Source: a virus
Length of the DNA stretch: 51,801 nt
IMG/VR virus record: IMGVR_UViG_3300025085_000033
Location: 1 to 51,801 of that record
Reading direction: 5' to 3' (one strand)
Position 1 is the stretch's first letter. Every line of letters begins with the position of its first letter. The position numbers were made by a program, and so were the translations under genes. Below the pieces are notes generated by a model that was given only the letters and a program-made list of their open reading frames with translations, had not been told where the DNA came from and made no database searches. Of the stretch, positions 1 through 51,801 are shown piece after piece.

Positions 1-2
1 AA

Positions 3-485
3 ACTCCAATTACTAGAAACTTCCCAGTAGACAGTATAATAGCTTTAGGTAACGCTCCTAACGTAGTAACTGCTACTTTTACAATAACAGATGCTCAAAT
101 AAAGACGTTAGGAACAGTACCGGTTGATATACTACCAGGAGTTAGTGGTCATATATATGAAATATTGGGTGTAACTACCACATCAATAAACTCAGGAGGG
201 TTAGCAGATTCTTACGATTGGTCAGCTTCAGGTAATGGAGTTATTTACGGTCGAACGTTTTCAGCAACAGAACATAGAGTAGAAATACCAAATGCTAGTC
301 TTCCAGCTGGAGGTGCATTAATTGGCGGTACGTACGTTGCGACTCCTATAGCTGGTGATTTTAGACATGATTCTAGAGTGAAAGTAGGTACTACTTTAGG
401 TGTTGATCCTACGATACCAGTAGGTCAAACGCCAGTAGCACAATGGGTGATAAACATTACATATAGATTAATACAAGTAGAATAA
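3..485 (+). CDS. Hypothetical structural protein, 5' end cut by window
   Basis: The reading frame is open from the first complete codon (position 3) to the TAA at 483-485, so the gene begins upstream of the window. A TTG at 165 could be read as a start, but coding continues smoothly upstream of it and I treat the visible part as the C-terminal 160 residues. It is rich in Gly, Val, Thr and Ile with alternating hydrophobic residues, as in beta-structured virion proteins. It ends 3 bases before the next fibre gene and lies at the head of a tail-fibre block, so a tail or adhesin role is inferred. No family is recognised. Confidence 0.7.
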   Translation, partial: TPITRNFPVDSIIALGNAPNVVTATFTITDAQIKTLGTVPVDILPGVSGHIYEILGVTTTSINSGGLADSYDWSASGNGVIYGRTFSATEHRVEIPNASLPAGGALIGGTYVATPIAGDFRHDSRVKVGTTLGVDPTIPVGQTPVAQWVINITYRLIQVE

Positions 486-488
486 CAC

Positions 489-1205
489 ATGGCAAGAATA
501 AGTTCGTATCCGTTTGATACAACTGTTAATGACAACGATGCTTGGATAGGCACTGAGTCTGAAAACAGATTAACAAAGCAATTCACCGCGTCAGCTGTAG
601 CTAATTACTTAAACATTAATGCTAAAGTTAATATAGGCGGTCAAATGTCTTTTAAGTGGTCAAATACTAAAAATGGAGGCGAAGGTACAATATCTCAACA
701 AAACGGATCTGGTTCTGGAAACACAATACAATCACTGACAACACCAAACAGAGTTCATTTATCTATAAAAGAAATAAACGGGCAAAACGTGGTTAAGTTT
801 TTAGAATACATAACAGGTAAAGACGTTTTATTAGGTCAGGGTGATCAAATTAGTCAATTTGGTCATTTTAAGTTAGACGACTATGTAGTTGATCCAGCAA
901 ACAATGATTATTATATTGCTACATTAACTTATATAGGCGGAAATGGAGTTATAGCTCCACAGGGAACACAGTATACTTTAATTCAATTTAATATAAACGA
1001 TGGCACAAGCGAAACAGTTGTACAAGAATTCAACTCAATGTCTAATCAATGGGTCATTAATAATACCACAGGCAAAACAAGGCCTTCAGTTACTACCGTT
1101 AACACGCAAGATGATGTTATATACGGATGTGTTGATTATATCAACGATACTGAAATACATGTTAACTTTGACTCGCAAGCGCAAGGCAAATCATATTTGA
1201 ATTAA
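489..1205 (+). CDS. Putative tail fibre / baseplate-associated protein with C-terminal fibre domain
   Basis: 238 residues. The N-terminus (MARISSYPFDTTVNDNDAWIG) is of a kind I recall from marine phage virion proteins, which open with a short module mentioning a parameter-like D-x-W-I-G-T. The C-terminal ~55 residues (from QWVINNTTGK to the end) look like the small beta domain that closes many phage fibres: W-x-I, RPSV, an Asp-rich turn, then xVxF and GKSYLN. The same fold type, diverged, ends the next gene. The start follows the previous stop by 3 bases with no Shine-Dalgarno. The role in host attachment is inferred from composition and neighbours. Confidence 0.65.
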   Translation: MARISSYPFDTTVNDNDAWIGTESENRLTKQFTASAVANYLNINAKVNIGGQMSFKWSNTKNGGEGTISQQNGSGSGNTIQSLTTPNRVHLSIKEINGQNVVKFLEYITGKDVLLGQGDQISQFGHFKLDDYVVDPANNDYYIATLTYIGGNGVIAPQGTQYTLIQFNINDGTSETVVQEFNSMSNQWVINNTTGKTRPSVTTVNTQDDVIYGCVDYINDTEIHVNFDSQAQGKSYLN

Positions 1206-1235
1206 AAAAAACTAACAACCAAAAAAAAATAAAAA

Positions 1236-3569
1236 ATGGCAATTAAGTACTACTGCGGGTTAGATATGCTCGCCTCAATTGATTTAAACCAAAATCAACT
1301 GATCAAACCAAGAATAGAAAATCTTGGCTCTGATCCAGCCGGAGTAGAAGGTCAAATCTACTATAACACAGCAAACGACGTATTGAAACTATACACAGCA
1401 GGTGGATGGGTAACACTAGCATCTACTGGTGGTGGTGTAACTACTTTTACTAATACAAATGGAACATTTGTGTCAGCAGGTACAGAAAACTCAGCTGCTA
1501 CAGGCGCAGTAACGATGGGAACTATAGATCTTTCTGCAACAGGCACACCTAGTGGCAGTACTTTTTTAAGAGGTGATAATACTTGGGCAGCTGTGCCTGG
1601 TGGTTATACTTCATGGACAATAAATGGAGACACTAACACCGGAACAAATACAGTAATAGACGGGCAAACTGTAGATATTTCAGGCGGTACAGCAATTGTA
1701 ACTCAAACAAGCACAAGAACAGTAAATATTAATTTTACTCCAAGTGAGTTAAGTACTGTAACCGCGGCAAGTACAGATAAAGTGGTTATCACAGATACTA
1801 GTGATTCAAATAATCCTAAATTAGCCCTTATAAGCGATATAGTTTCATTAGTTTCGGTAGGCGTTACAACTGTAGATACAACAGATGGTACATATATTGA
1901 TTTAACTCCTAACACAGCAACATCAGGAGCTGTAGTAGTAACTGCAGATTTAAGTGCAGTTGATGGTACATCAAACACAGCAACTAGATTTTTATCTAAA
2001 GATAACACTTGGGATGTTCCATCTTACACAGCAAACACAAACGAAACATATACATTACCAGTTGCTGCAGGAGGTGCAAACTCAGCAGAATTAAAATTAA
2101 CAGCTGGAGGTACCGGCTCAGGTGTTAAATCAACAGTTACATTCAATGGTACTTCAACTGGAGTAGCGGTATCGGAAACTTCAGGTAACAACGGTAGTAT
2201 AACAATTGGTTTGCAAAATGATGTTACAATAGGAGGTAACCTTACTGTAACGACAGCACTTGATATGACTAGTGGCCAAATAAATAACTTGGCTAATGGT
2301 ACTGCTAACAACGATGCTGTAAATTTAGGTCAAGTACAAGGCTTAATAGCAGGTGTAGGTTTATTCAAAGGTGGTTATAATGCGAACACAGGTTTAACTA
2401 CAGACTTAGGTGCAGGAAATGGTTCATTAGATGGAGCAAGTAACATTGCTTTAGACTTAGGTGACTTCTTTGCTGTAACAGTTGAAGGTACTGCGTTTTT
2501 TACAGAGACGTTAGAACCTGGAGATATGATCTATGCTAATACTGACATTGCGGCTAACTCAAGTCCTTCAATTAGTGATTATACCGTAGTAATACAAGAT
2601 GCAAACGTTGCTGGCGAGGGCGCCACAGATGGCGTAACAGACAAAGGTGTTGCTGGTTTTAACTCAGCACATTTTAGCGTTACATCAAATGGTTTTGTTT
2701 CTGCTGATATATATAGCGGCGGTTCTACATTGGGTATTGTTCCAAGTGGCGGCGCTTCAACTACATTCTTGCGTGGTGATGGTACTTGGGTAACACCTGC
2801 AAATTCAGGTGGTACTATAACTAGCATTGATATAACAGAAACAGGTACTGCACTTACTATTACAGAAAGCGGAACTGCTACTGACCCTGATTTTAACATA
2901 TCAGGAGCTGGTACATCTTCTCAAGTTATTCTTGGTGATTTGACTTTAGCAACTCTACCAGTTGATGGTGTTGAAAGTGTCAACTTTAAAACTGACGGTA
3001 CAGCACTAAATGTAGCCTCAAATACAATTACAGGATCTGGCACAATGACAGGTATATGGCAAGGAACATCATCTCAGTATGTAAATGGTGAAGGTGATTT
3101 AGTAACATTCCCATCAATACCACAAGGTGATATAGAAAATGTAAGCGAAGCTACAGCCAACAATAGATTAGGTATTGACATATTAGCGCCTGGTGGTCCA
3201 GACGTAACAGTTGGATTAGATGTTGTGAACCTTGGAAATCTAGGCGCAGCACCTGCAACTGATGATGAACTTATAATATATGATACGAGTACAGCTACAA
3301 ACAAAGCCGTTACTATTGCTAACTTAGCTAGCGCTGTTCAAGGTAATAACGGATACGCTGTAACTTTAACAAGCCCAACAGCGGCGGGTTCTCCTTACAC
3401 GGTTACTCATAGTTTAGGTTCTTACGATGTAGTAGTTCAGCTTTACAATGATAGTAGTAAAGAAACAATTTACGCTTGCGTTGACAGAACGTCTACTAAC
3501 GCTTTAGGCATTAGTTTCGATGCCTCAGTTGGAAGTAATGTAAGAGTTCTTGTAAGTAAAGTATCTTAA
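1236..3569 (+). CDS. Large tail fibre protein
   Basis: 777 residues, dominated by Thr, Gly, Ser, Asn and Val with little Cys or Trp, typical of elongated beta-rich phage fibres. The N-terminus contains a segment (LGSDPAGVEGQIYYNTA...LKLYTAGGWVTLAS) recognisable as a phage fibre module. A motif of the type TxFLRGDxTW occurs three times (about residues 105, 245 and 510), a known fibre repeat style. The C-terminus (SPYTVTHSLGSYDVVVQLYN...) resembles the small terminal domain in the preceding gene. The start at 1236 follows an A-rich leader. A hairpin terminator lies 15 bases after the stop. Likely part of the receptor-binding apparatus; the receptor cannot be read from sequence. Confidence 0.8.
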   Translation: MAIKYYCGLDMLASIDLNQNQLIKPRIENLGSDPAGVEGQIYYNTANDVLKLYTAGGWVTLASTGGGVTTFTNTNGTFVSAGTENSAATGAVTMGTIDLSATGTPSGSTFLRGDNTWAAVPGGYTSWTINGDTNTGTNTVIDGQTVDISGGTAIVTQTSTRTVNINFTPSELSTVTAASTDKVVITDTSDSNNPKLALISDIVSLVSVGVTTVDTTDGTYIDLTPNTATSGAVVVTADLSAVDGTSNTATRFLSKDNTWDVPSYTANTNETYTLPVAAGGANSAELKLTAGGTGSGVKSTVTFNGTSTGVAVSETSGNNGSITIGLQNDVTIGGNLTVTTALDMTSGQINNLANGTANNDAVNLGQVQGLIAGVGLFKGGYNANTGLTTDLGAGNGSLDGASNIALDLGDFFAVTVEGTAFFTETLEPGDMIYANTDIAANSSPSISDYTVVIQDANVAGEGATDGVTDKGVAGFNSAHFSVTSNGFVSADIYSGGSTLGIVPSGGASTTFLRGDGTWVTPANSGGTITSIDITETGTALTITESGTATDPDFNISGAGTSSQVILGDLTLATLPVDGVESVNFKTDGTALNVASNTITGSGTMTGIWQGTSSQYVNGEGDLVTFPSIPQGDIENVSEATANNRLGIDILAPGGPDVTVGLDVVNLGNLGAAPATDDELIIYDTSTATNKAVTIANLASAVQGNNGYAVTLTSPTAAGSPYTVTHSLGSYDVVVQLYNDSSKETIYACVDRTSTNALGISFDASVGSNVRVLVSKVS

Positions 3570-3583
3570 TAAAACAAAAAAAT

Positions 3584-3609
3584 CCCTTCTATTAATTTAG
3601 AAGGGTTTT
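3584..3609 (+). terminator. Rho-independent terminator after the 777-aa fibre gene
   Basis: A 7-bp perfect stem CCCTTCT / AGAAGGG (3584-3590 and 3599-3605) with an 8-base loop is followed by TTTTA. It sits between two fibre genes and would reduce or end transcription before the next one. Confidence 0.8.
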
Positions 3610-3626
3610 AGTAAAATCTAATATTT

Positions 3627-5336
3627 ATGCCTATTAACTATTATTGTGACGTAGAAGTCCAATCAAACGTACTAACTACAGATGTATCTAACTCTAGAGT
3701 AGGGATTAATGAAGGTTCGCCTACAGCTACTTTACAGGTTAATGGTAATATAAGAACTGGAGCAAGTTCTGGATCAACATATTTAAATTTAGCAGATGAC
3801 GAATTAGAGTTTTGGAACTCAGGATCTGAAAGAGCAACACTTAATGTGTATCCAAATAATTCTTCCGGTAGTTTATTTATAACAGGGGCTAACGGTCAAA
3901 CTGTTTATTTTGGTGCTCCAGCTAGCTGGACGACAAACATAAGTGTTCAAGGTCAAGCAACATTAAGCACTATAAATAATGCAGCTTCAGATACTGATAA
4001 GTTTTTAGTATCAGATGGTGGAAATATAAAATATAGAACAGGATCGCAGGTTTTAAGTGACATTGGTGGCGCGCCCTCAACAGGTGGTAATTACTTGCCA
4101 TTATCTGGTGGAACATTAACTGGTGATTTATATATACCAGAATACTTATACCACGCGGGAGATACAAACACATATCTTCGTTTTCAAAGCGACTCAGTTC
4201 AACTTCACAGTGGTGGTTGGAAAGTTTTTGGTAATACTACTTTAAAATATGGTGCGTTGTATGGTGATAATTCTCTTAGAGTTTATGCAACACAAGCCGG
4301 TGGATATATAAACGGAACATTAACCGTTGACACTATAAATAATGCAACTTCAGATACTGATAAATTCTTAGTGTCTGACGGTGATGAAATAAAATATAGA
4401 ACTGGTGCGGAAGTATTATCAGATATAGGCGCTGGAACGGGCACGGTTACAGGTACGGGTGCCTCAGGAGAAGTAGCTTTCTTTACTAGTACTAGTGCAA
4501 TAGATAGTGATAATAAATTTAATTGGGATAATACAAATAAATATTTAGGTATATTTACTACCTCCCCAAGCGCACAATTAGTTCTTGCTAATAATAATGA
4601 TGATGAAAAACTAATTTTAGAAGGAGCTTCTGGTGGTAAGCCTTCAATGACTATATACTCAGGAACACAGTTAATGGTTACGCTACAAGCAAGTGGAACA
4701 AGCGCTGGCGTATTAAAAACAACAAAAGGGGCTTTATTACTCCAGTCGAATTCAGGTTATGGTTTAGTAGTTCAAGACAATAGTGGTAATACTGTAGTAG
4801 AGCAAAGTTTAAAAGTTAATAAAAATTTAACCCTACCATCTATTCAAAACAATTCAGGTGAATTTTTAACAATTCAAAGTGGTTTAGTTGGTTTTAGAAC
4901 ACCAGCTAATGTAGTTTCAGATTTAGGCTTAGATAAAACCCAAACAATATTGTTTAGTAATTTTTCTGATGATACTAGCTCAACGTCTTCGCTTAGAATA
5001 CCTTTTAACACTTTAACTGATACAACATCAAATCAATACTATAATACTTTTGATTGTCCTTCTGATGGTACTATAAAAAGAATTAGAATGCAAAATACAA
5101 AAGGTACTTTAAGTACCGGTTTTACAACTATATTTGATATATGGGTAAACTCTACCGGAACACCAACACAATCATCAGGCTCTTTAACCGCTAGTAATAG
5201 TGAAATAGAATATGATCCTGATCTTTCATTTAATAAAGGTGACAAAGTAATGATTGCTTATAGAAAAAGTGCAGGTAGTAAATATTGGAGAGGTGTAAGC
5301 GCGTCAATAGTAATAGAATTTGATACAGTAACTTAA
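3627..5336 (+). CDS. Tail fibre protein with internal repeats and beta-sandwich head
   Basis: 569 residues. The N-terminus shares the start MxI(K/N)YYC with the preceding fibre gene, suggesting a common attachment peptide. A VGINEGSPTATLQVNG module, widespread in phage fibres and their C-terminal chaperone proteins, follows. A segment of the form SDTDKFLVSDGxxIKYRTG then VLSDIG occurs near residues 120 and 240 and in weaker form near 410-430. The last ~125 residues (from about residue 445) look like a compact beta-sandwich head of the kind that caps fibres. No S74 chaperone domain is present here; one is found in the gene at 35592. Role: adhesin, inferred. Confidence 0.78.
   Translation: MPINYYCDVEVQSNVLTTDVSNSRVGINEGSPTATLQVNGNIRTGASSGSTYLNLADDELEFWNSGSERATLNVYPNNSSGSLFITGANGQTVYFGAPASWTTNISVQGQATLSTINNAASDTDKFLVSDGGNIKYRTGSQVLSDIGGAPSTGGNYLPLSGGTLTGDLYIPEYLYHAGDTNTYLRFQSDSVQLHSGGWKVFGNTTLKYGALYGDNSLRVYATQAGGYINGTLTVDTINNATSDTDKFLVSDGDEIKYRTGAEVLSDIGAGTGTVTGTGASGEVAFFTSTSAIDSDNKFNWDNTNKYLGIFTTSPSAQLVLANNNDDEKLILEGASGGKPSMTIYSGTQLMVTLQASGTSAGVLKTTKGALLLQSNSGYGLVVQDNSGNTVVEQSLKVNKNLTLPSIQNNSGEFLTIQSGLVGFRTPANVVSDLGLDKTQTILFSNFSDDTSSTSSLRIPFNTLTDTTSNQYYNTFDCPSDGTIKRIRMQNTKGTLSTGFTTIFDIWVNSTGTPTQSSGSLTASNSEIEYDPDLSFNKGDKVMIAYRKSAGSKYWRGVSASIVIEFDTVT
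3970..4428 (+). repeat. Two coding direct repeats (~95 bp) in fibre gene
   Basis: The stretches beginning near 3970 and 4332 are closely similar at DNA level (both read ACTATAAATAATGCA then CTTCAGATACTGATAA) and encode SDTDKFLVSDG..IKYRTG...VLSDIG twice. A third, weaker protein-level copy is near 4845-4930. They mark modular duplication inside the fibre. Confidence 0.8.
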
Positions 5337-5345
5337 TATAATACA

Positions 5346-6599
5346 ATGGCAAGTATAAACGACAATATAAGAGGTAAAAAACTATTTAAAGAAGGTAGTT
5401 CTAAACAACTTGCATCTAAAGGTAGTGATGGGGAAGTAACTGTATCTAAAGAGATATCAGATGATTTATCATCTCTAACAGATATAAGTAATGTTTTTAA
5501 TGATGATGGGCTATATCAAGTAAATAGATTTTTATTAAAACAGGTAGAAGACATAAGAAAAGATGTAGAAGAATTACATGCGTTTATAAAGGATGCTTTT
5601 GGTAAAGACTCTTCATCCGCAGCTTCACAGGGTGCTAAAGGAAATACAGGGTCAACTGGCCCACGAGGACCAGCTGGTGCTAACGGTACAAACGGTACTA
5701 ACGGTGATGATGGAGCAACTGGTCCAACAGGACCACAAGGTCCGAAGGGTAACACAGGCTCTACTGGAGGAATTGGACCAAAAGGAAATACAGGCGCAAC
5801 CGGTCCACAAGGACCAAAAGGTGATACAGGCTCGGCTGGCTCTAACGGAACAGACGGTGATGACGGAGCAAAAGGAGACAAAGGTGATACGGGTAGCGTA
5901 GGACCTGCAGGACCGACGGGACCTAAAGGTAACACAGGTTCTGCCGGGGCAACTGGTGGTATTGGCCCAAAAGGTAATACGGGATCAGTGGGCGCAGCTG
6001 GTGCAGATGGTGCAAAAGGAGATCCTGGAGCTACCGGTGGTACAGGACCGCAAGGACCACGAGGATATACTGGTGCAGCCGGAGGAACTGGTCCACAAGG
6101 GCCTACTGGACCCAAGGGTGATACAGGCGCGGCCGGCACTAACGGTACTAATGGAGCTAAAGGAGATAAAGGTAATACTGGTTCAACCGGGCCTCAAGGA
6201 AGTACAGGTGCTCAAGGACCTAAGGGAGACACCGGAGCAGCTGGAGCAGCTGGTGGCACTGGACCTAAGGGTGATACAGGAGCTGCTGGTACAAATGGCA
6301 CAAATGGTAGTCAAGGACCTAAAGGTGATACGGGATCTACAGGCCCTGCTGGACCAAAAGGTAGTACTGGAGCAGCCGGTTCTAATGGAACTAACGGAAG
6401 CCCAGGTGCAAAAGGAGATAAAGGTGATACAGGAAGCACTGGTCCACAAGGTGCAACTGGTCCACAAGGAGCTACCGGTGCAGCAGGAGCAGATGGTAAA
6501 AACGGAAGCGACGCTTCAGTAAGCGGAGCAACAACTAGCTTTTCTATAGGTAAAGTAACGTATACGTTTAAAAACGGACTATTAAATAGTGCAAAGTAA
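5346..6599 (+). CDS. Collagen-like fibre protein
   Basis: 417 residues. The first ~95 residues form a non-repetitive, helix-prone head with a charged segment (QVEDIRKDVEELHAFIKDAF) that could trimerise. From about residue 96 to 390 the sequence is uninterrupted Gly-X-Y triplets, with frequent GPQGPKG, GDTG and GNTG units, predicted to form a collagen-type triple helix. A short C-terminal cap (SFSIGKVTYTFKNGLLNSAK) may seed folding. Collagen-like stalks are known in phage tail fibres. The gene follows the fibre gene by 9 bases. The opposite strand is also open through the repeat, an effect of Gly/Pro codon bias rather than a gene. Confidence 0.9.
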   Translation: MASINDNIRGKKLFKEGSSKQLASKGSDGEVTVSKEISDDLSSLTDISNVFNDDGLYQVNRFLLKQVEDIRKDVEELHAFIKDAFGKDSSSAASQGAKGNTGSTGPRGPAGANGTNGTNGDDGATGPTGPQGPKGNTGSTGGIGPKGNTGATGPQGPKGDTGSAGSNGTDGDDGAKGDKGDTGSVGPAGPTGPKGNTGSAGATGGIGPKGNTGSVGAAGADGAKGDPGATGGTGPQGPRGYTGAAGGTGPQGPTGPKGDTGAAGTNGTNGAKGDKGNTGSTGPQGSTGAQGPKGDTGAAGAAGGTGPKGDTGAAGTNGTNGSQGPKGDTGSTGPAGPKGSTGAAGSNGTNGSPGAKGDKGDTGSTGPQGATGPQGATGAAGADGKNGSDASVSGATTSFSIGKVTYTFKNGLLNSAK

Positions 6600-6605
6600 A
6601 ATAAG

Positions 6606-7103
6606 ATGCTTAAAACTTTTTGGAACGAATTCGAAGATAACTTAGAAGGTGAAGTTAAAAATGTAAACGGTAGTTTTATGTTTATACCTTATATGCATGG
6701 ATTAGAAGATCGCATATATAAAAGTTATATAAAAGAATTGTTAAAGATAGACTGGCTGCACCATAAGCTATATATAGTTGGTGGTATACTCGAGGGCTGG
6801 CCAACAACAGATATTGATATATGCGTAACTGGTAAAGCTGATCACAGAACTAGAGATTTAATGCTACAAGCTAGAGCTATAGGCCCTTTTGATATGTATT
6901 GGGTAAAAAAGTACGATAAAATATTTAAAGGCAAAGATAATGGAGTAAAAATTTGGAAGTTTGCTAAAGCTCATGATCGTTGGACTAAGTACGGTAAGCA
7001 ATGGAACGGTAAATGGAAGAAAAACGGGTTGTTTCATATGTCTGGATTGTTTGAAACAAAAGAAAATAGAGAATATACAAAAGATGCACTACAAATAAAT
7101 TAA
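6606..7103 (+). CDS. Minimal nucleotidyltransferase-like protein
   Basis: 165 residues. A segment LYIVGGILEGWPTTDIDICV (residues 55-74) matches the core of DNA polymerase beta-type nucleotidyltransferases: a GG pair (59-60) followed by D69-x-D71, the metal-binding aspartates. The gap between GG and DxD is one residue shorter than the usual 9-13. A later FDMYWV could supply the third carboxylate. Such enzymes transfer a nucleotide to protein, RNA or small molecules; the target here is unknown. It lies six bases after the collagen-like gene, in a fibre context, so virion or host modification are both possible. Fold assignment is moderate, function is inference. Confidence 0.55.
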   Translation: MLKTFWNEFEDNLEGEVKNVNGSFMFIPYMHGLEDRIYKSYIKELLKIDWLHHKLYIVGGILEGWPTTDIDICVTGKADHRTRDLMLQARAIGPFDMYWVKKYDKIFKGKDNGVKIWKFAKAHDRWTKYGKQWNGKWKKNGLFHMSGLFETKENREYTKDALQIN

Positions 7104-7107
7104 TAAA

Positions 7108-7389
7108 ATGGCAATAGAATATAATTGGACATATAACTGTAATACGGTAAAAAATGTAAACAACAAGTCTTTTGAATATGATATACAATGGATATTGACA
7201 GGGAATAAAACTTCAAAAACAGCAAATAGGTCAGGTTGGCTTAATTCCACGCCAGAGGAAATACAAGGAGAATTTGAAGGATTTCCTATTATTAAAGATG
7301 AAGATTATATAAATTTTATAAAATCTAGTTTACATGGTAATATAGGAATAATAAAAGAAGAAATAAAACTAGAGTTAAAAGAAGAGTAA
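7108..7389 (+). CDS. Small hypothetical phage protein
   Basis: 93 residues, starting 4 bases after the previous stop. The N-terminus MAIEYNWTYNCNTVKN followed by a YDIQWIL strand and a C-terminal helix with an acidic-basic tail resembles, in my recollection, small proteins in marine phages that start with xYNWTI and contain a (V/I)xW strand. No catalytic motif is visible. Function unknown; co-transcription with the tail-fibre block is likely. Confidence 0.6.
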   Translation: MAIEYNWTYNCNTVKNVNNKSFEYDIQWILTGNKTSKTANRSGWLNSTPEEIQGEFEGFPIIKDEDYINFIKSSLHGNIGIIKEEIKLELKEE

Positions 7390-7470
7390 AAAAACCAAAA
7401 AACAGGTAATAATAAACATATACCCTACTCGGGAAGAGTAAACCAAAAATTAATTAAAAAACCAATACCG

Positions 7471-7797
7471 ATGACGTATTTTTATTACAAGACTAATACG
7501 TGGAGTAGTCAACCACAACCAAAAATATCCGAAGACCAAATAAAACTTTGGAAACATTTAGCCGAAAAGAAAAACTGGAGAATAGTTCAGTTGCCAAACG
7601 GTTTTTATCAAACAGAACACAAAGATATTGATTGCCCTTGTGATCCAAAAGAAGATCATTGCTGTGAAAAATGGCATGATGTTACTCGTAGAGAAACAAT
7701 TGAAGGCGCTGAGTCCGCTATAGACGGAAGTGTTAATCATTACTCTAAAAAAGTAGAATTTATAAAAGGACCAAAGGTTGTAAAAACATTTGAATAA
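7471..7797 (+). CDS. Hypothetical protein with Cys/His cluster
   Basis: 108 residues, unrecognised. Residues about 52-70 hold a dense cluster, CPCDPKEDHCCEKWHD, with four Cys and two His that could bind a metal ion, for example zinc. The start lies 81 bases after the previous gene, behind an A-rich leader containing a small TACTC/GAGTA hairpin. It immediately precedes the chaperonin genes but shows no likeness to them. Confidence 0.55.
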   Translation: MTYFYYKTNTWSSQPQPKISEDQIKLWKHLAEKKNWRIVQLPNGFYQTEHKDIDCPCDPKEDHCCEKWHDVTRRETIEGAESAIDGSVNHYSKKVEFIKGPKVVKTFE

Positions 7798-7805
7798 AAA
7801 ATCAA

Positions 7806-7825
7806 TTTAATTTAATTTAATTTAA
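7806..7825 (+). promoter_or_regulatory. Pentamer-repeat leader of the groEL-like gene
   Basis: Four tandem TTTAA units lie 7 bases upstream of the groEL-like ATG, with no Shine-Dalgarno sequence. Similar AT pentamer tracts precede the genes at 16689, 22636 and 25402. They probably give an unstructured, A/T-rich initiation region of the Bacteroidota type; a promoter role is also possible. Confidence 0.45.
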
Positions 7826-7832
7826 TATATAA

Positions 7833-9386
7833 ATGTCAGACAAAATAGTTAAAAATCTTAGCTTCGGTAAAGAGGCTAAGGAAGAGGTTTTTAATGGTAT
7901 AGACAAATTAGCAAAGGCAGTTAGTTCAACATTAGGAGCTGGCGGAAGTTGTGTTTTGTTAGAAGATCAATTAGGAAACCCTACAATAACAAAAGATGGA
8001 GTTACAGTAGCTGAAAGCGTGGTATTAAGAAACCCTGTAGAAAACTTAGGTTGCAACTTATTAAAGCAAGCTGCAAAAAAAACTGTAAAAGAAGCGGGTG
8101 ATGGTACCACCACAGCGACTGTTTTAGCTCACTCTATATTAAAAGAAGCATATAAAGTTTCTGATAAAATAAACAGTAGAGATCTAAAAGATGGAATAAA
8201 TAGCGCAGTTGATAAGGTTATTAATTATTTAATAAATATATCAAAACCTGTTAAAGGTAACATGATAAATCAAATTGCTACAATATCCACTAATAACGAT
8301 AAAAACCTTGGCGAAATAATAGGCAAAGCTTTTAAATCAGTTAACAACACTGGTGTAGTAATGATGGAGCAATCTGACTCTGGTGAAACAGAGTTAGAAA
8401 CAATAGAAGGATCACAATATTTTAAAGGATTAACTAGCACTCATTTTGTTACTAATAAAATTAAAAAAACAGCTGAACTAAACAATCCTCTTGTTTTATT
8501 AATAGAGAATGCAGTTGACAGTATTAGACAAATACAATCTGTTTTAGAGCATGTTATTAAAAATAATAAACAATTACTTATAATAGCAGATCTTAGCAAC
8601 GAGGTTTTATCCGCGCTTGCAATGAACAAAACAAAAGGCAATATAAAGGTAAATGTCATAGAAGCTCCTATATATGGAACTAATAGAAAACAAACTTTTG
8701 ATGATATTGCTTTGTTAACAGGTGCTACACTAATAAATGAAGATTTAGGCGATGATATGGATCTTATAGAACTTGAGCATTTAGGAAGTTGTTTAAAATC
8801 AATAACAAGTGAAACTGAAACTATATTGCAATTTAAACAACCAAACAAAGATTGTTTAAGTATTATAAATGATATAAAGAAAAAGCTTTTAACATGTAAA
8901 ATACCTGACCAGGTTGTTAGTCTAGAAAAAAGACTAGCGATGTTATCTTCTAAAATATCAGTTGTTAAGGTTGGAGCTAACTCTGAAATAGAGTTAAAAG
9001 AAAAAATGGATAGAGTTGAAGACGCTATCTGTGCTACGAAAGCCGCTGTAAAAGAAGGTATTGTTCCTGGAGGTGGTGTTGCTTTGTTAAATGCTTCACT
9101 TTATTTAAAAAACACTAATGAAGCTGAAAACGTTTTAAAAGAAGCTATTATCGCACCATATAAAACAATATTAAGCAACGCTGGGTTAGAACTAGAATTT
9201 TCAAAAAAAGAAGGTTTTGGCTTAGATGTGGTTACGGGAAATATGGTAAAAATGACTGACAATGGTATTATTGATCCATTATTAGTTACAAAAAGCGCTC
9301 TTAAAAACGCGGCTTCTGTGGCAACTACAATATTATCTACAAATTGTGTAATTAATAATTTAAGAATAGATGAAGGCAATAGGTAG
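7833..9386 (+). CDS. groEL: Phage GroEL-like chaperonin
   Basis: 517 residues, somewhat shorter than bacterial GroEL (~545). It aligns by eye over the whole length: STLGAGGS (GroEL TLGPKGR), TITKDGVTV with D55, GDGTTTATVLA with D90, an apical region, RVEDAICATKAAVKEG with D397 (the position of the ATP-hydrolysing Asp398 in E. coli), and PGGGVALL at 412. The key ATPase residues are therefore kept, while the TLGPKG loop lost its Pro-Lys and the C-terminal GGM tail is missing. It is expected to form an ATP-driven folding ring, probably for phage virion proteins. The stop overlaps the co-chaperonin start by 17 bases, so the two are translated together. Confidence 0.95.
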   Translation: MSDKIVKNLSFGKEAKEEVFNGIDKLAKAVSSTLGAGGSCVLLEDQLGNPTITKDGVTVAESVVLRNPVENLGCNLLKQAAKKTVKEAGDGTTTATVLAHSILKEAYKVSDKINSRDLKDGINSAVDKVINYLINISKPVKGNMINQIATISTNNDKNLGEIIGKAFKSVNNTGVVMMEQSDSGETELETIEGSQYFKGLTSTHFVTNKIKKTAELNNPLVLLIENAVDSIRQIQSVLEHVIKNNKQLLIIADLSNEVLSALAMNKTKGNIKVNVIEAPIYGTNRKQTFDDIALLTGATLINEDLGDDMDLIELEHLGSCLKSITSETETILQFKQPNKDCLSIINDIKKKLLTCKIPDQVVSLEKRLAMLSSKISVVKVGANSEIELKEKMDRVEDAICATKAAVKEGIVPGGGVALLNASLYLKNTNEAENVLKEAIIAPYKTILSNAGLELEFSKKEGFGLDVVTGNMVKMTDNGIIDPLLVTKSALKNAASVATTILSTNCVINNLRIDEGNR

Positions 9387-9630
9387 AAACTTAGTTATTA
9401 ATATTGAAAAAGAAGGTACAACAAAAACAAAAGGCGGACTATTGTTATCTGAAAATCAAAAAGAAGATTTAAGATATAGAAAAGCCAACGTTGTATCAGT
9501 GGGTGAAGAAGTTGCAGGTATTAAGAAAAATGATACTATATATTTTGATAGACATGCTGGTCATAAAATAGAATTTAATAAAAATACATATCACGTTATA
9601 AAATCGCAAGACGTGGTCGTTGTTGTATGA
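9370..9630 (+). CDS. groES: GroES-like co-chaperonin
   Basis: 86 residues, close to GroES length (97). The order of elements fits GroES: an N-terminal strand (AIGRNLVINIEKEG), a mobile loop with TKTKGGLLLSE where GGLLL matches the GroEL-binding GGIVL tripeptide, a VVSVGEEV strand, KKNDTIYFDRHAG, and a closing HVIKSQDVVVVV. It should cap the ring made by the overlapping chaperonin gene. It starts inside the end of the groEL-like gene (17-base overlap) and its TGA overlaps the next ATG (ATGA), so all three genes appear translationally coupled. Confidence 0.9.
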   Translation: MKAIGRNLVINIEKEGTTKTKGGLLLSENQKEDLRYRKANVVSVGEEVAGIKKNDTIYFDRHAGHKIEFNKNTYHVIKSQDVVVVV

Positions 9631-10073
9631 GAAAGCTAGATGCAGATGATGTAAAAGAACTCAATCTGTTAAAACACTACCGTATAATACGCAAATGGGC
9701 TTGTAAGAACAACGGCTTAACAGACGCGGAACTTGAATTGTTAATATATTTAGATTGTATAGAGTATTTTACCAAAAAAGATTTTAAACAAGGTGTTTAT
9801 TCTTATAGTTGGAATAACAGAAGATGGAATAAATTAATAAAAGAAGACTGGATAGTTGTTTGGAGAAATAGAAATAGAACTACACAAAAGTATAATATAT
9901 ATAAAAGTTCTTTTAAATTCAAACAACTGATAAATAGAATTTACAAAATAATGCTAGGTGAAGAAGATATTCCTACTAGCGAAAGAAGAAACATTATTAT
10001 GAAGCGAAGAAGTTATACTGAAAAAGTTCTATTCAAAGCAATAAATAATGTTAATAAAGATAAAAATAGATAA
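9627..10073 (+). CDS. Putative winged-helix protein
   Basis: 148 residues, very basic at the C-terminus. The pattern of an N-terminal helix (LLKHYRIIRKWACKNNG), LTDAELELLIYLDCIEYFTKKDF, then WNNRRWNKLIKEDWIVVWRNRN, and a strand TQKYNIYKSS resembles a MarR-type winged helix-turn-helix: helix, turn, recognition helix with Arg/Asn, and a wing. It may bind DNA as a regulator or act in packaging. ATGA overlap with the groES-like gene suggests coupled translation, which is odd for a transcription factor. Assignment by pattern only. Confidence 0.5.
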   Translation: MRKLDADDVKELNLLKHYRIIRKWACKNNGLTDAELELLIYLDCIEYFTKKDFKQGVYSYSWNNRRWNKLIKEDWIVVWRNRNRTTQKYNIYKSSFKFKQLINRIYKIMLGEEDIPTSERRNIIMKRRSYTEKVLFKAINNVNKDKNR

Positions 10074-11210
10074 ATGGCTTTTAGATCAACACAACTTTAC
10101 ACTAGAAATAAGGAACTTCAGAGCGACATAGACCACTGGAACAGTCTTGATCATATACAGAAAAAAATGGCTGACGACAAAGCTAGAGGTGGTGTAGATG
10201 CTAATTTAGATGGAATTGTAGATGGTCAAAAAAAAGTATGGGCAAATGGACTAGGTGACAATGTTGTTGGAAAGTATGATAGTTGGACTTTACCTGATCA
10301 CTTGAGATTTAGCGAGGAAAACGTTAGCGATTTAGATAGGCAAGGCATAAGATATCAGCAGTTTAAACAAAGACAAGATTATGATGCTAAAATGCAGCAA
10401 CAAAAACTTTATGGATATGGTGGAGCTCCTACTTTTTCAAGTCAAAATTCAAATACAGAACAAATGAATAATAGCTTAAATAACAAACCAATATTAGACC
10501 CTATTGAGGGTAATTCTAGCCCTTTTAGTGAAAATACACAATTGCAGGCTAATTCAGTATATGGCAATACGATGGAAAGAACTGCAGCTGTTAATGTTAA
10601 TAATCCAGCTTTAGCAATGAAAGGAAGTCCAGTAAAAATTGACCCTCCTTCGGCTTATGATAAAGCGGTAGCCCCTAATACATATAACGCTTTAGAGGTA
10701 TTAGGTTCAGTAAATAGCTTAGGCTTAAATTCTTCTTCTTCTAATAAAGGAGGGTATTCAACTGACAAAAACCCAATGAACTCTAGTTTGCCTTTACCAG
10801 GCCTACCAACAAGTAGCACTGGAAACAACTCTCAAGGAAATTATGCTAATCCAGCTAAAATAAATTTGTCTAATACTTCATCAAACAATGAAAACTCGTC
10901 TTCACCAGGTGGACCCGGTGATGGTTATTCTTTTTTAGATAATAATTTAAACAATAATAAAGTTAATAATAACATTACAAATAAATTTAGAGATCCTTAT
11001 TGGGGAACCTATAAAAAAGACACGCAAACTTACACAGCTAGAGTAAAAGATGCTACAGATAAAGGTCAATTAAATAAAGCCGCTAGAATACAAAAAAGAT
11101 ATGATAAGTGGAAAGCTAGACAAACTGGTACTGGTAGCGGAGTTGGTAATTTATTAAGATCAATTAACATCTTTAAAACAAAGAAAAAGAAAAAAAACAA
11201 AACCCCTTAA
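10074..11210 (+). CDS. Asn/Ser-rich hypothetical virion-associated protein
   Basis: 378 residues. The N-terminal ~120 residues are charged and helical (including DANLDGIVDGQKK, an EF-hand-like DxNxDGxxD string), the middle is low-complexity Asn/Ser/Pro-rich, and the C-terminus is strongly basic, ending KTKKKKKNKTP. A MKGSPVKIDPP peptide near residue 182 recalls SP(I/L)K peptides in the following genes. No family is recognised. Position in a late gene run suggests a structural or assembly role; that is inference. Confidence 0.55.
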   Translation: MAFRSTQLYTRNKELQSDIDHWNSLDHIQKKMADDKARGGVDANLDGIVDGQKKVWANGLGDNVVGKYDSWTLPDHLRFSEENVSDLDRQGIRYQQFKQRQDYDAKMQQQKLYGYGGAPTFSSQNSNTEQMNNSLNNKPILDPIEGNSSPFSENTQLQANSVYGNTMERTAAVNVNNPALAMKGSPVKIDPPSAYDKAVAPNTYNALEVLGSVNSLGLNSSSSNKGGYSTDKNPMNSSLPLPGLPTSSTGNNSQGNYANPAKINLSNTSSNNENSSSPGGPGDGYSFLDNNLNNNKVNNNITNKFRDPYWGTYKKDTQTYTARVKDATDKGQLNKAARIQKRYDKWKARQTGTGSGVGNLLRSINIFKTKKKKKNKTP

Positions 11211-11221
11211 AAAAATAAATT

Positions 11222-11440
11222 ATGCATCATTCAAAATATGATCCAGCAATGGAAAAATTAAAGCCTGGAACCAAAGTAGGTATAGTTGGAGAATCCCATG
11301 TTTGGGACGGTCCGTTAGACCAAGTTGGTAGAGCACACGCTAGAGGAAATAGCTCTGGTATAGAAGGTATGGAAATATTAAAGGCACCCTGCGAATGTGG
11401 AGCAGGTATGCCAATAACTAAAAGAGCTAAATTAGGATAA
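11222..11440 (+). CDS. Small hypothetical protein
   Basis: 72 residues. The central LKPGTKVGIVGESHVWDGPLD looks like a strand-turn-strand of a small beta barrel, followed by APCECGAGMPITKR with two close Cys. No family recognised. It begins 11 bases after the previous stop behind an A-rich leader and is one base from the next gene, so co-expression is clear. Confidence 0.5.
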   Translation: MHHSKYDPAMEKLKPGTKVGIVGESHVWDGPLDQVGRAHARGNSSGIEGMEILKAPCECGAGMPITKRAKLG

Positions 11441-11441
11441 T

Positions 11442-11900
11442 ATGTTTATAGGCAAAATACAGCACGCCGCAAAAACAAGTCCTTTACTTAAAGCAGACAC
11501 TTGTTGGAAAGGTTACAAAGCTGACGGAAAGAAAAAATCACCATCTGGAAAGAAAACAGCTAGTGGTAAAGTTAAAATGGTAAATAATTGCGTGCCAATT
11601 AAAATGGAAGGAGATGTTAATGATATTCCATTAAAAAAAAAACGTGTAAAAAAGGAAATAAGAAAAACTACAAAAGGAAAAGGTCGTAATTTTAGATCAA
11701 CAAAAGAAGGAGCTGGTATGACCAGTAAAGGAGTAAAAGAATATAGGAAAAAAAATCCTGGTAGTAAATTAAAGACAGCAGTAACGGGTGATGTAAAACC
11801 TGGTAGTAAAGCTGCAAAAAGAAGAAAATCATTCTGCGCTAGGTCTAAAGGTTGGACAGGCGAAAGAGGTAAAGCAGCTCGTAAACGCTGGAAATGTTAA
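11442..11900 (+). CDS. Lys-rich small basic protein (DUF6321-like)
   Basis: 152 residues with very high Lys/Arg content. The last ~75 residues (GAGMTSKGVKEYRKKNPGSK, TAVTGDVKPGSKAAKRRKSF, CARSKGW, and a final RKRWKC) match my memory of a family of small basic proteins labelled DUF6321 in phages and bacteria. Conserved Cys in KSFCAR and the terminal WKC may be paired or bind metal. A PIKMEGD peptide (about residues 52-58) is shared with the gene at 12283. The charge suggests nucleic-acid binding, perhaps DNA condensation in the head; this is inference. Confidence 0.6.
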   Translation: MFIGKIQHAAKTSPLLKADTCWKGYKADGKKKSPSGKKTASGKVKMVNNCVPIKMEGDVNDIPLKKKRVKKEIRKTTKGKGRNFRSTKEGAGMTSKGVKEYRKKNPGSKLKTAVTGDVKPGSKAAKRRKSFCARSKGWTGERGKAARKRWKC

Positions 11901-11911
11901 AAAAAATAATT

Positions 11912-12256
11912 ATGCCATCACCAATTAAAAATCATCACAAAACTAAAAACATATTGCAAGACGATGGGTCTTCAATAGAGGTATCATCAAATGACTTGCA
12001 GAACAGAGGTGTAGATGCTATAAAAAGTCAAATGTTAAAAAACAATCCTCCCGGTAGCAAAGGAAGAAGAGATGTTTATGACAAGTTAGACTGGAAGTAT
12101 GATAATACTGTACCAAAAACATTTGGTGAAAAAGTTAGTAACTTTGCTAGTACAGCTAAAAATTTTGTCAATAAAAACAAAACTAAAATAGCAGATGTGG
12201 CAACAGGTGGGTTATTCAGTATTGGAAAAAGCGTATTAGATAAAATTAAAAATTAA
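11912..12256 (+). CDS. Small hypothetical protein with N-terminal SPIK motif
   Basis: 114 residues from the ATG at 11912. An in-frame ATG at 11894 lies inside the end of the preceding gene and would add only MLKKII; I prefer 11912 because it follows an AAAAAATAATT leader like the neighbours and yields the N-terminus MPSPIKNHH, which parallels MSSPIKH of the gene at 13309. The C-terminal half has a possible amphipathic or membrane-seeking segment (KIADVATGGLFSIGKSVLDKI). Function unknown; probably a virion or assembly component by context. Confidence 0.55.
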   Translation: MPSPIKNHHKTKNILQDDGSSIEVSSNDLQNRGVDAIKSQMLKNNPPGSKGRRDVYDKLDWKYDNTVPKTFGEKVSNFASTAKNFVNKNKTKIADVATGGLFSIGKSVLDKIKN

Positions 12257-12282
12257 AATAAACCAAACCAAAAACAAAAACA

Positions 12283-12750
12283 ATGGGAAAATACTCAGGA
12301 AATCATCCAAGATATTCAGGACAAGAATATGATGCTAGAGAAGCATATAACAAAGATTTGTCAGACAAAGCTAGATTACATTATCTAGAAAACAGTGAGC
12401 ACGATAAGCATGCTCCTAAACACTGTGGGCCTAATCACCCAGCTAAAATGTATGGTGAAGATCATGCAGCTAAAAACTTAGGTTTTATTAAAGCAGAAAC
12501 TTTAAAGAAAGATCCTTCAGCAACTACAATGCAGGTTGACGGTGAAACAATGCCTATTAAAATGGCTGGCGATATGGGGCACAATGTTTTAGCAGAAGAT
12601 ATGAGATCTAACCAAATAGCTGGAGCAAGTGGTGATATGGGATATGCTGGAGACGCTTCTGGAGCACCTGCTCTTATGATGAGAGATTTAGCTAAGCCAG
12701 CACTTATGATGAAAAAAGGCATTGCATCTATGTGTGGAATGAAAAGATAA
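12283..12750 (+). CDS. His/Met-rich hypothetical protein
   Basis: 155 residues. The N-terminal part is rich in His, Asn, Tyr and charged residues (HAPKHCGPNHPAKMYGEDHA), and the C-terminal half in Met, Ala and Gly. PIKMAGD at about residue 91 repeats the PIKMxGD peptide of the gene at 11442. The His/Cys content could bind metal. No family is recognised. It starts after an A-rich leader and precedes a beta-rich structural gene. Confidence 0.55.
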   Translation: MGKYSGNHPRYSGQEYDAREAYNKDLSDKARLHYLENSEHDKHAPKHCGPNHPAKMYGEDHAAKNLGFIKAETLKKDPSATTMQVDGETMPIKMAGDMGHNVLAEDMRSNQIAGASGDMGYAGDASGAPALMMRDLAKPALMMKKGIASMCGMKR

Positions 12751-12824
12751 AACAGTAGAGAACTGTATAAAACTCAAAATAATAGTAAACCAAACCAGGC
12801 TTAAAAGCCAAAAAACAAAACAAA

Positions 12825-13241
12825 ATGTCAAAATTTTTAAAATTCAACATTGTTGACTCATCAGCACTTGCAACACAAGGAATTGAATTAGTCAACGTAG
12901 ATCAAATCCAAAGCGTATCATACGCTACAGGATCAGGAGTATTATCAATTGTGTTAGAAGGCGCTGCAAGCATTCAAGCAGAGCACACTATAGCTGCTGA
13001 TGGTGCAGGAACTATACCAGCTACAACTTTAAGTCAAAAAGTAATAAGCATTACTGTAACAACAACTAAGGATGGTACTGTTGGTGTTCCAACAATCACA
13101 AATGGAGCTAAGTCACCACAAAAAGCTGTATATGCAGCAATGACAGCTAATCCAGGAGGTGTGCAATCAACAGTTCAATTAGGACTTGATGAAGCAGCAA
13201 CTCCAGTACAAATGTATTTTTCTGACTTTGCAATAGCTTAA
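12825..13241 (+). CDS. Putative minor virion / decoration protein
   Basis: 138 residues, acidic and rich in Ala, Thr, Val, Gln and Ser with a strand-like pattern throughout and no Cys. It reads like a small beta-sandwich structural protein. The 74-base leader contains GGCTTAAAAGCC, a small hairpin, and ends in an A-rich track, and a strong terminator follows the stop, so it may be expressed at a high level as its own unit, as expected for an abundant virion protein. Function is inferred; no family recognised. Confidence 0.55.
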   Translation: MSKFLKFNIVDSSALATQGIELVNVDQIQSVSYATGSGVLSIVLEGAASIQAEHTIAADGAGTIPATTLSQKVISITVTTTKDGTVGVPTITNGAKSPQKAVYAAMTANPGGVQSTVQLGLDEAATPVQMYFSDFAIA

Positions 13242-13263
13242 TACTACTAACTAACCTAAATAT

Positions 13264-13294
13264 GCTCGCGGCTTAATTGTCGCGGGCTTATTTT
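13264..13294 (+). terminator. Rho-independent terminator
   Basis: Stem GCTCGCG / CGCGGGC (13264-13270 and 13281-13287, one G-T pair) with a 10-base loop, followed by TTATTTT. It is one of the few GC-rich stretches in the area and closes the transcription unit of the 138-residue gene. Confidence 0.82.
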
Positions 13295-13308
13295 AATAAA
13301 ATTAACAT

Positions 13309-13776
13309 ATGAGTTCACCTATAAAACATTGTTGGAGCTCTATGATGCATAATTCTGAATGGAATAAAGTGCGTGATAGAAGTGGTTCTGGAACAGGCAA
13401 CGATGCGGCTTTAAAAGCGGCTAAAGCAAAAAGAACATCTCCTTTGAAAATGGGCTTCAAAATGAAAGGATCTCCATATGACGAAAAAGCAGGTAGCACG
13501 CCCATAATACATGTAGATATGGACGACAATACATTAGGCATGGCAACTAGTAGTGGTAGTATACTTGTTAATAATAAAATAAAAGACCCAATTCAACTAA
13601 AATCCGTTATTGAGCATGAAAAAGTACATATAGACCAAATAAAAAGGCATGATCTAGATTATGATGACGATTATGTTTATTGGAAGGGCAAAAGATATTC
13701 CAGAGAAGATATGGCGGAAGGAGCTAAAAATCTACCCTGGGAAAAAGAAGCATATAATAAAACTAAAAACGCTTAG
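13309..13776 (+). CDS. Putative zinc metallopeptidase (HExxH) with SPIK motifs
   Basis: 155 residues. HEKVH at 103-107 inside VIEHEKVHIDQ fits the zinc-binding HExxH helix, and E145 or E147 in LPWEKEAY, about 38-40 residues later, is placed to be the third ligand as in gluzincin-type and related domains. The N-terminus is MSSPIKHCW, and TSPLKMGFKMKGSPY occurs near residue 44, both versions of the SP(I/L)K peptide shared by neighbouring genes. It is followed after two bases by another HExxH protein. It could process virion proteins or act on the cell envelope during entry. Catalysis is predicted from the motif only. Confidence 0.6.
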   Translation: MSSPIKHCWSSMMHNSEWNKVRDRSGSGTGNDAALKAAKAKRTSPLKMGFKMKGSPYDEKAGSTPIIHVDMDDNTLGMATSSGSILVNNKIKDPIQLKSVIEHEKVHIDQIKRHDLDYDDDYVYWKGKRYSREDMAEGAKNLPWEKEAYNKTKNA

Positions 13777-13778
13777 TT

Positions 13779-15449
13779 ATGGCATTTAAGAAAAATTATT
13801 TTAAAGGATTACAAGGTGGTGTTAATCACAGTCCACTTAGAATGCACGACGGAACATTAAACCCTAAAACACATCCTAATGGATTTTTTTCTAAAAAAAT
13901 TGATCCTGAAAGAGAAGTTGCAAAAGATAAATTAAAAGTTAATAATAATTTTAATATTAATAAAAATTTCAAAACCGAACAAGATAGAAAATCAGCTTTA
14001 GATAATGAAAAAAGAAATCAAGTTAATATTGATTTTAGAAATCAAAGGCTAGCTGATATGAAAAAACTATACCCTAAAGCTAGTGATGCTGAACTAGAAG
14101 CTTATTTATTTTCTAACAAACCAGGTCTTATGCCAGATGCTTCTAGTAAAAACTTTGGATTTACTGATGTAGGTTATGGACAGAAAACGTCTTTATTTGA
14201 TACTAACTTAAGTAATCCAAATTTTCCATCAGATGCTACTGCAAAAACTGGTTATAGTTTAGATCCATATGCTGGTCACCTACATGACCCTAGAGACAGC
14301 GGTAATTTTTTGTTTGGATTAAGCAACAAAGAAAAACAAAAAGCAGTATCAGATTCTATTGAAAACCTTAATTTAGATACTAGAGATCCTTTACAAAATT
14401 ATCAATATCAAAGTTTAAATAAATTTAATGATTGGTTTGGTAATGATATAACTAGAAAGAGAATATTAGAACAAGCACAACATAGTGGTAATATAAGAGA
14501 ATCTCAATTCTTAACCTCTGAAGCTGGTGAAAATTTTAATACATTAAAACAAAACCCACTTGCTAAACCTGGACAAAAAAACGTAGCTGGAAGTCTTTAT
14601 AGCGAAGCAGATTTAGACAATATTTTATCTAGTCTTAAAGACAAAGAATTTCATCTAATGCAGCGTGGAGACGATAATTCTGCAGGTTATATAAGTAGTC
14701 AAAATCTAAAACGTTTTCGCCCTAAAAACGAAATAAGCTATTTTAATCAAGAAGATTATATAAACTCTGATAATACTAAAGCACCAAATTTAGATAAGGT
14801 GTTTAAGGGTAGAAGCTCAAGGCCAGATGCTGTAATGTCTGTTAATGATGATATTTATATAAATCCTGAAATGGTTAATGCTTCGTTTAGACCAATAAAT
14901 GATCAAAAAAGATTTAACAACTCTTATCCTCGTCAAGATTTTGATACTTTTTTATCTAGAGATGATATTAGAAGTATAATGGCAGATGGAGGTATAACAA
15001 ACTTTCAAGCAGCAATGCATGGATCAGAATCACCTTCAAGACAAAATTTTTCTAAAGGAATCGGTGGTCATGAGTTAACGCATTCTACAGGTCTTGATAT
15101 GGCAATGGATCCTTATTTGAGAAGCATATTAGAAGTAAGTCCTGATATAGATAAAAATAGAGTTAAAAATTATAACAGATCTCCTGGTGAATTATATGCT
15201 AATTTTCATGAACTTAGGCTTCATTTAGGTATGAAACCTGGAGAACAATGGGATTCAGAGAAACTAAACAAAAGACTGGAAGAAAGAGGTAAAAGTGATC
15301 AATCCGGTTTTTTACGGAATTTTACGGAAGAATCTTTAATAGAAGCTTTAAATAAAGTTGCTGAGGTCGATAAAAATGATAATGGAAAAATAAAGTTTGA
15401 TGCTTTAAAATCACGAGGCCAAAACAATAACTATGAAATGAATGCGTAA
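13779..15449 (+). CDS. Second HExxH metallopeptidase-like protein
   Basis: 556 residues. The N-terminus holds HSPLRMHDG, another SP-type peptide. The first ~380 residues are polar and unrecognised. At 431-435 HELTH in GIGGHELTHSTG is an HExxH zinc motif, and SPGELYANFHELR supplies E471 or E478 as a possible third ligand, 36-43 residues downstream. The C-terminal part is helical. It follows the smaller HExxH gene by two bases, so both are made together. Possible substrates are virion precursors, host surface proteins or peptidoglycan-linked proteins. The motif is seen; activity is inferred. Confidence 0.6.
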   Translation: MAFKKNYFKGLQGGVNHSPLRMHDGTLNPKTHPNGFFSKKIDPEREVAKDKLKVNNNFNINKNFKTEQDRKSALDNEKRNQVNIDFRNQRLADMKKLYPKASDAELEAYLFSNKPGLMPDASSKNFGFTDVGYGQKTSLFDTNLSNPNFPSDATAKTGYSLDPYAGHLHDPRDSGNFLFGLSNKEKQKAVSDSIENLNLDTRDPLQNYQYQSLNKFNDWFGNDITRKRILEQAQHSGNIRESQFLTSEAGENFNTLKQNPLAKPGQKNVAGSLYSEADLDNILSSLKDKEFHLMQRGDDNSAGYISSQNLKRFRPKNEISYFNQEDYINSDNTKAPNLDKVFKGRSSRPDAVMSVNDDIYINPEMVNASFRPINDQKRFNNSYPRQDFDTFLSRDDIRSIMADGGITNFQAAMHGSESPSRQNFSKGIGGHELTHSTGLDMAMDPYLRSILEVSPDIDKNRVKNYNRSPGELYANFHELRLHLGMKPGEQWDSEKLNKRLEERGKSDQSGFLRNFTEESLIEALNKVAEVDKNDNGKIKFDALKSRGQNNNYEMNA

Positions 15450-15499
15450 ATAATTGTAAAACGTGTAATTATATAAATATAACATTTAAATTTAATTAT

Positions 15500-15889
15500 A
15501 TGAAAAACTTATTATTAGCGTTTTGTTTTGTTTTTATCAATACAATATCGTCACAAGAAAATTTACAAAACTTCGTAGGAACCTGGGAAAGTGAAAAAAC
15601 TGATTATACTTTAATTATATCAAAACACAAGAAAACAGATCATTTTAAATTTTTAAACTACAAAGCAATAAAAAAAGAAGATGAACGAGGTTGTTTATAT
15701 ATGGATTTTATATATTCACCTGAAGAATTTGTTAAGATTAAGAAAAATAAATTATACACTTTTGTTTCTTGGGAATCTTTTGGCGGTTTTTACGCTGACT
15801 TAGTATATGAAATAATAAATAGCAATAGAATCAAAGTTGTTATGTCAGGAGATAGAAACTCAATTATGTATTATGATAGAATAAAATAA
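15500..15889 (+). CDS. Secreted lipocalin-like protein
   Basis: 129 residues. An N-terminal signal peptide is clear: MKNLLLAFCFVFINTISSQ, with likely cleavage near SSQ. The mature part begins NFVGTWESEKTDYTLIIS, where GTW is typical of the first strand of lipocalin-like or calycin barrels, and continues as alternating strands to the end. It would be exported to the periplasm or outer membrane of the host. The 50-base leader is the most AT-rich nearby and includes TTGTAA and TATAAC separated by 18 bases, a weak promoter candidate. Exported accessory proteins of this sort may alter the infected cell, for example against superinfection; that is speculation. Confidence 0.6.
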   Translation: MKNLLLAFCFVFINTISSQENLQNFVGTWESEKTDYTLIISKHKKTDHFKFLNYKAIKKEDERGCLYMDFIYSPEEFVKIKKNKLYTFVSWESFGGFYADLVYEIINSNRIKVVMSGDRNSIMYYDRIK

Positions 15890-15893
15890 TTAT

Positions 15894-16292
15894 ATGAAAA
15901 AAATTTGGCAATGGTTAAGCGGTAATGTAATCAAAGATGTTGGTGAAGTTATTGATAATTTAACAACCACTGAAGAAGAAAAACTTCAAATTAAAAAAGA
16001 AATACAGGTTATAGTTGAAAAAGCAGCTGCTACAGCTGAAGATCAAATAACAAGACGCTGGGAGTCTGATATGACATCGGATTCTTGGCTTAGTAAAAAC
16101 ACGCGTCCATTAGCACTTATATTTTTATCTTTTATGGCTATAGCTTTTATATGGGTTGATAGTCATCATGAAATATCTTTTACAGTTGAACAAGAGTGGA
16201 TAGAATTATTAAAACAATTGTTAACAACAGTATATGTAGCTTACTTTGGCTCGCGTGGTTTTGAAAAATATAAATCAATAAGTAATAAATAA
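15894..16292 (+). CDS. Holin, GTA-type 3TM family-like
   Basis: 132 residues. An N-terminal amphipathic region (IKDVGEVIDNLTTTEEEKLQ) is followed by RRWESDMTSDSWLSKNTRPL, the signature I associate with the GTA_holin_3TM family, and then membrane segments LALIFLSFMAIAFIWV and LLKQLLTTVYVAYFGSRGF. Holins of this type form inner-membrane lesions that let the endolysin reach peptidoglycan. The matching amidase is far away at 45657, next to another one-TM membrane peptide, so the phage may have two holin-type proteins. Confidence 0.75.
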   Translation: MKKIWQWLSGNVIKDVGEVIDNLTTTEEEKLQIKKEIQVIVEKAAATAEDQITRRWESDMTSDSWLSKNTRPLALIFLSFMAIAFIWVDSHHEISFTVEQEWIELLKQLLTTVYVAYFGSRGFEKYKSISNK

Positions 16293-16302
16293 ATAAAAAA
16301 AA

Positions 16303-16653
16303 ATGGGACAATTTCCAACAAATGACGGTATAGTAGGACAAGCTATGCCTTTAACAGCGGCTATGATAGCTAGTATAGATGTTAGACCGGCTTGGTTATT
16401 TCAAAATAGTAGTGGAACACTAGGTACTAATTTAGATTCTTCAGTGATATATTGTGGTGTAATGCCAGAAGACGCAACTATTAGTGTTATATTACCAGGT
16501 GTTACCGCAGTTGGTGGTGGAGCGCCTATAGCTGGGCAAGCTATAACATTCGCGGGTTTACAGTCTGGATCAATATTACCGGTAGCTGTAGAGTACGTTA
16601 CAGCTGTAGCTGGAACTGGCGTATCTGTAAGCGATTTTATAGTATGTAAATAG
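16303..16653 (+). CDS. Small beta-rich hypothetical structural protein
   Basis: 116 residues rich in Gly, Ala, Val, Ile and Ser, with almost no charge after the N-terminus. Strand-forming runs such as ISVILPGVTAVGGG and SILPVAVEYVTAVAG suggest a compact beta protein like a decoration or fibre cap. It follows the holin by 10 bases. No family recognised. Confidence 0.5.
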   Translation: MGQFPTNDGIVGQAMPLTAAMIASIDVRPAWLFQNSSGTLGTNLDSSVIYCGVMPEDATISVILPGVTAVGGGAPIAGQAITFAGLQSGSILPVAVEYVTAVAGTGVSVSDFIVCK

Positions 16654-16670
16654 TATTATTATAATAAACA

Positions 16671-16685
16671 ATTAAATTAAATTAA
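16671..16685 (+). promoter_or_regulatory. Pentamer-repeat leader before the 82-aa gene
   Basis: Three tandem ATTAA units lie directly upstream of the ATG at 16689 without a Shine-Dalgarno box, of the same kind as the leaders at 7806, 22619 and 25385. Confidence 0.4.
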
Positions 16686-16688
16686 ATT

Positions 16689-16937
16689 ATGGCAAAAGCT
16701 AAAAAAATAACAAAAGAAGAATTAGAATTAGTTAATACACAGCAACAAAAACTAAACGAACTATTAAGAGGTTTAGGTGTTTTAGATGTGCAAAAAATGA
16801 ACATACATCAACAAGTTAAAAATACTAGTGATGATATTCAAAAAACAAAATCTGATTTAGAAGAAAAATACGGACCCGTTAATATAGATTTAAAAAACGG
16901 TACTATTACTAAGATAGATAAAAAAGATGTCAAGTAA
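16689..16937 (+). CDS. Coiled-coil small protein
   Basis: 82 residues, mostly one long charged helix with heptad-like spacing (ELELVNTQQQKLNELLRGLG, then QVKNTSDDIQKTKSDLEEKY), followed by a short strand pair ending KIDKKDVK. Likely a helical oligomer. The last 11 bases overlap the next gene. Small coiled-coil genes upstream of the terminase sometimes have packaging or assembly roles, but nothing specific is visible here. Confidence 0.55.
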   Translation: MAKAKKITKEELELVNTQQQKLNELLRGLGVLDVQKMNIHQQVKNTSDDIQKTKSDLEEKYGPVNIDLKNGTITKIDKKDVK

Positions 16938-17154
16938 TATAAGAAAAATTAGCATTGGGTCAGATTATAAAAACGATGCAATGCACTACGCTGTAGGGCA
17001 ACAAGTTTATGGTGGTCATGAAATATCACACATAATCTTAGATGAAAAAGATAATTCTTACAATATTCATATTAAAAAACAAGACGAGGTTTTACCGTGG
17101 AAGAAATTTAATTCTAACATGGCAATATCAGTTGAGTACGACTTGCAATATTAA
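16927..17154 (+). CDS. Small hypothetical protein
   Basis: 75 residues, beta-rich (YAVGQQVYGGHEISHIILDE, then SYNIHIKKQDEVLPWKKF). It overlaps the previous gene by 11 bases and the next by one base (TAATG), so the three genes are translationally linked. No family or catalytic motif recognised. Confidence 0.5.
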   Translation: MSSNIRKISIGSDYKNDAMHYAVGQQVYGGHEISHIILDEKDNSYNIHIKKQDEVLPWKKFNSNMAISVEYDLQY

Positions 17155-17759
17155 TGAAAAGTTTATATGACTTTATTGTAAAACCAATAGGAGATAAATA
17201 CAACAATTTAGTAGATATTGAAGGTAAACAATTAATTGTAAATACAAAAATTGAAAACTGGAAGTTTGTAAATAGACTAGCCATAGTTGTAGAGACACCA
17301 ATTGCTTTTTCAACACCAATAAATAAAGGTGACTTAATTATTATACATCAAAATGTATTTAGAACTTTTTACGACATTAAAGGTAAAAAGAAAAAAAGTA
17401 GATCTTACTTTAATAATGATTATTACTTTTGTGCCGCTGATCAAATATATTTATACAAAAACAATAAAGATTGGCAAACTATAAACGATAGATGTTTTGT
17501 GTCACCTATAAAAAGCAATGACAATCTAACGGTTGATAAAGAACAAAACCTTATAGGTATATTAAAATACGGTAATAAGTCCTTAGAAGCGCTTAAAATA
17601 AACCCTGGAGACCTTGTTGGTTATACGCCTAATGGAGAATGGGAGTTTATTGTAGAAGACAAACGACTTTATTGTATGAAATCTAATGATATTGTAATTA
17701 AATATGAATACCAAGGAAACGAAGAAGAATATAATCCAAGCTGGGCAAATAGCAGTTGA
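17154..17759 (+). CDS. Tandem GroES-fold (co-chaperonin-like) protein
   Basis: 201 residues, not a plain GroES but apparently two GroES-like folds in one chain. Half 1 opens FIVKPIG (7-13) and has INKGDLIIIHQNVFR (56-70); half 2 opens CFVSPIK (114-120) and has LIGILKYGNK (133-142), then KINPGDLVGYTPNGEWEFIV (148-167) and KRLYCMKSNDIVI. The order KPI strand, G-x-(V/I)L strand, GD-(L/I)(I/V) strand, xxY-x-M-x-x-x-DI ending is that of GroES. A Lys-rich loop (KGKKKKSR, 77-83) is inserted in half 1. The T4 gp31 precedent shows phages use such proteins for capsid folding. It lies just upstream of packaging and head genes. The assignment is by pattern and internal duplication; a partner for the groEL-like ring at 7833 is inferred. 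Confidence 0.55.
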   Translation: MKSLYDFIVKPIGDKYNNLVDIEGKQLIVNTKIENWKFVNRLAIVVETPIAFSTPINKGDLIIIHQNVFRTFYDIKGKKKKSRSYFNNDYYFCAADQIYLYKNNKDWQTINDRCFVSPIKSNDNLTVDKEQNLIGILKYGNKSLEALKINPGDLVGYTPNGEWEFIVEDKRLYCMKSNDIVIKYEYQGNEEEYNPSWANSS

Positions 17760-17979
17760 AGAATTAATAAAAGTGGCTAAAGAAGCTATTGTTGATTCAG
17801 GAGATGACATTACAGCCGACAGACTTAAAAACGCGGCAGCTACTAAAAAGCTGGCTATATTTGATGCTTTTGAAATACTTAGTCGTATTGAGGACGAAGA
17901 AAGTTTGTTAAATGAAAAACCTAAAAAAGTAAAAGAAGAAAGAACTTTTAAAGGTTTTGCTGAAGGAAGATCAAGTTAA
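17704..17979 (+). CDS. Small protein upstream of terminase, possible small terminase subunit
   Basis: 91 residues, all-helical, acidic in the middle. It overlaps the tandem GroES-like gene by 56 bases and its TAA shares its last base with the ATG of the large terminase gene. The position directly before terL and the helical pattern (GQIAVEELIKVAKEAIVD, LKNAAATKKLAIFDAFEILS) would suit a small terminase subunit, which recognises phage DNA, but no helix-turn-helix is convincing. Start chosen at the only nearby ATG (17704). Confidence 0.5.
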   Translation: MNTKETKKNIIQAGQIAVEELIKVAKEAIVDSGDDITADRLKNAAATKKLAIFDAFEILSRIEDEESLLNEKPKKVKEERTFKGFAEGRSS

Positions 17980-20192
17980 TGTATAATCAATTATTATATA
18001 AAGTCTTAAAAGACCATGTAAAACCCAAAGTTATTAAAAGACTAAATAGGTATAATAAATGGGAATATGGGTACAATGAGGAGCACGATGTCGTTGTTAT
18101 TAGCAAAGATGGAACAATAGGTGAAATATACGAAATACAAAACTTAAAAATAGCTCTACCTGAATCAAAGGAAGTACATAGCTTTAAAACTGATAAATGG
18201 GAATACACTGAATATCCAAAAGAATTAAAAAAAATAAAATCAGTATTTGATTGGAAACAATATCCAGTTGATTTTAAAGAAAAATGGTATAACTACATAG
18301 ATATAGAATTTGAAAGAAGAGAAAAAGGTTTTTGGTATTATAACAAGGGTATTGCTACTTATATCACTGGCACTCATTACATGTACCTGCAATGGTCCAA
18401 AATTGATGTTGGGCAGCCAGATTTTAGGGAATCAAACAGATTATTCTATATATTCTGGGAAGCTTGCAAAGCAGACGAAAGATGTTATGGAATGTGTTAT
18501 CTTAAAAACCGTAGATCAGGATTTTCTTTCATGTCCTCAGCTGAATCGGTCAATATGGCAACAATATCCTCAGACTCACGGTTTGGCATATTGTCTAAAT
18601 CTGGCCCCGATGCTAAAAAAATGTTCACGGATAAAGTTGTACCGATATCAGTTAACTACCCGTTCTTTTTCAAACCAATACAAGACGGAATGGATAGACC
18701 AAAGACCGAGCTTGCTTATAGAGTTCCAGCGTCTAAATTTACAAGAAGAAAACTTGATACAAATGAAACAGTTGAAGAAATAACAGGTCTTGACACAACA
18801 ATTGATTGGAAAAATACAGGTGATAACTCTTATGATGGTGAAAAGCTAAAATTATTAGTTCACGATGAAAGTGGTAAATGGGAAAAACCTAATAATATAC
18901 TTAATAACTGGAGAGTTACAAAAACAACATTAAGACTAGGTGGAAGAATTATAGGTAAATGTATGATGGGTTCTACTTCAAATGCCTTAGACAAGGGTGG
19001 TAGTAATTTTAAAAAACTATACTATGATTCAAACGTTGAAGAAAGAAACGCCAATGGAGAGACTCGCTCAGGACTATATTCTCTGTTCGTACCTATGGAA
19101 TGGAACTACGAAGGATACATTGATTCTTATGGAATACCTGTGTTTGAAACTCCAGAAAAAGAAACTTACGGTCCTCACGGAAATAAAATAAAGATAGGCG
19201 TAATAGAGTATTGGCAAAATGAAGTTGATGGATTAAAGAAAGATCAAGACGGTTTAAATGAATTTTATCGTCAGTTTCCAAGAACAGAGCAACACGCTTT
19301 TAGAGATGAAGCTAAACAGTCTTTATTTAATTTAACAAAAATATATGAGCAAATTGATTACAATCAAGATGCTAGAAGTGAAACTTTAGTAACAAAAGGC
19401 TCTTTTCAATGGCAGAATGGTATAAAAGACACTAGCGTGTTATTCGTTCCAAATAAAAATGGTAGATTTAATATAACTTGGGTTCCACCATTTGATTTAC
19501 AAAATAGAATTATTATTAAAAATGGAATTAAATATCCTGGAAATGAACACTGTGGTGCATTTGGTTGTGATCCTTACGATATATCAGGTACTGTTGATTC
19601 TAGAGGTTCTAACGGATCACTTCACGGATTAACTAAGTTTTCAATGGAAGACGTGCCTAATAGTTTGTTTTTTTTAGAATATATAGCAAGACCTCAAACA
19701 GCTGAAATATTTTTTGAAGATGTACTAATGGCGTGTGTATTTTACGGTATGCCATTATTAGCAGAAAATAATAAGCCAAGATTACTATATCACTTTAAAA
19801 GAAGAGGTTATAGAGGATACAGTATGAATAGACCTGATAAGGTTTATATTAAACTTTCAATAACAGAAAGAGAAATAGGTGGAATACCTAATTCTAGTCA
19901 AGACATAAAGCAAGCTCACGCGGCCGCTATAGAAACTTATATAGAAAACAATGTGGGTAATTTAGGGGAAAAATACGGTGATGTTTATTTTCAAAGAACA
20001 CTGGAAGACTGGGCAACTTTTGATATTAATAACAGAACAAAACATGATGCTTCTATTAGTTCAGGATTAGCTCTTATGGCTTGTAATAAAAATTTATATA
20101 CTCCAGTTTTTAAAAGAAAATTAGAACAAAAACCTTTAGGGTTTAAAAAGTATGATAATAAAGGATTTAGTTCAAAAATAATAAATAAATGA
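17979..20192 (+). CDS. terL: Terminase large subunit
   Basis: 737 residues, motor ATPase plus nuclease that pumps DNA into the prohead. Walker A is of the deviant type in LKNRRSGFSFM (175-185), lacking the canonical GKT as in crAss-like terminases; the arginines likely replace the P-loop lysine. Walker B and catalytic acid are LLVHDE (292-297, D296-E297), followed by CMMGSTSNALDKGG as the coupling motif. The RNase H-like nuclease domain begins at FGCDPYD with D531, and a late TKHDASISS may give the last metal-binding Asp. It overlaps the portal gene by 4 bases. The ATP-binding variant and size fit the Bacteroidota podovirus group. Confidence 0.9.
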   Translation: MYNQLLYKVLKDHVKPKVIKRLNRYNKWEYGYNEEHDVVVISKDGTIGEIYEIQNLKIALPESKEVHSFKTDKWEYTEYPKELKKIKSVFDWKQYPVDFKEKWYNYIDIEFERREKGFWYYNKGIATYITGTHYMYLQWSKIDVGQPDFRESNRLFYIFWEACKADERCYGMCYLKNRRSGFSFMSSAESVNMATISSDSRFGILSKSGPDAKKMFTDKVVPISVNYPFFFKPIQDGMDRPKTELAYRVPASKFTRRKLDTNETVEEITGLDTTIDWKNTGDNSYDGEKLKLLVHDESGKWEKPNNILNNWRVTKTTLRLGGRIIGKCMMGSTSNALDKGGSNFKKLYYDSNVEERNANGETRSGLYSLFVPMEWNYEGYIDSYGIPVFETPEKETYGPHGNKIKIGVIEYWQNEVDGLKKDQDGLNEFYRQFPRTEQHAFRDEAKQSLFNLTKIYEQIDYNQDARSETLVTKGSFQWQNGIKDTSVLFVPNKNGRFNITWVPPFDLQNRIIIKNGIKYPGNEHCGAFGCDPYDISGTVDSRGSNGSLHGLTKFSMEDVPNSLFFLEYIARPQTAEIFFEDVLMACVFYGMPLLAENNKPRLLYHFKRRGYRGYSMNRPDKVYIKLSITEREIGGIPNSSQDIKQAHAAAIETYIENNVGNLGEKYGDVYFQRTLEDWATFDINNRTKHDASISSGLALMACNKNLYTPVFKRKLEQKPLGFKKYDNKGFSSKIINK

Positions 20193-22603
20193 TTTATAGC
20201 AATTACGTAGGTTCGTTTCCTAGTCAAGTAGTATCTGATGAAGAAAAGCAAAGTTATGATTACGGTTATGCCGTGGGACGAGCTATTGAAGGAGAATGGT
20301 TCTCTGGAGATAGAGGTGGTTTAGGCAATAGATATCAGAATAGTTGGTTGAATTTTCATAGATTAAGACTTTATGCTAGAGGAGAACAACCTGTACAAAA
20401 ATATAAAGATGAATTAGCTGTAAATGGAGATTTATCTTATTTAAATTTAGACTGGAAGCCAGTTCCTATTGTTCCTAAGTTTGTGGATATAATTGTAAAT
20501 GGAATGTCTCAAAAAATATTTGACATTAAAGCATTTGCACAAGATCCTGAATCTTTAAAACAAAGAACAAAGTATGCTGATGCTATAATGAGAGATATGT
20601 ATGCTAAGGAAATGATACAAGCAACAAATGAGGCAACTGGTATGAATTTCTTTAATACAAACGACCCTAACAATATACCTGAATCTCAGCAAGAGTTAGA
20701 TTTGCACATGCAACTTAGTTACAAACAATCTATAGAAATAGCTGAAGAAGAAGCAATAGAAAATGTTTTAGCTTTTAATAAATATGATTTAATTAAAAAA
20801 AGGTTAATACAAGATTTAACTATAATAGGTATAAGCGCTGTTAAAACTGATTTTAATTTAGCTAATGGTGTTACTATAAACTATGTAGATCCTGCTAATT
20901 TAGTTTACTCTTACACTGAAGATCCTAATTTTGATGACATATATTATGCTGGAGAAGTTAAATCTATAAGTCTAGTAGAATTAAAAAAGCAATTTCCTGG
21001 TTTATCAGATGAAGAATTAAAGAAAATAGAAAAATTTCCTGGTGATGCTAATTATACTAGAAATTTCTATGCTCAACAAGATTCTTATAATCAAGTTCAA
21101 GTATTGTACTTTGAATATAAAACTTATAGCAATCAAGTTTTTAAAATAAAACAAACAGACCAAGGATTAGAAAAAGCTCTAGAAAAACCAGATACTTTTA
21201 ATCCGCAACCAAATGATAATTTTGAAAGAGTAGGTAGAAGTATAGAAGTTTTATACACTGGTGCTAAAATATTAGGTCATGAAATGATGTTGGATTGGAG
21301 ATTGTCAGAAAATATGACTAGACCTAATTCTAATGTTACTAAAGTTAACATGAATTATTCTATATGTGCTCCTAGAATATACAAAGGTATGATAGAGTCT
21401 ACAGTTAGTAGAATAACAGGTTTTGCTGACATGATTCAATTAACACATTTAAAGCTCCAACAAGTTTTATCAAGAATGGTTCCAGATGGCGTTTTTGTAG
21501 ATGTAGACGGTTTAGCTGAAGTAGATTTAGGAAATGGAACAAACTACAATGCTCAAGAGGCATTGAACATGTATTTTCAAACAGGTTCTATAGTAGGTAG
21601 ATCTATGACTCAGGATGGTGATCTAAATAGAGCCAAAGTTCCAATTCAAGAATTACAAACATCTTCAGGAGGTCAAAAAATAGCAAGTCTAATACAGACA
21701 TATCAATATTATTTGCAAATGATAAGAGATGTGACTGGCCTAAATGAAGCCACAGACGCTAGCACTCCAGATAAGGATGCTTTAGTTGGTTTGCAGAAGC
21801 TTGCAGCGGCAAATTCAAATACAGCGTTAAGACACGTTATGCAAGGTGGTTTGTTTTTAACTTTAAGAACATGTGAAAATATAGCTTTAAGGATAGCTGA
21901 CGCATTAAGTTATCCACTAACTAGAGCTGCTTTAATAGATTCTATATCTTCTTATAACACTGGAACATTAGAAGAATTACAAGATAGAAACTTGCAAGAT
22001 TTTGGAATATTTTTAGAACTAGAACCAGATGAAGAAGCTAAAGCTCAATTAGAGCAAAACATACAAATAGCTTTACAAAGTGGCGGAATAGATTTAGATG
22101 ATGCCATAGATATTCGACAGGTTAAAAACATAAAATTAGCAAATGCTCTTTTAAAACAGAAAAGAAAAGAAAAAGCAAAACAAGATCAAGCTAATCAAAT
22201 GGCTAATATTCAAGCTCAAGCTCAAGCAAATTCTCAAGCTGCTCAACAGGCAATTGAAGCTGAAATGCAGAAACAACAAGCTTTAGCTGAAACTGAAATA
22301 CAAATAGAAACATCTAAAATGCAACTTGAAATTAAAAAAATGTTGCAAGAGGCCGAACTCAAAAAAGTTTTAATGGCGGAAGAGTTTCAATACAATATGC
22401 AGCTAGCGCAAATAAAATCTAGTGCAGAAACAAAAAAAGAAGGAGAAATTGAGAACAGAAAAGATAATAGAATAAAAATGCAAGGTACTCAAGAATCTCA
22501 ATTAATAAATCAAAGACAAAACAACACATTGCCTCAAGACTTTGAATCCGCTGGATTTGACAATTTAGGAGGTTTTGGATTAGAGCAATTTGATCCTAGA
22601 TAA
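20189..22603 (+). CDS. Portal protein (crAss-like type)
   Basis: 804 residues. It follows terL and precedes scaffold and capsid, the standard portal position. Recognisable elements are RLYARGEQPVQKYKDEL near residue 65, then LNLDWKPVPIVPKFVDIIV, a signature I recall from portals of crAss-like phages, a central wing/stem region, and a long Gln/Ala/Glu-rich helix (about 650-760) forming an extended C-terminal barrel or coiled coil. Twelve copies would form the vertex ring through which DNA enters and leaves. The ATG overlaps the terL stop by 4 bases. Confidence 0.85.
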   Translation: MIYSNYVGSFPSQVVSDEEKQSYDYGYAVGRAIEGEWFSGDRGGLGNRYQNSWLNFHRLRLYARGEQPVQKYKDELAVNGDLSYLNLDWKPVPIVPKFVDIIVNGMSQKIFDIKAFAQDPESLKQRTKYADAIMRDMYAKEMIQATNEATGMNFFNTNDPNNIPESQQELDLHMQLSYKQSIEIAEEEAIENVLAFNKYDLIKKRLIQDLTIIGISAVKTDFNLANGVTINYVDPANLVYSYTEDPNFDDIYYAGEVKSISLVELKKQFPGLSDEELKKIEKFPGDANYTRNFYAQQDSYNQVQVLYFEYKTYSNQVFKIKQTDQGLEKALEKPDTFNPQPNDNFERVGRSIEVLYTGAKILGHEMMLDWRLSENMTRPNSNVTKVNMNYSICAPRIYKGMIESTVSRITGFADMIQLTHLKLQQVLSRMVPDGVFVDVDGLAEVDLGNGTNYNAQEALNMYFQTGSIVGRSMTQDGDLNRAKVPIQELQTSSGGQKIASLIQTYQYYLQMIRDVTGLNEATDASTPDKDALVGLQKLAAANSNTALRHVMQGGLFLTLRTCENIALRIADALSYPLTRAALIDSISSYNTGTLEELQDRNLQDFGIFLELEPDEEAKAQLEQNIQIALQSGGIDLDDAIDIRQVKNIKLANALLKQKRKEKAKQDQANQMANIQAQAQANSQAAQQAIEAEMQKQQALAETEIQIETSKMQLEIKKMLQEAELKKVLMAEEFQYNMQLAQIKSSAETKKEGEIENRKDNRIKMQGTQESQLINQRQNNTLPQDFESAGFDNLGGFGLEQFDPR

Positions 22604-22618
22604 AACAATTATCAATTT

Positions 22619-22638
22619 TTTAATTATATTATATTATG
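22619..22638 (+). promoter_or_regulatory. Leader repeat copy 1 (scaffold gene)
   Basis: The 20-base sequence TTTAATTATATTATATTATG, including the start ATG of the scaffold gene, is repeated exactly at 25385-25404 at the start of the gene after the capsid protein. It lacks a Shine-Dalgarno box and likely serves translation, or transcription, of strongly expressed late genes. Confidence 0.5.
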
Positions 22639-23838
22639 TCAAAAGAAACAAAAACAAATGAACCTGTAAAGCAGGAAGGAGATTTTAAAATAAAATCTAA
22701 GAAAAAAACGCCTAAAAAATTAACAACGCCAGAAGCAACATTAAAAATGGATCTAGCTGCTGTTAAAAAAGAAGAACCTATAAAAGTTGATTTAACAAAA
22801 AAACAAGAAACAGATGCCGTTCAAAAACAAGAAACAGAGAGCAGCGTGTTACGCGAAGAAGGATCCAAGGTGGAATTGCAAACAGTGGGACAAGGAGACG
22901 AAAAACCCGCTGAGAATGTTATTAAAGAAATACCAGTAGCAGAAGAAAAAGTAAAAGAAATTGAAAAAGAAGTAAAAGAAGCTATAAGAGACGAAGAAGT
23001 TTTAGGTAGAAAACTACCAGAAAATATTGAAAAATTAGTTTCTTTTATGGAAGAAATACCAGGTTCTACTATAGAAGATTATGTAAGGTTGAGTGCTAAT
23101 TACGAAGATGTTGATGATAACACTTTACTTAGAGAATACTACAAAAATACACGTCCACATTTAGAATATGATGAAGTTAACTTTTTATTAGAAGATAATT
23201 TTAACTATGATGAAGAGGTAGACGAAGAAAGAGACGTTAGAAAGAAAAAACTAGCGTACAAAGAAGAAATTGGAAAAGCTAAAAGCTATTTAGAAGGTCT
23301 TAAATCTAAATATTACGATGAAATCAAGTTGAAATCAAACGTAGATAAAGATCAACAAAAAGCAATTGACTTTTTTAATAGATATAATGAAGATCAAAAA
23401 GTGGCATCTAAACAACGCGAAGTTTTTAAGAAAGTTACTGAAGATACTTTTAATGATAAATTCGAAGGTTTCGATTTTAATTTAGGAGATAAAAACTTCA
23501 GATACAATGTAAAAGACAAAAGCGATGTTATGGAAAAACAGTTAGACATTAACAATTTCGTTAAGACGTTCTTAAATGAAAAAAATGAACTATCAGATCC
23601 TAGTGGATACCACAAAGCCATTTATGCTGCTAGAAACGCAGATACAATAGCCAAACACTTTTATGAACAAGGCAAAGCTGACGCTGTTAAAGACGTTGTT
23701 GCTAAGTCAAAAAACATAACCACTGAGCCTAGAAAAGAAGGTAATACTGGTAGTGTTTTTGTTAATGGATTAAAAGTTAAGTCTATAAGTGGTGCTGATT
23801 CTTCAAAATTAAGAATAAAAACTAAAAAATTTAACTAA
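22636..23838 (+). CDS. Putative head scaffolding protein
   Basis: 400 residues between portal and major capsid protein, the usual scaffold slot. The N-terminal ~110 residues are disordered Lys/Glu/Gln (with KKQETDAVQKQETES repeats), the middle is highly acidic (YEDVDDNT, NYDEEVDEERDVRKKK) and predicted helical, and the C-terminus ends basic (KLRIKTKKFN) as in proteins that bind capsid subunits. No protease motif is visible. Function is inferred from position and composition. Confidence 0.7.
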   Translation: MSKETKTNEPVKQEGDFKIKSKKKTPKKLTTPEATLKMDLAAVKKEEPIKVDLTKKQETDAVQKQETESSVLREEGSKVELQTVGQGDEKPAENVIKEIPVAEEKVKEIEKEVKEAIRDEEVLGRKLPENIEKLVSFMEEIPGSTIEDYVRLSANYEDVDDNTLLREYYKNTRPHLEYDEVNFLLEDNFNYDEEVDEERDVRKKKLAYKEEIGKAKSYLEGLKSKYYDEIKLKSNVDKDQQKAIDFFNRYNEDQKVASKQREVFKKVTEDTFNDKFEGFDFNLGDKNFRYNVKDKSDVMEKQLDINNFVKTFLNEKNELSDPSGYHKAIYAARNADTIAKHFYEQGKADAVKDVVAKSKNITTEPRKEGNTGSVFVNGLKVKSISGADSSKLRIKTKKFN

Positions 23839-23852
23839 AAAAAATAAAAATT

Positions 23853-25313
23853 ATGGCTTTAAATCCGCAATTTGGAGGATTAGTTCCTTCACAAGCGCAA
23901 GAAATCTTAGCAAATAATTATCTACAGTGGACTAATAATGGTGGTGCTGCAGGTATTCCAAATGACTTTGTAGATTTCGCGCAACAATACTTACCTGAAG
24001 TATACGAACAAGAAGTAGAGCGTTATGGAAACAGAACGTTATCTGGTTTTTTACGTATGGTAGGGGCAGAAATGCCAATGACTTCTGATCAAGTAATTTG
24101 GTCTGAACAAAATAGATTACACATCGCTTATGATGGCTGTACATTTACATCTGCTACAGGTGTTGTAGTGGTTAATCCTGCTGCTAATGCAGATATTCAA
24201 AATGTTATTTCAGTAGGTGCTACTGTTGTAATTATGGATAACTTTGGTGCTGAAGCAAAATGTTATGTTTCTGCTTCTGTTCCAGGCGCTGGTGCTGGTG
24301 CAACTATTACAGTACAACCTTACACAGCTGCTAACTTAGCAGGAGCTGGATTAGTAGGTGCTGTAAAAGTATTTGTATACGGTTCTGAATATGCTAAAGG
24401 ATCTTCAACTCCTAATTTTAGCGCTGCTACTCCTGCGGGATATGTAAGTGTTGAACCTCAATTTACACAATTTTCAAACTCACCAATCATAATTAGAAAC
24501 AAATACGTTGTAAATGGTTCTGATATGGCTCAAATCGGTTGGGTAGAAGTTGCAACTGAAGACGGTACATCTGGATACTTATGGTATTTAAAAGCTGAAT
24601 CTGAAACTCGTTTACGTTTTGAAGATTACTTAGAAATGTCAATGGTTGAAGGTGAACTTGCTGCTGCAAACTCTGCTGCATTAGCTGCTGCTCAAAAAGG
24701 TACACAAGGTCTTTTTGCGGCTATTCAAGATAGAGGTAATGTACAGACTGGATTTACAGCTGCTGCTGGAATTGATGCTTTTGATGCAATACTTAAGAAC
24801 TTAGATACTCAAGGAGCTATTGAAGAAAACATGTTATTCTTACAGAGACAAACTGCTTTGGATTTTGATGATATGTTAGCTTCTATTTCTGGTGGATACG
24901 CTGGAGGTACTGCTTTTGGGTTGTTTGAGAATTCTGAAGAAATGGCTTTAAACTTAGGCTTTAGCGGTTTCCGTAGAGGATCTTATGATTTCTACAAAAC
25001 AGATTGGAAATACCTAAATGACGCTTCTACAAGAGGCGCTATTTCTGGCCCTTCTTCAATTGAAGGTGTATTAATTCCTGCTGGAACTTCTACAGTTTAC
25101 GATCAAATTTTAGGTACAAATATTAGAAGACCATTCTTACACGTGCGTTATAGAGCTTCTCAAGGAGATGACAGACGTATGAAGTCTTGGTTAACTGGTT
25201 CTGCTGGTGGTGCATTCACTTCTGATCTAGATGCTATGGAAGTTAACTTCCTGTCTGAAAGATGTTTAGTGACACAAGCTGCTAACAACTTTGTATTGTT
25301 CAAGGGATTATAA
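23853..25313 (+). CDS. Major capsid protein
   Basis: 486 residues. It lies downstream of the scaffold, has a strong terminator behind it, and its codon use is visibly richer in GCT/GCA/GGT than its neighbours, all expected for the most abundant virion protein. A helical N-arm (QEILANNYLQWTNNGGAAGI) leads to LRMVGAEMPMTSDQVIWSEQ, then a Gly/Ala/Val-rich segment (about 90-200) that looks like an insertion domain, and a C-terminal half (ETRLRFEDYLEMSMVEGEL, RFxHVRY-like FLHVRYRASQ, VNFLSERCLVTQAANNFVLF) consistent with an HK97 fold of the crAss-like type. Assignment rests on context and recalled family likeness. Confidence 0.85.
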   Translation: MALNPQFGGLVPSQAQEILANNYLQWTNNGGAAGIPNDFVDFAQQYLPEVYEQEVERYGNRTLSGFLRMVGAEMPMTSDQVIWSEQNRLHIAYDGCTFTSATGVVVVNPAANADIQNVISVGATVVIMDNFGAEAKCYVSASVPGAGAGATITVQPYTAANLAGAGLVGAVKVFVYGSEYAKGSSTPNFSAATPAGYVSVEPQFTQFSNSPIIIRNKYVVNGSDMAQIGWVEVATEDGTSGYLWYLKAESETRLRFEDYLEMSMVEGELAAANSAALAAAQKGTQGLFAAIQDRGNVQTGFTAAAGIDAFDAILKNLDTQGAIEENMLFLQRQTALDFDDMLASISGGYAGGTAFGLFENSEEMALNLGFSGFRRGSYDFYKTDWKYLNDASTRGAISGPSSIEGVLIPAGTSTVYDQILGTNIRRPFLHVRYRASQGDDRRMKSWLTGSAGGAFTSDLDAMEVNFLSERCLVTQAANNFVLFKGL

Positions 25314-25340
25314 AAAATAGTCCAAAATTAATGTAATTTT

Positions 25341-25365
25341 TACCCTCGTTGTATTTACGGGGGTA
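25341..25365 (+). terminator. Terminator after the major capsid gene
   Basis: Stem TACCCTCG / CGGGGGTA (25341-25348 and 25358-25365, one T-G pair) with a 9-base loop; the flanks AATTTT and AATTATTA lengthen it. It ends 28 bases after the capsid stop codon region. The U-tract is imperfect. Confidence 0.75.
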
Positions 25366-25384
25366 ATTATTACTTTTAAAATTA

Positions 25385-25404
25385 TTTAATTATATTATAT
25401 TATG
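25385..25404 (+). promoter_or_regulatory. Leader repeat copy 2 (gene after capsid)
   Basis: Exact second copy of the 20-base TTTAATTATATTATATTATG found at 22619-22638, ending in the start codon of the gene at 25402. It directly follows a terminator, so it might also contain a promoter. Confidence 0.5.
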
Positions 25405-26157
25405 AAAAAACAACAAGAAAATCAGTGGGAAATAAAAGATAGAAAATATGTTTTATCTAATAACTTAGAACCACTAACATTTACTATACCTTCTAAACAT
25501 ACAAGAAAACATGCTTTATTGTATTTTGACGAAGAAAATGGAAAACAAAAAGAAATTAGATATGCAACTAATCAAGATTCTCCGTTTGTAGAAGAACAAA
25601 AAGGTGAAGCAACATTAGGTCATATTATATTTAAAAATGGAGTATTAGCTGTAACTAAAGAAAAACAAAACTTACAAAAACTGTTATCACTATACCACCC
25701 ATTAAGAAATAAAAGTTATTTTGAATTTGACCCCGTAGAAGTAGCGGTCGATGAGCTAGATTTATTGAATCTTCAAGTTGACGCTTTAAACGCTGCTAGA
25801 AATGTGGATATAAATATAGCAGAAGCTATAATGAGGGTAGAAATAGGATCTAAGGTGTCTACGATGAGTTCTAAGGAACTTAAAAGAGATTTACTTATAT
25901 TTGCTAGAAGTAATCCTGAGTTATTTATAGAATTAATAAATGATGAAAACGTTGAGCTTAGAAACTTTGCTATAAAAGCGGTAGAAGCAAATATCATAAA
26001 TTTATCTCAAGATCAAAGATTCTTTACTTGGGCTACAAATGGAAAGAAACTAGTTACAGTTCCTTTTGATGAAAATCCTTACTCCGCAATGGCTTCGTTT
26101 TTCAAAACAGACGAAGGTGTTGAAATATTTAAATCTATAGAGAAAAAGTTTAAATAA
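25402..26157 (+). CDS. Hypothetical late protein after capsid
   Basis: 251 residues, unrecognised. The N-terminal ~110 residues are beta-rich (EPLTFTIPSKHTRKHALLYF, ATLGHIIFKNGVLAVT), the rest helical (ELKRDLLIFARSNPELFIEL, LRNFAIKAVEANIINL). The same type of protein seems to follow the capsid gene in related Bacteroidota podoviruses by recollection. It is a single-gene unit between two hairpins. A minor head or head-completion role is possible. Confidence 0.5.
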   Translation: MKKQQENQWEIKDRKYVLSNNLEPLTFTIPSKHTRKHALLYFDEENGKQKEIRYATNQDSPFVEEQKGEATLGHIIFKNGVLAVTKEKQNLQKLLSLYHPLRNKSYFEFDPVEVAVDELDLLNLQVDALNAARNVDINIAEAIMRVEIGSKVSTMSSKELKRDLLIFARSNPELFIELINDENVELRNFAIKAVEANIINLSQDQRFFTWATNGKKLVTVPFDENPYSAMASFFKTDEGVEIFKSIEKKFK

Positions 26158-26174
26158 CATGTAATACTAATATA

Positions 26175-26194
26175 GGGCCCGTTTACTCGGGTCC
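26175..26194 (+). terminator. Hairpin, probable terminator or processing site
   Basis: Stem GGGCCCG / CGGGTCC (26175-26181, 26188-26194, one G-T pair) with a 6-base loop and AT flanks that can pair further (TAATAT / ATATTA). There is no clear U-tract, so termination is less certain than at the other hairpins. Confidence 0.55.
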
Positions 26195-26217
26195 AATATT
26201 ATAATAAAAATATTAAA

Positions 26218-27177
26218 ATGGCGATAAACGTAGATCAAGTTTATAAAACAGTCTTGTTGATAATAAACAAAGAACAAAGAGGTTATTTAACTCCAAATGA
26301 GTTTAATAGAATAGCAACTCAAGTTCAATTAGAGATTATTGACACTTATTTTCAGACTATAAATCAACAAATGCGTGTCCCTCAAAATGATAACGAATAT
26401 GGAAATCGTTATAAAAACGTAGAACAAAAACTAGATGCCTTCAAAACAATAGGATCTTGTACTTATGTAGCTCCAGCGGGAACAAACCCTGGCTACTTTA
26501 ATGCTCCGACATCTGGAGCTGCAAGCGGCTCTCAAACCTTTGCAACTGTTCTAAATTCAACGTCATATCCCCTTACAACTATAACACAAGCTCAGGTAGA
26601 ACAAAGCATAGTTCAAGTTACCCTAGAATCTCCTACTGGTACACCTGGACTGCCATTTGCAAATTATAATATAACAGGTGGTGCTCTTGAGCTAACTGGT
26701 GGTTCTTTAGCCGCTGGTCAAACTTTAAGAATTGTTTTGTTTCCTCAAGATTTTTACAAACTAGGTACTGTTTTATACAAAGACGATAGAGCTGTAGAGA
26801 TGGTTCAAAGAAATGAACTAGCCTTAATGAATTTATCTACTATAACTAAACCTTCTGATTATTTTCCTGTATTTTTATTTGAAGGCGAAAGATTACAACC
26901 TGCTAATAGAATAATTATATATCCACAAACTATAACATCAAGAGTTGAAGCTACTTATATTAGAAAACCAGCTGATGTAATGTGGAACTTTGATTCTTCA
27001 TCTGGCAGTTTTGTTTGGTCACCTTCTACTTCTATTGATTTTGAACTAGACCCTACAGAACAAACAAATGTTATTCTTCAAATATTACAATACACAGGAA
27101 TAGTAATAAAAGATCCTTTGATAATTCAAGCTGCTACAGCAGAGGTACAACAAGAAAAACAAAATAAAAGAAACTAA
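26218..27177 (+). CDS. Ring / head-tail connector protein 1 (crAss-like)
   Basis: 319 residues. The opening INVDQVYKTVLLIINKEQRG then YLTPNEFNRIATQVQLEIID and RVPQNDNEYGNR is the signature I recall from the first ring protein of crAss-like phages, which sits below the portal. A central Gly/Ser/Thr-rich beta insert follows, and the C-terminal half (KLGTVLYKDDRAVEMVQRNE, YPQTITSRVEATYIRKPADV) completes the connector fold. It overlaps nothing and is followed after 6 bases by the next ring gene. Confidence 0.7.
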   Translation: MAINVDQVYKTVLLIINKEQRGYLTPNEFNRIATQVQLEIIDTYFQTINQQMRVPQNDNEYGNRYKNVEQKLDAFKTIGSCTYVAPAGTNPGYFNAPTSGAASGSQTFATVLNSTSYPLTTITQAQVEQSIVQVTLESPTGTPGLPFANYNITGGALELTGGSLAAGQTLRIVLFPQDFYKLGTVLYKDDRAVEMVQRNELALMNLSTITKPSDYFPVFLFEGERLQPANRIIIYPQTITSRVEATYIRKPADVMWNFDSSSGSFVWSPSTSIDFELDPTEQTNVILQILQYTGIVIKDPLIIQAATAEVQQEKQNKRN

Positions 27178-27183
27178 TATAAC

Positions 27184-28452
27184 ATGGCAATACAACCACC
27201 TAATAATGGACTTATAACTGAAACTGGACAACAATACTACTCTGGTGCTCAAGGTTTTAGAGCTGCCGCTGTTGATGCCGGTAATCAAGAGTTTAAAACT
27301 ACATTTAACACTGAATTATATCTTGGTGATTGGAACCCAAATCAAGCAAATTACTCTTTAAATAATTTTAAAGTTTATACTAGTCAAACTGGAATGGCCA
27401 GTTCTTATTCAGAGTGGTTAACAAGTATGTCAGTTGGTTCTGACAATAGAACTGTAACTTTAGATGCTCAACCAGGCGCTAACGCGTACGTTGTAGTTCA
27501 ATTAACTATATTGAGCGGTGGGAAATATGGTCAAACAGAAGCTGAAAAAGCTTATGGCGAAGCAACAGAAAACAACTATGGAGGTTATCAATATATAAAA
27601 CTAAATGACGTAATAAACAATTTTCAAGTTGGCTATGTTGGTCAAGATAAGTTATTACCAAATGCTAAAAGAAGTGATATAATATTTTTTGCTAAAAGAG
27701 CAATGCAAGAGTTTAGTTATGATACTCTTAAAAGTATAAAATCTTCAGAATTAACAATACCTCAGAGTTTAACTCTTGTTTTACCACAAGATTACGTAAA
27801 CTACGTTAGATGCTCTTGGATAGACGCATTAGGTGTTAAACATATAATATATCCTACAAACAATATAACAATAAGCCCATATTACACTCAAATTCAAGAC
27901 TCATCAGGTATACCAACTCAGGACAACTTTGGAAATGATCTAGAGGGCACATCAATAACTCAGGAAAGATGGCACAAAGCAGATTCTAATCTTATTGATG
28001 GAGTTGCTCAAACAGGTAGTAATTTTTCTGAAAGTGATTGGTATGGTTATGGATATGGCTGGGGTATAACTGGTGGTTATGGATATGGGCAATTATATGG
28101 TATAGACCCACAAACCTCACAAGGTAATGGTTGGTTTAACATAAATGAAAGAGAAAATTTACTTTCTTTTTCAAGTAATTTAGTAAATAAGTTAATAGTA
28201 TTTGAATATGTTTCTGATGGTTTAGCTTATGATTTAGATAGTAGAGTACCTAAGCTAGCTGAAGATGCTATGTATGCTTCTATTATTTATTCATTAATAT
28301 CTGGAAGAATAAATCAACCAGAGTATGTAGTACAAAGATTAAGAAAAGAAAAAAGTTCTAAACTAAGAAATGCTAAAATAAGATTATCAAATATAAAACT
28401 AGATGAGATCACTCAAGTCATGAGAGGTAAATCTAAATGGATTAAACACTAA
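27184..28452 (+). CDS. Ring / connector protein 2
   Basis: 422 residues. After an N-terminal beta domain (~100 residues) comes LNDVINNFQVGYVGQDKLLP, KRSDIIFFAKRAMQEFSYDT and LTLVLPQDYVNYVRCSWID, recalled from connector proteins of Bacteroidota podoviruses. A Gly/Tyr/Trp-rich loop (WYGYGYGWGITGGYGYG, about residue 280-296) is striking. The C-terminus has a helical region (RVPKLAEDAMYASIIYSLIS) and ends basic. It precedes the hub gene by 3 bases. Role in the neck or tail is inferred from order. Confidence 0.65.
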   Translation: MAIQPPNNGLITETGQQYYSGAQGFRAAAVDAGNQEFKTTFNTELYLGDWNPNQANYSLNNFKVYTSQTGMASSYSEWLTSMSVGSDNRTVTLDAQPGANAYVVVQLTILSGGKYGQTEAEKAYGEATENNYGGYQYIKLNDVINNFQVGYVGQDKLLPNAKRSDIIFFAKRAMQEFSYDTLKSIKSSELTIPQSLTLVLPQDYVNYVRCSWIDALGVKHIIYPTNNITISPYYTQIQDSSGIPTQDNFGNDLEGTSITQERWHKADSNLIDGVAQTGSNFSESDWYGYGYGWGITGGYGYGQLYGIDPQTSQGNGWFNINERENLLSFSSNLVNKLIVFEYVSDGLAYDLDSRVPKLAEDAMYASIIYSLISGRINQPEYVVQRLRKEKSSKLRNAKIRLSNIKLDEITQVMRGKSKWIKH

Positions 28453-28455
28453 GAA

Positions 28456-31400
28456 ATGGCAGAAGCTAAAAATAGTTTCATTAAGTCTAAAATGAATAAG
28501 GACTTAGATGAAAGATTAATTCCAAATAACGAATATAGAGACGCCTTAAACATGAGTGTTTCTAGATCAGAAAGTAGCGATGTAGGAGCCTTAGAAGCAA
28601 TATTAGGTAATATAACAACTGATACTACACCAATTAAAGGTCATAAAATAATAGGTACTTTTGCTGATGAAGCTAATAGTTTAATTTATTATTTTAGAAC
28701 AAACTGGAATCAGGTTGCTAGAGCTAACTCAAGTGCTATTTGTACTATAGGTGTTTTAAATACTTTAACTAATTCAGATTTAACAATAGTTAATGGTTAT
28801 TTTTTAAATTTTTCTCAATCAGATTTAATGAATGGAATTAGTCTTATTGAGAATCAACTGTTCTTCACAGACAATAGAAATCAACCTAGAAAAATAAATG
28901 TTTCAATAGCAACTTCAAATAATAGTTATTATTTTAATGAAGATCAAATATCTGTAGCAAAATTTGCACCGTATTCCCCTCCGTCTTTTTTAAATCTAAG
29001 GGCAGATGCTGCTAGACTTGTTGCCGCTAACGACTACGTAGAGTCACTACTACCTTCAACAATGTCTGACGCTCAAGATCCTCCTATAGTTGAGGTTGGT
29101 GTTTATAAGTTTTCTCAAAAAAATTTAGATGTAAAAGTATATAGAAATGGAGATTTAATTCCAGAAGTTATATCTTTAGTTGACTGGGATTTAGCTAATC
29201 AAAACGAAACTGGTGCTTGGTGTTATTATTCTAATTATAATGGAAACGGTGTAACATATGGAGTTTTATACAACAAATGGGCTGTTTTAGATCCAAGAGG
29301 TCTAGCACCAGTGGGCTATTATATACCTTCTCTAACTGAGTGGCAATCTATTATCACTAGCGCAGGTGGATCTGCTTTAGCAGATTCATGGAAAAGTCCT
29401 CTTTTATGGGAACCAACTGGAGCCGAAGGAAATGACATACTTGGAACCAATGTGTTACCTGCTGGTAGAAGAAGAAATGTTTCAACTGGAGGCGCTGATG
29501 CTTTTGGTTTTATTGATTTAACAGCTAAGACAAGGTTTTGGACTAGTGATCCTATATTTCCTGCTGGAGATCCTAATGCAGGAAAAGCTTCATACATTGA
29601 ATTTAATGATACTAGTAACATTTTAGAGGGCGTAGAGTTTCCGTCAAATGGTTTCTCTGTTAGAGTAGTAAGAGAGCAAAACTACACCGGCTGGAATGGT
29701 GATCCTGATTATTTATCTGAGAGATTTGTTAAATTTTCTTATAGATTTAAATTTGATGACAATGAGTACTCTATAATAGCTCCTTTTAGTCAAGATGTTT
29801 TTATTCCATTTCAAGAAGGTCAGTTTGTTAATGATGATGAAAACAAAGCTTTTACATCTACTGTTGTTGAGTTTATGCAAAATTCAATAAACAATGCTGT
29901 TTTAAATATAGAACTACCATGTATTGATATAATAAACAAATACAAGGTAAAAGCTATAGATATAATATTTAAGCAATCAGACATGCAGGCCTATCAAGTT
30001 ATAGAGACTGTTAGAGTTGACTCTAATTTTATTGCGGCTTTAAATTATACTAATATTTTTCAATATTCATACGAATCAACTATTCCTATAAAAACTCTTG
30101 ATTCTACACAGTCAACTAGGGTTTTTGATAAAGTTCCTGTTTTAGCTAGAGCACAAGAAACCGCAGGTAATAGAATTATGTATGGCAATTACTTAGAAGG
30201 ATACAGTGCTCCAGCTGGTCTAGATTACTATGTAGGTGTTGACAGTAAATCTTTACAACAATTTATAGAGTATCCACAACACTCTGTTAAGCAAAATAGA
30301 AATTATCAAGTAGGTATAATTTTATCTGATAAATACGGAAGACAAACTGATGTTGTACTTTCTAATCAAGACGGAACATTGGATCCTCTTGGAAATCCTC
30401 AACCAGGTTCTAATTTTTATTTAGACTATAAAAATGTTGGCTTTGCGAATGAATTACCGTTATGGACTGGTGATACTTTAGCTTTGTATTATTTACAGCA
30501 AATACCAGAAGGAGATATTGGTATTTCTGGGTATCCAGGCGCTTATGCTGTTGGAAATTATTACGAAGTAGATGGAGATTCTGTAGCGCCAGGCGCTTTA
30601 TATCCTTACTTTAATAGCTTAGGAACAATTTGTATAGAAGCAACAGCTAATCAATCTGTTTTTAATACACAGATACTTTATACTGACGCAATAGCCGCGG
30701 CTAATACTTTAAATGTTCTTATAGACACTGGAAACGGTTGGATTTTACAAGAACCTTCTACATATTCAGTAACTCAAATTACTGCCGGAACCTCAACAGT
30801 TATAACTTTTCTACCAACTACAACAGCTCAAACTACTGGTAACCCTACTGGAGTTGTTCAGAGTCAAACAGTTTTTCTTACCCAAGTTTCTGGCAACATA
30901 CAAGTAGGTTCTACTGTAACAATACCTAGTCAAGGAAGTGTTACTGTAACTAGCGTAGATATTAATCAAGCTTCGTCTAGTGGTCAAATAAGTATTAGCT
31001 CACCAAGAAGTATTCCAGACGGTACTGAAATTAATTTTAGTCCAGGTTTAACGGTTGGTAGTGTGGTTAAAGTGGAGCTTTTATATACAACAAATAATTA
31101 CTATAAATACACGACAGGAGCCGCGTCTAGCACATTAAGACCTTTGTTTCCTGACTGGCCAACAACATATGCTCAATACTATGCTGTAGGTAAAAAATTA
31201 AAAGGACTTTATATAGATTACACTGAAATAGAATCATTAACTCCTATAAGCGATAGTAATGGTGTTAGAGCAGTTGAGTTTTTTACGCAAGAAGAAGTAA
31301 ATACTAATTATTTGTTTGATAATACTCCAGGTAGTGCTCCAGAGCCAACTAAGTCTGACAAAAATTCATATGCTACTTATGATATAAATGTAAATGGTTT

Positions 31401-33849
31401 TTACACCTACAAATCAGCAGTTAAACAGCAGCAGCAAGATTATTATAACGTATATTTACCTGGCATAGTAAATGGTTACCCAATAAATGACGAGGTAAAA
31501 GAGCAGAATGAAGTTGCGACTGTAACTTTAATCGGAGATAATATAAATAAAATACCTAGAAATTTAGAAAACGTAGGTCCTATTCAAAACTCTTTCACGA
31601 GTGATGTGATGATGTGGCCTAGAGTTACTAATATAGACGGAATTCAGTCTACAGTTTCACCAATTGATTATCAAACATTTAATACTCAGGTTGATCCAGA
31701 ATCTTCAGCTGACGATGTTGTTATTGTTGGTGGATTAGATGATTTATTTCCTGATTTAACAAGAAACCTCACTAACGGAAACCCTTCACCAGGCACTCAA
31801 AATCCAACTGGCTTTGTTAATATTTATTCTGTTTATAACTTTGACAATAAACCATTCGTTGCTCAAGTAGCAACTCAAAAAGGTGTAGGTCTAGGAGAGG
31901 CCTCTTATACAGTTCCAGCTATAACAGATGGTAATTTTCCTTATCCTCCTCCAATGGGACTAGCGGTTTATGAAACAGCTCCTTTTTTGTCTCCTATAGA
32001 GATATTTTATGAGTCCTCAACTTCTACTTTAATTTCTGAGTTAAACTTAGATATACAAAACACAGATGTGAATATAACTGGTATATCAGATTTTAATATT
32101 AATTTTGAAGAAATAATGTCATCCAATACAATTATAACTAGTGATTTTTATCCTTTAGCAAGCGGTCAAATACTGCAAACTACAACTTTAGCTGGCTGGG
32201 TAGCTTACGCTTATGACTCAAATAATCAACTTGACACTACTGTTTTAGTGGGTGATAATACCGGTGGAGGACAAAATAGATTTGCAATAACACAAGGTAC
32301 TAATTTAGGTAGTTATGTAATTCAAACTACAGATAGATTTTATGCTGGATCACAATTAGAACAATCTGTATACGTTGCCACTAGAGGTAAATTTTTATTT
32401 ACTTTAACTTTTCAACAAGAAGATGGCGTACAAGTAGATCAATCTTTAACTATACAATTAGAAAACTCTATACCTCAAGTTATTAATCCTGTGTTTAACA
32501 CAACAGCGGTTACAACAAATAGTCTATCGATAGTTCCTCTTGACAGTAGTAATACAACACTATCTCCAAAAGGAACAAATGGATCAGCTAGAAAACTTTC
32601 TTTAGGTGATTCTAGTCCTACTGGAAATATATTTTTATCTAGCACCCAGCAGTCAGGTTGGCAAATAGCTAAAATACAAAAAATTTCCCAAGCAACAGGT
32701 AATGTAACAATAATACCCGGGGACGCTACAACAAATCCTACAGGATTAACTATATCAGACATGCTGGCGGTAAATCAAAATGGAACTACTGGAGATTGGC
32801 CAGTTTTTCAAGATGGTCAAGCGGGTTCTTTTCAAGGTGATTTTGTTTCTTTTCAATTAGCATCAGCCCCAAACGCTAGTGGTGGTTCTCCAGGTCCAAT
32901 GAATACAGCTAATCAAGATTACACTATTTGGATGAGTTTAAAAGATAGTTTGCAAAGCTACAATACAGGGGTAGATGGTTCTTTTGCTGCAAAGATAACA
33001 TATAGCGTGGGTGTTACTACTTTCTTTGGACAGGTGTTAATTAGTGCATATGATAATGTGTCAAATCCTCCAAATAATCCATTATTTTACACGGCTACTG
33101 GCTCTAATCCACCTAACTATATTAATCCAGGACCGGGTCTTTTTAATGCTGATGGAAGTCAAGATGCTTATTATCAAATACAAAACTGGACAGATCAAAT
33201 AGTTTATATATATGTTTATGCCGCAATTACTGGTGGAACTATAGCAAACCAACAAAGTAAAATATCGTCCAACACGACATTGGCCCGTTTTGGAGATAAT
33301 ACAACTCAAGGAACTGATTCTGCTGGAAACGGATATTTCGTCTCTGCTGGCTGGAGTCAAGCTGTATCACAATTAACTAATTCTAGTAACGGCTATAGTG
33401 CTGGTCCTTATCAATGGAGATATGTGGGGCAGTTATCTCCATTTACTGCAGCGGCAGGCGGTATGACTCAAGCAAATTTTGACCTAGCAATCTCATCAGG
33501 GTTAACACCTGGTCAAAGTCACACACCGGCTTCAGGTTCAGAGTTTCCAGCTTATGATTTTTCTGGTTGTGCCTTAGTTAACTTAGGTTTAACATTAATT
33601 CCACCAGCTGCCACGGGCTCAAGCGGAAAAGGTGTCTATAATTTAGCTTGGAATAACACGCCTCCAGCAAGCATGCCTGACGCACAGAATCCACCAGCTC
33701 CTCCAGGAACGGTTTATCCTATTTCTCAATCTCCTACGATAAATGAATTTGAGCCACCAATGTACGTTGGTAGTGATGGAAGTAGAGGTAAATTTCCAAC
33801 AGTAGACATGGGAAGTAGCACTGGTCAATTTGACGGTCCTGCAAACTAG
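28456..33849 (+). CDS. Giant tail hub protein with inserted FISUMP domain
   Basis: 1797 residues. The N-terminus (MNKDLDERLIPNNEYRDALN followed by SDVGALEAILGN) is a signature I recall from the large tail hub/stabiliser of crAss-like phages, and NDDENKAFTSTVVEF and KYKVKAIDIIFKQSDMQAYQ continue it. Residues about 210-407 are a FISUMP-type domain (Fibrobacter major paralogous, C-type-lectin-related): NLDVKVYRNGDLIP, GAWCYYSNYNGN, TYGVLYNKWAV, GYYIPSLTEWQSII, LPAGRRRN, FWTSDP, and the closing NGFSVRVVRE. This sits between a phage hub segment and NGDPDYLSERFVKFSYRF. The rest is beta-rich with immunoglobulin-like stretches. It should form the tail core and carry a surface-binding domain. Confidence 0.75.
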   Translation: MAEAKNSFIKSKMNKDLDERLIPNNEYRDALNMSVSRSESSDVGALEAILGNITTDTTPIKGHKIIGTFADEANSLIYYFRTNWNQVARANSSAICTIGVLNTLTNSDLTIVNGYFLNFSQSDLMNGISLIENQLFFTDNRNQPRKINVSIATSNNSYYFNEDQISVAKFAPYSPPSFLNLRADAARLVAANDYVESLLPSTMSDAQDPPIVEVGVYKFSQKNLDVKVYRNGDLIPEVISLVDWDLANQNETGAWCYYSNYNGNGVTYGVLYNKWAVLDPRGLAPVGYYIPSLTEWQSIITSAGGSALADSWKSPLLWEPTGAEGNDILGTNVLPAGRRRNVSTGGADAFGFIDLTAKTRFWTSDPIFPAGDPNAGKASYIEFNDTSNILEGVEFPSNGFSVRVVREQNYTGWNGDPDYLSERFVKFSYRFKFDDNEYSIIAPFSQDVFIPFQEGQFVNDDENKAFTSTVVEFMQNSINNAVLNIELPCIDIINKYKVKAIDIIFKQSDMQAYQVIETVRVDSNFIAALNYTNIFQYSYESTIPIKTLDSTQSTRVFDKVPVLARAQETAGNRIMYGNYLEGYSAPAGLDYYVGVDSKSLQQFIEYPQHSVKQNRNYQVGIILSDKYGRQTDVVLSNQDGTLDPLGNPQPGSNFYLDYKNVGFANELPLWTGDTLALYYLQQIPEGDIGISGYPGAYAVGNYYEVDGDSVAPGALYPYFNSLGTICIEATANQSVFNTQILYTDAIAAANTLNVLIDTGNGWILQEPSTYSVTQITAGTSTVITFLPTTTAQTTGNPTGVVQSQTVFLTQVSGNIQVGSTVTIPSQGSVTVTSVDINQASSSGQISISSPRSIPDGTEINFSPGLTVGSVVKVELLYTTNNYYKYTTGAASSTLRPLFPDWPTTYAQYYAVGKKLKGLYIDYTEIESLTPISDSNGVRAVEFFTQEEVNTNYLFDNTPGSAPEPTKSDKNSYATYDINVNGFYTYKSAVKQQQQDYYNVYLPGIVNGYPINDEVKEQNEVATVTLIGDNINKIPRNLENVGPIQNSFTSDVMMWPRVTNIDGIQSTVSPIDYQTFNTQVDPESSADDVVIVGGLDDLFPDLTRNLTNGNPSPGTQNPTGFVNIYSVYNFDNKPFVAQVATQKGVGLGEASYTVPAITDGNFPYPPPMGLAVYETAPFLSPIEIFYESSTSTLISELNLDIQNTDVNITGISDFNINFEEIMSSNTIITSDFYPLASGQILQTTTLAGWVAYAYDSNNQLDTTVLVGDNTGGGQNRFAITQGTNLGSYVIQTTDRFYAGSQLEQSVYVATRGKFLFTLTFQQEDGVQVDQSLTIQLENSIPQVINPVFNTTAVTTNSLSIVPLDSSNTTLSPKGTNGSARKLSLGDSSPTGNIFLSSTQQSGWQIAKIQKISQATGNVTIIPGDATTNPTGLTISDMLAVNQNGTTGDWPVFQDGQAGSFQGDFVSFQLASAPNASGGSPGPMNTANQDYTIWMSLKDSLQSYNTGVDGSFAAKITYSVGVTTFFGQVLISAYDNVSNPPNNPLFYTATGSNPPNYINPGPGLFNADGSQDAYYQIQNWTDQIVYIYVYAAITGGTIANQQSKISSNTTLARFGDNTTQGTDSAGNGYFVSAGWSQAVSQLTNSSNGYSAGPYQWRYVGQLSPFTAAAGGMTQANFDLAISSGLTPGQSHTPASGSEFPAYDFSGCALVNLGLTLIPPAATGSSGKGVYNLAWNNTPPASMPDAQNPPAPPGTVYPISQSPTINEFEPPMYVGSDGSRGKFPTVDMGSSTGQFDGPAN

Positions 33850-33885
33850 TAATTTAATAAATAAACAAGTAACTATATATACAAG

Positions 33886-35178
33886 ATGGCAGTTAAAACG
33901 GCGGTAAAATACTATAACACTTTTATACTTAAAAAGTTAGTTCAAGGAGATGTTCCTATTCTTTACAATTGGTATGTTGAAGAGTCTAGAATAAGAGGTG
34001 GGTATAATAATGCTCAAACAGGTTTAGCTCCTAGAGCTTTTTTAAGATCTGACAACAATAGACAAGAACAAAAAGGTAATTCTATAATGTATTCTGGTAT
34101 ATTGAACTCTAGAACAGGCGTAAACCAAACAAATCAATTTCCTTCTGGTGAAGATATTACTAGAACTGTTGATCCTCAAAAAGGCACTATACAAAAACTT
34201 TACGCTGAAGATACTAATTTAATTATATTTCAAGAAAATAAAGTAAATAAAGCTTTAATAGATAAAGATGCTGTTTACACTCAAGAAGGTCAACCTATAC
34301 AGACTGCTTCAAATGTAGTAATAGGTGCAATAACACCTTATGCGGGTGAGTTTGGAATATCAACAAATCCCGAGTCTTTTGCGGTTTATGGTTATAGAAA
34401 ATATTTTGCAGATGCAAATCAAGGTGCTGTTTTAAGACTTTCTCAAGATGGTATAACTGAAATATCAGCATATGGCATGTATGATTTTTTCAGAGATACA
34501 TTTTCACAATTAAGTTCTGGAAGTGTTGTTGGTGGTTGGGATATACATAACAAGTGTTATACTATAGCTATAAAGTCAGGTGCAACAGGGGTACAGACTC
34601 AAACATTAAATTTTGACGAGCAAGTGCAAGGTTGGACAAGTAGGTTTAGTTATGATCCTAACAACATGGTTAGTGTTCAAAATAATTTTTATTCTACAAA
34701 CTCAGGTGGTATATATCAACACTATTCAGAAGGAGCAAATAGAGCTCAATTTTACGGAAATCAATATAACACCTCTGTAACAGTTATTTTTAACGCTCAA
34801 CCTTCTTTAGTTAAAAACTTTCAAACATTAAACTACGAAGGTGGTGGAGGTTGGTTCACCGGCTCAGTTGTTACAAATACTGATTTAGTTCAAAATCAAG
34901 ACCAATCATCACCTATAGGTAGATTTGTTCAAGCAACAACTTTACAAGAACTAGAAGATCAATTGTTAAAAAGCGAATTTAAAAAGAAAGAAGATAAATA
35001 TTTTGCTAATTTATACAACACTAGCGCAATCGAACAAGGTGAAGTTATTTTTGGTAATTCTATATCTGGAGTAAAAGGATATACTGCACAAGTAACGTTT
35101 GAAGCTGAAAATACATCTACATCAGGTTCTAATGAATTATTTGCAGTTTCTACAAACTATAAAGATTCTTCTTATTAA
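33886..35178 (+). CDS. Second part of tail hub / beta-propeller tail protein
   Basis: 430 residues. The signature ESRIRGGYNNAQ, NSRTGVNQTNQFPSGEDITR, KLYAEDTNLIIFQENKVNKA, TASNVVIGAITPYAGEFGIS and FAVYGYRKYFAD is, by recollection, a segment usually found within the large hub protein of crAss-like phages; here it is a separate gene. Repeated strand motifs ending in aromatic residues suggest a propeller-like fold. It starts 37 bases after the 1797-residue gene with its own A-rich leader. It would assemble with the hub. Confidence 0.65.
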   Translation: MAVKTAVKYYNTFILKKLVQGDVPILYNWYVEESRIRGGYNNAQTGLAPRAFLRSDNNRQEQKGNSIMYSGILNSRTGVNQTNQFPSGEDITRTVDPQKGTIQKLYAEDTNLIIFQENKVNKALIDKDAVYTQEGQPIQTASNVVIGAITPYAGEFGISTNPESFAVYGYRKYFADANQGAVLRLSQDGITEISAYGMYDFFRDTFSQLSSGSVVGGWDIHNKCYTIAIKSGATGVQTQTLNFDEQVQGWTSRFSYDPNNMVSVQNNFYSTNSGGIYQHYSEGANRAQFYGNQYNTSVTVIFNAQPSLVKNFQTLNYEGGGGWFTGSVVTNTDLVQNQDQSSPIGRFVQATTLQELEDQLLKSEFKKKEDKYFANLYNTSAIEQGEVIFGNSISGVKGYTAQVTFEAENTSTSGSNELFAVSTNYKDSSY

Positions 35179-35184
35179 AAGTGT

Positions 35185-35589
35185 ATGATAGAAATAAAAA
35201 ACATAGATTTAGATTTATATTTTAATAAAATAAACAGCTGGTTTAAGTACCACAATAAAAAAGATTTAAATATAAACTTATTACCTAGAGCAAAAGAATT
35301 TTGTTTAGCTGTTTTTGTAGACAACAAAATAGTAGCATGTACCTTTATATATACTACAAACTCTAGCACTTGGTATTGTGATTTTTTAATAGCAGATCCT
35401 AATTATAGATCTGAAAATAGAAATGAAATATTAATAAAATTAATAGATGAAGCTGTAGAATCTTCTTTAAAAAAAGGAGCACAGGCCGTATGGTGCACGA
35501 CACCTTATGACTCTGTTCTTGAAAAACTAAAAAAACTAAACTATAATGTTGATGAAAAAAAACATTATATAATATATAAACATTTATAA
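35185..35589 (+). CDS. GNAT-like acetyltransferase
   Basis: 134 residues, following the hub gene by 6 bases. The order of a strand (EFCLAVFVDNKIVACTFIYT), a strand WYCDFLIADPNYRSENRNEI leading into a helix (LIKLIDEAVESSLKKGAQAV), then DSVLEKLKKLNYNVDEKKHY fits the GNAT fold; the acetyl-CoA pyrophosphate loop (usually R/QxxGxG/A) is only weakly kept as YRSENRNE. It may acetylate a host or virion protein, or be degenerate. Fold moderate, substrate unknown. Confidence 0.5.
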   Translation: MIEIKNIDLDLYFNKINSWFKYHNKKDLNINLLPRAKEFCLAVFVDNKIVACTFIYTTNSSTWYCDFLIADPNYRSENRNEILIKLIDEAVESSLKKGAQAVWCTTPYDSVLEKLKKLNYNVDEKKHYIIYKHL

Positions 35590-35591
35590 AT

Positions 35592-36548
35592 ATGGGAGCA
35601 GTAGCAGCAATAGGCAGTGTGGTTTCAGGTATAGGCGGTATGATAGGCGCTAACCAGGCTAAAAAATCAGCTCAAGGTCAGAGAAATTCTGCTAGAAGAG
35701 AACAACAAAGACTACAAAGAGAGTTAGAGGCTTTGGAAAATAATAGACAACCTATAATAAATCCATATGCTAACGTTAAAGATACTAGTGGAAACATAAG
35801 TAATCCGTATGCTAATTTAGGTGTTGCTACTCAAGCTGCTGAGTTTCAGGCTGAGCAAGCTGAAATATCTTTAGCTAACACATTAGATACATTAAGAGCT
35901 ACAGGAGCAAGCGCTGGTGGTGCTACCGCTCTCGCACAAGCTGCACTAGCTAGTAAGAAAAAAATATCTGCTAGTTTGGAAATGCAGGAAGCTAAAAACC
36001 AACAGCTATTTGCAAAAGGAGAGCAACAATATCAAATGATAAAAATGCAAGAAGCTCAAAGACTTCAAAATGCAGATGTTATGGGTAAAACGTTTGAGTT
36101 CCAAAGTAGAGAAAGTAGAGAAGCTGGTAGATTAAATAGAAAAGCAGGACAAGTAGATAACGCTAACGCAGCTTATCAACAATCTCAAGCAGCTTACCAA
36201 CAAGCAAAAGGCGCTCGATTTGGATCTATAGTTAGTGGAGCCACTAGTATTATAGGTGGAGCGGCTAGCATGGCAACTAGCGGCGGTGGACAAGCTGGTT
36301 ACTGGGGCGGTGGTGCTGCACCAGCTCCGCCTAGTGATAGAAGACTTAAAAAGAATATAAAACTTATAAGCAAGTCTAGTAGTGGGTTAAACATATATGC
36401 TTTTGAATATATAAACAAAGCATTTGGCGAAGGAACATGGCAAGGTGTTATGTCAGATGAAATACCACGAGAGGCAGTTGTAGATCACATGGACGGATAT
36501 GATAGAGTAGATTACTCTAAACTTGATGTTGAATTTAAAAAAATATAA
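35592..36548 (+). CDS. Internal virion-like protein with C-terminal S74 chaperone domain
   Basis: 318 residues. The N-terminus (MGAVAAIGSVVSGIGGMIGA) is a Gly/Ala-rich membrane-seeking helix, followed by a Gln/Ala/Arg-rich helical body, much as T7 gp14-type ejection proteins. From residue ~246 there is an intramolecular chaperone of peptidase S74 type: PPSDRRLKKNI (S248-D249, K253) then SGLNIYAFEYI, TWQGVMSDEIP and YDRVDYSKLDVEF. S74 domains normally release themselves from fibres by self-cleavage at the Ser/Asp-Lys site. Here one tails an internal-type protein, which is unusual. It is followed after three bases by the next ejection-type gene. Confidence 0.7.
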   Translation: MGAVAAIGSVVSGIGGMIGANQAKKSAQGQRNSARREQQRLQRELEALENNRQPIINPYANVKDTSGNISNPYANLGVATQAAEFQAEQAEISLANTLDTLRATGASAGGATALAQAALASKKKISASLEMQEAKNQQLFAKGEQQYQMIKMQEAQRLQNADVMGKTFEFQSRESREAGRLNRKAGQVDNANAAYQQSQAAYQQAKGARFGSIVSGATSIIGGAASMATSGGGQAGYWGGGAAPAPPSDRRLKKNIKLISKSSSGLNIYAFEYINKAFGEGTWQGVMSDEIPREAVVDHMDGYDRVDYSKLDVEFKKI

Positions 36549-36551
36549 ATT

Positions 36552-38270
36552 ATGAGTTACGAAAATCCAAAAAGATTATATACAGGCCCAACAGGTTCCC
36601 AAGCTTATTTACAGGGTTTTAATCAAGCGATGCAAGGCTCTAAAGTTAATCTTGAAAAATTAGAGCAAGAAAGAAAAATAAGAGAAGCTGAGGAAAAAAG
36701 ATTAATAGAAAAAATGCAACGCGTTCAAGGTGATGCCGATGTTTGGAATTTAGAGCAAATGAATAAACTTGCTACTGCTCCTAAAACCAGCATGATTGAC
36801 AAGGAGTTAATGAGAACGCTAAACGAGCAAATAGATATCGCTACTCAAGCTCAAATATATTTAAAAACTCAATTTGGAGATAACGAAAAAAGAAATTCAG
36901 CTAAGCAAGCTGTGACAGATTACTATGATTTATTAAACTTAACACAAAAAACAACCCAAAGTTTCGTTGCCACTGGAGAGTATTGGAAACAAAACGCAGC
37001 ATCAATAGGAAAAAAAATCACTATATTAGGTAGTACACCTGAAGAAATTTCAAACAATCAATTTTTAGTAAACGCTTTGGGAGGAATATACTCTGAGGCT
37101 AATTTTGAAATGGCTTATGATAAAGATAAAAATGATATAATGATAAAAGTTTCCGGTAATGAACCAAGAAGACTAGAAAACGGTGAATTAGTAGACGGTG
37201 AATATAGGGAAAAATATATAAGTGCTAGAGCTTGGAATCAAATAGTAAATCAAGGAGATAACTTTTCTTTTATCTCTACAGTTCCACAACTCGTTGATGA
37301 GTCTTTAGCCATGATGGCACCTGCTGAAAAATCTAAAAACTCAAATGGTTTAGGTATAGTTAAATCTAACGGTCAATTTAATGACAAGTATTGGAGCGAA
37401 CCAGTTATATTTAGAGACAGAATTAATATTGAGGGAAGCAAAAGGTCTAGAAAAACAGAAGAAATAAGAGAATATTTAAATATGGATTTAATCAGAGAAG
37501 ATATGGAATCTATATTATCTTCTAAAATAGCAGGTGTTAACGGTGACGTTCAGCAAGCTGCAAACGGTTGGAATGTTGATTTACAAATGTTAAATGAAGG
37601 TATAGAAAATGACTATCAAACGCTTCAACCCACTGATGATCAATACAAGCAAAAATTATTTGAAAAAATAATGGAGGCTAGAACATCAGGTTTAGTTCAA
37701 GACTCAGAAGGTAGATGGTATAAAGCTGGAAGTAGAAGTATAGTAGCTCCAAAAGCTCCAAAAGCTCCAAAAGTTGCAAACATTGGCTATAGAGCTCTTT
37801 ATTTTGATAATATAGTAAGTGGTGGTGATAATAATCAACAGATTGTTTTAGATAATATGATTAAAATAGAAGGACCTAAGGCCAGATATATGAGTAGAGA
37901 TAACATATATCAAGCATGGTTAAACAACCCTAATAATCCTAAAATACCAACATCAGATACTAATGAAGAGTTTTATAATGACAAGGGAAAAGATCCTAGA
38001 GCTGTATTTAATGAATTAGCACCTAAAGATGGTTTATATAAAATAATAAGCGGTAAACCAGTATACGCTGGTGATTATGATTTTGAATCTGCGGTTGATA
38101 GACTTAATTTTGCTTTAGACAATACTACTGCTTCAGAAAGAAAAGCTATAGAAAATGAAACTATATTAAAATCAAGAGCTAGAAAAGTAGACTGGATGAA
38201 AGCTAATCCACAAAGAAATGATGAATTAGACGCTGATTATGTTAAGAGAATGAATAAGGCTATAAAATAA
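36552..38270 (+). CDS. Internal virion / ejection protein, gp15-like position
   Basis: 572 residues, long helical and charged, with a Gly-Pro-rich N-terminus (LYTGPTGSQAYLQGFNQAMQ) and a heptad-rich body (KLEQERKIREAEEKRLIEKM). A run of APKAPKAPKV near residue 400 is a linker. It lies between the gp14-like and the giant gp16-like gene, the order used by T7-like phages for ejection proteins that form the channel through the envelope. No enzymatic motif recognised. Family likeness is by position and composition only. Confidence 0.6.
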   Translation: MSYENPKRLYTGPTGSQAYLQGFNQAMQGSKVNLEKLEQERKIREAEEKRLIEKMQRVQGDADVWNLEQMNKLATAPKTSMIDKELMRTLNEQIDIATQAQIYLKTQFGDNEKRNSAKQAVTDYYDLLNLTQKTTQSFVATGEYWKQNAASIGKKITILGSTPEEISNNQFLVNALGGIYSEANFEMAYDKDKNDIMIKVSGNEPRRLENGELVDGEYREKYISARAWNQIVNQGDNFSFISTVPQLVDESLAMMAPAEKSKNSNGLGIVKSNGQFNDKYWSEPVIFRDRINIEGSKRSRKTEEIREYLNMDLIREDMESILSSKIAGVNGDVQQAANGWNVDLQMLNEGIENDYQTLQPTDDQYKQKLFEKIMEARTSGLVQDSEGRWYKAGSRSIVAPKAPKAPKVANIGYRALYFDNIVSGGDNNQQIVLDNMIKIEGPKARYMSRDNIYQAWLNNPNNPKIPTSDTNEEFYNDKGKDPRAVFNELAPKDGLYKIISGKPVYAGDYDFESAVDRLNFALDNTTASERKAIENETILKSRARKVDWMKANPQRNDELDADYVKRMNKAIK

Positions 38271-38278
38271 TAAATTAA

Positions 38279-41200
38279 ATGGAAATATATATTTTACCCA
38301 ATGGACAGGAAGTCGACATGACTAATGTTCCTACTCAACAAAAACTTATTTGGTTATCAGAAAATCCAGGCGCAGAATTAAAAAAAGTAGAGGGTGCTGC
38401 AGAGAGTGCAAGTGCGACGCCCAATATGTTTACAGCACAAACAAATGGGGATTTAGTTTCGGAAAATTCTTTTTCGGTATCTCCAGGTAGTTTAGATATA
38501 AATAATTTTGAGTATTTTAATCCTGAAGGTAACGAAGATGTTGAAAGTTATTCTCAAGATGTAAAAAAAGCTTTAGGAAGATACGATTCTGATTCTTTAT
38601 TAAAGAAAGATGAGTTTGGTTTATTTGAAGACCAAAACGTTCAGCTAGCTGTTGACAATGGTTTCATAACGCCAAGAGACCTAAGAGAAGCTGGATATAC
38701 TTATGATACTTATGGTATTTCTTCAATAAATCCTCCTACAAAATCAACAGTAGAAAAAGCTAGAAAAAAAATATCAACGTATCAAAGAAAAAGTGACGAT
38801 TTAATTTCATCTTTTGTTGACTTAGAGAAGCTAAATGAACCTTATATATATAAAGACAATTATCAAGACGATGGTTTTTTATACGAAACCTATGGAGACA
38901 TTGATATAGGTCAATTAGACAATGAAGACTTTGGTGGCTTTATGCAAGAAAAAGGTTATGATAAAGATTTAAAAAGATTCTTTGAGCTAGAAATGGATAA
39001 GAAAAATTATGGAAACTCTTATGAACCAGAACTAGCTTTAGAGCAAAGAAAACTACAATATTTAAACTTATACATGAACGATCAGGTTCAAAGAGATATA
39101 AAACAACAAAAACTAATGTATGAGTTAGATACTGGTGTAAATCCAAATTCTATAGAAAAGTCTTTTAAAATATCTCCTGAAAACATACAACTACAAAACT
39201 ATGAAAAGTACATTAGAAGTGAGTTTCCTTTAATATCAAGCAAGCTTCAGCAAATAGATGAAAAAGATCAAACAGAGTATCAAAAACTTTTAGAATCTGA
39301 TGGAAACATTGGAGCGGGTAAATTTCTTTTAAATGTAGTTGGAAATGGATGGAACGGTCTTTCTAGAGCAATAAGTGAATTTTCAGCATCTACATTTGGT
39401 ATATTGCCTGGAGATTATTTTGAGGGAGTTTCAGAATCCATTAGACAGGCTAATCTTATGGAGGAAATGGGATTAGAAGATTTTGGCTCTTTTTATACTG
39501 GCCCAGGTAGATTTGTGAGTGGAATAGGTAATTCTATAGTAGATAAGGACACAGGTACAAAGTATTTGGTAACAAAGTCTGGTAGAATACTAGATAAAGA
39601 TAGATCGTTAGATGCTACTAATTTTTTAAGCCAACAGAAGGCAGATGAAATAAGAAAAAACGCTAGAATTTATGGAAAAAGAGACAACGCATTTAGCGTG
39701 TTAGGCGCTTTTGACGCTGGCGCTAATGTAGTTGGTGATTTGTTTTTTCAAATAGCACTAACAAGAGGTTTGGGTAATGGTATTAGAGCTGTTGGCGGTT
39801 TTACTAAAGGACTAGGTGTATTAGGTAAAACAAGAGGATTTTTAAAATCTGTTCCTATTTCAAAAAATATGGCTGACGCTATAATAGGGCAAAGTACATT
39901 AGGTTTTTCTAGAGGTTACGAAAAAACTTTATCACAAGCTAGAAAAATGGGTATTAATGACGACGAAGCTTCTGAATTAGCTACCATGGGATCTATACAA
40001 ATGGGTATTTTATACGCTTTAACCGCACCAATAAATCCTAGAGCAAAAGCAACAGATGCTATTTTTGGTAAATTATCAGCAACTAATGTTATGGAAAAAG
40101 CATTAAGAGAGTATACTAAAAAAGGAAAAAAAGGATTTATAGATTATTTTAAAACAGGAAAGCTAGGAACACTTGTTAATTTAGGTGGAGAGGGTTTTAA
40201 AGAAGTTTTTCAAGAAAATGTTCAGCAAATTGGAGAAACATTTGTTGTTAATAAAAACATAAACGAAAGAGCAGGTAAAAAAATAACAAAAGACACTATG
40301 AGTTTGCAAGACTTTATAGACACAACTGTACTTTCGTTTTTCGCAGGCGCAATAATACCAGGTGCTGGTGTTACTTTAAATTTAGCAAAGCAAACAGCTA
40401 GAGATATGCTAGGTATGTCTGCGGTAGATCGTTTTAATAATTTAAGTTATTTATCGTATAAAAAAAATGATGTATCAAAACTCATAGCTAAACAAGTAGA
40501 GCAAGGTATATATACTCAACAAGAGGCTGACATGTTATTAGAAGAAATGAATGCTTTTAATGAAAACATAAACAGAATGCCTCAAGACCTATCAGCAGAT
40601 GCAGCTACTCAAATACTAGGCGATGTTAATGAGGTAGGGAAGCTTAGGCAACAAAGAAAAACAGAAGATCCATCTTTTCATGCTGAAACTGACGCTAGAA
40701 TAAAGGCTTTAGATTCTAAAATACAAAAAACATATTACAACGATATTACTAAAAGAAAATCTGGAGTTATAGCTAAAGCAATAAAAAAGGGTGTTATAAA
40801 AAATGTTTCTTGGAATGAATTTTCATCTACAGACGAAGCTGTTAAGTTTTTAATGGAAGAGTTGGGTTATAGCAAAGCAAAAGCAATAAGCACTGCTTCT
40901 AAATATGGAGCAACGGTGCAGAGAGATGGTAAGCAGTTTATAATAATAAATAATGAAAAATCTGCTAAAGACGGAAAAATAACTGTTAAAGAGCATGAGT
41001 TTTTACACGCTGTTATATATGAAACAATTAAAAACGACCCAGAAGCACAGGCGTTATTAGGTAAATCTTTATTAAGCGAGGTTTTAAAATTGCAAGATAA
41101 AATAGATGCTACTGAATCAGACGCTAAAGCGCTTCCAGATGAATTTTTAAAAGATTTTACTGGTTATGTTACTTTTTACAATAACCTAATAAAAGGTCTT

Positions 41201-44200
41201 GATTTAGACTTAAAATCTGGAATAATAAATAAAATAGAATACGATAATAAAGTTAGTAATGCCATAGGTAATCAATGGGAAGAAGTTTTAACCTTATATT
41301 CAGATGCTATAAGTGTTGGAGCCGTGACTTATGATGAAGACACGATGACTAGATTAGGTGATGTTTTTAGACAAGTTCTACAATTTTTAGGATTAAAAGA
41401 CATAAAATTTTCTACAGCAAAAGACGTTTATAACTTTATAAAAGATTATAATAGTAGTATAAATAATAGAATACTTACTATAGATAAAAACAAGGCAATA
41501 GAAAAGCTTGCTACAGAAGGAGCTAAAATAGACAAAAAAGCTTTAAAAAGTGAAACAGAAAAATCTGTAAACAAATTAAAAAAAGAAACACCTAAAGAAC
41601 CAGTAGTAGACAGAGAACCAACATTAGATGAAATCCAAGAAATAGAAGATAATTATAATTTTGATGAAAAGTTTGCTTTAAAAAGTAGTTCAAGGGCTAC
41701 TCAAGAAGAGTTCAAAAGCGATATAAATTCTTTTTACAATAAAAACGCTTGGGGTAAAAGTAGTGGTGTTGATAATGTTTTGTATGATATATTAAGTAAA
41801 TATGAAAATACTATATTAAGCAAAGCTCAAGTTTTATATAGTTCGCTTCCTGATTACAGCGCAGACGACATGTTGGCAGAAACTTCAATAGCTCTTATAC
41901 CTCATATAAGAAATTTTAACAAAGAGTTTTTAAGGTTAAGAGAAAATAAAAGAGAAGAACTAAAAGAAAAGGGTTTATCTTCTTCTGAAATTAATAATAC
42001 ATTAAATAAGTTAGACCAAAAAGGTTATAAAAATAAAAATGGAGATTTAGTAACAGAAAACAACAATTTAAATGGTTGGATAAATAGTCAGTTAAGAAAC
42101 AAGATGAAAGATGCTCTTAAAACTGGCAATGTAACTAGTCAAAAATACACTGACGAAATAGATGAAAGAGTTACTTCTATAGAAACTACTAGCCCAGAAG
42201 TGTTAGAGCAAGAGCAGGAGCAATACGAAAAAAATCAAAATGAATTAGTTGTTATGCTGGCTAATCCAGCTTTTGGTTTTACTAATTCTGACGGCGATCA
42301 GGTTTTAATAGAAGGTGTGCCTATTGGAGGTGATTTTGCTATAAATGCTGATGATCCTTCTATTTCTGTAAATAAAAAATTAAAAACAGTTAGTGATCCG
42401 GCTATAAAATCACAATTAGAACAAGAAAAAAGAGATTTAAAAAGAGGTCTTGAATTAGAAGCAAAGGAATCATTAACAAACGATGAGGTTAAGGAATTAA
42501 AAGAATTAAAATCTTTTAAAACTTACAGTTTATCCTCTGGAGGAATGATTAAAACTTATAAGGCTTATTCTGAAGAAATAAATCCAGCTGCTATTATAGC
42601 TGCAGAAGTAAGAAGAGTAATACTTTCTGCTCCTAATATAGAAACACTTGATTTTAGAGTATTTAAAGAAAAAATATCTTTATTATCTCAAACATTAACT
42701 AGAAGAATGACTTTTCAAAATAGTAAAGAACTTGATTCTTTTATGTTTAATAACTGGAAATTGATTTGGGACGTTATAAATAACCCTATAGATCCAGTAA
42801 CAGGTGAATCTACTTACGCTATAAAGAAGATACCGCCTAGATTAAAATCGACAAATGATAAAGGGCTACCTATTAAAACAAAAGATATAAATGTTGTAAC
42901 TTTTTTACAAAGCTATTTTGGTATTGATGAAGCAACTAGAATAATTAAAACATATAGTAAAAATCCTAATGTTTTAATTAAAAAGTTTTTACCAGTAGAA
43001 TTAGGTAGAACAGGAAACAAGCTTTGGGCAACAGCTTATTTTGATAGAAGAACAGCCTTAATGGAATTATTTGGAGATGTTATAACTTTGCAAGAAGCAA
43101 GAAAATCATTAAGAAATAAAGCTTTCTTAAATGAAATATCTAAAAGAAATGTAAATTTATATAATAGTTTAGAGAATATAAATAAAAGAAACCAAGTCAT
43201 AAGCAATTTTGCAAAAGGCAAATCTGACAAAGTCAAATTTAGCATGAACAACGGTAGTAAGAATAATTCTAAATTAAATTCTTATTTAAAATCTACAAAC
43301 AGTAACGTTGAACAATTCTTTATTGCTAAAGTAATGGATCAAGCTTCTAGAGAAGTTATAAAATATAATAGAAAAGCAAATAAATTTAACGTTCCTGATC
43401 TAGGTAAAATGAATGATAAAGCTATTTCATATTATTTAATAGACAAAATATCTCAGGGGTATAATGATTTTTATTTTAAAAACAACAACAATTGGAAAGG
43501 TAAAATAACAAAAGGAGTATTAGACGTTTCAGATGTTAAATTTGCTTTAAATAACGAAAGAAACGAATATAGTAAAGATTTAAACAGTGCTTTTAACGAA
43601 ATTATAGAAGAAAACACTGGAATAGATGTTAATGAAACTTTTTCTAAAGCTAGAGCAGAGCAAATGTCTAAAAGTATATCTAAGAAAGGTATATATTTAC
43701 CACCTGCTGATTCAGATTTTTTAGGTTTAATGTACATGATAGCTTCTGCTAAAGGTAAAAAAGGTCAAAAACAAATTGATTGGCTTACAGATAATCTAAT
43801 AAAGCCTTACTCTGAAGGTTCATTAGATTTAATAAACGCAAGAAACTCTGCTCATAGAGATTGGAAAAATCTTTTTGATAAACAAACAAAAAGACTTTTA
43901 AATAAAGAGTCTAATTATTCTGGTTTTTCAAATGATCAAGCCATAAGGGTTTACTTGTGGAAGAAGGCAGGATATCAAATACCTAATTTAGAAAATAAAG
44001 ATATTTTTAATTTATCTGAAATAGTAAGAACAAATCCAAAGTTAAAAAAATTAGCTAGTGACATATCATTATTATCAAAACAGCCAAATGGATACATAGA
44101 ACCTCCTAGTTCATGGGTTGATGGAAACATACTTAGCGACGTTCAATCTATTTTAACAAAGCTTAATAGATCTAAGTATTTAAATAGATGGAAACAAAAT

Positions 44201-45655
44201 AAAGATATTATATTTAATAAAGAAACTATGAACAAGCTTGAAGCTGTTCATGGTACTGACTTTGTAAATGCTCTAAATGACATAATGGGTAGAATGGAAA
44301 GCGGTAGTAATAAAGCTAAAAACATAGATAAAGCTTCACAAGGTTGGGTTGATTGGTTAAATGGATCTGTTGGTGTAACTATGTTTTTCAATATGAGATC
44401 TGCTTTACTTCAAACAATATCGGCAACTAACTTTGTTAATATGACCTTTAATAATCCTCTAGCTGCTGGTAAAGCAATTTTAAATGTTTCTCAGATGAGC
44501 AAGGATTTTTTAACCTTATGGAACTCTCCTTACTTAAAAGATAGAAGATCAGGCTTGTTAAGTGATTTACAAGAATCTGAGATAGTTGACGTTTTAAATA
44601 ATCCTAACAATAAAACATGGATAGATAAAACTAAAGGTTTGATTTTCTGGGCTCTTAAAAAAGGTTTTATACCAACAAGAGCTGCTGATAGTTTAGCTAT
44701 AACTTTAGGTGGTTCAGGTTTTTACAGAAACAGAATAAATGATTTAGTTAAAAAAGGTGTAGAGCTAGAGGCAGCTGAAAAGCAAGCAATGAGAGAATTT
44801 TATGAAACAGCGGAAATTAGTCAACAGTCCGCTGATCCTTCTAAAATATCTCAAAATCAAGCATCTCTAAAAGGAAGATTGTTTTTATCTTTTCAAAATA
44901 CACCTCTGCAGTATAGTAGAATAATTAAAAAATCTGCAGTAGACATAGCTAAAGGAAGAGGTAGTTTAGTTGGCAACATAGCTAAGATAACTTATTATGC
45001 TGCTATTCAGAACTTTGTTTTTAATTTTCTTCAAAATGCTTTATTTAGAATGTGGGACGATGATGATGATGTCCAGGTAGATTACACTCAAAGCAAGGCA
45101 AGGGCTGCTAATGGAATGTTAGATACACTAATTAGAGGCGCAGGTTTGTATGGTGCTTATGCTGCTGCTATAAAAAATACAGCTTTAAAAGCGTATCAAC
45201 TTAGCCAACAACCTAGGAGTGGTAGAGGAAAGGCTGGTGATCTTGTAGTTGAAGCTTTAAATGTTTCGCCTTCTATAGGTATTAAAGCAAGAAAGATAAA
45301 AAGAGCGTGGGATTCATATAGTTATAATACTGAGTATTTTAATTATTATGGTTGGAATCCTATTGAAAATCCACATGCTTTAGAGGTTTTAACAACAATG
45401 ACTTCTGCTACGCTTAACATTCCTTTAGATAGACTTTATATAAAAGCTCAAAATGCTAGTGCGGTCTTAAATTCTCAATATGATAACTGGCAAAGAATTG
45501 CATTTTTCTTTGGTTATAGTAAATGGAATTTAGACTTAGATGAAGATCAAAACAAACAACCGGCGCCTAATAATCCTTTTGGTTTAGATTTTGGAGGTGA
45601 AATAAAAGATATAAACCTAGATATAGATCTAGATAATTTTAATATGGATTTTTAA
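38279..45655 (+). CDS. Giant internal virion / ejection protein (2458 aa)
   Basis: 2458 residues, far longer than T7 gp16 (~1318). Regions seen: helical N-terminal ~440; hydrophobic stretches near 490-560 and 670-710; an HExxH zinc motif HEFLH at 906-910 with E1001 or E1002 in NQWEEVLTLYSDAI as a possible third ligand; a sigma-70-region-2-like stretch at about 1140-1285 (YSADDMLAETSIALIPHI at 1193, then LNGWINSQLRNKMKDAL at 1264-1280); and a C-terminal part from 2031 (GVTMFFNMRSALLQTISATN, ... RLFLSFQNTPLQYSRIIKK near 2200) recalled from large polyvalent phage proteins (LPD38-like), with membrane-prone segments. It is likely ejected into the host with the DNA. Functions of the inner domains are inferred. 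Confidence 0.7.
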   Translation: MEIYILPNGQEVDMTNVPTQQKLIWLSENPGAELKKVEGAAESASATPNMFTAQTNGDLVSENSFSVSPGSLDINNFEYFNPEGNEDVESYSQDVKKALGRYDSDSLLKKDEFGLFEDQNVQLAVDNGFITPRDLREAGYTYDTYGISSINPPTKSTVEKARKKISTYQRKSDDLISSFVDLEKLNEPYIYKDNYQDDGFLYETYGDIDIGQLDNEDFGGFMQEKGYDKDLKRFFELEMDKKNYGNSYEPELALEQRKLQYLNLYMNDQVQRDIKQQKLMYELDTGVNPNSIEKSFKISPENIQLQNYEKYIRSEFPLISSKLQQIDEKDQTEYQKLLESDGNIGAGKFLLNVVGNGWNGLSRAISEFSASTFGILPGDYFEGVSESIRQANLMEEMGLEDFGSFYTGPGRFVSGIGNSIVDKDTGTKYLVTKSGRILDKDRSLDATNFLSQQKADEIRKNARIYGKRDNAFSVLGAFDAGANVVGDLFFQIALTRGLGNGIRAVGGFTKGLGVLGKTRGFLKSVPISKNMADAIIGQSTLGFSRGYEKTLSQARKMGINDDEASELATMGSIQMGILYALTAPINPRAKATDAIFGKLSATNVMEKALREYTKKGKKGFIDYFKTGKLGTLVNLGGEGFKEVFQENVQQIGETFVVNKNINERAGKKITKDTMSLQDFIDTTVLSFFAGAIIPGAGVTLNLAKQTARDMLGMSAVDRFNNLSYLSYKKNDVSKLIAKQVEQGIYTQQEADMLLEEMNAFNENINRMPQDLSADAATQILGDVNEVGKLRQQRKTEDPSFHAETDARIKALDSKIQKTYYNDITKRKSGVIAKAIKKGVIKNVSWNEFSSTDEAVKFLMEELGYSKAKAISTASKYGATVQRDGKQFIIINNEKSAKDGKITVKEHEFLHAVIYETIKNDPEAQALLGKSLLSEVLKLQDKIDATESDAKALPDEFLKDFTGYVTFYNNLIKGLDLDLKSGIINKIEYDNKVSNAIGNQWEEVLTLYSDAISVGAVTYDEDTMTRLGDVFRQVLQFLGLKDIKFSTAKDVYNFIKDYNSSINNRILTIDKNKAIEKLATEGAKIDKKALKSETEKSVNKLKKETPKEPVVDREPTLDEIQEIEDNYNFDEKFALKSSSRATQEEFKSDINSFYNKNAWGKSSGVDNVLYDILSKYENTILSKAQVLYSSLPDYSADDMLAETSIALIPHIRNFNKEFLRLRENKREELKEKGLSSSEINNTLNKLDQKGYKNKNGDLVTENNNLNGWINSQLRNKMKDALKTGNVTSQKYTDEIDERVTSIETTSPEVLEQEQEQYEKNQNELVVMLANPAFGFTNSDGDQVLIEGVPIGGDFAINADDPSISVNKKLKTVSDPAIKSQLEQEKRDLKRGLELEAKESLTNDEVKELKELKSFKTYSLSSGGMIKTYKAYSEEINPAAIIAAEVRRVILSAPNIETLDFRVFKEKISLLSQTLTRRMTFQNSKELDSFMFNNWKLIWDVINNPIDPVTGESTYAIKKIPPRLKSTNDKGLPIKTKDINVVTFLQSYFGIDEATRIIKTYSKNPNVLIKKFLPVELGRTGNKLWATAYFDRRTALMELFGDVITLQEARKSLRNKAFLNEISKRNVNLYNSLENINKRNQVISNFAKGKSDKVKFSMNNGSKNNSKLNSYLKSTNSNVEQFFIAKVMDQASREVIKYNRKANKFNVPDLGKMNDKAISYYLIDKISQGYNDFYFKNNNNWKGKITKGVLDVSDVKFALNNERNEYSKDLNSAFNEIIEENTGIDVNETFSKARAEQMSKSISKKGIYLPPADSDFLGLMYMIASAKGKKGQKQIDWLTDNLIKPYSEGSLDLINARNSAHRDWKNLFDKQTKRLLNKESNYSGFSNDQAIRVYLWKKAGYQIPNLENKDIFNLSEIVRTNPKLKKLASDISLLSKQPNGYIEPPSSWVDGNILSDVQSILTKLNRSKYLNRWKQNKDIIFNKETMNKLEAVHGTDFVNALNDIMGRMESGSNKAKNIDKASQGWVDWLNGSVGVTMFFNMRSALLQTISATNFVNMTFNNPLAAGKAILNVSQMSKDFLTLWNSPYLKDRRSGLLSDLQESEIVDVLNNPNNKTWIDKTKGLIFWALKKGFIPTRAADSLAITLGGSGFYRNRINDLVKKGVELEAAEKQAMREFYETAEISQQSADPSKISQNQASLKGRLFLSFQNTPLQYSRIIKKSAVDIAKGRGSLVGNIAKITYYAAIQNFVFNFLQNALFRMWDDDDDVQVDYTQSKARAANGMLDTLIRGAGLYGAYAAAIKNTALKAYQLSQQPRSGRGKAGDLVVEALNVSPSIGIKARKIKRAWDSYSYNTEYFNYYGWNPIENPHALEVLTTMTSATLNIPLDRLYIKAQNASAVLNSQYDNWQRIAFFFGYSKWNLDLDEDQNKQPAPNNPFGLDFGGEIKDINLDIDLDNFNMDF

Positions 45656-45656
45656 A

Positions 45657-46097
45657 ATGAGAAAAATAAATAAAATAATAGTACATTGTTCGGCAACGCA
45701 AGAAGGTAGGAATATAGATGCTGCTGAAATAAACCGTTGGCATTTAAAAAGAGGCTGGAAAGGCATAGGCTATCACTATGTTGTTCTGTTAGACGGAACA
45801 ATAGAATATGGTAGAAGTGTATATAATCAAGGAGCTCACGTAAAGGGTGAAAACGAAGGTTCTATAGGGATTTGTTACATTGGAGGCGTTGAATCAGAAC
45901 GTGGTTCTAATGGCAAATGGATCGCTAAAGATACTAGAACACCTGAACAAAAAGAAAGCCTATTACTGCTGCTTAAAACATTAATAAAACTGCATCCAAG
46001 CGCTACAATACATGGGCACAACGAGTTTTCATCAAAATCGTGCCCTTGCTTTGACGCTAATAAAGAATACTGCAATATAACTAACATTTCAATATAA
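45657..46097 (+). CDS. N-acetylmuramoyl-L-alanine amidase, T7-lysozyme type (endolysin)
   Basis: 146 residues, close to T7 lysozyme (151). Zinc ligands are H10 (KIIVHCSAT), H121 (TIHGHNEF) and C129 (SSKSCPCF), with K127 and Tyr39 (GIGYHYVV) at the catalytic positions known from T7 lysozyme. It cleaves the amide bond between muramic acid and the stem peptide. It starts one base after the giant ejection gene and is followed by a one-TM peptide, forming a small lysis cassette. T7 lysozyme also inhibits its RNA polymerase; no such role can be judged here. Confidence 0.92.
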   Translation: MRKINKIIVHCSATQEGRNIDAAEINRWHLKRGWKGIGYHYVVLLDGTIEYGRSVYNQGAHVKGENEGSIGICYIGGVESERGSNGKWIAKDTRTPEQKESLLLLLKTLIKLHPSATIHGHNEFSSKSCPCFDANKEYCNITNISI

Positions 46098-46102
46098 AAA
46101 AA

Positions 46103-46258
46103 ATGGACATTCAACAAGCAAAACTTTACGTTATAAACGCGTCAACATTAGGAGTAACAACATTTACCAATATAGAAATGGGATTAAAAGTAGTATTATT
46201 ACTAGTTACAATAGGTTATACTATAGATAAGTGGATTAAATTAAAAAAAAATAAATAA
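46103..46258 (+). CDS. One-TM holin-like membrane peptide (51 aa)
   Basis: 51 residues from the ATG at 46103. After MDIQQAKLYVINASTLGVTT there is a single hydrophobic helix (GLKVVLLLVTIGYTI) and a basic end (KWIKLKKNK). The topology fits small pinholin-like or other class II-type lysis peptides, and it sits five bases after the amidase and one base before the next gene. By recollection, near-identical peptides accompany ring and lysis genes in marine phages. It could act with or instead of the GTA-type holin at 15894. Holin activity is inferred. Confidence 0.65.
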   Translation: MDIQQAKLYVINASTLGVTTFTNIEMGLKVVLLLVTIGYTIDKWIKLKKNK

Positions 46259-46259
46259 T

Positions 46260-46496
46260 ATGTGGAAATTAACTAAACAATACTGGATTGACGTGTGGAA
46301 TTTACTTTGGAGTAAAACCAGCATAGATGAGAAAGCTATAGCTACTGTGAAAGAAATTAAGAAAAGATACAAGCTTACAGCTAAAGAATTAGCAGATGTT
46401 GCTATAGCTATAAAAGAAGTAGGCAATCAACTGGGTGATATTGATGATGCTATAAAAGGAGAAAAAAGAAAAGGTAGAAAAAAAGGAACAAAATAA
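46260..46496 (+). CDS. Small conserved-looking phage protein
   Basis: 78 residues, one base after the membrane peptide. An N-terminal aromatic stretch (MWKLTKQYWIDVWNLLWSK) may sit at a membrane, followed by a helix (IKKRYKLTAKELADVAIAI), KEVGNQLGDIDDAIKG, and a basic tail KRKGRKKGTK. This composition recurs in marine phages by memory, without known function. Last gene of the rightward block. Confidence 0.6.
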   Translation: MWKLTKQYWIDVWNLLWSKTSIDEKAIATVKEIKKRYKLTAKELADVAIAIKEVGNQLGDIDDAIKGEKRKGRKKGTK

Positions 46497-46497
46497 A

Positions 46498-46527
46498 ATG
46501 GGCGTACCATACCCAAAGTTCCTGTAA
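46498..46527 (+). other. Nine-codon ORF before terminator (MGVPYPKFL)
   Basis: ATG to TAA in nine codons, directly between the 78-residue gene and the strong hairpin. It could be a true micropeptide, or chance. It has no Shine-Dalgarno box, like the neighbours. Confidence 0.2.
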
Positions 46528-46529
46528 CC

Positions 46530-46567
46530 GAAGGGGATCTCAAACGAGGTCCCCTTCATTGTTTTTA
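46530..46567 (+). terminator. Strong terminator between convergent blocks
   Basis: A 12-bp stem GAAGGGGATCTC / GAGGTCCCCTTC (46530-46541 and 46546-46557, one T-G pair) with the loop AAAC, followed by ATTGTTTTTA. It ends the rightward late operon. The same hairpin, read leftward, follows the nrdA stop but has no U-tract on that side. The T-run overlaps the nrdA stop codon. Confidence 0.92.
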
Positions 46568-48286
46568 TCCGTCACAGGCAATACAATCTTCACTCATAGC
46601 TTGTTGTGCTATATCACCACGAAGTACTGATTCAGTTCTAGTATAGTACAAGGTCTTAATACCTTTCTTCCATGCTGACATATGAACTTGATTAATCCAT
46701 TTTGGTGTAGCTATGCTAGGAAAAGCTAGGTTTAAACTAACAGATTGATCTATGTATTGTTGTCGTATGCCAGCTTGATTTACTAGTTCAAGTTGATTTA
46801 TTTCCTTAAACGTTTTAAAAACGTCCTTAGCCGGTATGTCATGTGGTCCAACCATAATCCCATCAAGCTCAGATAGACCTTGAACACTACCACCATCTGC
46901 CAGAATTTTATCCCATGTTTCATTATTATTAATTTTAAGTTTTCTAAGTAATTTTAAAAGCGTAGGATTTTTACGTATAAACGTACCTTTTGCAGACTGC
47001 TCTGTAAATACATTTGCTGCCCAAGGCTCTATACCTGGCGAAACGTTTCCCGAAAGCTTACTATTGCTAACAGTGGGAGCAACAGCACGCAAGTGAGTAT
47101 TACGATAACCAGTGCCAGCACACCACAAAGGTTCACCATAAACCTCAGCAAGAGCCATGCTAGCGCGCTCAGACTCGATTTTAATTTGCGAAAATATTTT
47201 CCTAGTTTCAAACTGAGCAAGCAAACCTTCAAAAGGAATACTCTTTTCTTGGAGATACGTGTGCCATCCGAGTACACCCAACCCAAGCGCTCGTCCTTTC
47301 GTAGCAGAACGAATCGCATTTTCAAAACCTCTAAGTCCTTTTGCTCTTTGAATAAATTCCTCCATAACGCCATCAAGAAACCACGTGGCGTCGTATATAA
47401 GGTTTGTTCCTTTCCATTCATCATATTTAGCTAAGTTTAATGACGACAAGCAACATACGAAGCTGTGGTTCTCGTCTGTGTGTAATGTAATCTCTGAACA
47501 TATGTTTGTCATATGTACTTTTAAGCCATTGTCTTTGTAGGCTCGTGGGTTATTTTTATTTGTATTCCCCTTAAAAAGGATATAAGGTTCGCCAGTAGCT
47601 TTACGCTTTTGAAGTAATTTTCCCCAACGTTTTCTAGCGTCTCTATCTCCTTGTTCAATTTTTCGCATAAACTTATCGCCAACCACAGCACACTGGTGCA
47701 AGTTAAGCGATTGCCTATTGACATCTCCTTTAGGTTCACGTATTTCGAGCCACTCATCGAAATCGGGGTGATCAATATTGATATTAACTGATGCAGCTCC
47801 TCGTCTGACAGATCCTTGATTAGTGGCAAGTATTGTCGAATCGTATATTTTACAAAACGGCACAACGCCATCACTTGTTCCATTGCCTGTAATTTTAGCG
47901 CCAGCGGGTCTTATTTGATTTATACCGATACCAACTCCACCGCCGTGCTTAGCGAGTAGCATCATTTCTAAGTTTTTACTTCCTATGTCATTAATACTAT
48001 CAGCGACGTCAATGCCAAAGCAACTAATAGGCAAACCCCTATCAGTACCAGTGTTGCTAAGAACAGGAGAGGCAAGACATAACCAGCCTTTCCATATATA
48101 TTGAAAAAAACTTTCTGCCATTTCTGGCTTGTATAACCTTCTTGCGACCGTTTTTGATACTCTTTTATACGCTTCTTTAGGAGATTCTCCGCTAAGTAAA
48201 TATCCTCCTGATATTGTTTTTTTGTAGACATCTGTGTCTCCCCATTTAGGGTAATCTTCTCCTTTGATCCATTCATTGTTCCACAT
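46565..48286 (-). CDS. nrdA: Ribonucleotide reductase alpha subunit, class I
   Basis: 573 residues, shorter than cellular NrdA (~760) because no N-terminal ATP-cone is present, so allosteric on/off control is likely lost. Catalytic residues are all visible: C89 in LPISCFG, N261-C263-E265 in MTNICSEITL (radical cysteine), C278 in FVCCLSS, a YY pair in KTLYYTRT for radical transfer, and the C-terminal CIACDG (thioredoxin/glutaredoxin-reducible Cys pair). It reduces ribonucleoside diphosphates with NrdB, at 48783. Two small genes lie between the subunits. It feeds phage DNA synthesis. Confidence 0.96.
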   Translation of the reverse strand: MWNNEWIKGEDYPKWGDTDVYKKTISGGYLLSGESPKEAYKRVSKTVARRLYKPEMAESFFQYIWKGWLCLASPVLSNTGTDRGLPISCFGIDVADSINDIGSKNLEMMLLAKHGGGVGIGINQIRPAGAKITGNGTSDGVVPFCKIYDSTILATNQGSVRRGAASVNINIDHPDFDEWLEIREPKGDVNRQSLNLHQCAVVGDKFMRKIEQGDRDARKRWGKLLQKRKATGEPYILFKGNTNKNNPRAYKDNGLKVHMTNICSEITLHTDENHSFVCCLSSLNLAKYDEWKGTNLIYDATWFLDGVMEEFIQRAKGLRGFENAIRSATKGRALGLGVLGWHTYLQEKSIPFEGLLAQFETRKIFSQIKIESERASMALAEVYGEPLWCAGTGYRNTHLRAVAPTVSNSKLSGNVSPGIEPWAANVFTEQSAKGTFIRKNPTLLKLLRKLKINNNETWDKILADGGSVQGLSELDGIMVGPHDIPAKDVFKTFKEINQLELVNQAGIRQQYIDQSVSLNLAFPSIATPKWINQVHMSAWKKGIKTLYYTRTESVLRGDIAQQAMSEDCIACDG

Positions 48287-48289
48287 ATT

Positions 48290-48556
48290 TTATCCTATAA
48301 AATGTTTTGTCCAAGCTATTAAACCATTTAAGTTTAAAGCCACTAAATTCCATTGTTTTCTTGATGCTGTTTGTACCATAACACAAATAAAACCTAAGAT
48401 ATAAAGCTTAGGTTCTAACGTCCACTGTGCTGCAATTAAAAAACCAGCACCCATATATCCTGCTCTAGTCGCTAGACGTTTCCAAGGACTTAGCCTCTTC
48501 TGTCTTACTAGATTCTTTAACAATATTTTCTTTAATTTTGTTAATTGCTTTTTCAT
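48290..48556 (-). CDS. Small two-TM membrane protein
   Basis: 88 residues from the ATG at 48556; the region RLATRAGYMGAGFLIAAQWT then LYILGFICVMVQTASRK and NLVALNLNGLIAWT holds two or three hydrophobic segments. The first ~26 residues overlap the next gene by 92 bases in another frame, so the true start could be the ATG at 48454, 10 bases past that gene's stop, but this would cut the first hydrophobic segment. Similar small membrane proteins near phage RNR genes are recalled. Function unknown. The stop lies 3 bases before nrdA. Confidence 0.5.
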   Translation of the reverse strand: MKKQLTKLKKILLKNLVRQKRLSPWKRLATRAGYMGAGFLIAAQWTLEPKLYILGFICVMVQTASRKQWNLVALNLNGLIAWTKHFIG

Positions 48557-48701
48557 AACCTTTTTTATCCATTATTTTTAAACATTCTAAAGTTCCTACT
48601 GCTAAATCTCTTATGTTACTAATTTCATTTAATATATGCTCTATTATTCTACTTTGAGCATCTATTTTATTTTTCATTTCTATTAACTTATTTTCTTTCA
48701 T
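48465..48701 (-). CDS. Coiled-coil hypothetical protein
   Basis: 78 residues, one long charged helix (KIDAQSRIIEHILNEISNIR, GYEKAINKIKENIVKESSK) ending in an acidic tail. Its ATG overlaps a TGA in ATGA at 48698-48701, of a short frame that runs from the end of nrdB. Unrecognised; its overlap with the downstream gene suggests coupled translation. Confidence 0.5.
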   Translation of the reverse strand: MKENKLIEMKNKIDAQSRIIEHILNEISNIRDLAVGTLECLKIMDKKGYEKAINKIKENIVKESSKTEEAKSLETSSD

Positions 48702-48782
48702 TTTAAGTTTTCTTTTTTTACAAAGTCTCTTACACCTGTCCAGTTAAGATCATTGTATATATCTTTTTCAGTTATATTTATT

Positions 48783-49751
48783 TTACCAGATGTCTTCGAA
48801 GTCTTCCCCTTCGCCAGCCTTGCTATAATCCGTCGGCCGTATTGCGAAAAAATCAGTATGAGTGACCCCGCCGGTAAGATGATAGAACCAATCAAGATTA
48901 GACGCTGCAATTTTGTCATACGCGAAATAGTTCCCAAGGTCAATGTAACCCAACTCAACAAGTTTTTCATTTGCTCTCTTTTTTATAAAATGCGTAAGAT
49001 CATTAGCTGATATACCTTCGATATCACCCATCTCAAACATCTTGTTAATATATTTAGTTTCAAGTGCTACCATGGTTTCAGCTGCTTTTACTATATCTTT
49101 TCTGCATAAATGCAGTAATTGATCATTCTCACCACACATATCGCGAAAAAGCTTGCAGCCCATTTTACTATGTAGAGATTCGTCTCTTACCGACCATTTC
49201 ATTTGTTGCCCGATACCCTTGAGTAAATTTCGAAGCTGAAAACTATACAGCACTGCAAAAGCACTATACAAGCTAACTCCTTCAGCGAAGGCTGAAAATA
49301 CAGCCAAGCTTTTCGCAATACCCAAAGGATCATTACCGTTATAAGCAACCAAATTATCAAATCTAGCAGACGTTGCTGGTTCGTGTAAAAACGCTTCATA
49401 ATCCTCTAACTTTAAAGTTTCATTTAAATAGCTATATGCTACAGCATGTACAGTTTCCTGTGAGCCAAACATCATAGCCATTTGTCTTATTTCGTGTTTA
49501 GGAAACCACGATACGACGTTCTGGGTCCAATAGTCTGATACCGCGCATTCCGTTTGCGCGAATCCAAGAAGTATGTTCCCGACAAGGTTTTTTTCTTTTT
49601 CGTTAAGTTTTTCATTCCAATCTTTTATATCGCTCTGCATTGATATTTCTGTATGTAACCAAAATGCTTGAGCTTGTTTTAACCAACCTTCAGTATAATA
49701 CTCAGGATATTCAAACGGCTTGTACGCTATGCGCTCTTCAAAAAGTCCCAT
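48783..49751 (-). CDS. nrdB: Ribonucleotide reductase beta subunit, class I
   Basis: 322 residues. Diiron ligands are E68 (GFAQTECAVSDYW), E99 and H102 (FGSQETVHAVAYSYL), E157 (FSAFAEGVSLY), E191 and H194 (VRDESLHSKMG); the position of the radical tyrosine, four residues after H102, is Y106. The first ligand is Glu, not the Asp of E. coli R2. The C-terminal acidic peptide (EGEDFEDIW) is the usual NrdA-docking tail. It makes the tyrosyl radical for NrdA. Its ATG shares a base with the stop of the preceding 49-residue gene (TAATG). Confidence 0.95.
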   Translation of the reverse strand: MGLFEERIAYKPFEYPEYYTEGWLKQAQAFWLHTEISMQSDIKDWNEKLNEKEKNLVGNILLGFAQTECAVSDYWTQNVVSWFPKHEIRQMAMMFGSQETVHAVAYSYLNETLKLEDYEAFLHEPATSARFDNLVAYNGNDPLGIAKSLAVFSAFAEGVSLYSAFAVLYSFQLRNLLKGIGQQMKWSVRDESLHSKMGCKLFRDMCGENDQLLHLCRKDIVKAAETMVALETKYINKMFEMGDIEGISANDLTHFIKKRANEKLVELGYIDLGNYFAYDKIAASNLDWFYHLTGGVTHTDFFAIRPTDYSKAGEGEDFEDIW

Positions 49752-49900
49752 TATTTATATATAGTTAAACATAAGTCAACAAATGGTATATATAAAACCC
49801 AAGATTCTTGTTCGGGTTCATCATAGGTTCTTAGTCCTACTACAATGCCTGGGTAAAACCCGATCTCAAGTGCCCAAGACACATTTTCTTTATTATCCAT
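49751..49900 (-). CDS. Tiny conserved-looking protein (49 aa)
   Basis: 49 residues from ATG at 49900. Sequence features: WALEIGFYPGIVVGLRTYDE then VLYIPFVDLCLTIYK, hydrophobic and aromatic. Short proteins of the form WxLEIGFYPG(I/F)xxGxRTY...xxYIPFVD are, in my recollection, very common near RNR genes in marine phages. Function unknown. Its stop overlaps the nrdB start and its start overlaps the previous gene by eight bases, evidence that it is translated. Confidence 0.7.
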   Translation of the reverse strand: MDNKENVSWALEIGFYPGIVVGLRTYDEPEQESWVLYIPFVDLCLTIYK

Positions 49901-50066
49901 AAACTTTTATTCCGTATTTATCTTGTATTTCTATTAGTTCTTTATATTTTATTTTACCTCGCGCTTCCCAACTCCACTGCCACCATTTGTCAATTTGACG
50001 CTCGGCATATTTTTGTCTTGCTATCCTTTTCGCTTCGAAAGGATTAACTTTACTGTTTCGTCGCAT
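49893..50066 (-). CDS. Small basic hypothetical protein (57 aa)
   Basis: 57 residues from ATG at 50066, Arg/Lys and Trp rich (MRRNSKVNPFEAKRIARQKY, DKWWQWSWEARGKIKYKELI). Overlaps the upstream endonuclease gene by 46 bases and the 49-residue gene by 8 bases, fitting a tightly coupled operon. No family recognised; a nucleic-acid-binding role is possible from the charge. Confidence 0.5.
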   Translation of the reverse strand: MRRNSKVNPFEAKRIARQKYAERQIDKWWQWSWEARGKIKYKELIEIQDKYGIKVYG

Positions 50067-50479
50067 TCTTTTTGATTTTGTGGTTTATATAGTGTTACAT
50101 TTGGAAATTGATTCATAACAAGTCTTTTAAACAATTTCCAGCGCATTGGAAAAGACTCGTTGGCTCTACCTTTTGTTTCAATTATAAAATCATCACCAAT
50201 AAAATCAGGCGTGTACTTAATAGGTAGTATACGCTTACAACCTCTATTTTTATAATCACCCTTACCATTAGCACATCTTTCATATACTTCGTTGTCAAAA
50301 TGAAATCCAGCTAGTAAGACAAAAGTTTCCCCTTCATACTTTGCTTTTATTTTTGCTTTTTTTAAAGCCATGTACATATAACGCTCAAGGCCAGATGCGA
50401 AGTTAATACCGTCATATGATACTTTCTTTGATTGTACTGGTCCGCGTTTTTTATTACGCTTATAAGGTCTCCGCTTCAT
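50021..50479 (-). CDS. Putative PD-(D/E)xK endonuclease, T7 endonuclease I-like
   Basis: 152 residues, strongly basic N-terminus (MKRRPYKRNKKRGPV). A PD-(D/E)xK core is visible: E32 (FASGLERYMY), D92 (IKYTPDFIGDDF) and E101-x-K103 (FIIETKGRAN), with a helix FPMRWKLFKRLVMNQFP afterwards. Length and element order match T7 endonuclease I (149 residues), a Holliday-junction resolvase that trims branched DNA before packaging. Alternatives are DUF1064-like nucleases. It overlaps the MazG-like gene by 20 bases. Confidence 0.75.
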   Translation of the reverse strand: MKRRPYKRNKKRGPVQSKKVSYDGINFASGLERYMYMALKKAKIKAKYEGETFVLLAGFHFDNEVYERCANGKGDYKNRGCKRILPIKYTPDFIGDDFIIETKGRANESFPMRWKLFKRLVMNQFPNVTLYKPQNQKECDETVKLILSKRKG

Positions 50480-50774
50480 TTATTTCTATATCGTGATAGT
50501 GTAAACCATCATTACCATTTTGACCTATAACGTTTATACGATTAAGCATTGCCTCTTCGATCTCATCAGTCAAGCATCGTTTAGCAGCTTCGATATATAA
50601 CAGAGCATCCATTAGTTCTTCTTGTACATCAACTAGAAAACGATTAAGATCTTTTTCTTGATCTTCGATCTCTTGCATCATTGTAGCCCCGTATTTCTTT
50701 TGACCTATTAAACTACGTTGATCCATTTTTTTTAGTACTGATAGTACTATTTCATCTTTAGTGTTTATTTTCAT
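50460..50774 (-). CDS. MazG-like nucleotide pyrophosphohydrolase
   Basis: 104 residues. IGQKKYGATMMQEIEDQEKD then FLVDVQEELMDALLYIEAAK contains the MazG-type EExxD motif on a helix (VQEELMDALLYI). Small dimeric or tetrameric MazG-like proteins hydrolyse non-canonical NTPs or dNTPs. The start shares ATGA with the stop of the fusion gene upstream. Placed in the nucleotide operon, dNTP pool cleaning is likely, inferred. Confidence 0.7.
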   Translation of the reverse strand: MKINTKDEIVLSVLKKMDQRSLIGQKKYGATMMQEIEDQEKDLNRFLVDVQEELMDALLYIEAAKRCLTDEIEEAMLNRINVIGQNGNDGLHYHDIEINEAETL

Positions 50775-51547
50775 AATGTTTCTTTTACGAATGTTCCATT
50801 AACCATTTTACCTTTTCTATTTGCTATTTCATTATAAGCAAAATCAATACAATCTTCTATTTTCATATTTTCTAATGTAGCCAAATTAGTTAACACAACA
50901 ATTATATCACCAATGGCGTCGTATATTTCTTTTCTATCTTTTTTAAGTATTGCTTCGGCTAACTCTCCAGCTTCTTCAATTAATTTAACGTATTGAGTAT
51001 GTGAATTACCTTTTGTAGTTATACCTCTTTTGTCAGCCCATTCTCTTATTAAATTAAATCTTGATATTTCTGGATCTGAACAAGGCGTATTATCAGGATT
51101 AAAATAAGCTTCATAAAAAGCTTTGTTGTATATAAAAGATCTATCATTATTAAACATAGATGATTTTACATTAGCGGTTATCCAGCTTATGTTTTTTTCT
51201 GTTATTTTAAATTTATAACCTTGTGGTGTTTCCCAAGCTAAACCAACGTTATCCATTAATCGTCCTTTTAGTTTATTTACTGGACAAGGAAACGTTGTAG
51301 TTTGTTCTGTAGAGTTTATTTTCATTTTATTTAATATAGGTTTTAATTTGTTATATTTATGAATATCTGTTTTGTAGCCGTAAGACTTTTGAAGTTCTAT
51401 TTCACGGTCTGATATATAATCTATATCTTCTGACTGTTCAAGAACTTCATACTCATTCTCCTTATAGCCTTGTATAAGGGTTACTCTAGTATTAAGATTA
51501 CGTGTAACACCAATCTTTTTACCTGGTATATGATATAAATAATACAT
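50771..51547 (-). CDS. GIY-YIG-like domain fused to MazG
   Basis: 258 residues from the ATG at 51547 (MYYLYHIPGKKIGVTRNLNT). An in-frame ATG at 51613 lies inside the upstream gene and adds 22 residues with no domain likeness, so I reject it. The N-terminal ~90 residues look like a GIY-YIG nuclease: YYLYHIP for the GIY strand, KIGVTR for YIG plus the catalytic Arg, and REIELQKSYG carrying the Glu. The middle is unassigned. The last ~95 residues are MazG: YVKLIEEAGELAEAILKKD (EExxE) and YDAIGDIIVVLTN (the D pair). A combined nuclease/pyrophosphohydrolase role is possible. It starts 4 bases after the previous stop. Confidence 0.7.
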   Translation of the reverse strand: MYYLYHIPGKKIGVTRNLNTRVTLIQGYKENEYEVLEQSEDIDYISDREIELQKSYGYKTDIHKYNKLKPILNKMKINSTEQTTTFPCPVNKLKGRLMDNVGLAWETPQGYKFKITEKNISWITANVKSSMFNNDRSFIYNKAFYEAYFNPDNTPCSDPEISRFNLIREWADKRGITTKGNSHTQYVKLIEEAGELAEAILKKDRKEIYDAIGDIIVVLTNLATLENMKIEDCIDFAYNEIANRKGKMVNGTFVKETL

Positions 51548-51551
51548 ATGT

Positions 51552-51801
51552 TTAAAGTTTGTCGTTATATAAATGCATGTTATGTGCGTGATGGTAATAC
51601 CAACCAATTTCAATATTTAATCTCTCTGCAATCATTTTTTGCAATGATGAAAACTGATACTGATCATTACAGAAGCCGTACCAGATGTCATTAGAACGCA
51701 TATAGACAGACATACAAAGCTTATTGTTTATAATTGTAAATTGAACTGCATATGTACACGGAGTATCTTTTGAATAAGTATTATGTTCTTTGCAATCATA
51801 T
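51552..51801 (-). CDS. Thymidylate synthase-like protein, 5' end cut by window
   Basis: The frame is open from the window end to the TAA at 51552-51554, giving the last 83 residues of a longer protein. DTPCTYAVQFTIINNKLCMS resembles the catalytic-Cys segment of ThyA (PCHAFFQF), YMRSNDIWYGFCND the phosphate-binding RSxD and FN motif, and MHLYNDKL the HLY motif. ThyA converts dUMP to dTMP; dCMP hydroxymethylases share the fold, so the substrate is open. It ends four residues after HLY, whereas E. coli ThyA continues about 55 residues, so the C-terminal cap is missing. Confidence 0.75.
   Translation of the reverse strand, partial: YDCKEHNTYSKDTPCTYAVQFTIINNKLCMSVYMRSNDIWYGFCNDQYQFSSLQKMIAERLNIEIGWYYHHAHNMHLYNDKL

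Follow-up and report, generated by a model that had tools for sequence, protein, structure and literature searches.

The window analysed here, the whole 51,801 bases of IMG/VR record IMGVR_UViG_3300025085_000033, belongs to a marine phage. It codes for a GroEL-like chaperonin, for a GroES-like co-chaperonin whose gene overlaps the end of groEL, and for a further protein which very likely folds as two GroES-like domains in tandem and whose gene stands at the head of the virion module (Table 1).

Table 1. Chaperonin and head genes of the window and the features within them.
Feature	Positions	Strand	Properties or basis
groEL-like chaperonin (Cpn60)	7833-9386	+	517 aa, 55.7 kDa, ATG...TAG
Nucleotide loop TLGAGG (bacteria: TLGPKG)	7929-7946	+	alignment
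D55 = E. coli D52 (ATP hydrolysis)	7995-7997	+	alignment
D90 = E. coli D87 (Mg/ATP)	8100-8102	+	alignment
D397 = E. coli D398 (ATP hydrolysis)	9021-9023	+	alignment
groEL end/groES start overlap	9370-9386	+	17 nt
groES-like co-chaperonin (Cpn10)	9370-9630	+	86 aa, 9.7 kDa, pI 9.4
Mobile-loop tip GGLLL	9433-9447	+	alignment
Shortened roof segment VGEEVAGIKKND	9499-9534	+	alignment
Tandem GroES-like protein, putative co-chaperonin	17154-17759	+	201 aa, 23.5 kDa; PHROG, AlphaFold2, Foldseek
Tandem protein, domain 1	17154-17465	+	
Tandem protein, domain 2	17466-17705	+	
Terminase large subunit	17979-20192	+	PHROG 6681, E 6.5e-163
Portal protein	20189-22603	+	PHROG 6547, E 5.7e-143
Major capsid protein	23853-25313	+	52.0 kDa, pI 4.5; 39% identity to phi38:1 P0003

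The GroEL product matches PHROG 5725 (E 5.3e-127) and the Pfam family Cpn60_TCP1 (PF00118, residues 26-508 of 517, E 2.9e-54), and its nearest solved chain is 9rwr, an ancestral Fibrobacteres-Chlorobi-Bacteroidetes GroEL (E 1e-110). It is ~40% identical to bacterial chains across residues 7-508, and the homology is full-length, covering the equatorial, intermediate and apical domains. Residue numbers were assigned by alignment to E. coli GroEL (MG1655 b4143). The residues D52, D87 and D398, the GDGTTT motif and the G414-G415 pair are present and invariant in all 21 members of the phage GroEL family, and the position of E. coli P33 is occupied by alanine in every one of them. The protein ends in ...NNLRIDEGNR and lacks the GGM repeat. 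Such a tail is common in group I chaperonins yet not universal, and since it is not a required feature, group I membership stands despite its loss.

The groES product is assigned by Pfam Cpn10 (PF00166, residues 2-85, E 7.3e-14, 52 bits against a gathering score of 21.1) and by PHROG 3188 (E 9.6e-14). Its residues 21-26 read KGGLLL, within a mobile-loop segment 4-5 residues longer than that of bacterial GroES. The GGLLL tip is conserved among the window-like members, and the elemo and Manatee-like members carry SGLYL, SGLVL, TGILL or AGLIL instead. Compared with E. coli, the segment forming the roof of the lid lacks 9 residues, and compared with flavobacterial GroES ~4. The roof of the latter is already short, so the resemblance to T4 gp31 is only partly specific to the phage, and an interpretation of the deletion as purely gp31-like was scaled back. 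Both genes are under purifying selection, with dN/dS values of 0.05-0.16 for groEL in most close-relative pairs that hold enough synonymous changes to tell, and of 0.15-0.33 for groES among close relatives; the two frames are thus not a product of chance. The pair is almost certainly a group I chaperonin pair, and the phage GroEL is very probably a working ATPase chaperonin.

The original prediction had equated D55, D90 and D397 with GroEL 52, 87 and 398 and had described an overlap of 17 bases, a retained GGLLL tip, an altered TLGPKG loop, a lost GGM tail and an intact ATPase core. All of these are borne out, the last as a predicted property to which the fully conserved ATP-pocket positions point. 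It did not include the tandem co-chaperonin-like gene, the shorter roof of the lid, or the remodelling of the surfaces at which GroEL meets GroES and the opposite ring.

The ATG register of the overlap is kept across the window-like relatives, tandem ATGs giving a 20-nt overlap in some, and groEL-groES with the identical register recurs in ~30 IMG/VR relatives at 62-84% GroEL identity. In a promoter scan, sites were no more numerous than in shuffles. Phage records with a GroEL-like protein number 278, and those with a groES resembling that of the window 70, nearly all of them Flavobacterium elemo. This groES lies beside groEL in the 68 elemo records, where it comes immediately after it, and in the Manatee Spring phage, and within ~120 nt of groEL in Maribacter phage Panino; the immuto and Calle phages possess other groEL/groES pairs. 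All relatives examined have both genes if their record extends to the locus, cultured phages of Flavobacterium and Cellulophaga among them, and the ownership of both chaperonin homologues by some phages has already been published (PMC7185714). The pair is thus in itself a known kind, and the earlier statement that phages rarely encode both subunits was an overstatement, the one part of that reading to fall, while its ATPase core, mobile loop and exclusion of a recent host copy remain. What is new is the tandem, Cpn20-like part.

The tandem protein matches PHROG 13932 (co-chaperonin GroES, 200 aa; E 2.6e-24), and its AlphaFold2 model, built from 44 sequences with no templates, has a pLDDT of 81. 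Among PDB chains, Foldseek ranks 7ekq_R and 7ekq_Q first, followed by GroES/Hsp10 chains; the match to 7ekq_R spans 204 columns (E 9e-5, TM 0.52). The two leading chains are the Cpn20 co-chaperonin of the Chlamydomonas ClpP complex. The leading BFVD matches are likewise co-chaperonins, and T4 gp31 is a weak structural match. The single-domain GroES profile, PHROG 3188, detects domain 1 in some relatives (for example in L289 at residues 15-64, with E 3e-6) and domain 2 in others (for example in L101 at residues 108-194, with E 7.5e-7), and the hhalign probability is 92-94% for domain 2 and 8% for domain 1. On these grounds domain 2 is secure, and domain 1 is likely. A PDB profile search with the tandem alignment returned only GroES, at E 0.4. 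In domain 1 a G-hydrophobic motif (IGGIEFIV, IEGKQLIV) sits in a long and flexible loop, and domain 2 of the window phage has a short loop of ~12 residues between its first strands. Because the mobile loop is not retained in domain 2, the protein is Cpn20-like by its architecture and is not regarded as a member of the Cpn20 family. The tandem two-domain co-chaperonin-like fold can be proposed with considerable confidence, and a function as co-chaperonin is moderately probable.

Scans of IMG/VR yielded at least 599 confirmed matches for the tandem protein of the window and 540 for that of the Manatee Spring phage, a set which may overlap the first. An alignment scan for distant tandem relatives gave no usable conserved stretch, and a distant-relative scan with the Panino tandem protein gave no match. 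Cellulophaga phage phi18:3, not itself a Callevirus, has a 200-residue "chaperonin cpn10" (S0A356) that is a full-length match to the tandem model, and the tandem co-chaperonin may therefore extend to another flavophage family. The open-access papers searched contained no earlier description of the tandem architecture or the three-part set.

The tandem gene lies just upstream of the terminase, portal and major capsid protein genes, in an order common to elemo, Panino, phi38:1 and the Manatee Spring phage. The gene for the small terminase often sits upstream of that for the large subunit, and this usual site, together with the short loop of domain 2 in the window phage, would suit a head or packaging component which merely has a GroES-like fold, leaving groEL and groES as the only chaperonin. 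Such a component is unlikely: phages with the tandem gene all carry groEL and groES when the record is long enough, the top structural matches in both PDB and BFVD are co-chaperonins, and domain 1 keeps its long loop with the G-hydrophobic motif. The published core of Pervagoviridae, a proposed flavophage family, includes the portal, structural proteins and a "chaperonin cpn10" in a shared order (PMC8776804), and the "chaperonin cpn10" of that list is probably the tandem gene. The order cpn10-terminase-portal-MCP in the window is identical to that of phi38:1 and elemo.

The three genes are inherited jointly across the whole lineage. Among 20 long window-like records the tandem gene is present in all and groEL in 16, and the four that lack groEL break off on the upstream side of the tandem gene without reaching the site of groEL. 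In two other sublineages groEL and groES are both present in 16 of 20 records and both absent from four, which are 14-42 kb long. No long record among those 20 + 20 contains only one of groEL and groES. The lid gene is always beside or near groEL, and in most members directly behind it. Counts made within 10 kb had suggested tandem genes without groEL and groES; this was discarded when searches of whole records found both at a greater distance in the long ones.

Conservation was scored against the bacterial consensus in the 21 phage family members, and it is distributed very unevenly. All 17 scored ATP-pocket positions agree with the consensus in all 21 members, and the whole protein agrees at 41%. 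Agreement falls to 37% of cells on the GroES- and substrate-binding face (98% in bacteria), to 21% at the ring-ring contacts (78%) and to 10% at the cage-wall acids (94%). With the pocket kept entirely and the outer contacts at 10-37%, selection has preserved the engine while allowing the outer contacts to diverge. Three substitutions on the GroES-binding face, L234->Q, Y203->H and V264->M, are shared by the whole phage family, which fits a private lid. At the ring-ring contacts the helix is cut short near E434, A109 has given way to another residue, and E461, S463 and V464 are not retained, which fits single or separable rings; a single-ring or separating form is accordingly a tentative proposal from residue patterns, somewhat short of being the favoured one. 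The D83-K327 bridge is lost, and D155-R395 and R197/K-E386 are kept.

These observations are best explained, with moderate confidence, by a private chaperonin of three proteins which folds phage head proteins. In such a phage-owned group I system a GroEL ring would act with a GroES lid, translated together with it from the overlapping genes, and with the tandem co-chaperonin. GroEL would bind unfolded head proteins, chiefly the acidic 52 kDa major capsid protein, ATP would lift the apical domains, and the cage would be closed by a lid consisting of the private GroES, of the tandem protein or of the two together. The host GroES would presumably fit this cage poorly, given the changed GroES-binding face. 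The loss of ring-ring contacts suggests single rings or double rings that readily separate, and the short roof and longer mobile loop would be changes of the sort that enlarge the T4 GroEL-gp31 cage for gp23. In T4 gp31 the roof loops are missing and the mobile loop is extended, and the enlarged cage houses the 56 kDa gp23 (PMC6318259). That a single lid should combine Cpn10 and tandem subunits is unlikely on present indications.

The capsid gene was identified by its 39% identity to phi38:1 P0003, which has lysines at 359 and 385, the two positions reported as methylated in the putative major capsid protein of that phage (PMC13288928); an AlphaFold2 model of the window protein had a pLDDT of 42 and was left unused. 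For phi38:1, a cultured Callevirus with the same kit, peptides of the phage GroEL have been published both from infected cells and from a preparation of virions (PMC13288928). The GroEL of the lineage is thus expressed, and its presence in virions could be carry-over. In Callevirus the Cpn10 and GroEL genes sit among replication genes, a location which does not point to capsid folding. The case for a phage head protein as client is evenly poised, and the likeliest client is the 52 kDa major capsid protein.

The phage GroES, the tandem protein or both may alternatively serve chiefly to cap the host GroEL, like T4 gp31, with the phage GroEL as a supplement. T4 and RB49 use the host GroEL alone (PMC9598537), the tandem protein is, by the probable identification above, a listed family core gene (PMC8776804), and the GGLLL tip is still of the bacterial type. 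This takeover of the host chaperonin is nevertheless rather improbable, since no record beyond cut-off fragments has the lid but no groEL, GroEL is as strictly conserved as the lids, and it has distinctive substitutions fixed on its GroES-binding face. More doubtful still is a holdase without a cage, which would prevent aggregation in the manner of phiEL, OBP and AR9 and act perhaps on replication proteins or a lysin. The lost ring-ring contacts are expected of single-ring forms, phiEL functions without encapsulation (PMC7185714), and the Callevirus genes lie in the replication module. Yet the chaperonins of phiEL, OBP and AR9 are reported to need no co-chaperonin (PMC9598537), whereas here groEL is never without its dedicated lid, and the D155-R395 and R197/K-E386 bridges are kept, even though D83-K327 is lost.

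A recent copy of a host groESL operon can be rejected with near certainty: the highest bacterial identities are those of Flavobacteriales, as a host copy would have it, but they do not exceed 42% among the loci listed, the phage clade falls outside all sampled bacteria, and the gene order is reversed relative to the bacterial loci. The comparison comprised 80 bacterial loci, as listed, whose GroELs are 37-42% identical to that of the window, and a closer cellular relative may exist. These loci contain 77 groES genes, of which 75 precede groEL on its strand, and in the window groEL precedes groES. The earlier claim that the pair is not a recent host copy is upheld by the identities and the trees, and the phylogeny called for at that time gave no placement of GroEL inside a host genus at high identity. 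In the GroEL tree a branch with support 92/92 separates the window family, elemo, Panino and the Manatee-like phages from the rest, and when Callevirus is added to them the support is 99/97. The inner order is unsure because the branches are long. The trees give several separate origins for the GroEL-like proteins of phages.

The elemo (Elemovirus), Panino and Callevirus (phi38:1, Calle) phages share with the window a groEL, a small Cpn10 and a co-chaperonin of ~180-195 residues upstream of the terminase and portal, yet their GroEL is only ~36-40% identical. In Callevirus the small Cpn10 is upstream of groEL with one gene between, and in elemo the groEL-groES pair, whose overlap is 1 nt, is opposite in direction to the head genes. 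Bacterial GroEL/GroES has in common with the window the full-length homology, the ATP pocket and the mobile-loop tip, and differs in gene order, in the GGM tail, in the TLGPKG loop and in the ring-ring, cage-wall and GroES-face residues, which are changed or lost in the phage. The lid of the window resembles T4 gp31 in its reduced roof, longer mobile loop and probable capsid client, though T4 uses the host GroEL and the window phage has its own groEL. The roof reduction, unlike that of gp31, is partly inherited from hosts with short roofs, and no gp31 chain appeared among the sequence matches. The GroEL-like proteins of phiEL, OBP and AR9 are also phage-encoded, some of them single-ring, but their identity to GroEL is ~22-25% and they function without a lid, whereas the window protein is group I-like and has its own.

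In outline the three-part set resembles that of the chloroplasts of plants and green algae, in which a Cpn60-type chaperonin is likewise accompanied by a single-domain (Cpn10) and a tandem-domain (Cpn20) co-chaperonin. The tandem protein is only 11-13% identical to chloroplast Cpn20, which gives no evidence of common descent, and the latter has mobile loops in both domains, in contrast to the short loop of domain 2 in the window. Tandem-domain co-chaperonins have been described as a peculiarity of chloroplasts and the plant lineage (PMC3542282, PMC5780408). A marine phage lineage with a private, head-dedicated chaperonin of single or separating rings, closed by a chloroplast-like but independently arisen lid of Cpn10 and tandem protein, is in all its parts together an unlikely conjunction. 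The tandem architecture as a conserved partner of phage GroEL and GroES, encoded by at least 599 contigs of one viral collection, would provide an independent and genetically tractable case for how even-numbered lids sit on seven-fold rings, and would mean that some phages with small genomes (~50-75 kb) depend on their own folding machine and not on that of the host.

Several additional observations concern other records and genes. The L023 contig has at its start a second, frame-broken version (L295, 412-4018) of the groEL-groES region that it carries at its other end. The two are 86% identical in DNA across 3.6 kb, and the extra one looks less like a true second gene than like a terminal redundancy, rich in errors, left by the assembly. 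A divergent groEL lies between glycosyltransferase genes, near the portal, in a 43-kb siphovirus-like genome (MW202497.1, L190, 2504-4072), with no groES annotated beside it. In the window, a protein of 417 residues (5346-6599) with several collagen triple-helix repeats (Pfam Collagen, E 4e-42) is probably a fibre, a 1797-residue protein with a Fib_succ_major domain (28456-33849; Pfam E 4e-17) is encoded between virion structural genes, and an ORF of 2458 residues (38279-45655), very large for a 52-kb phage record, has no PHROG match. On the minus strand, the large (46565-48286) and small (48783-49751) subunits of a class I ribonucleotide reductase, a Holliday-junction resolvase-like gene (50021-50479) and a MazG-like domain protein (50771-51613) form the start of the replication module.
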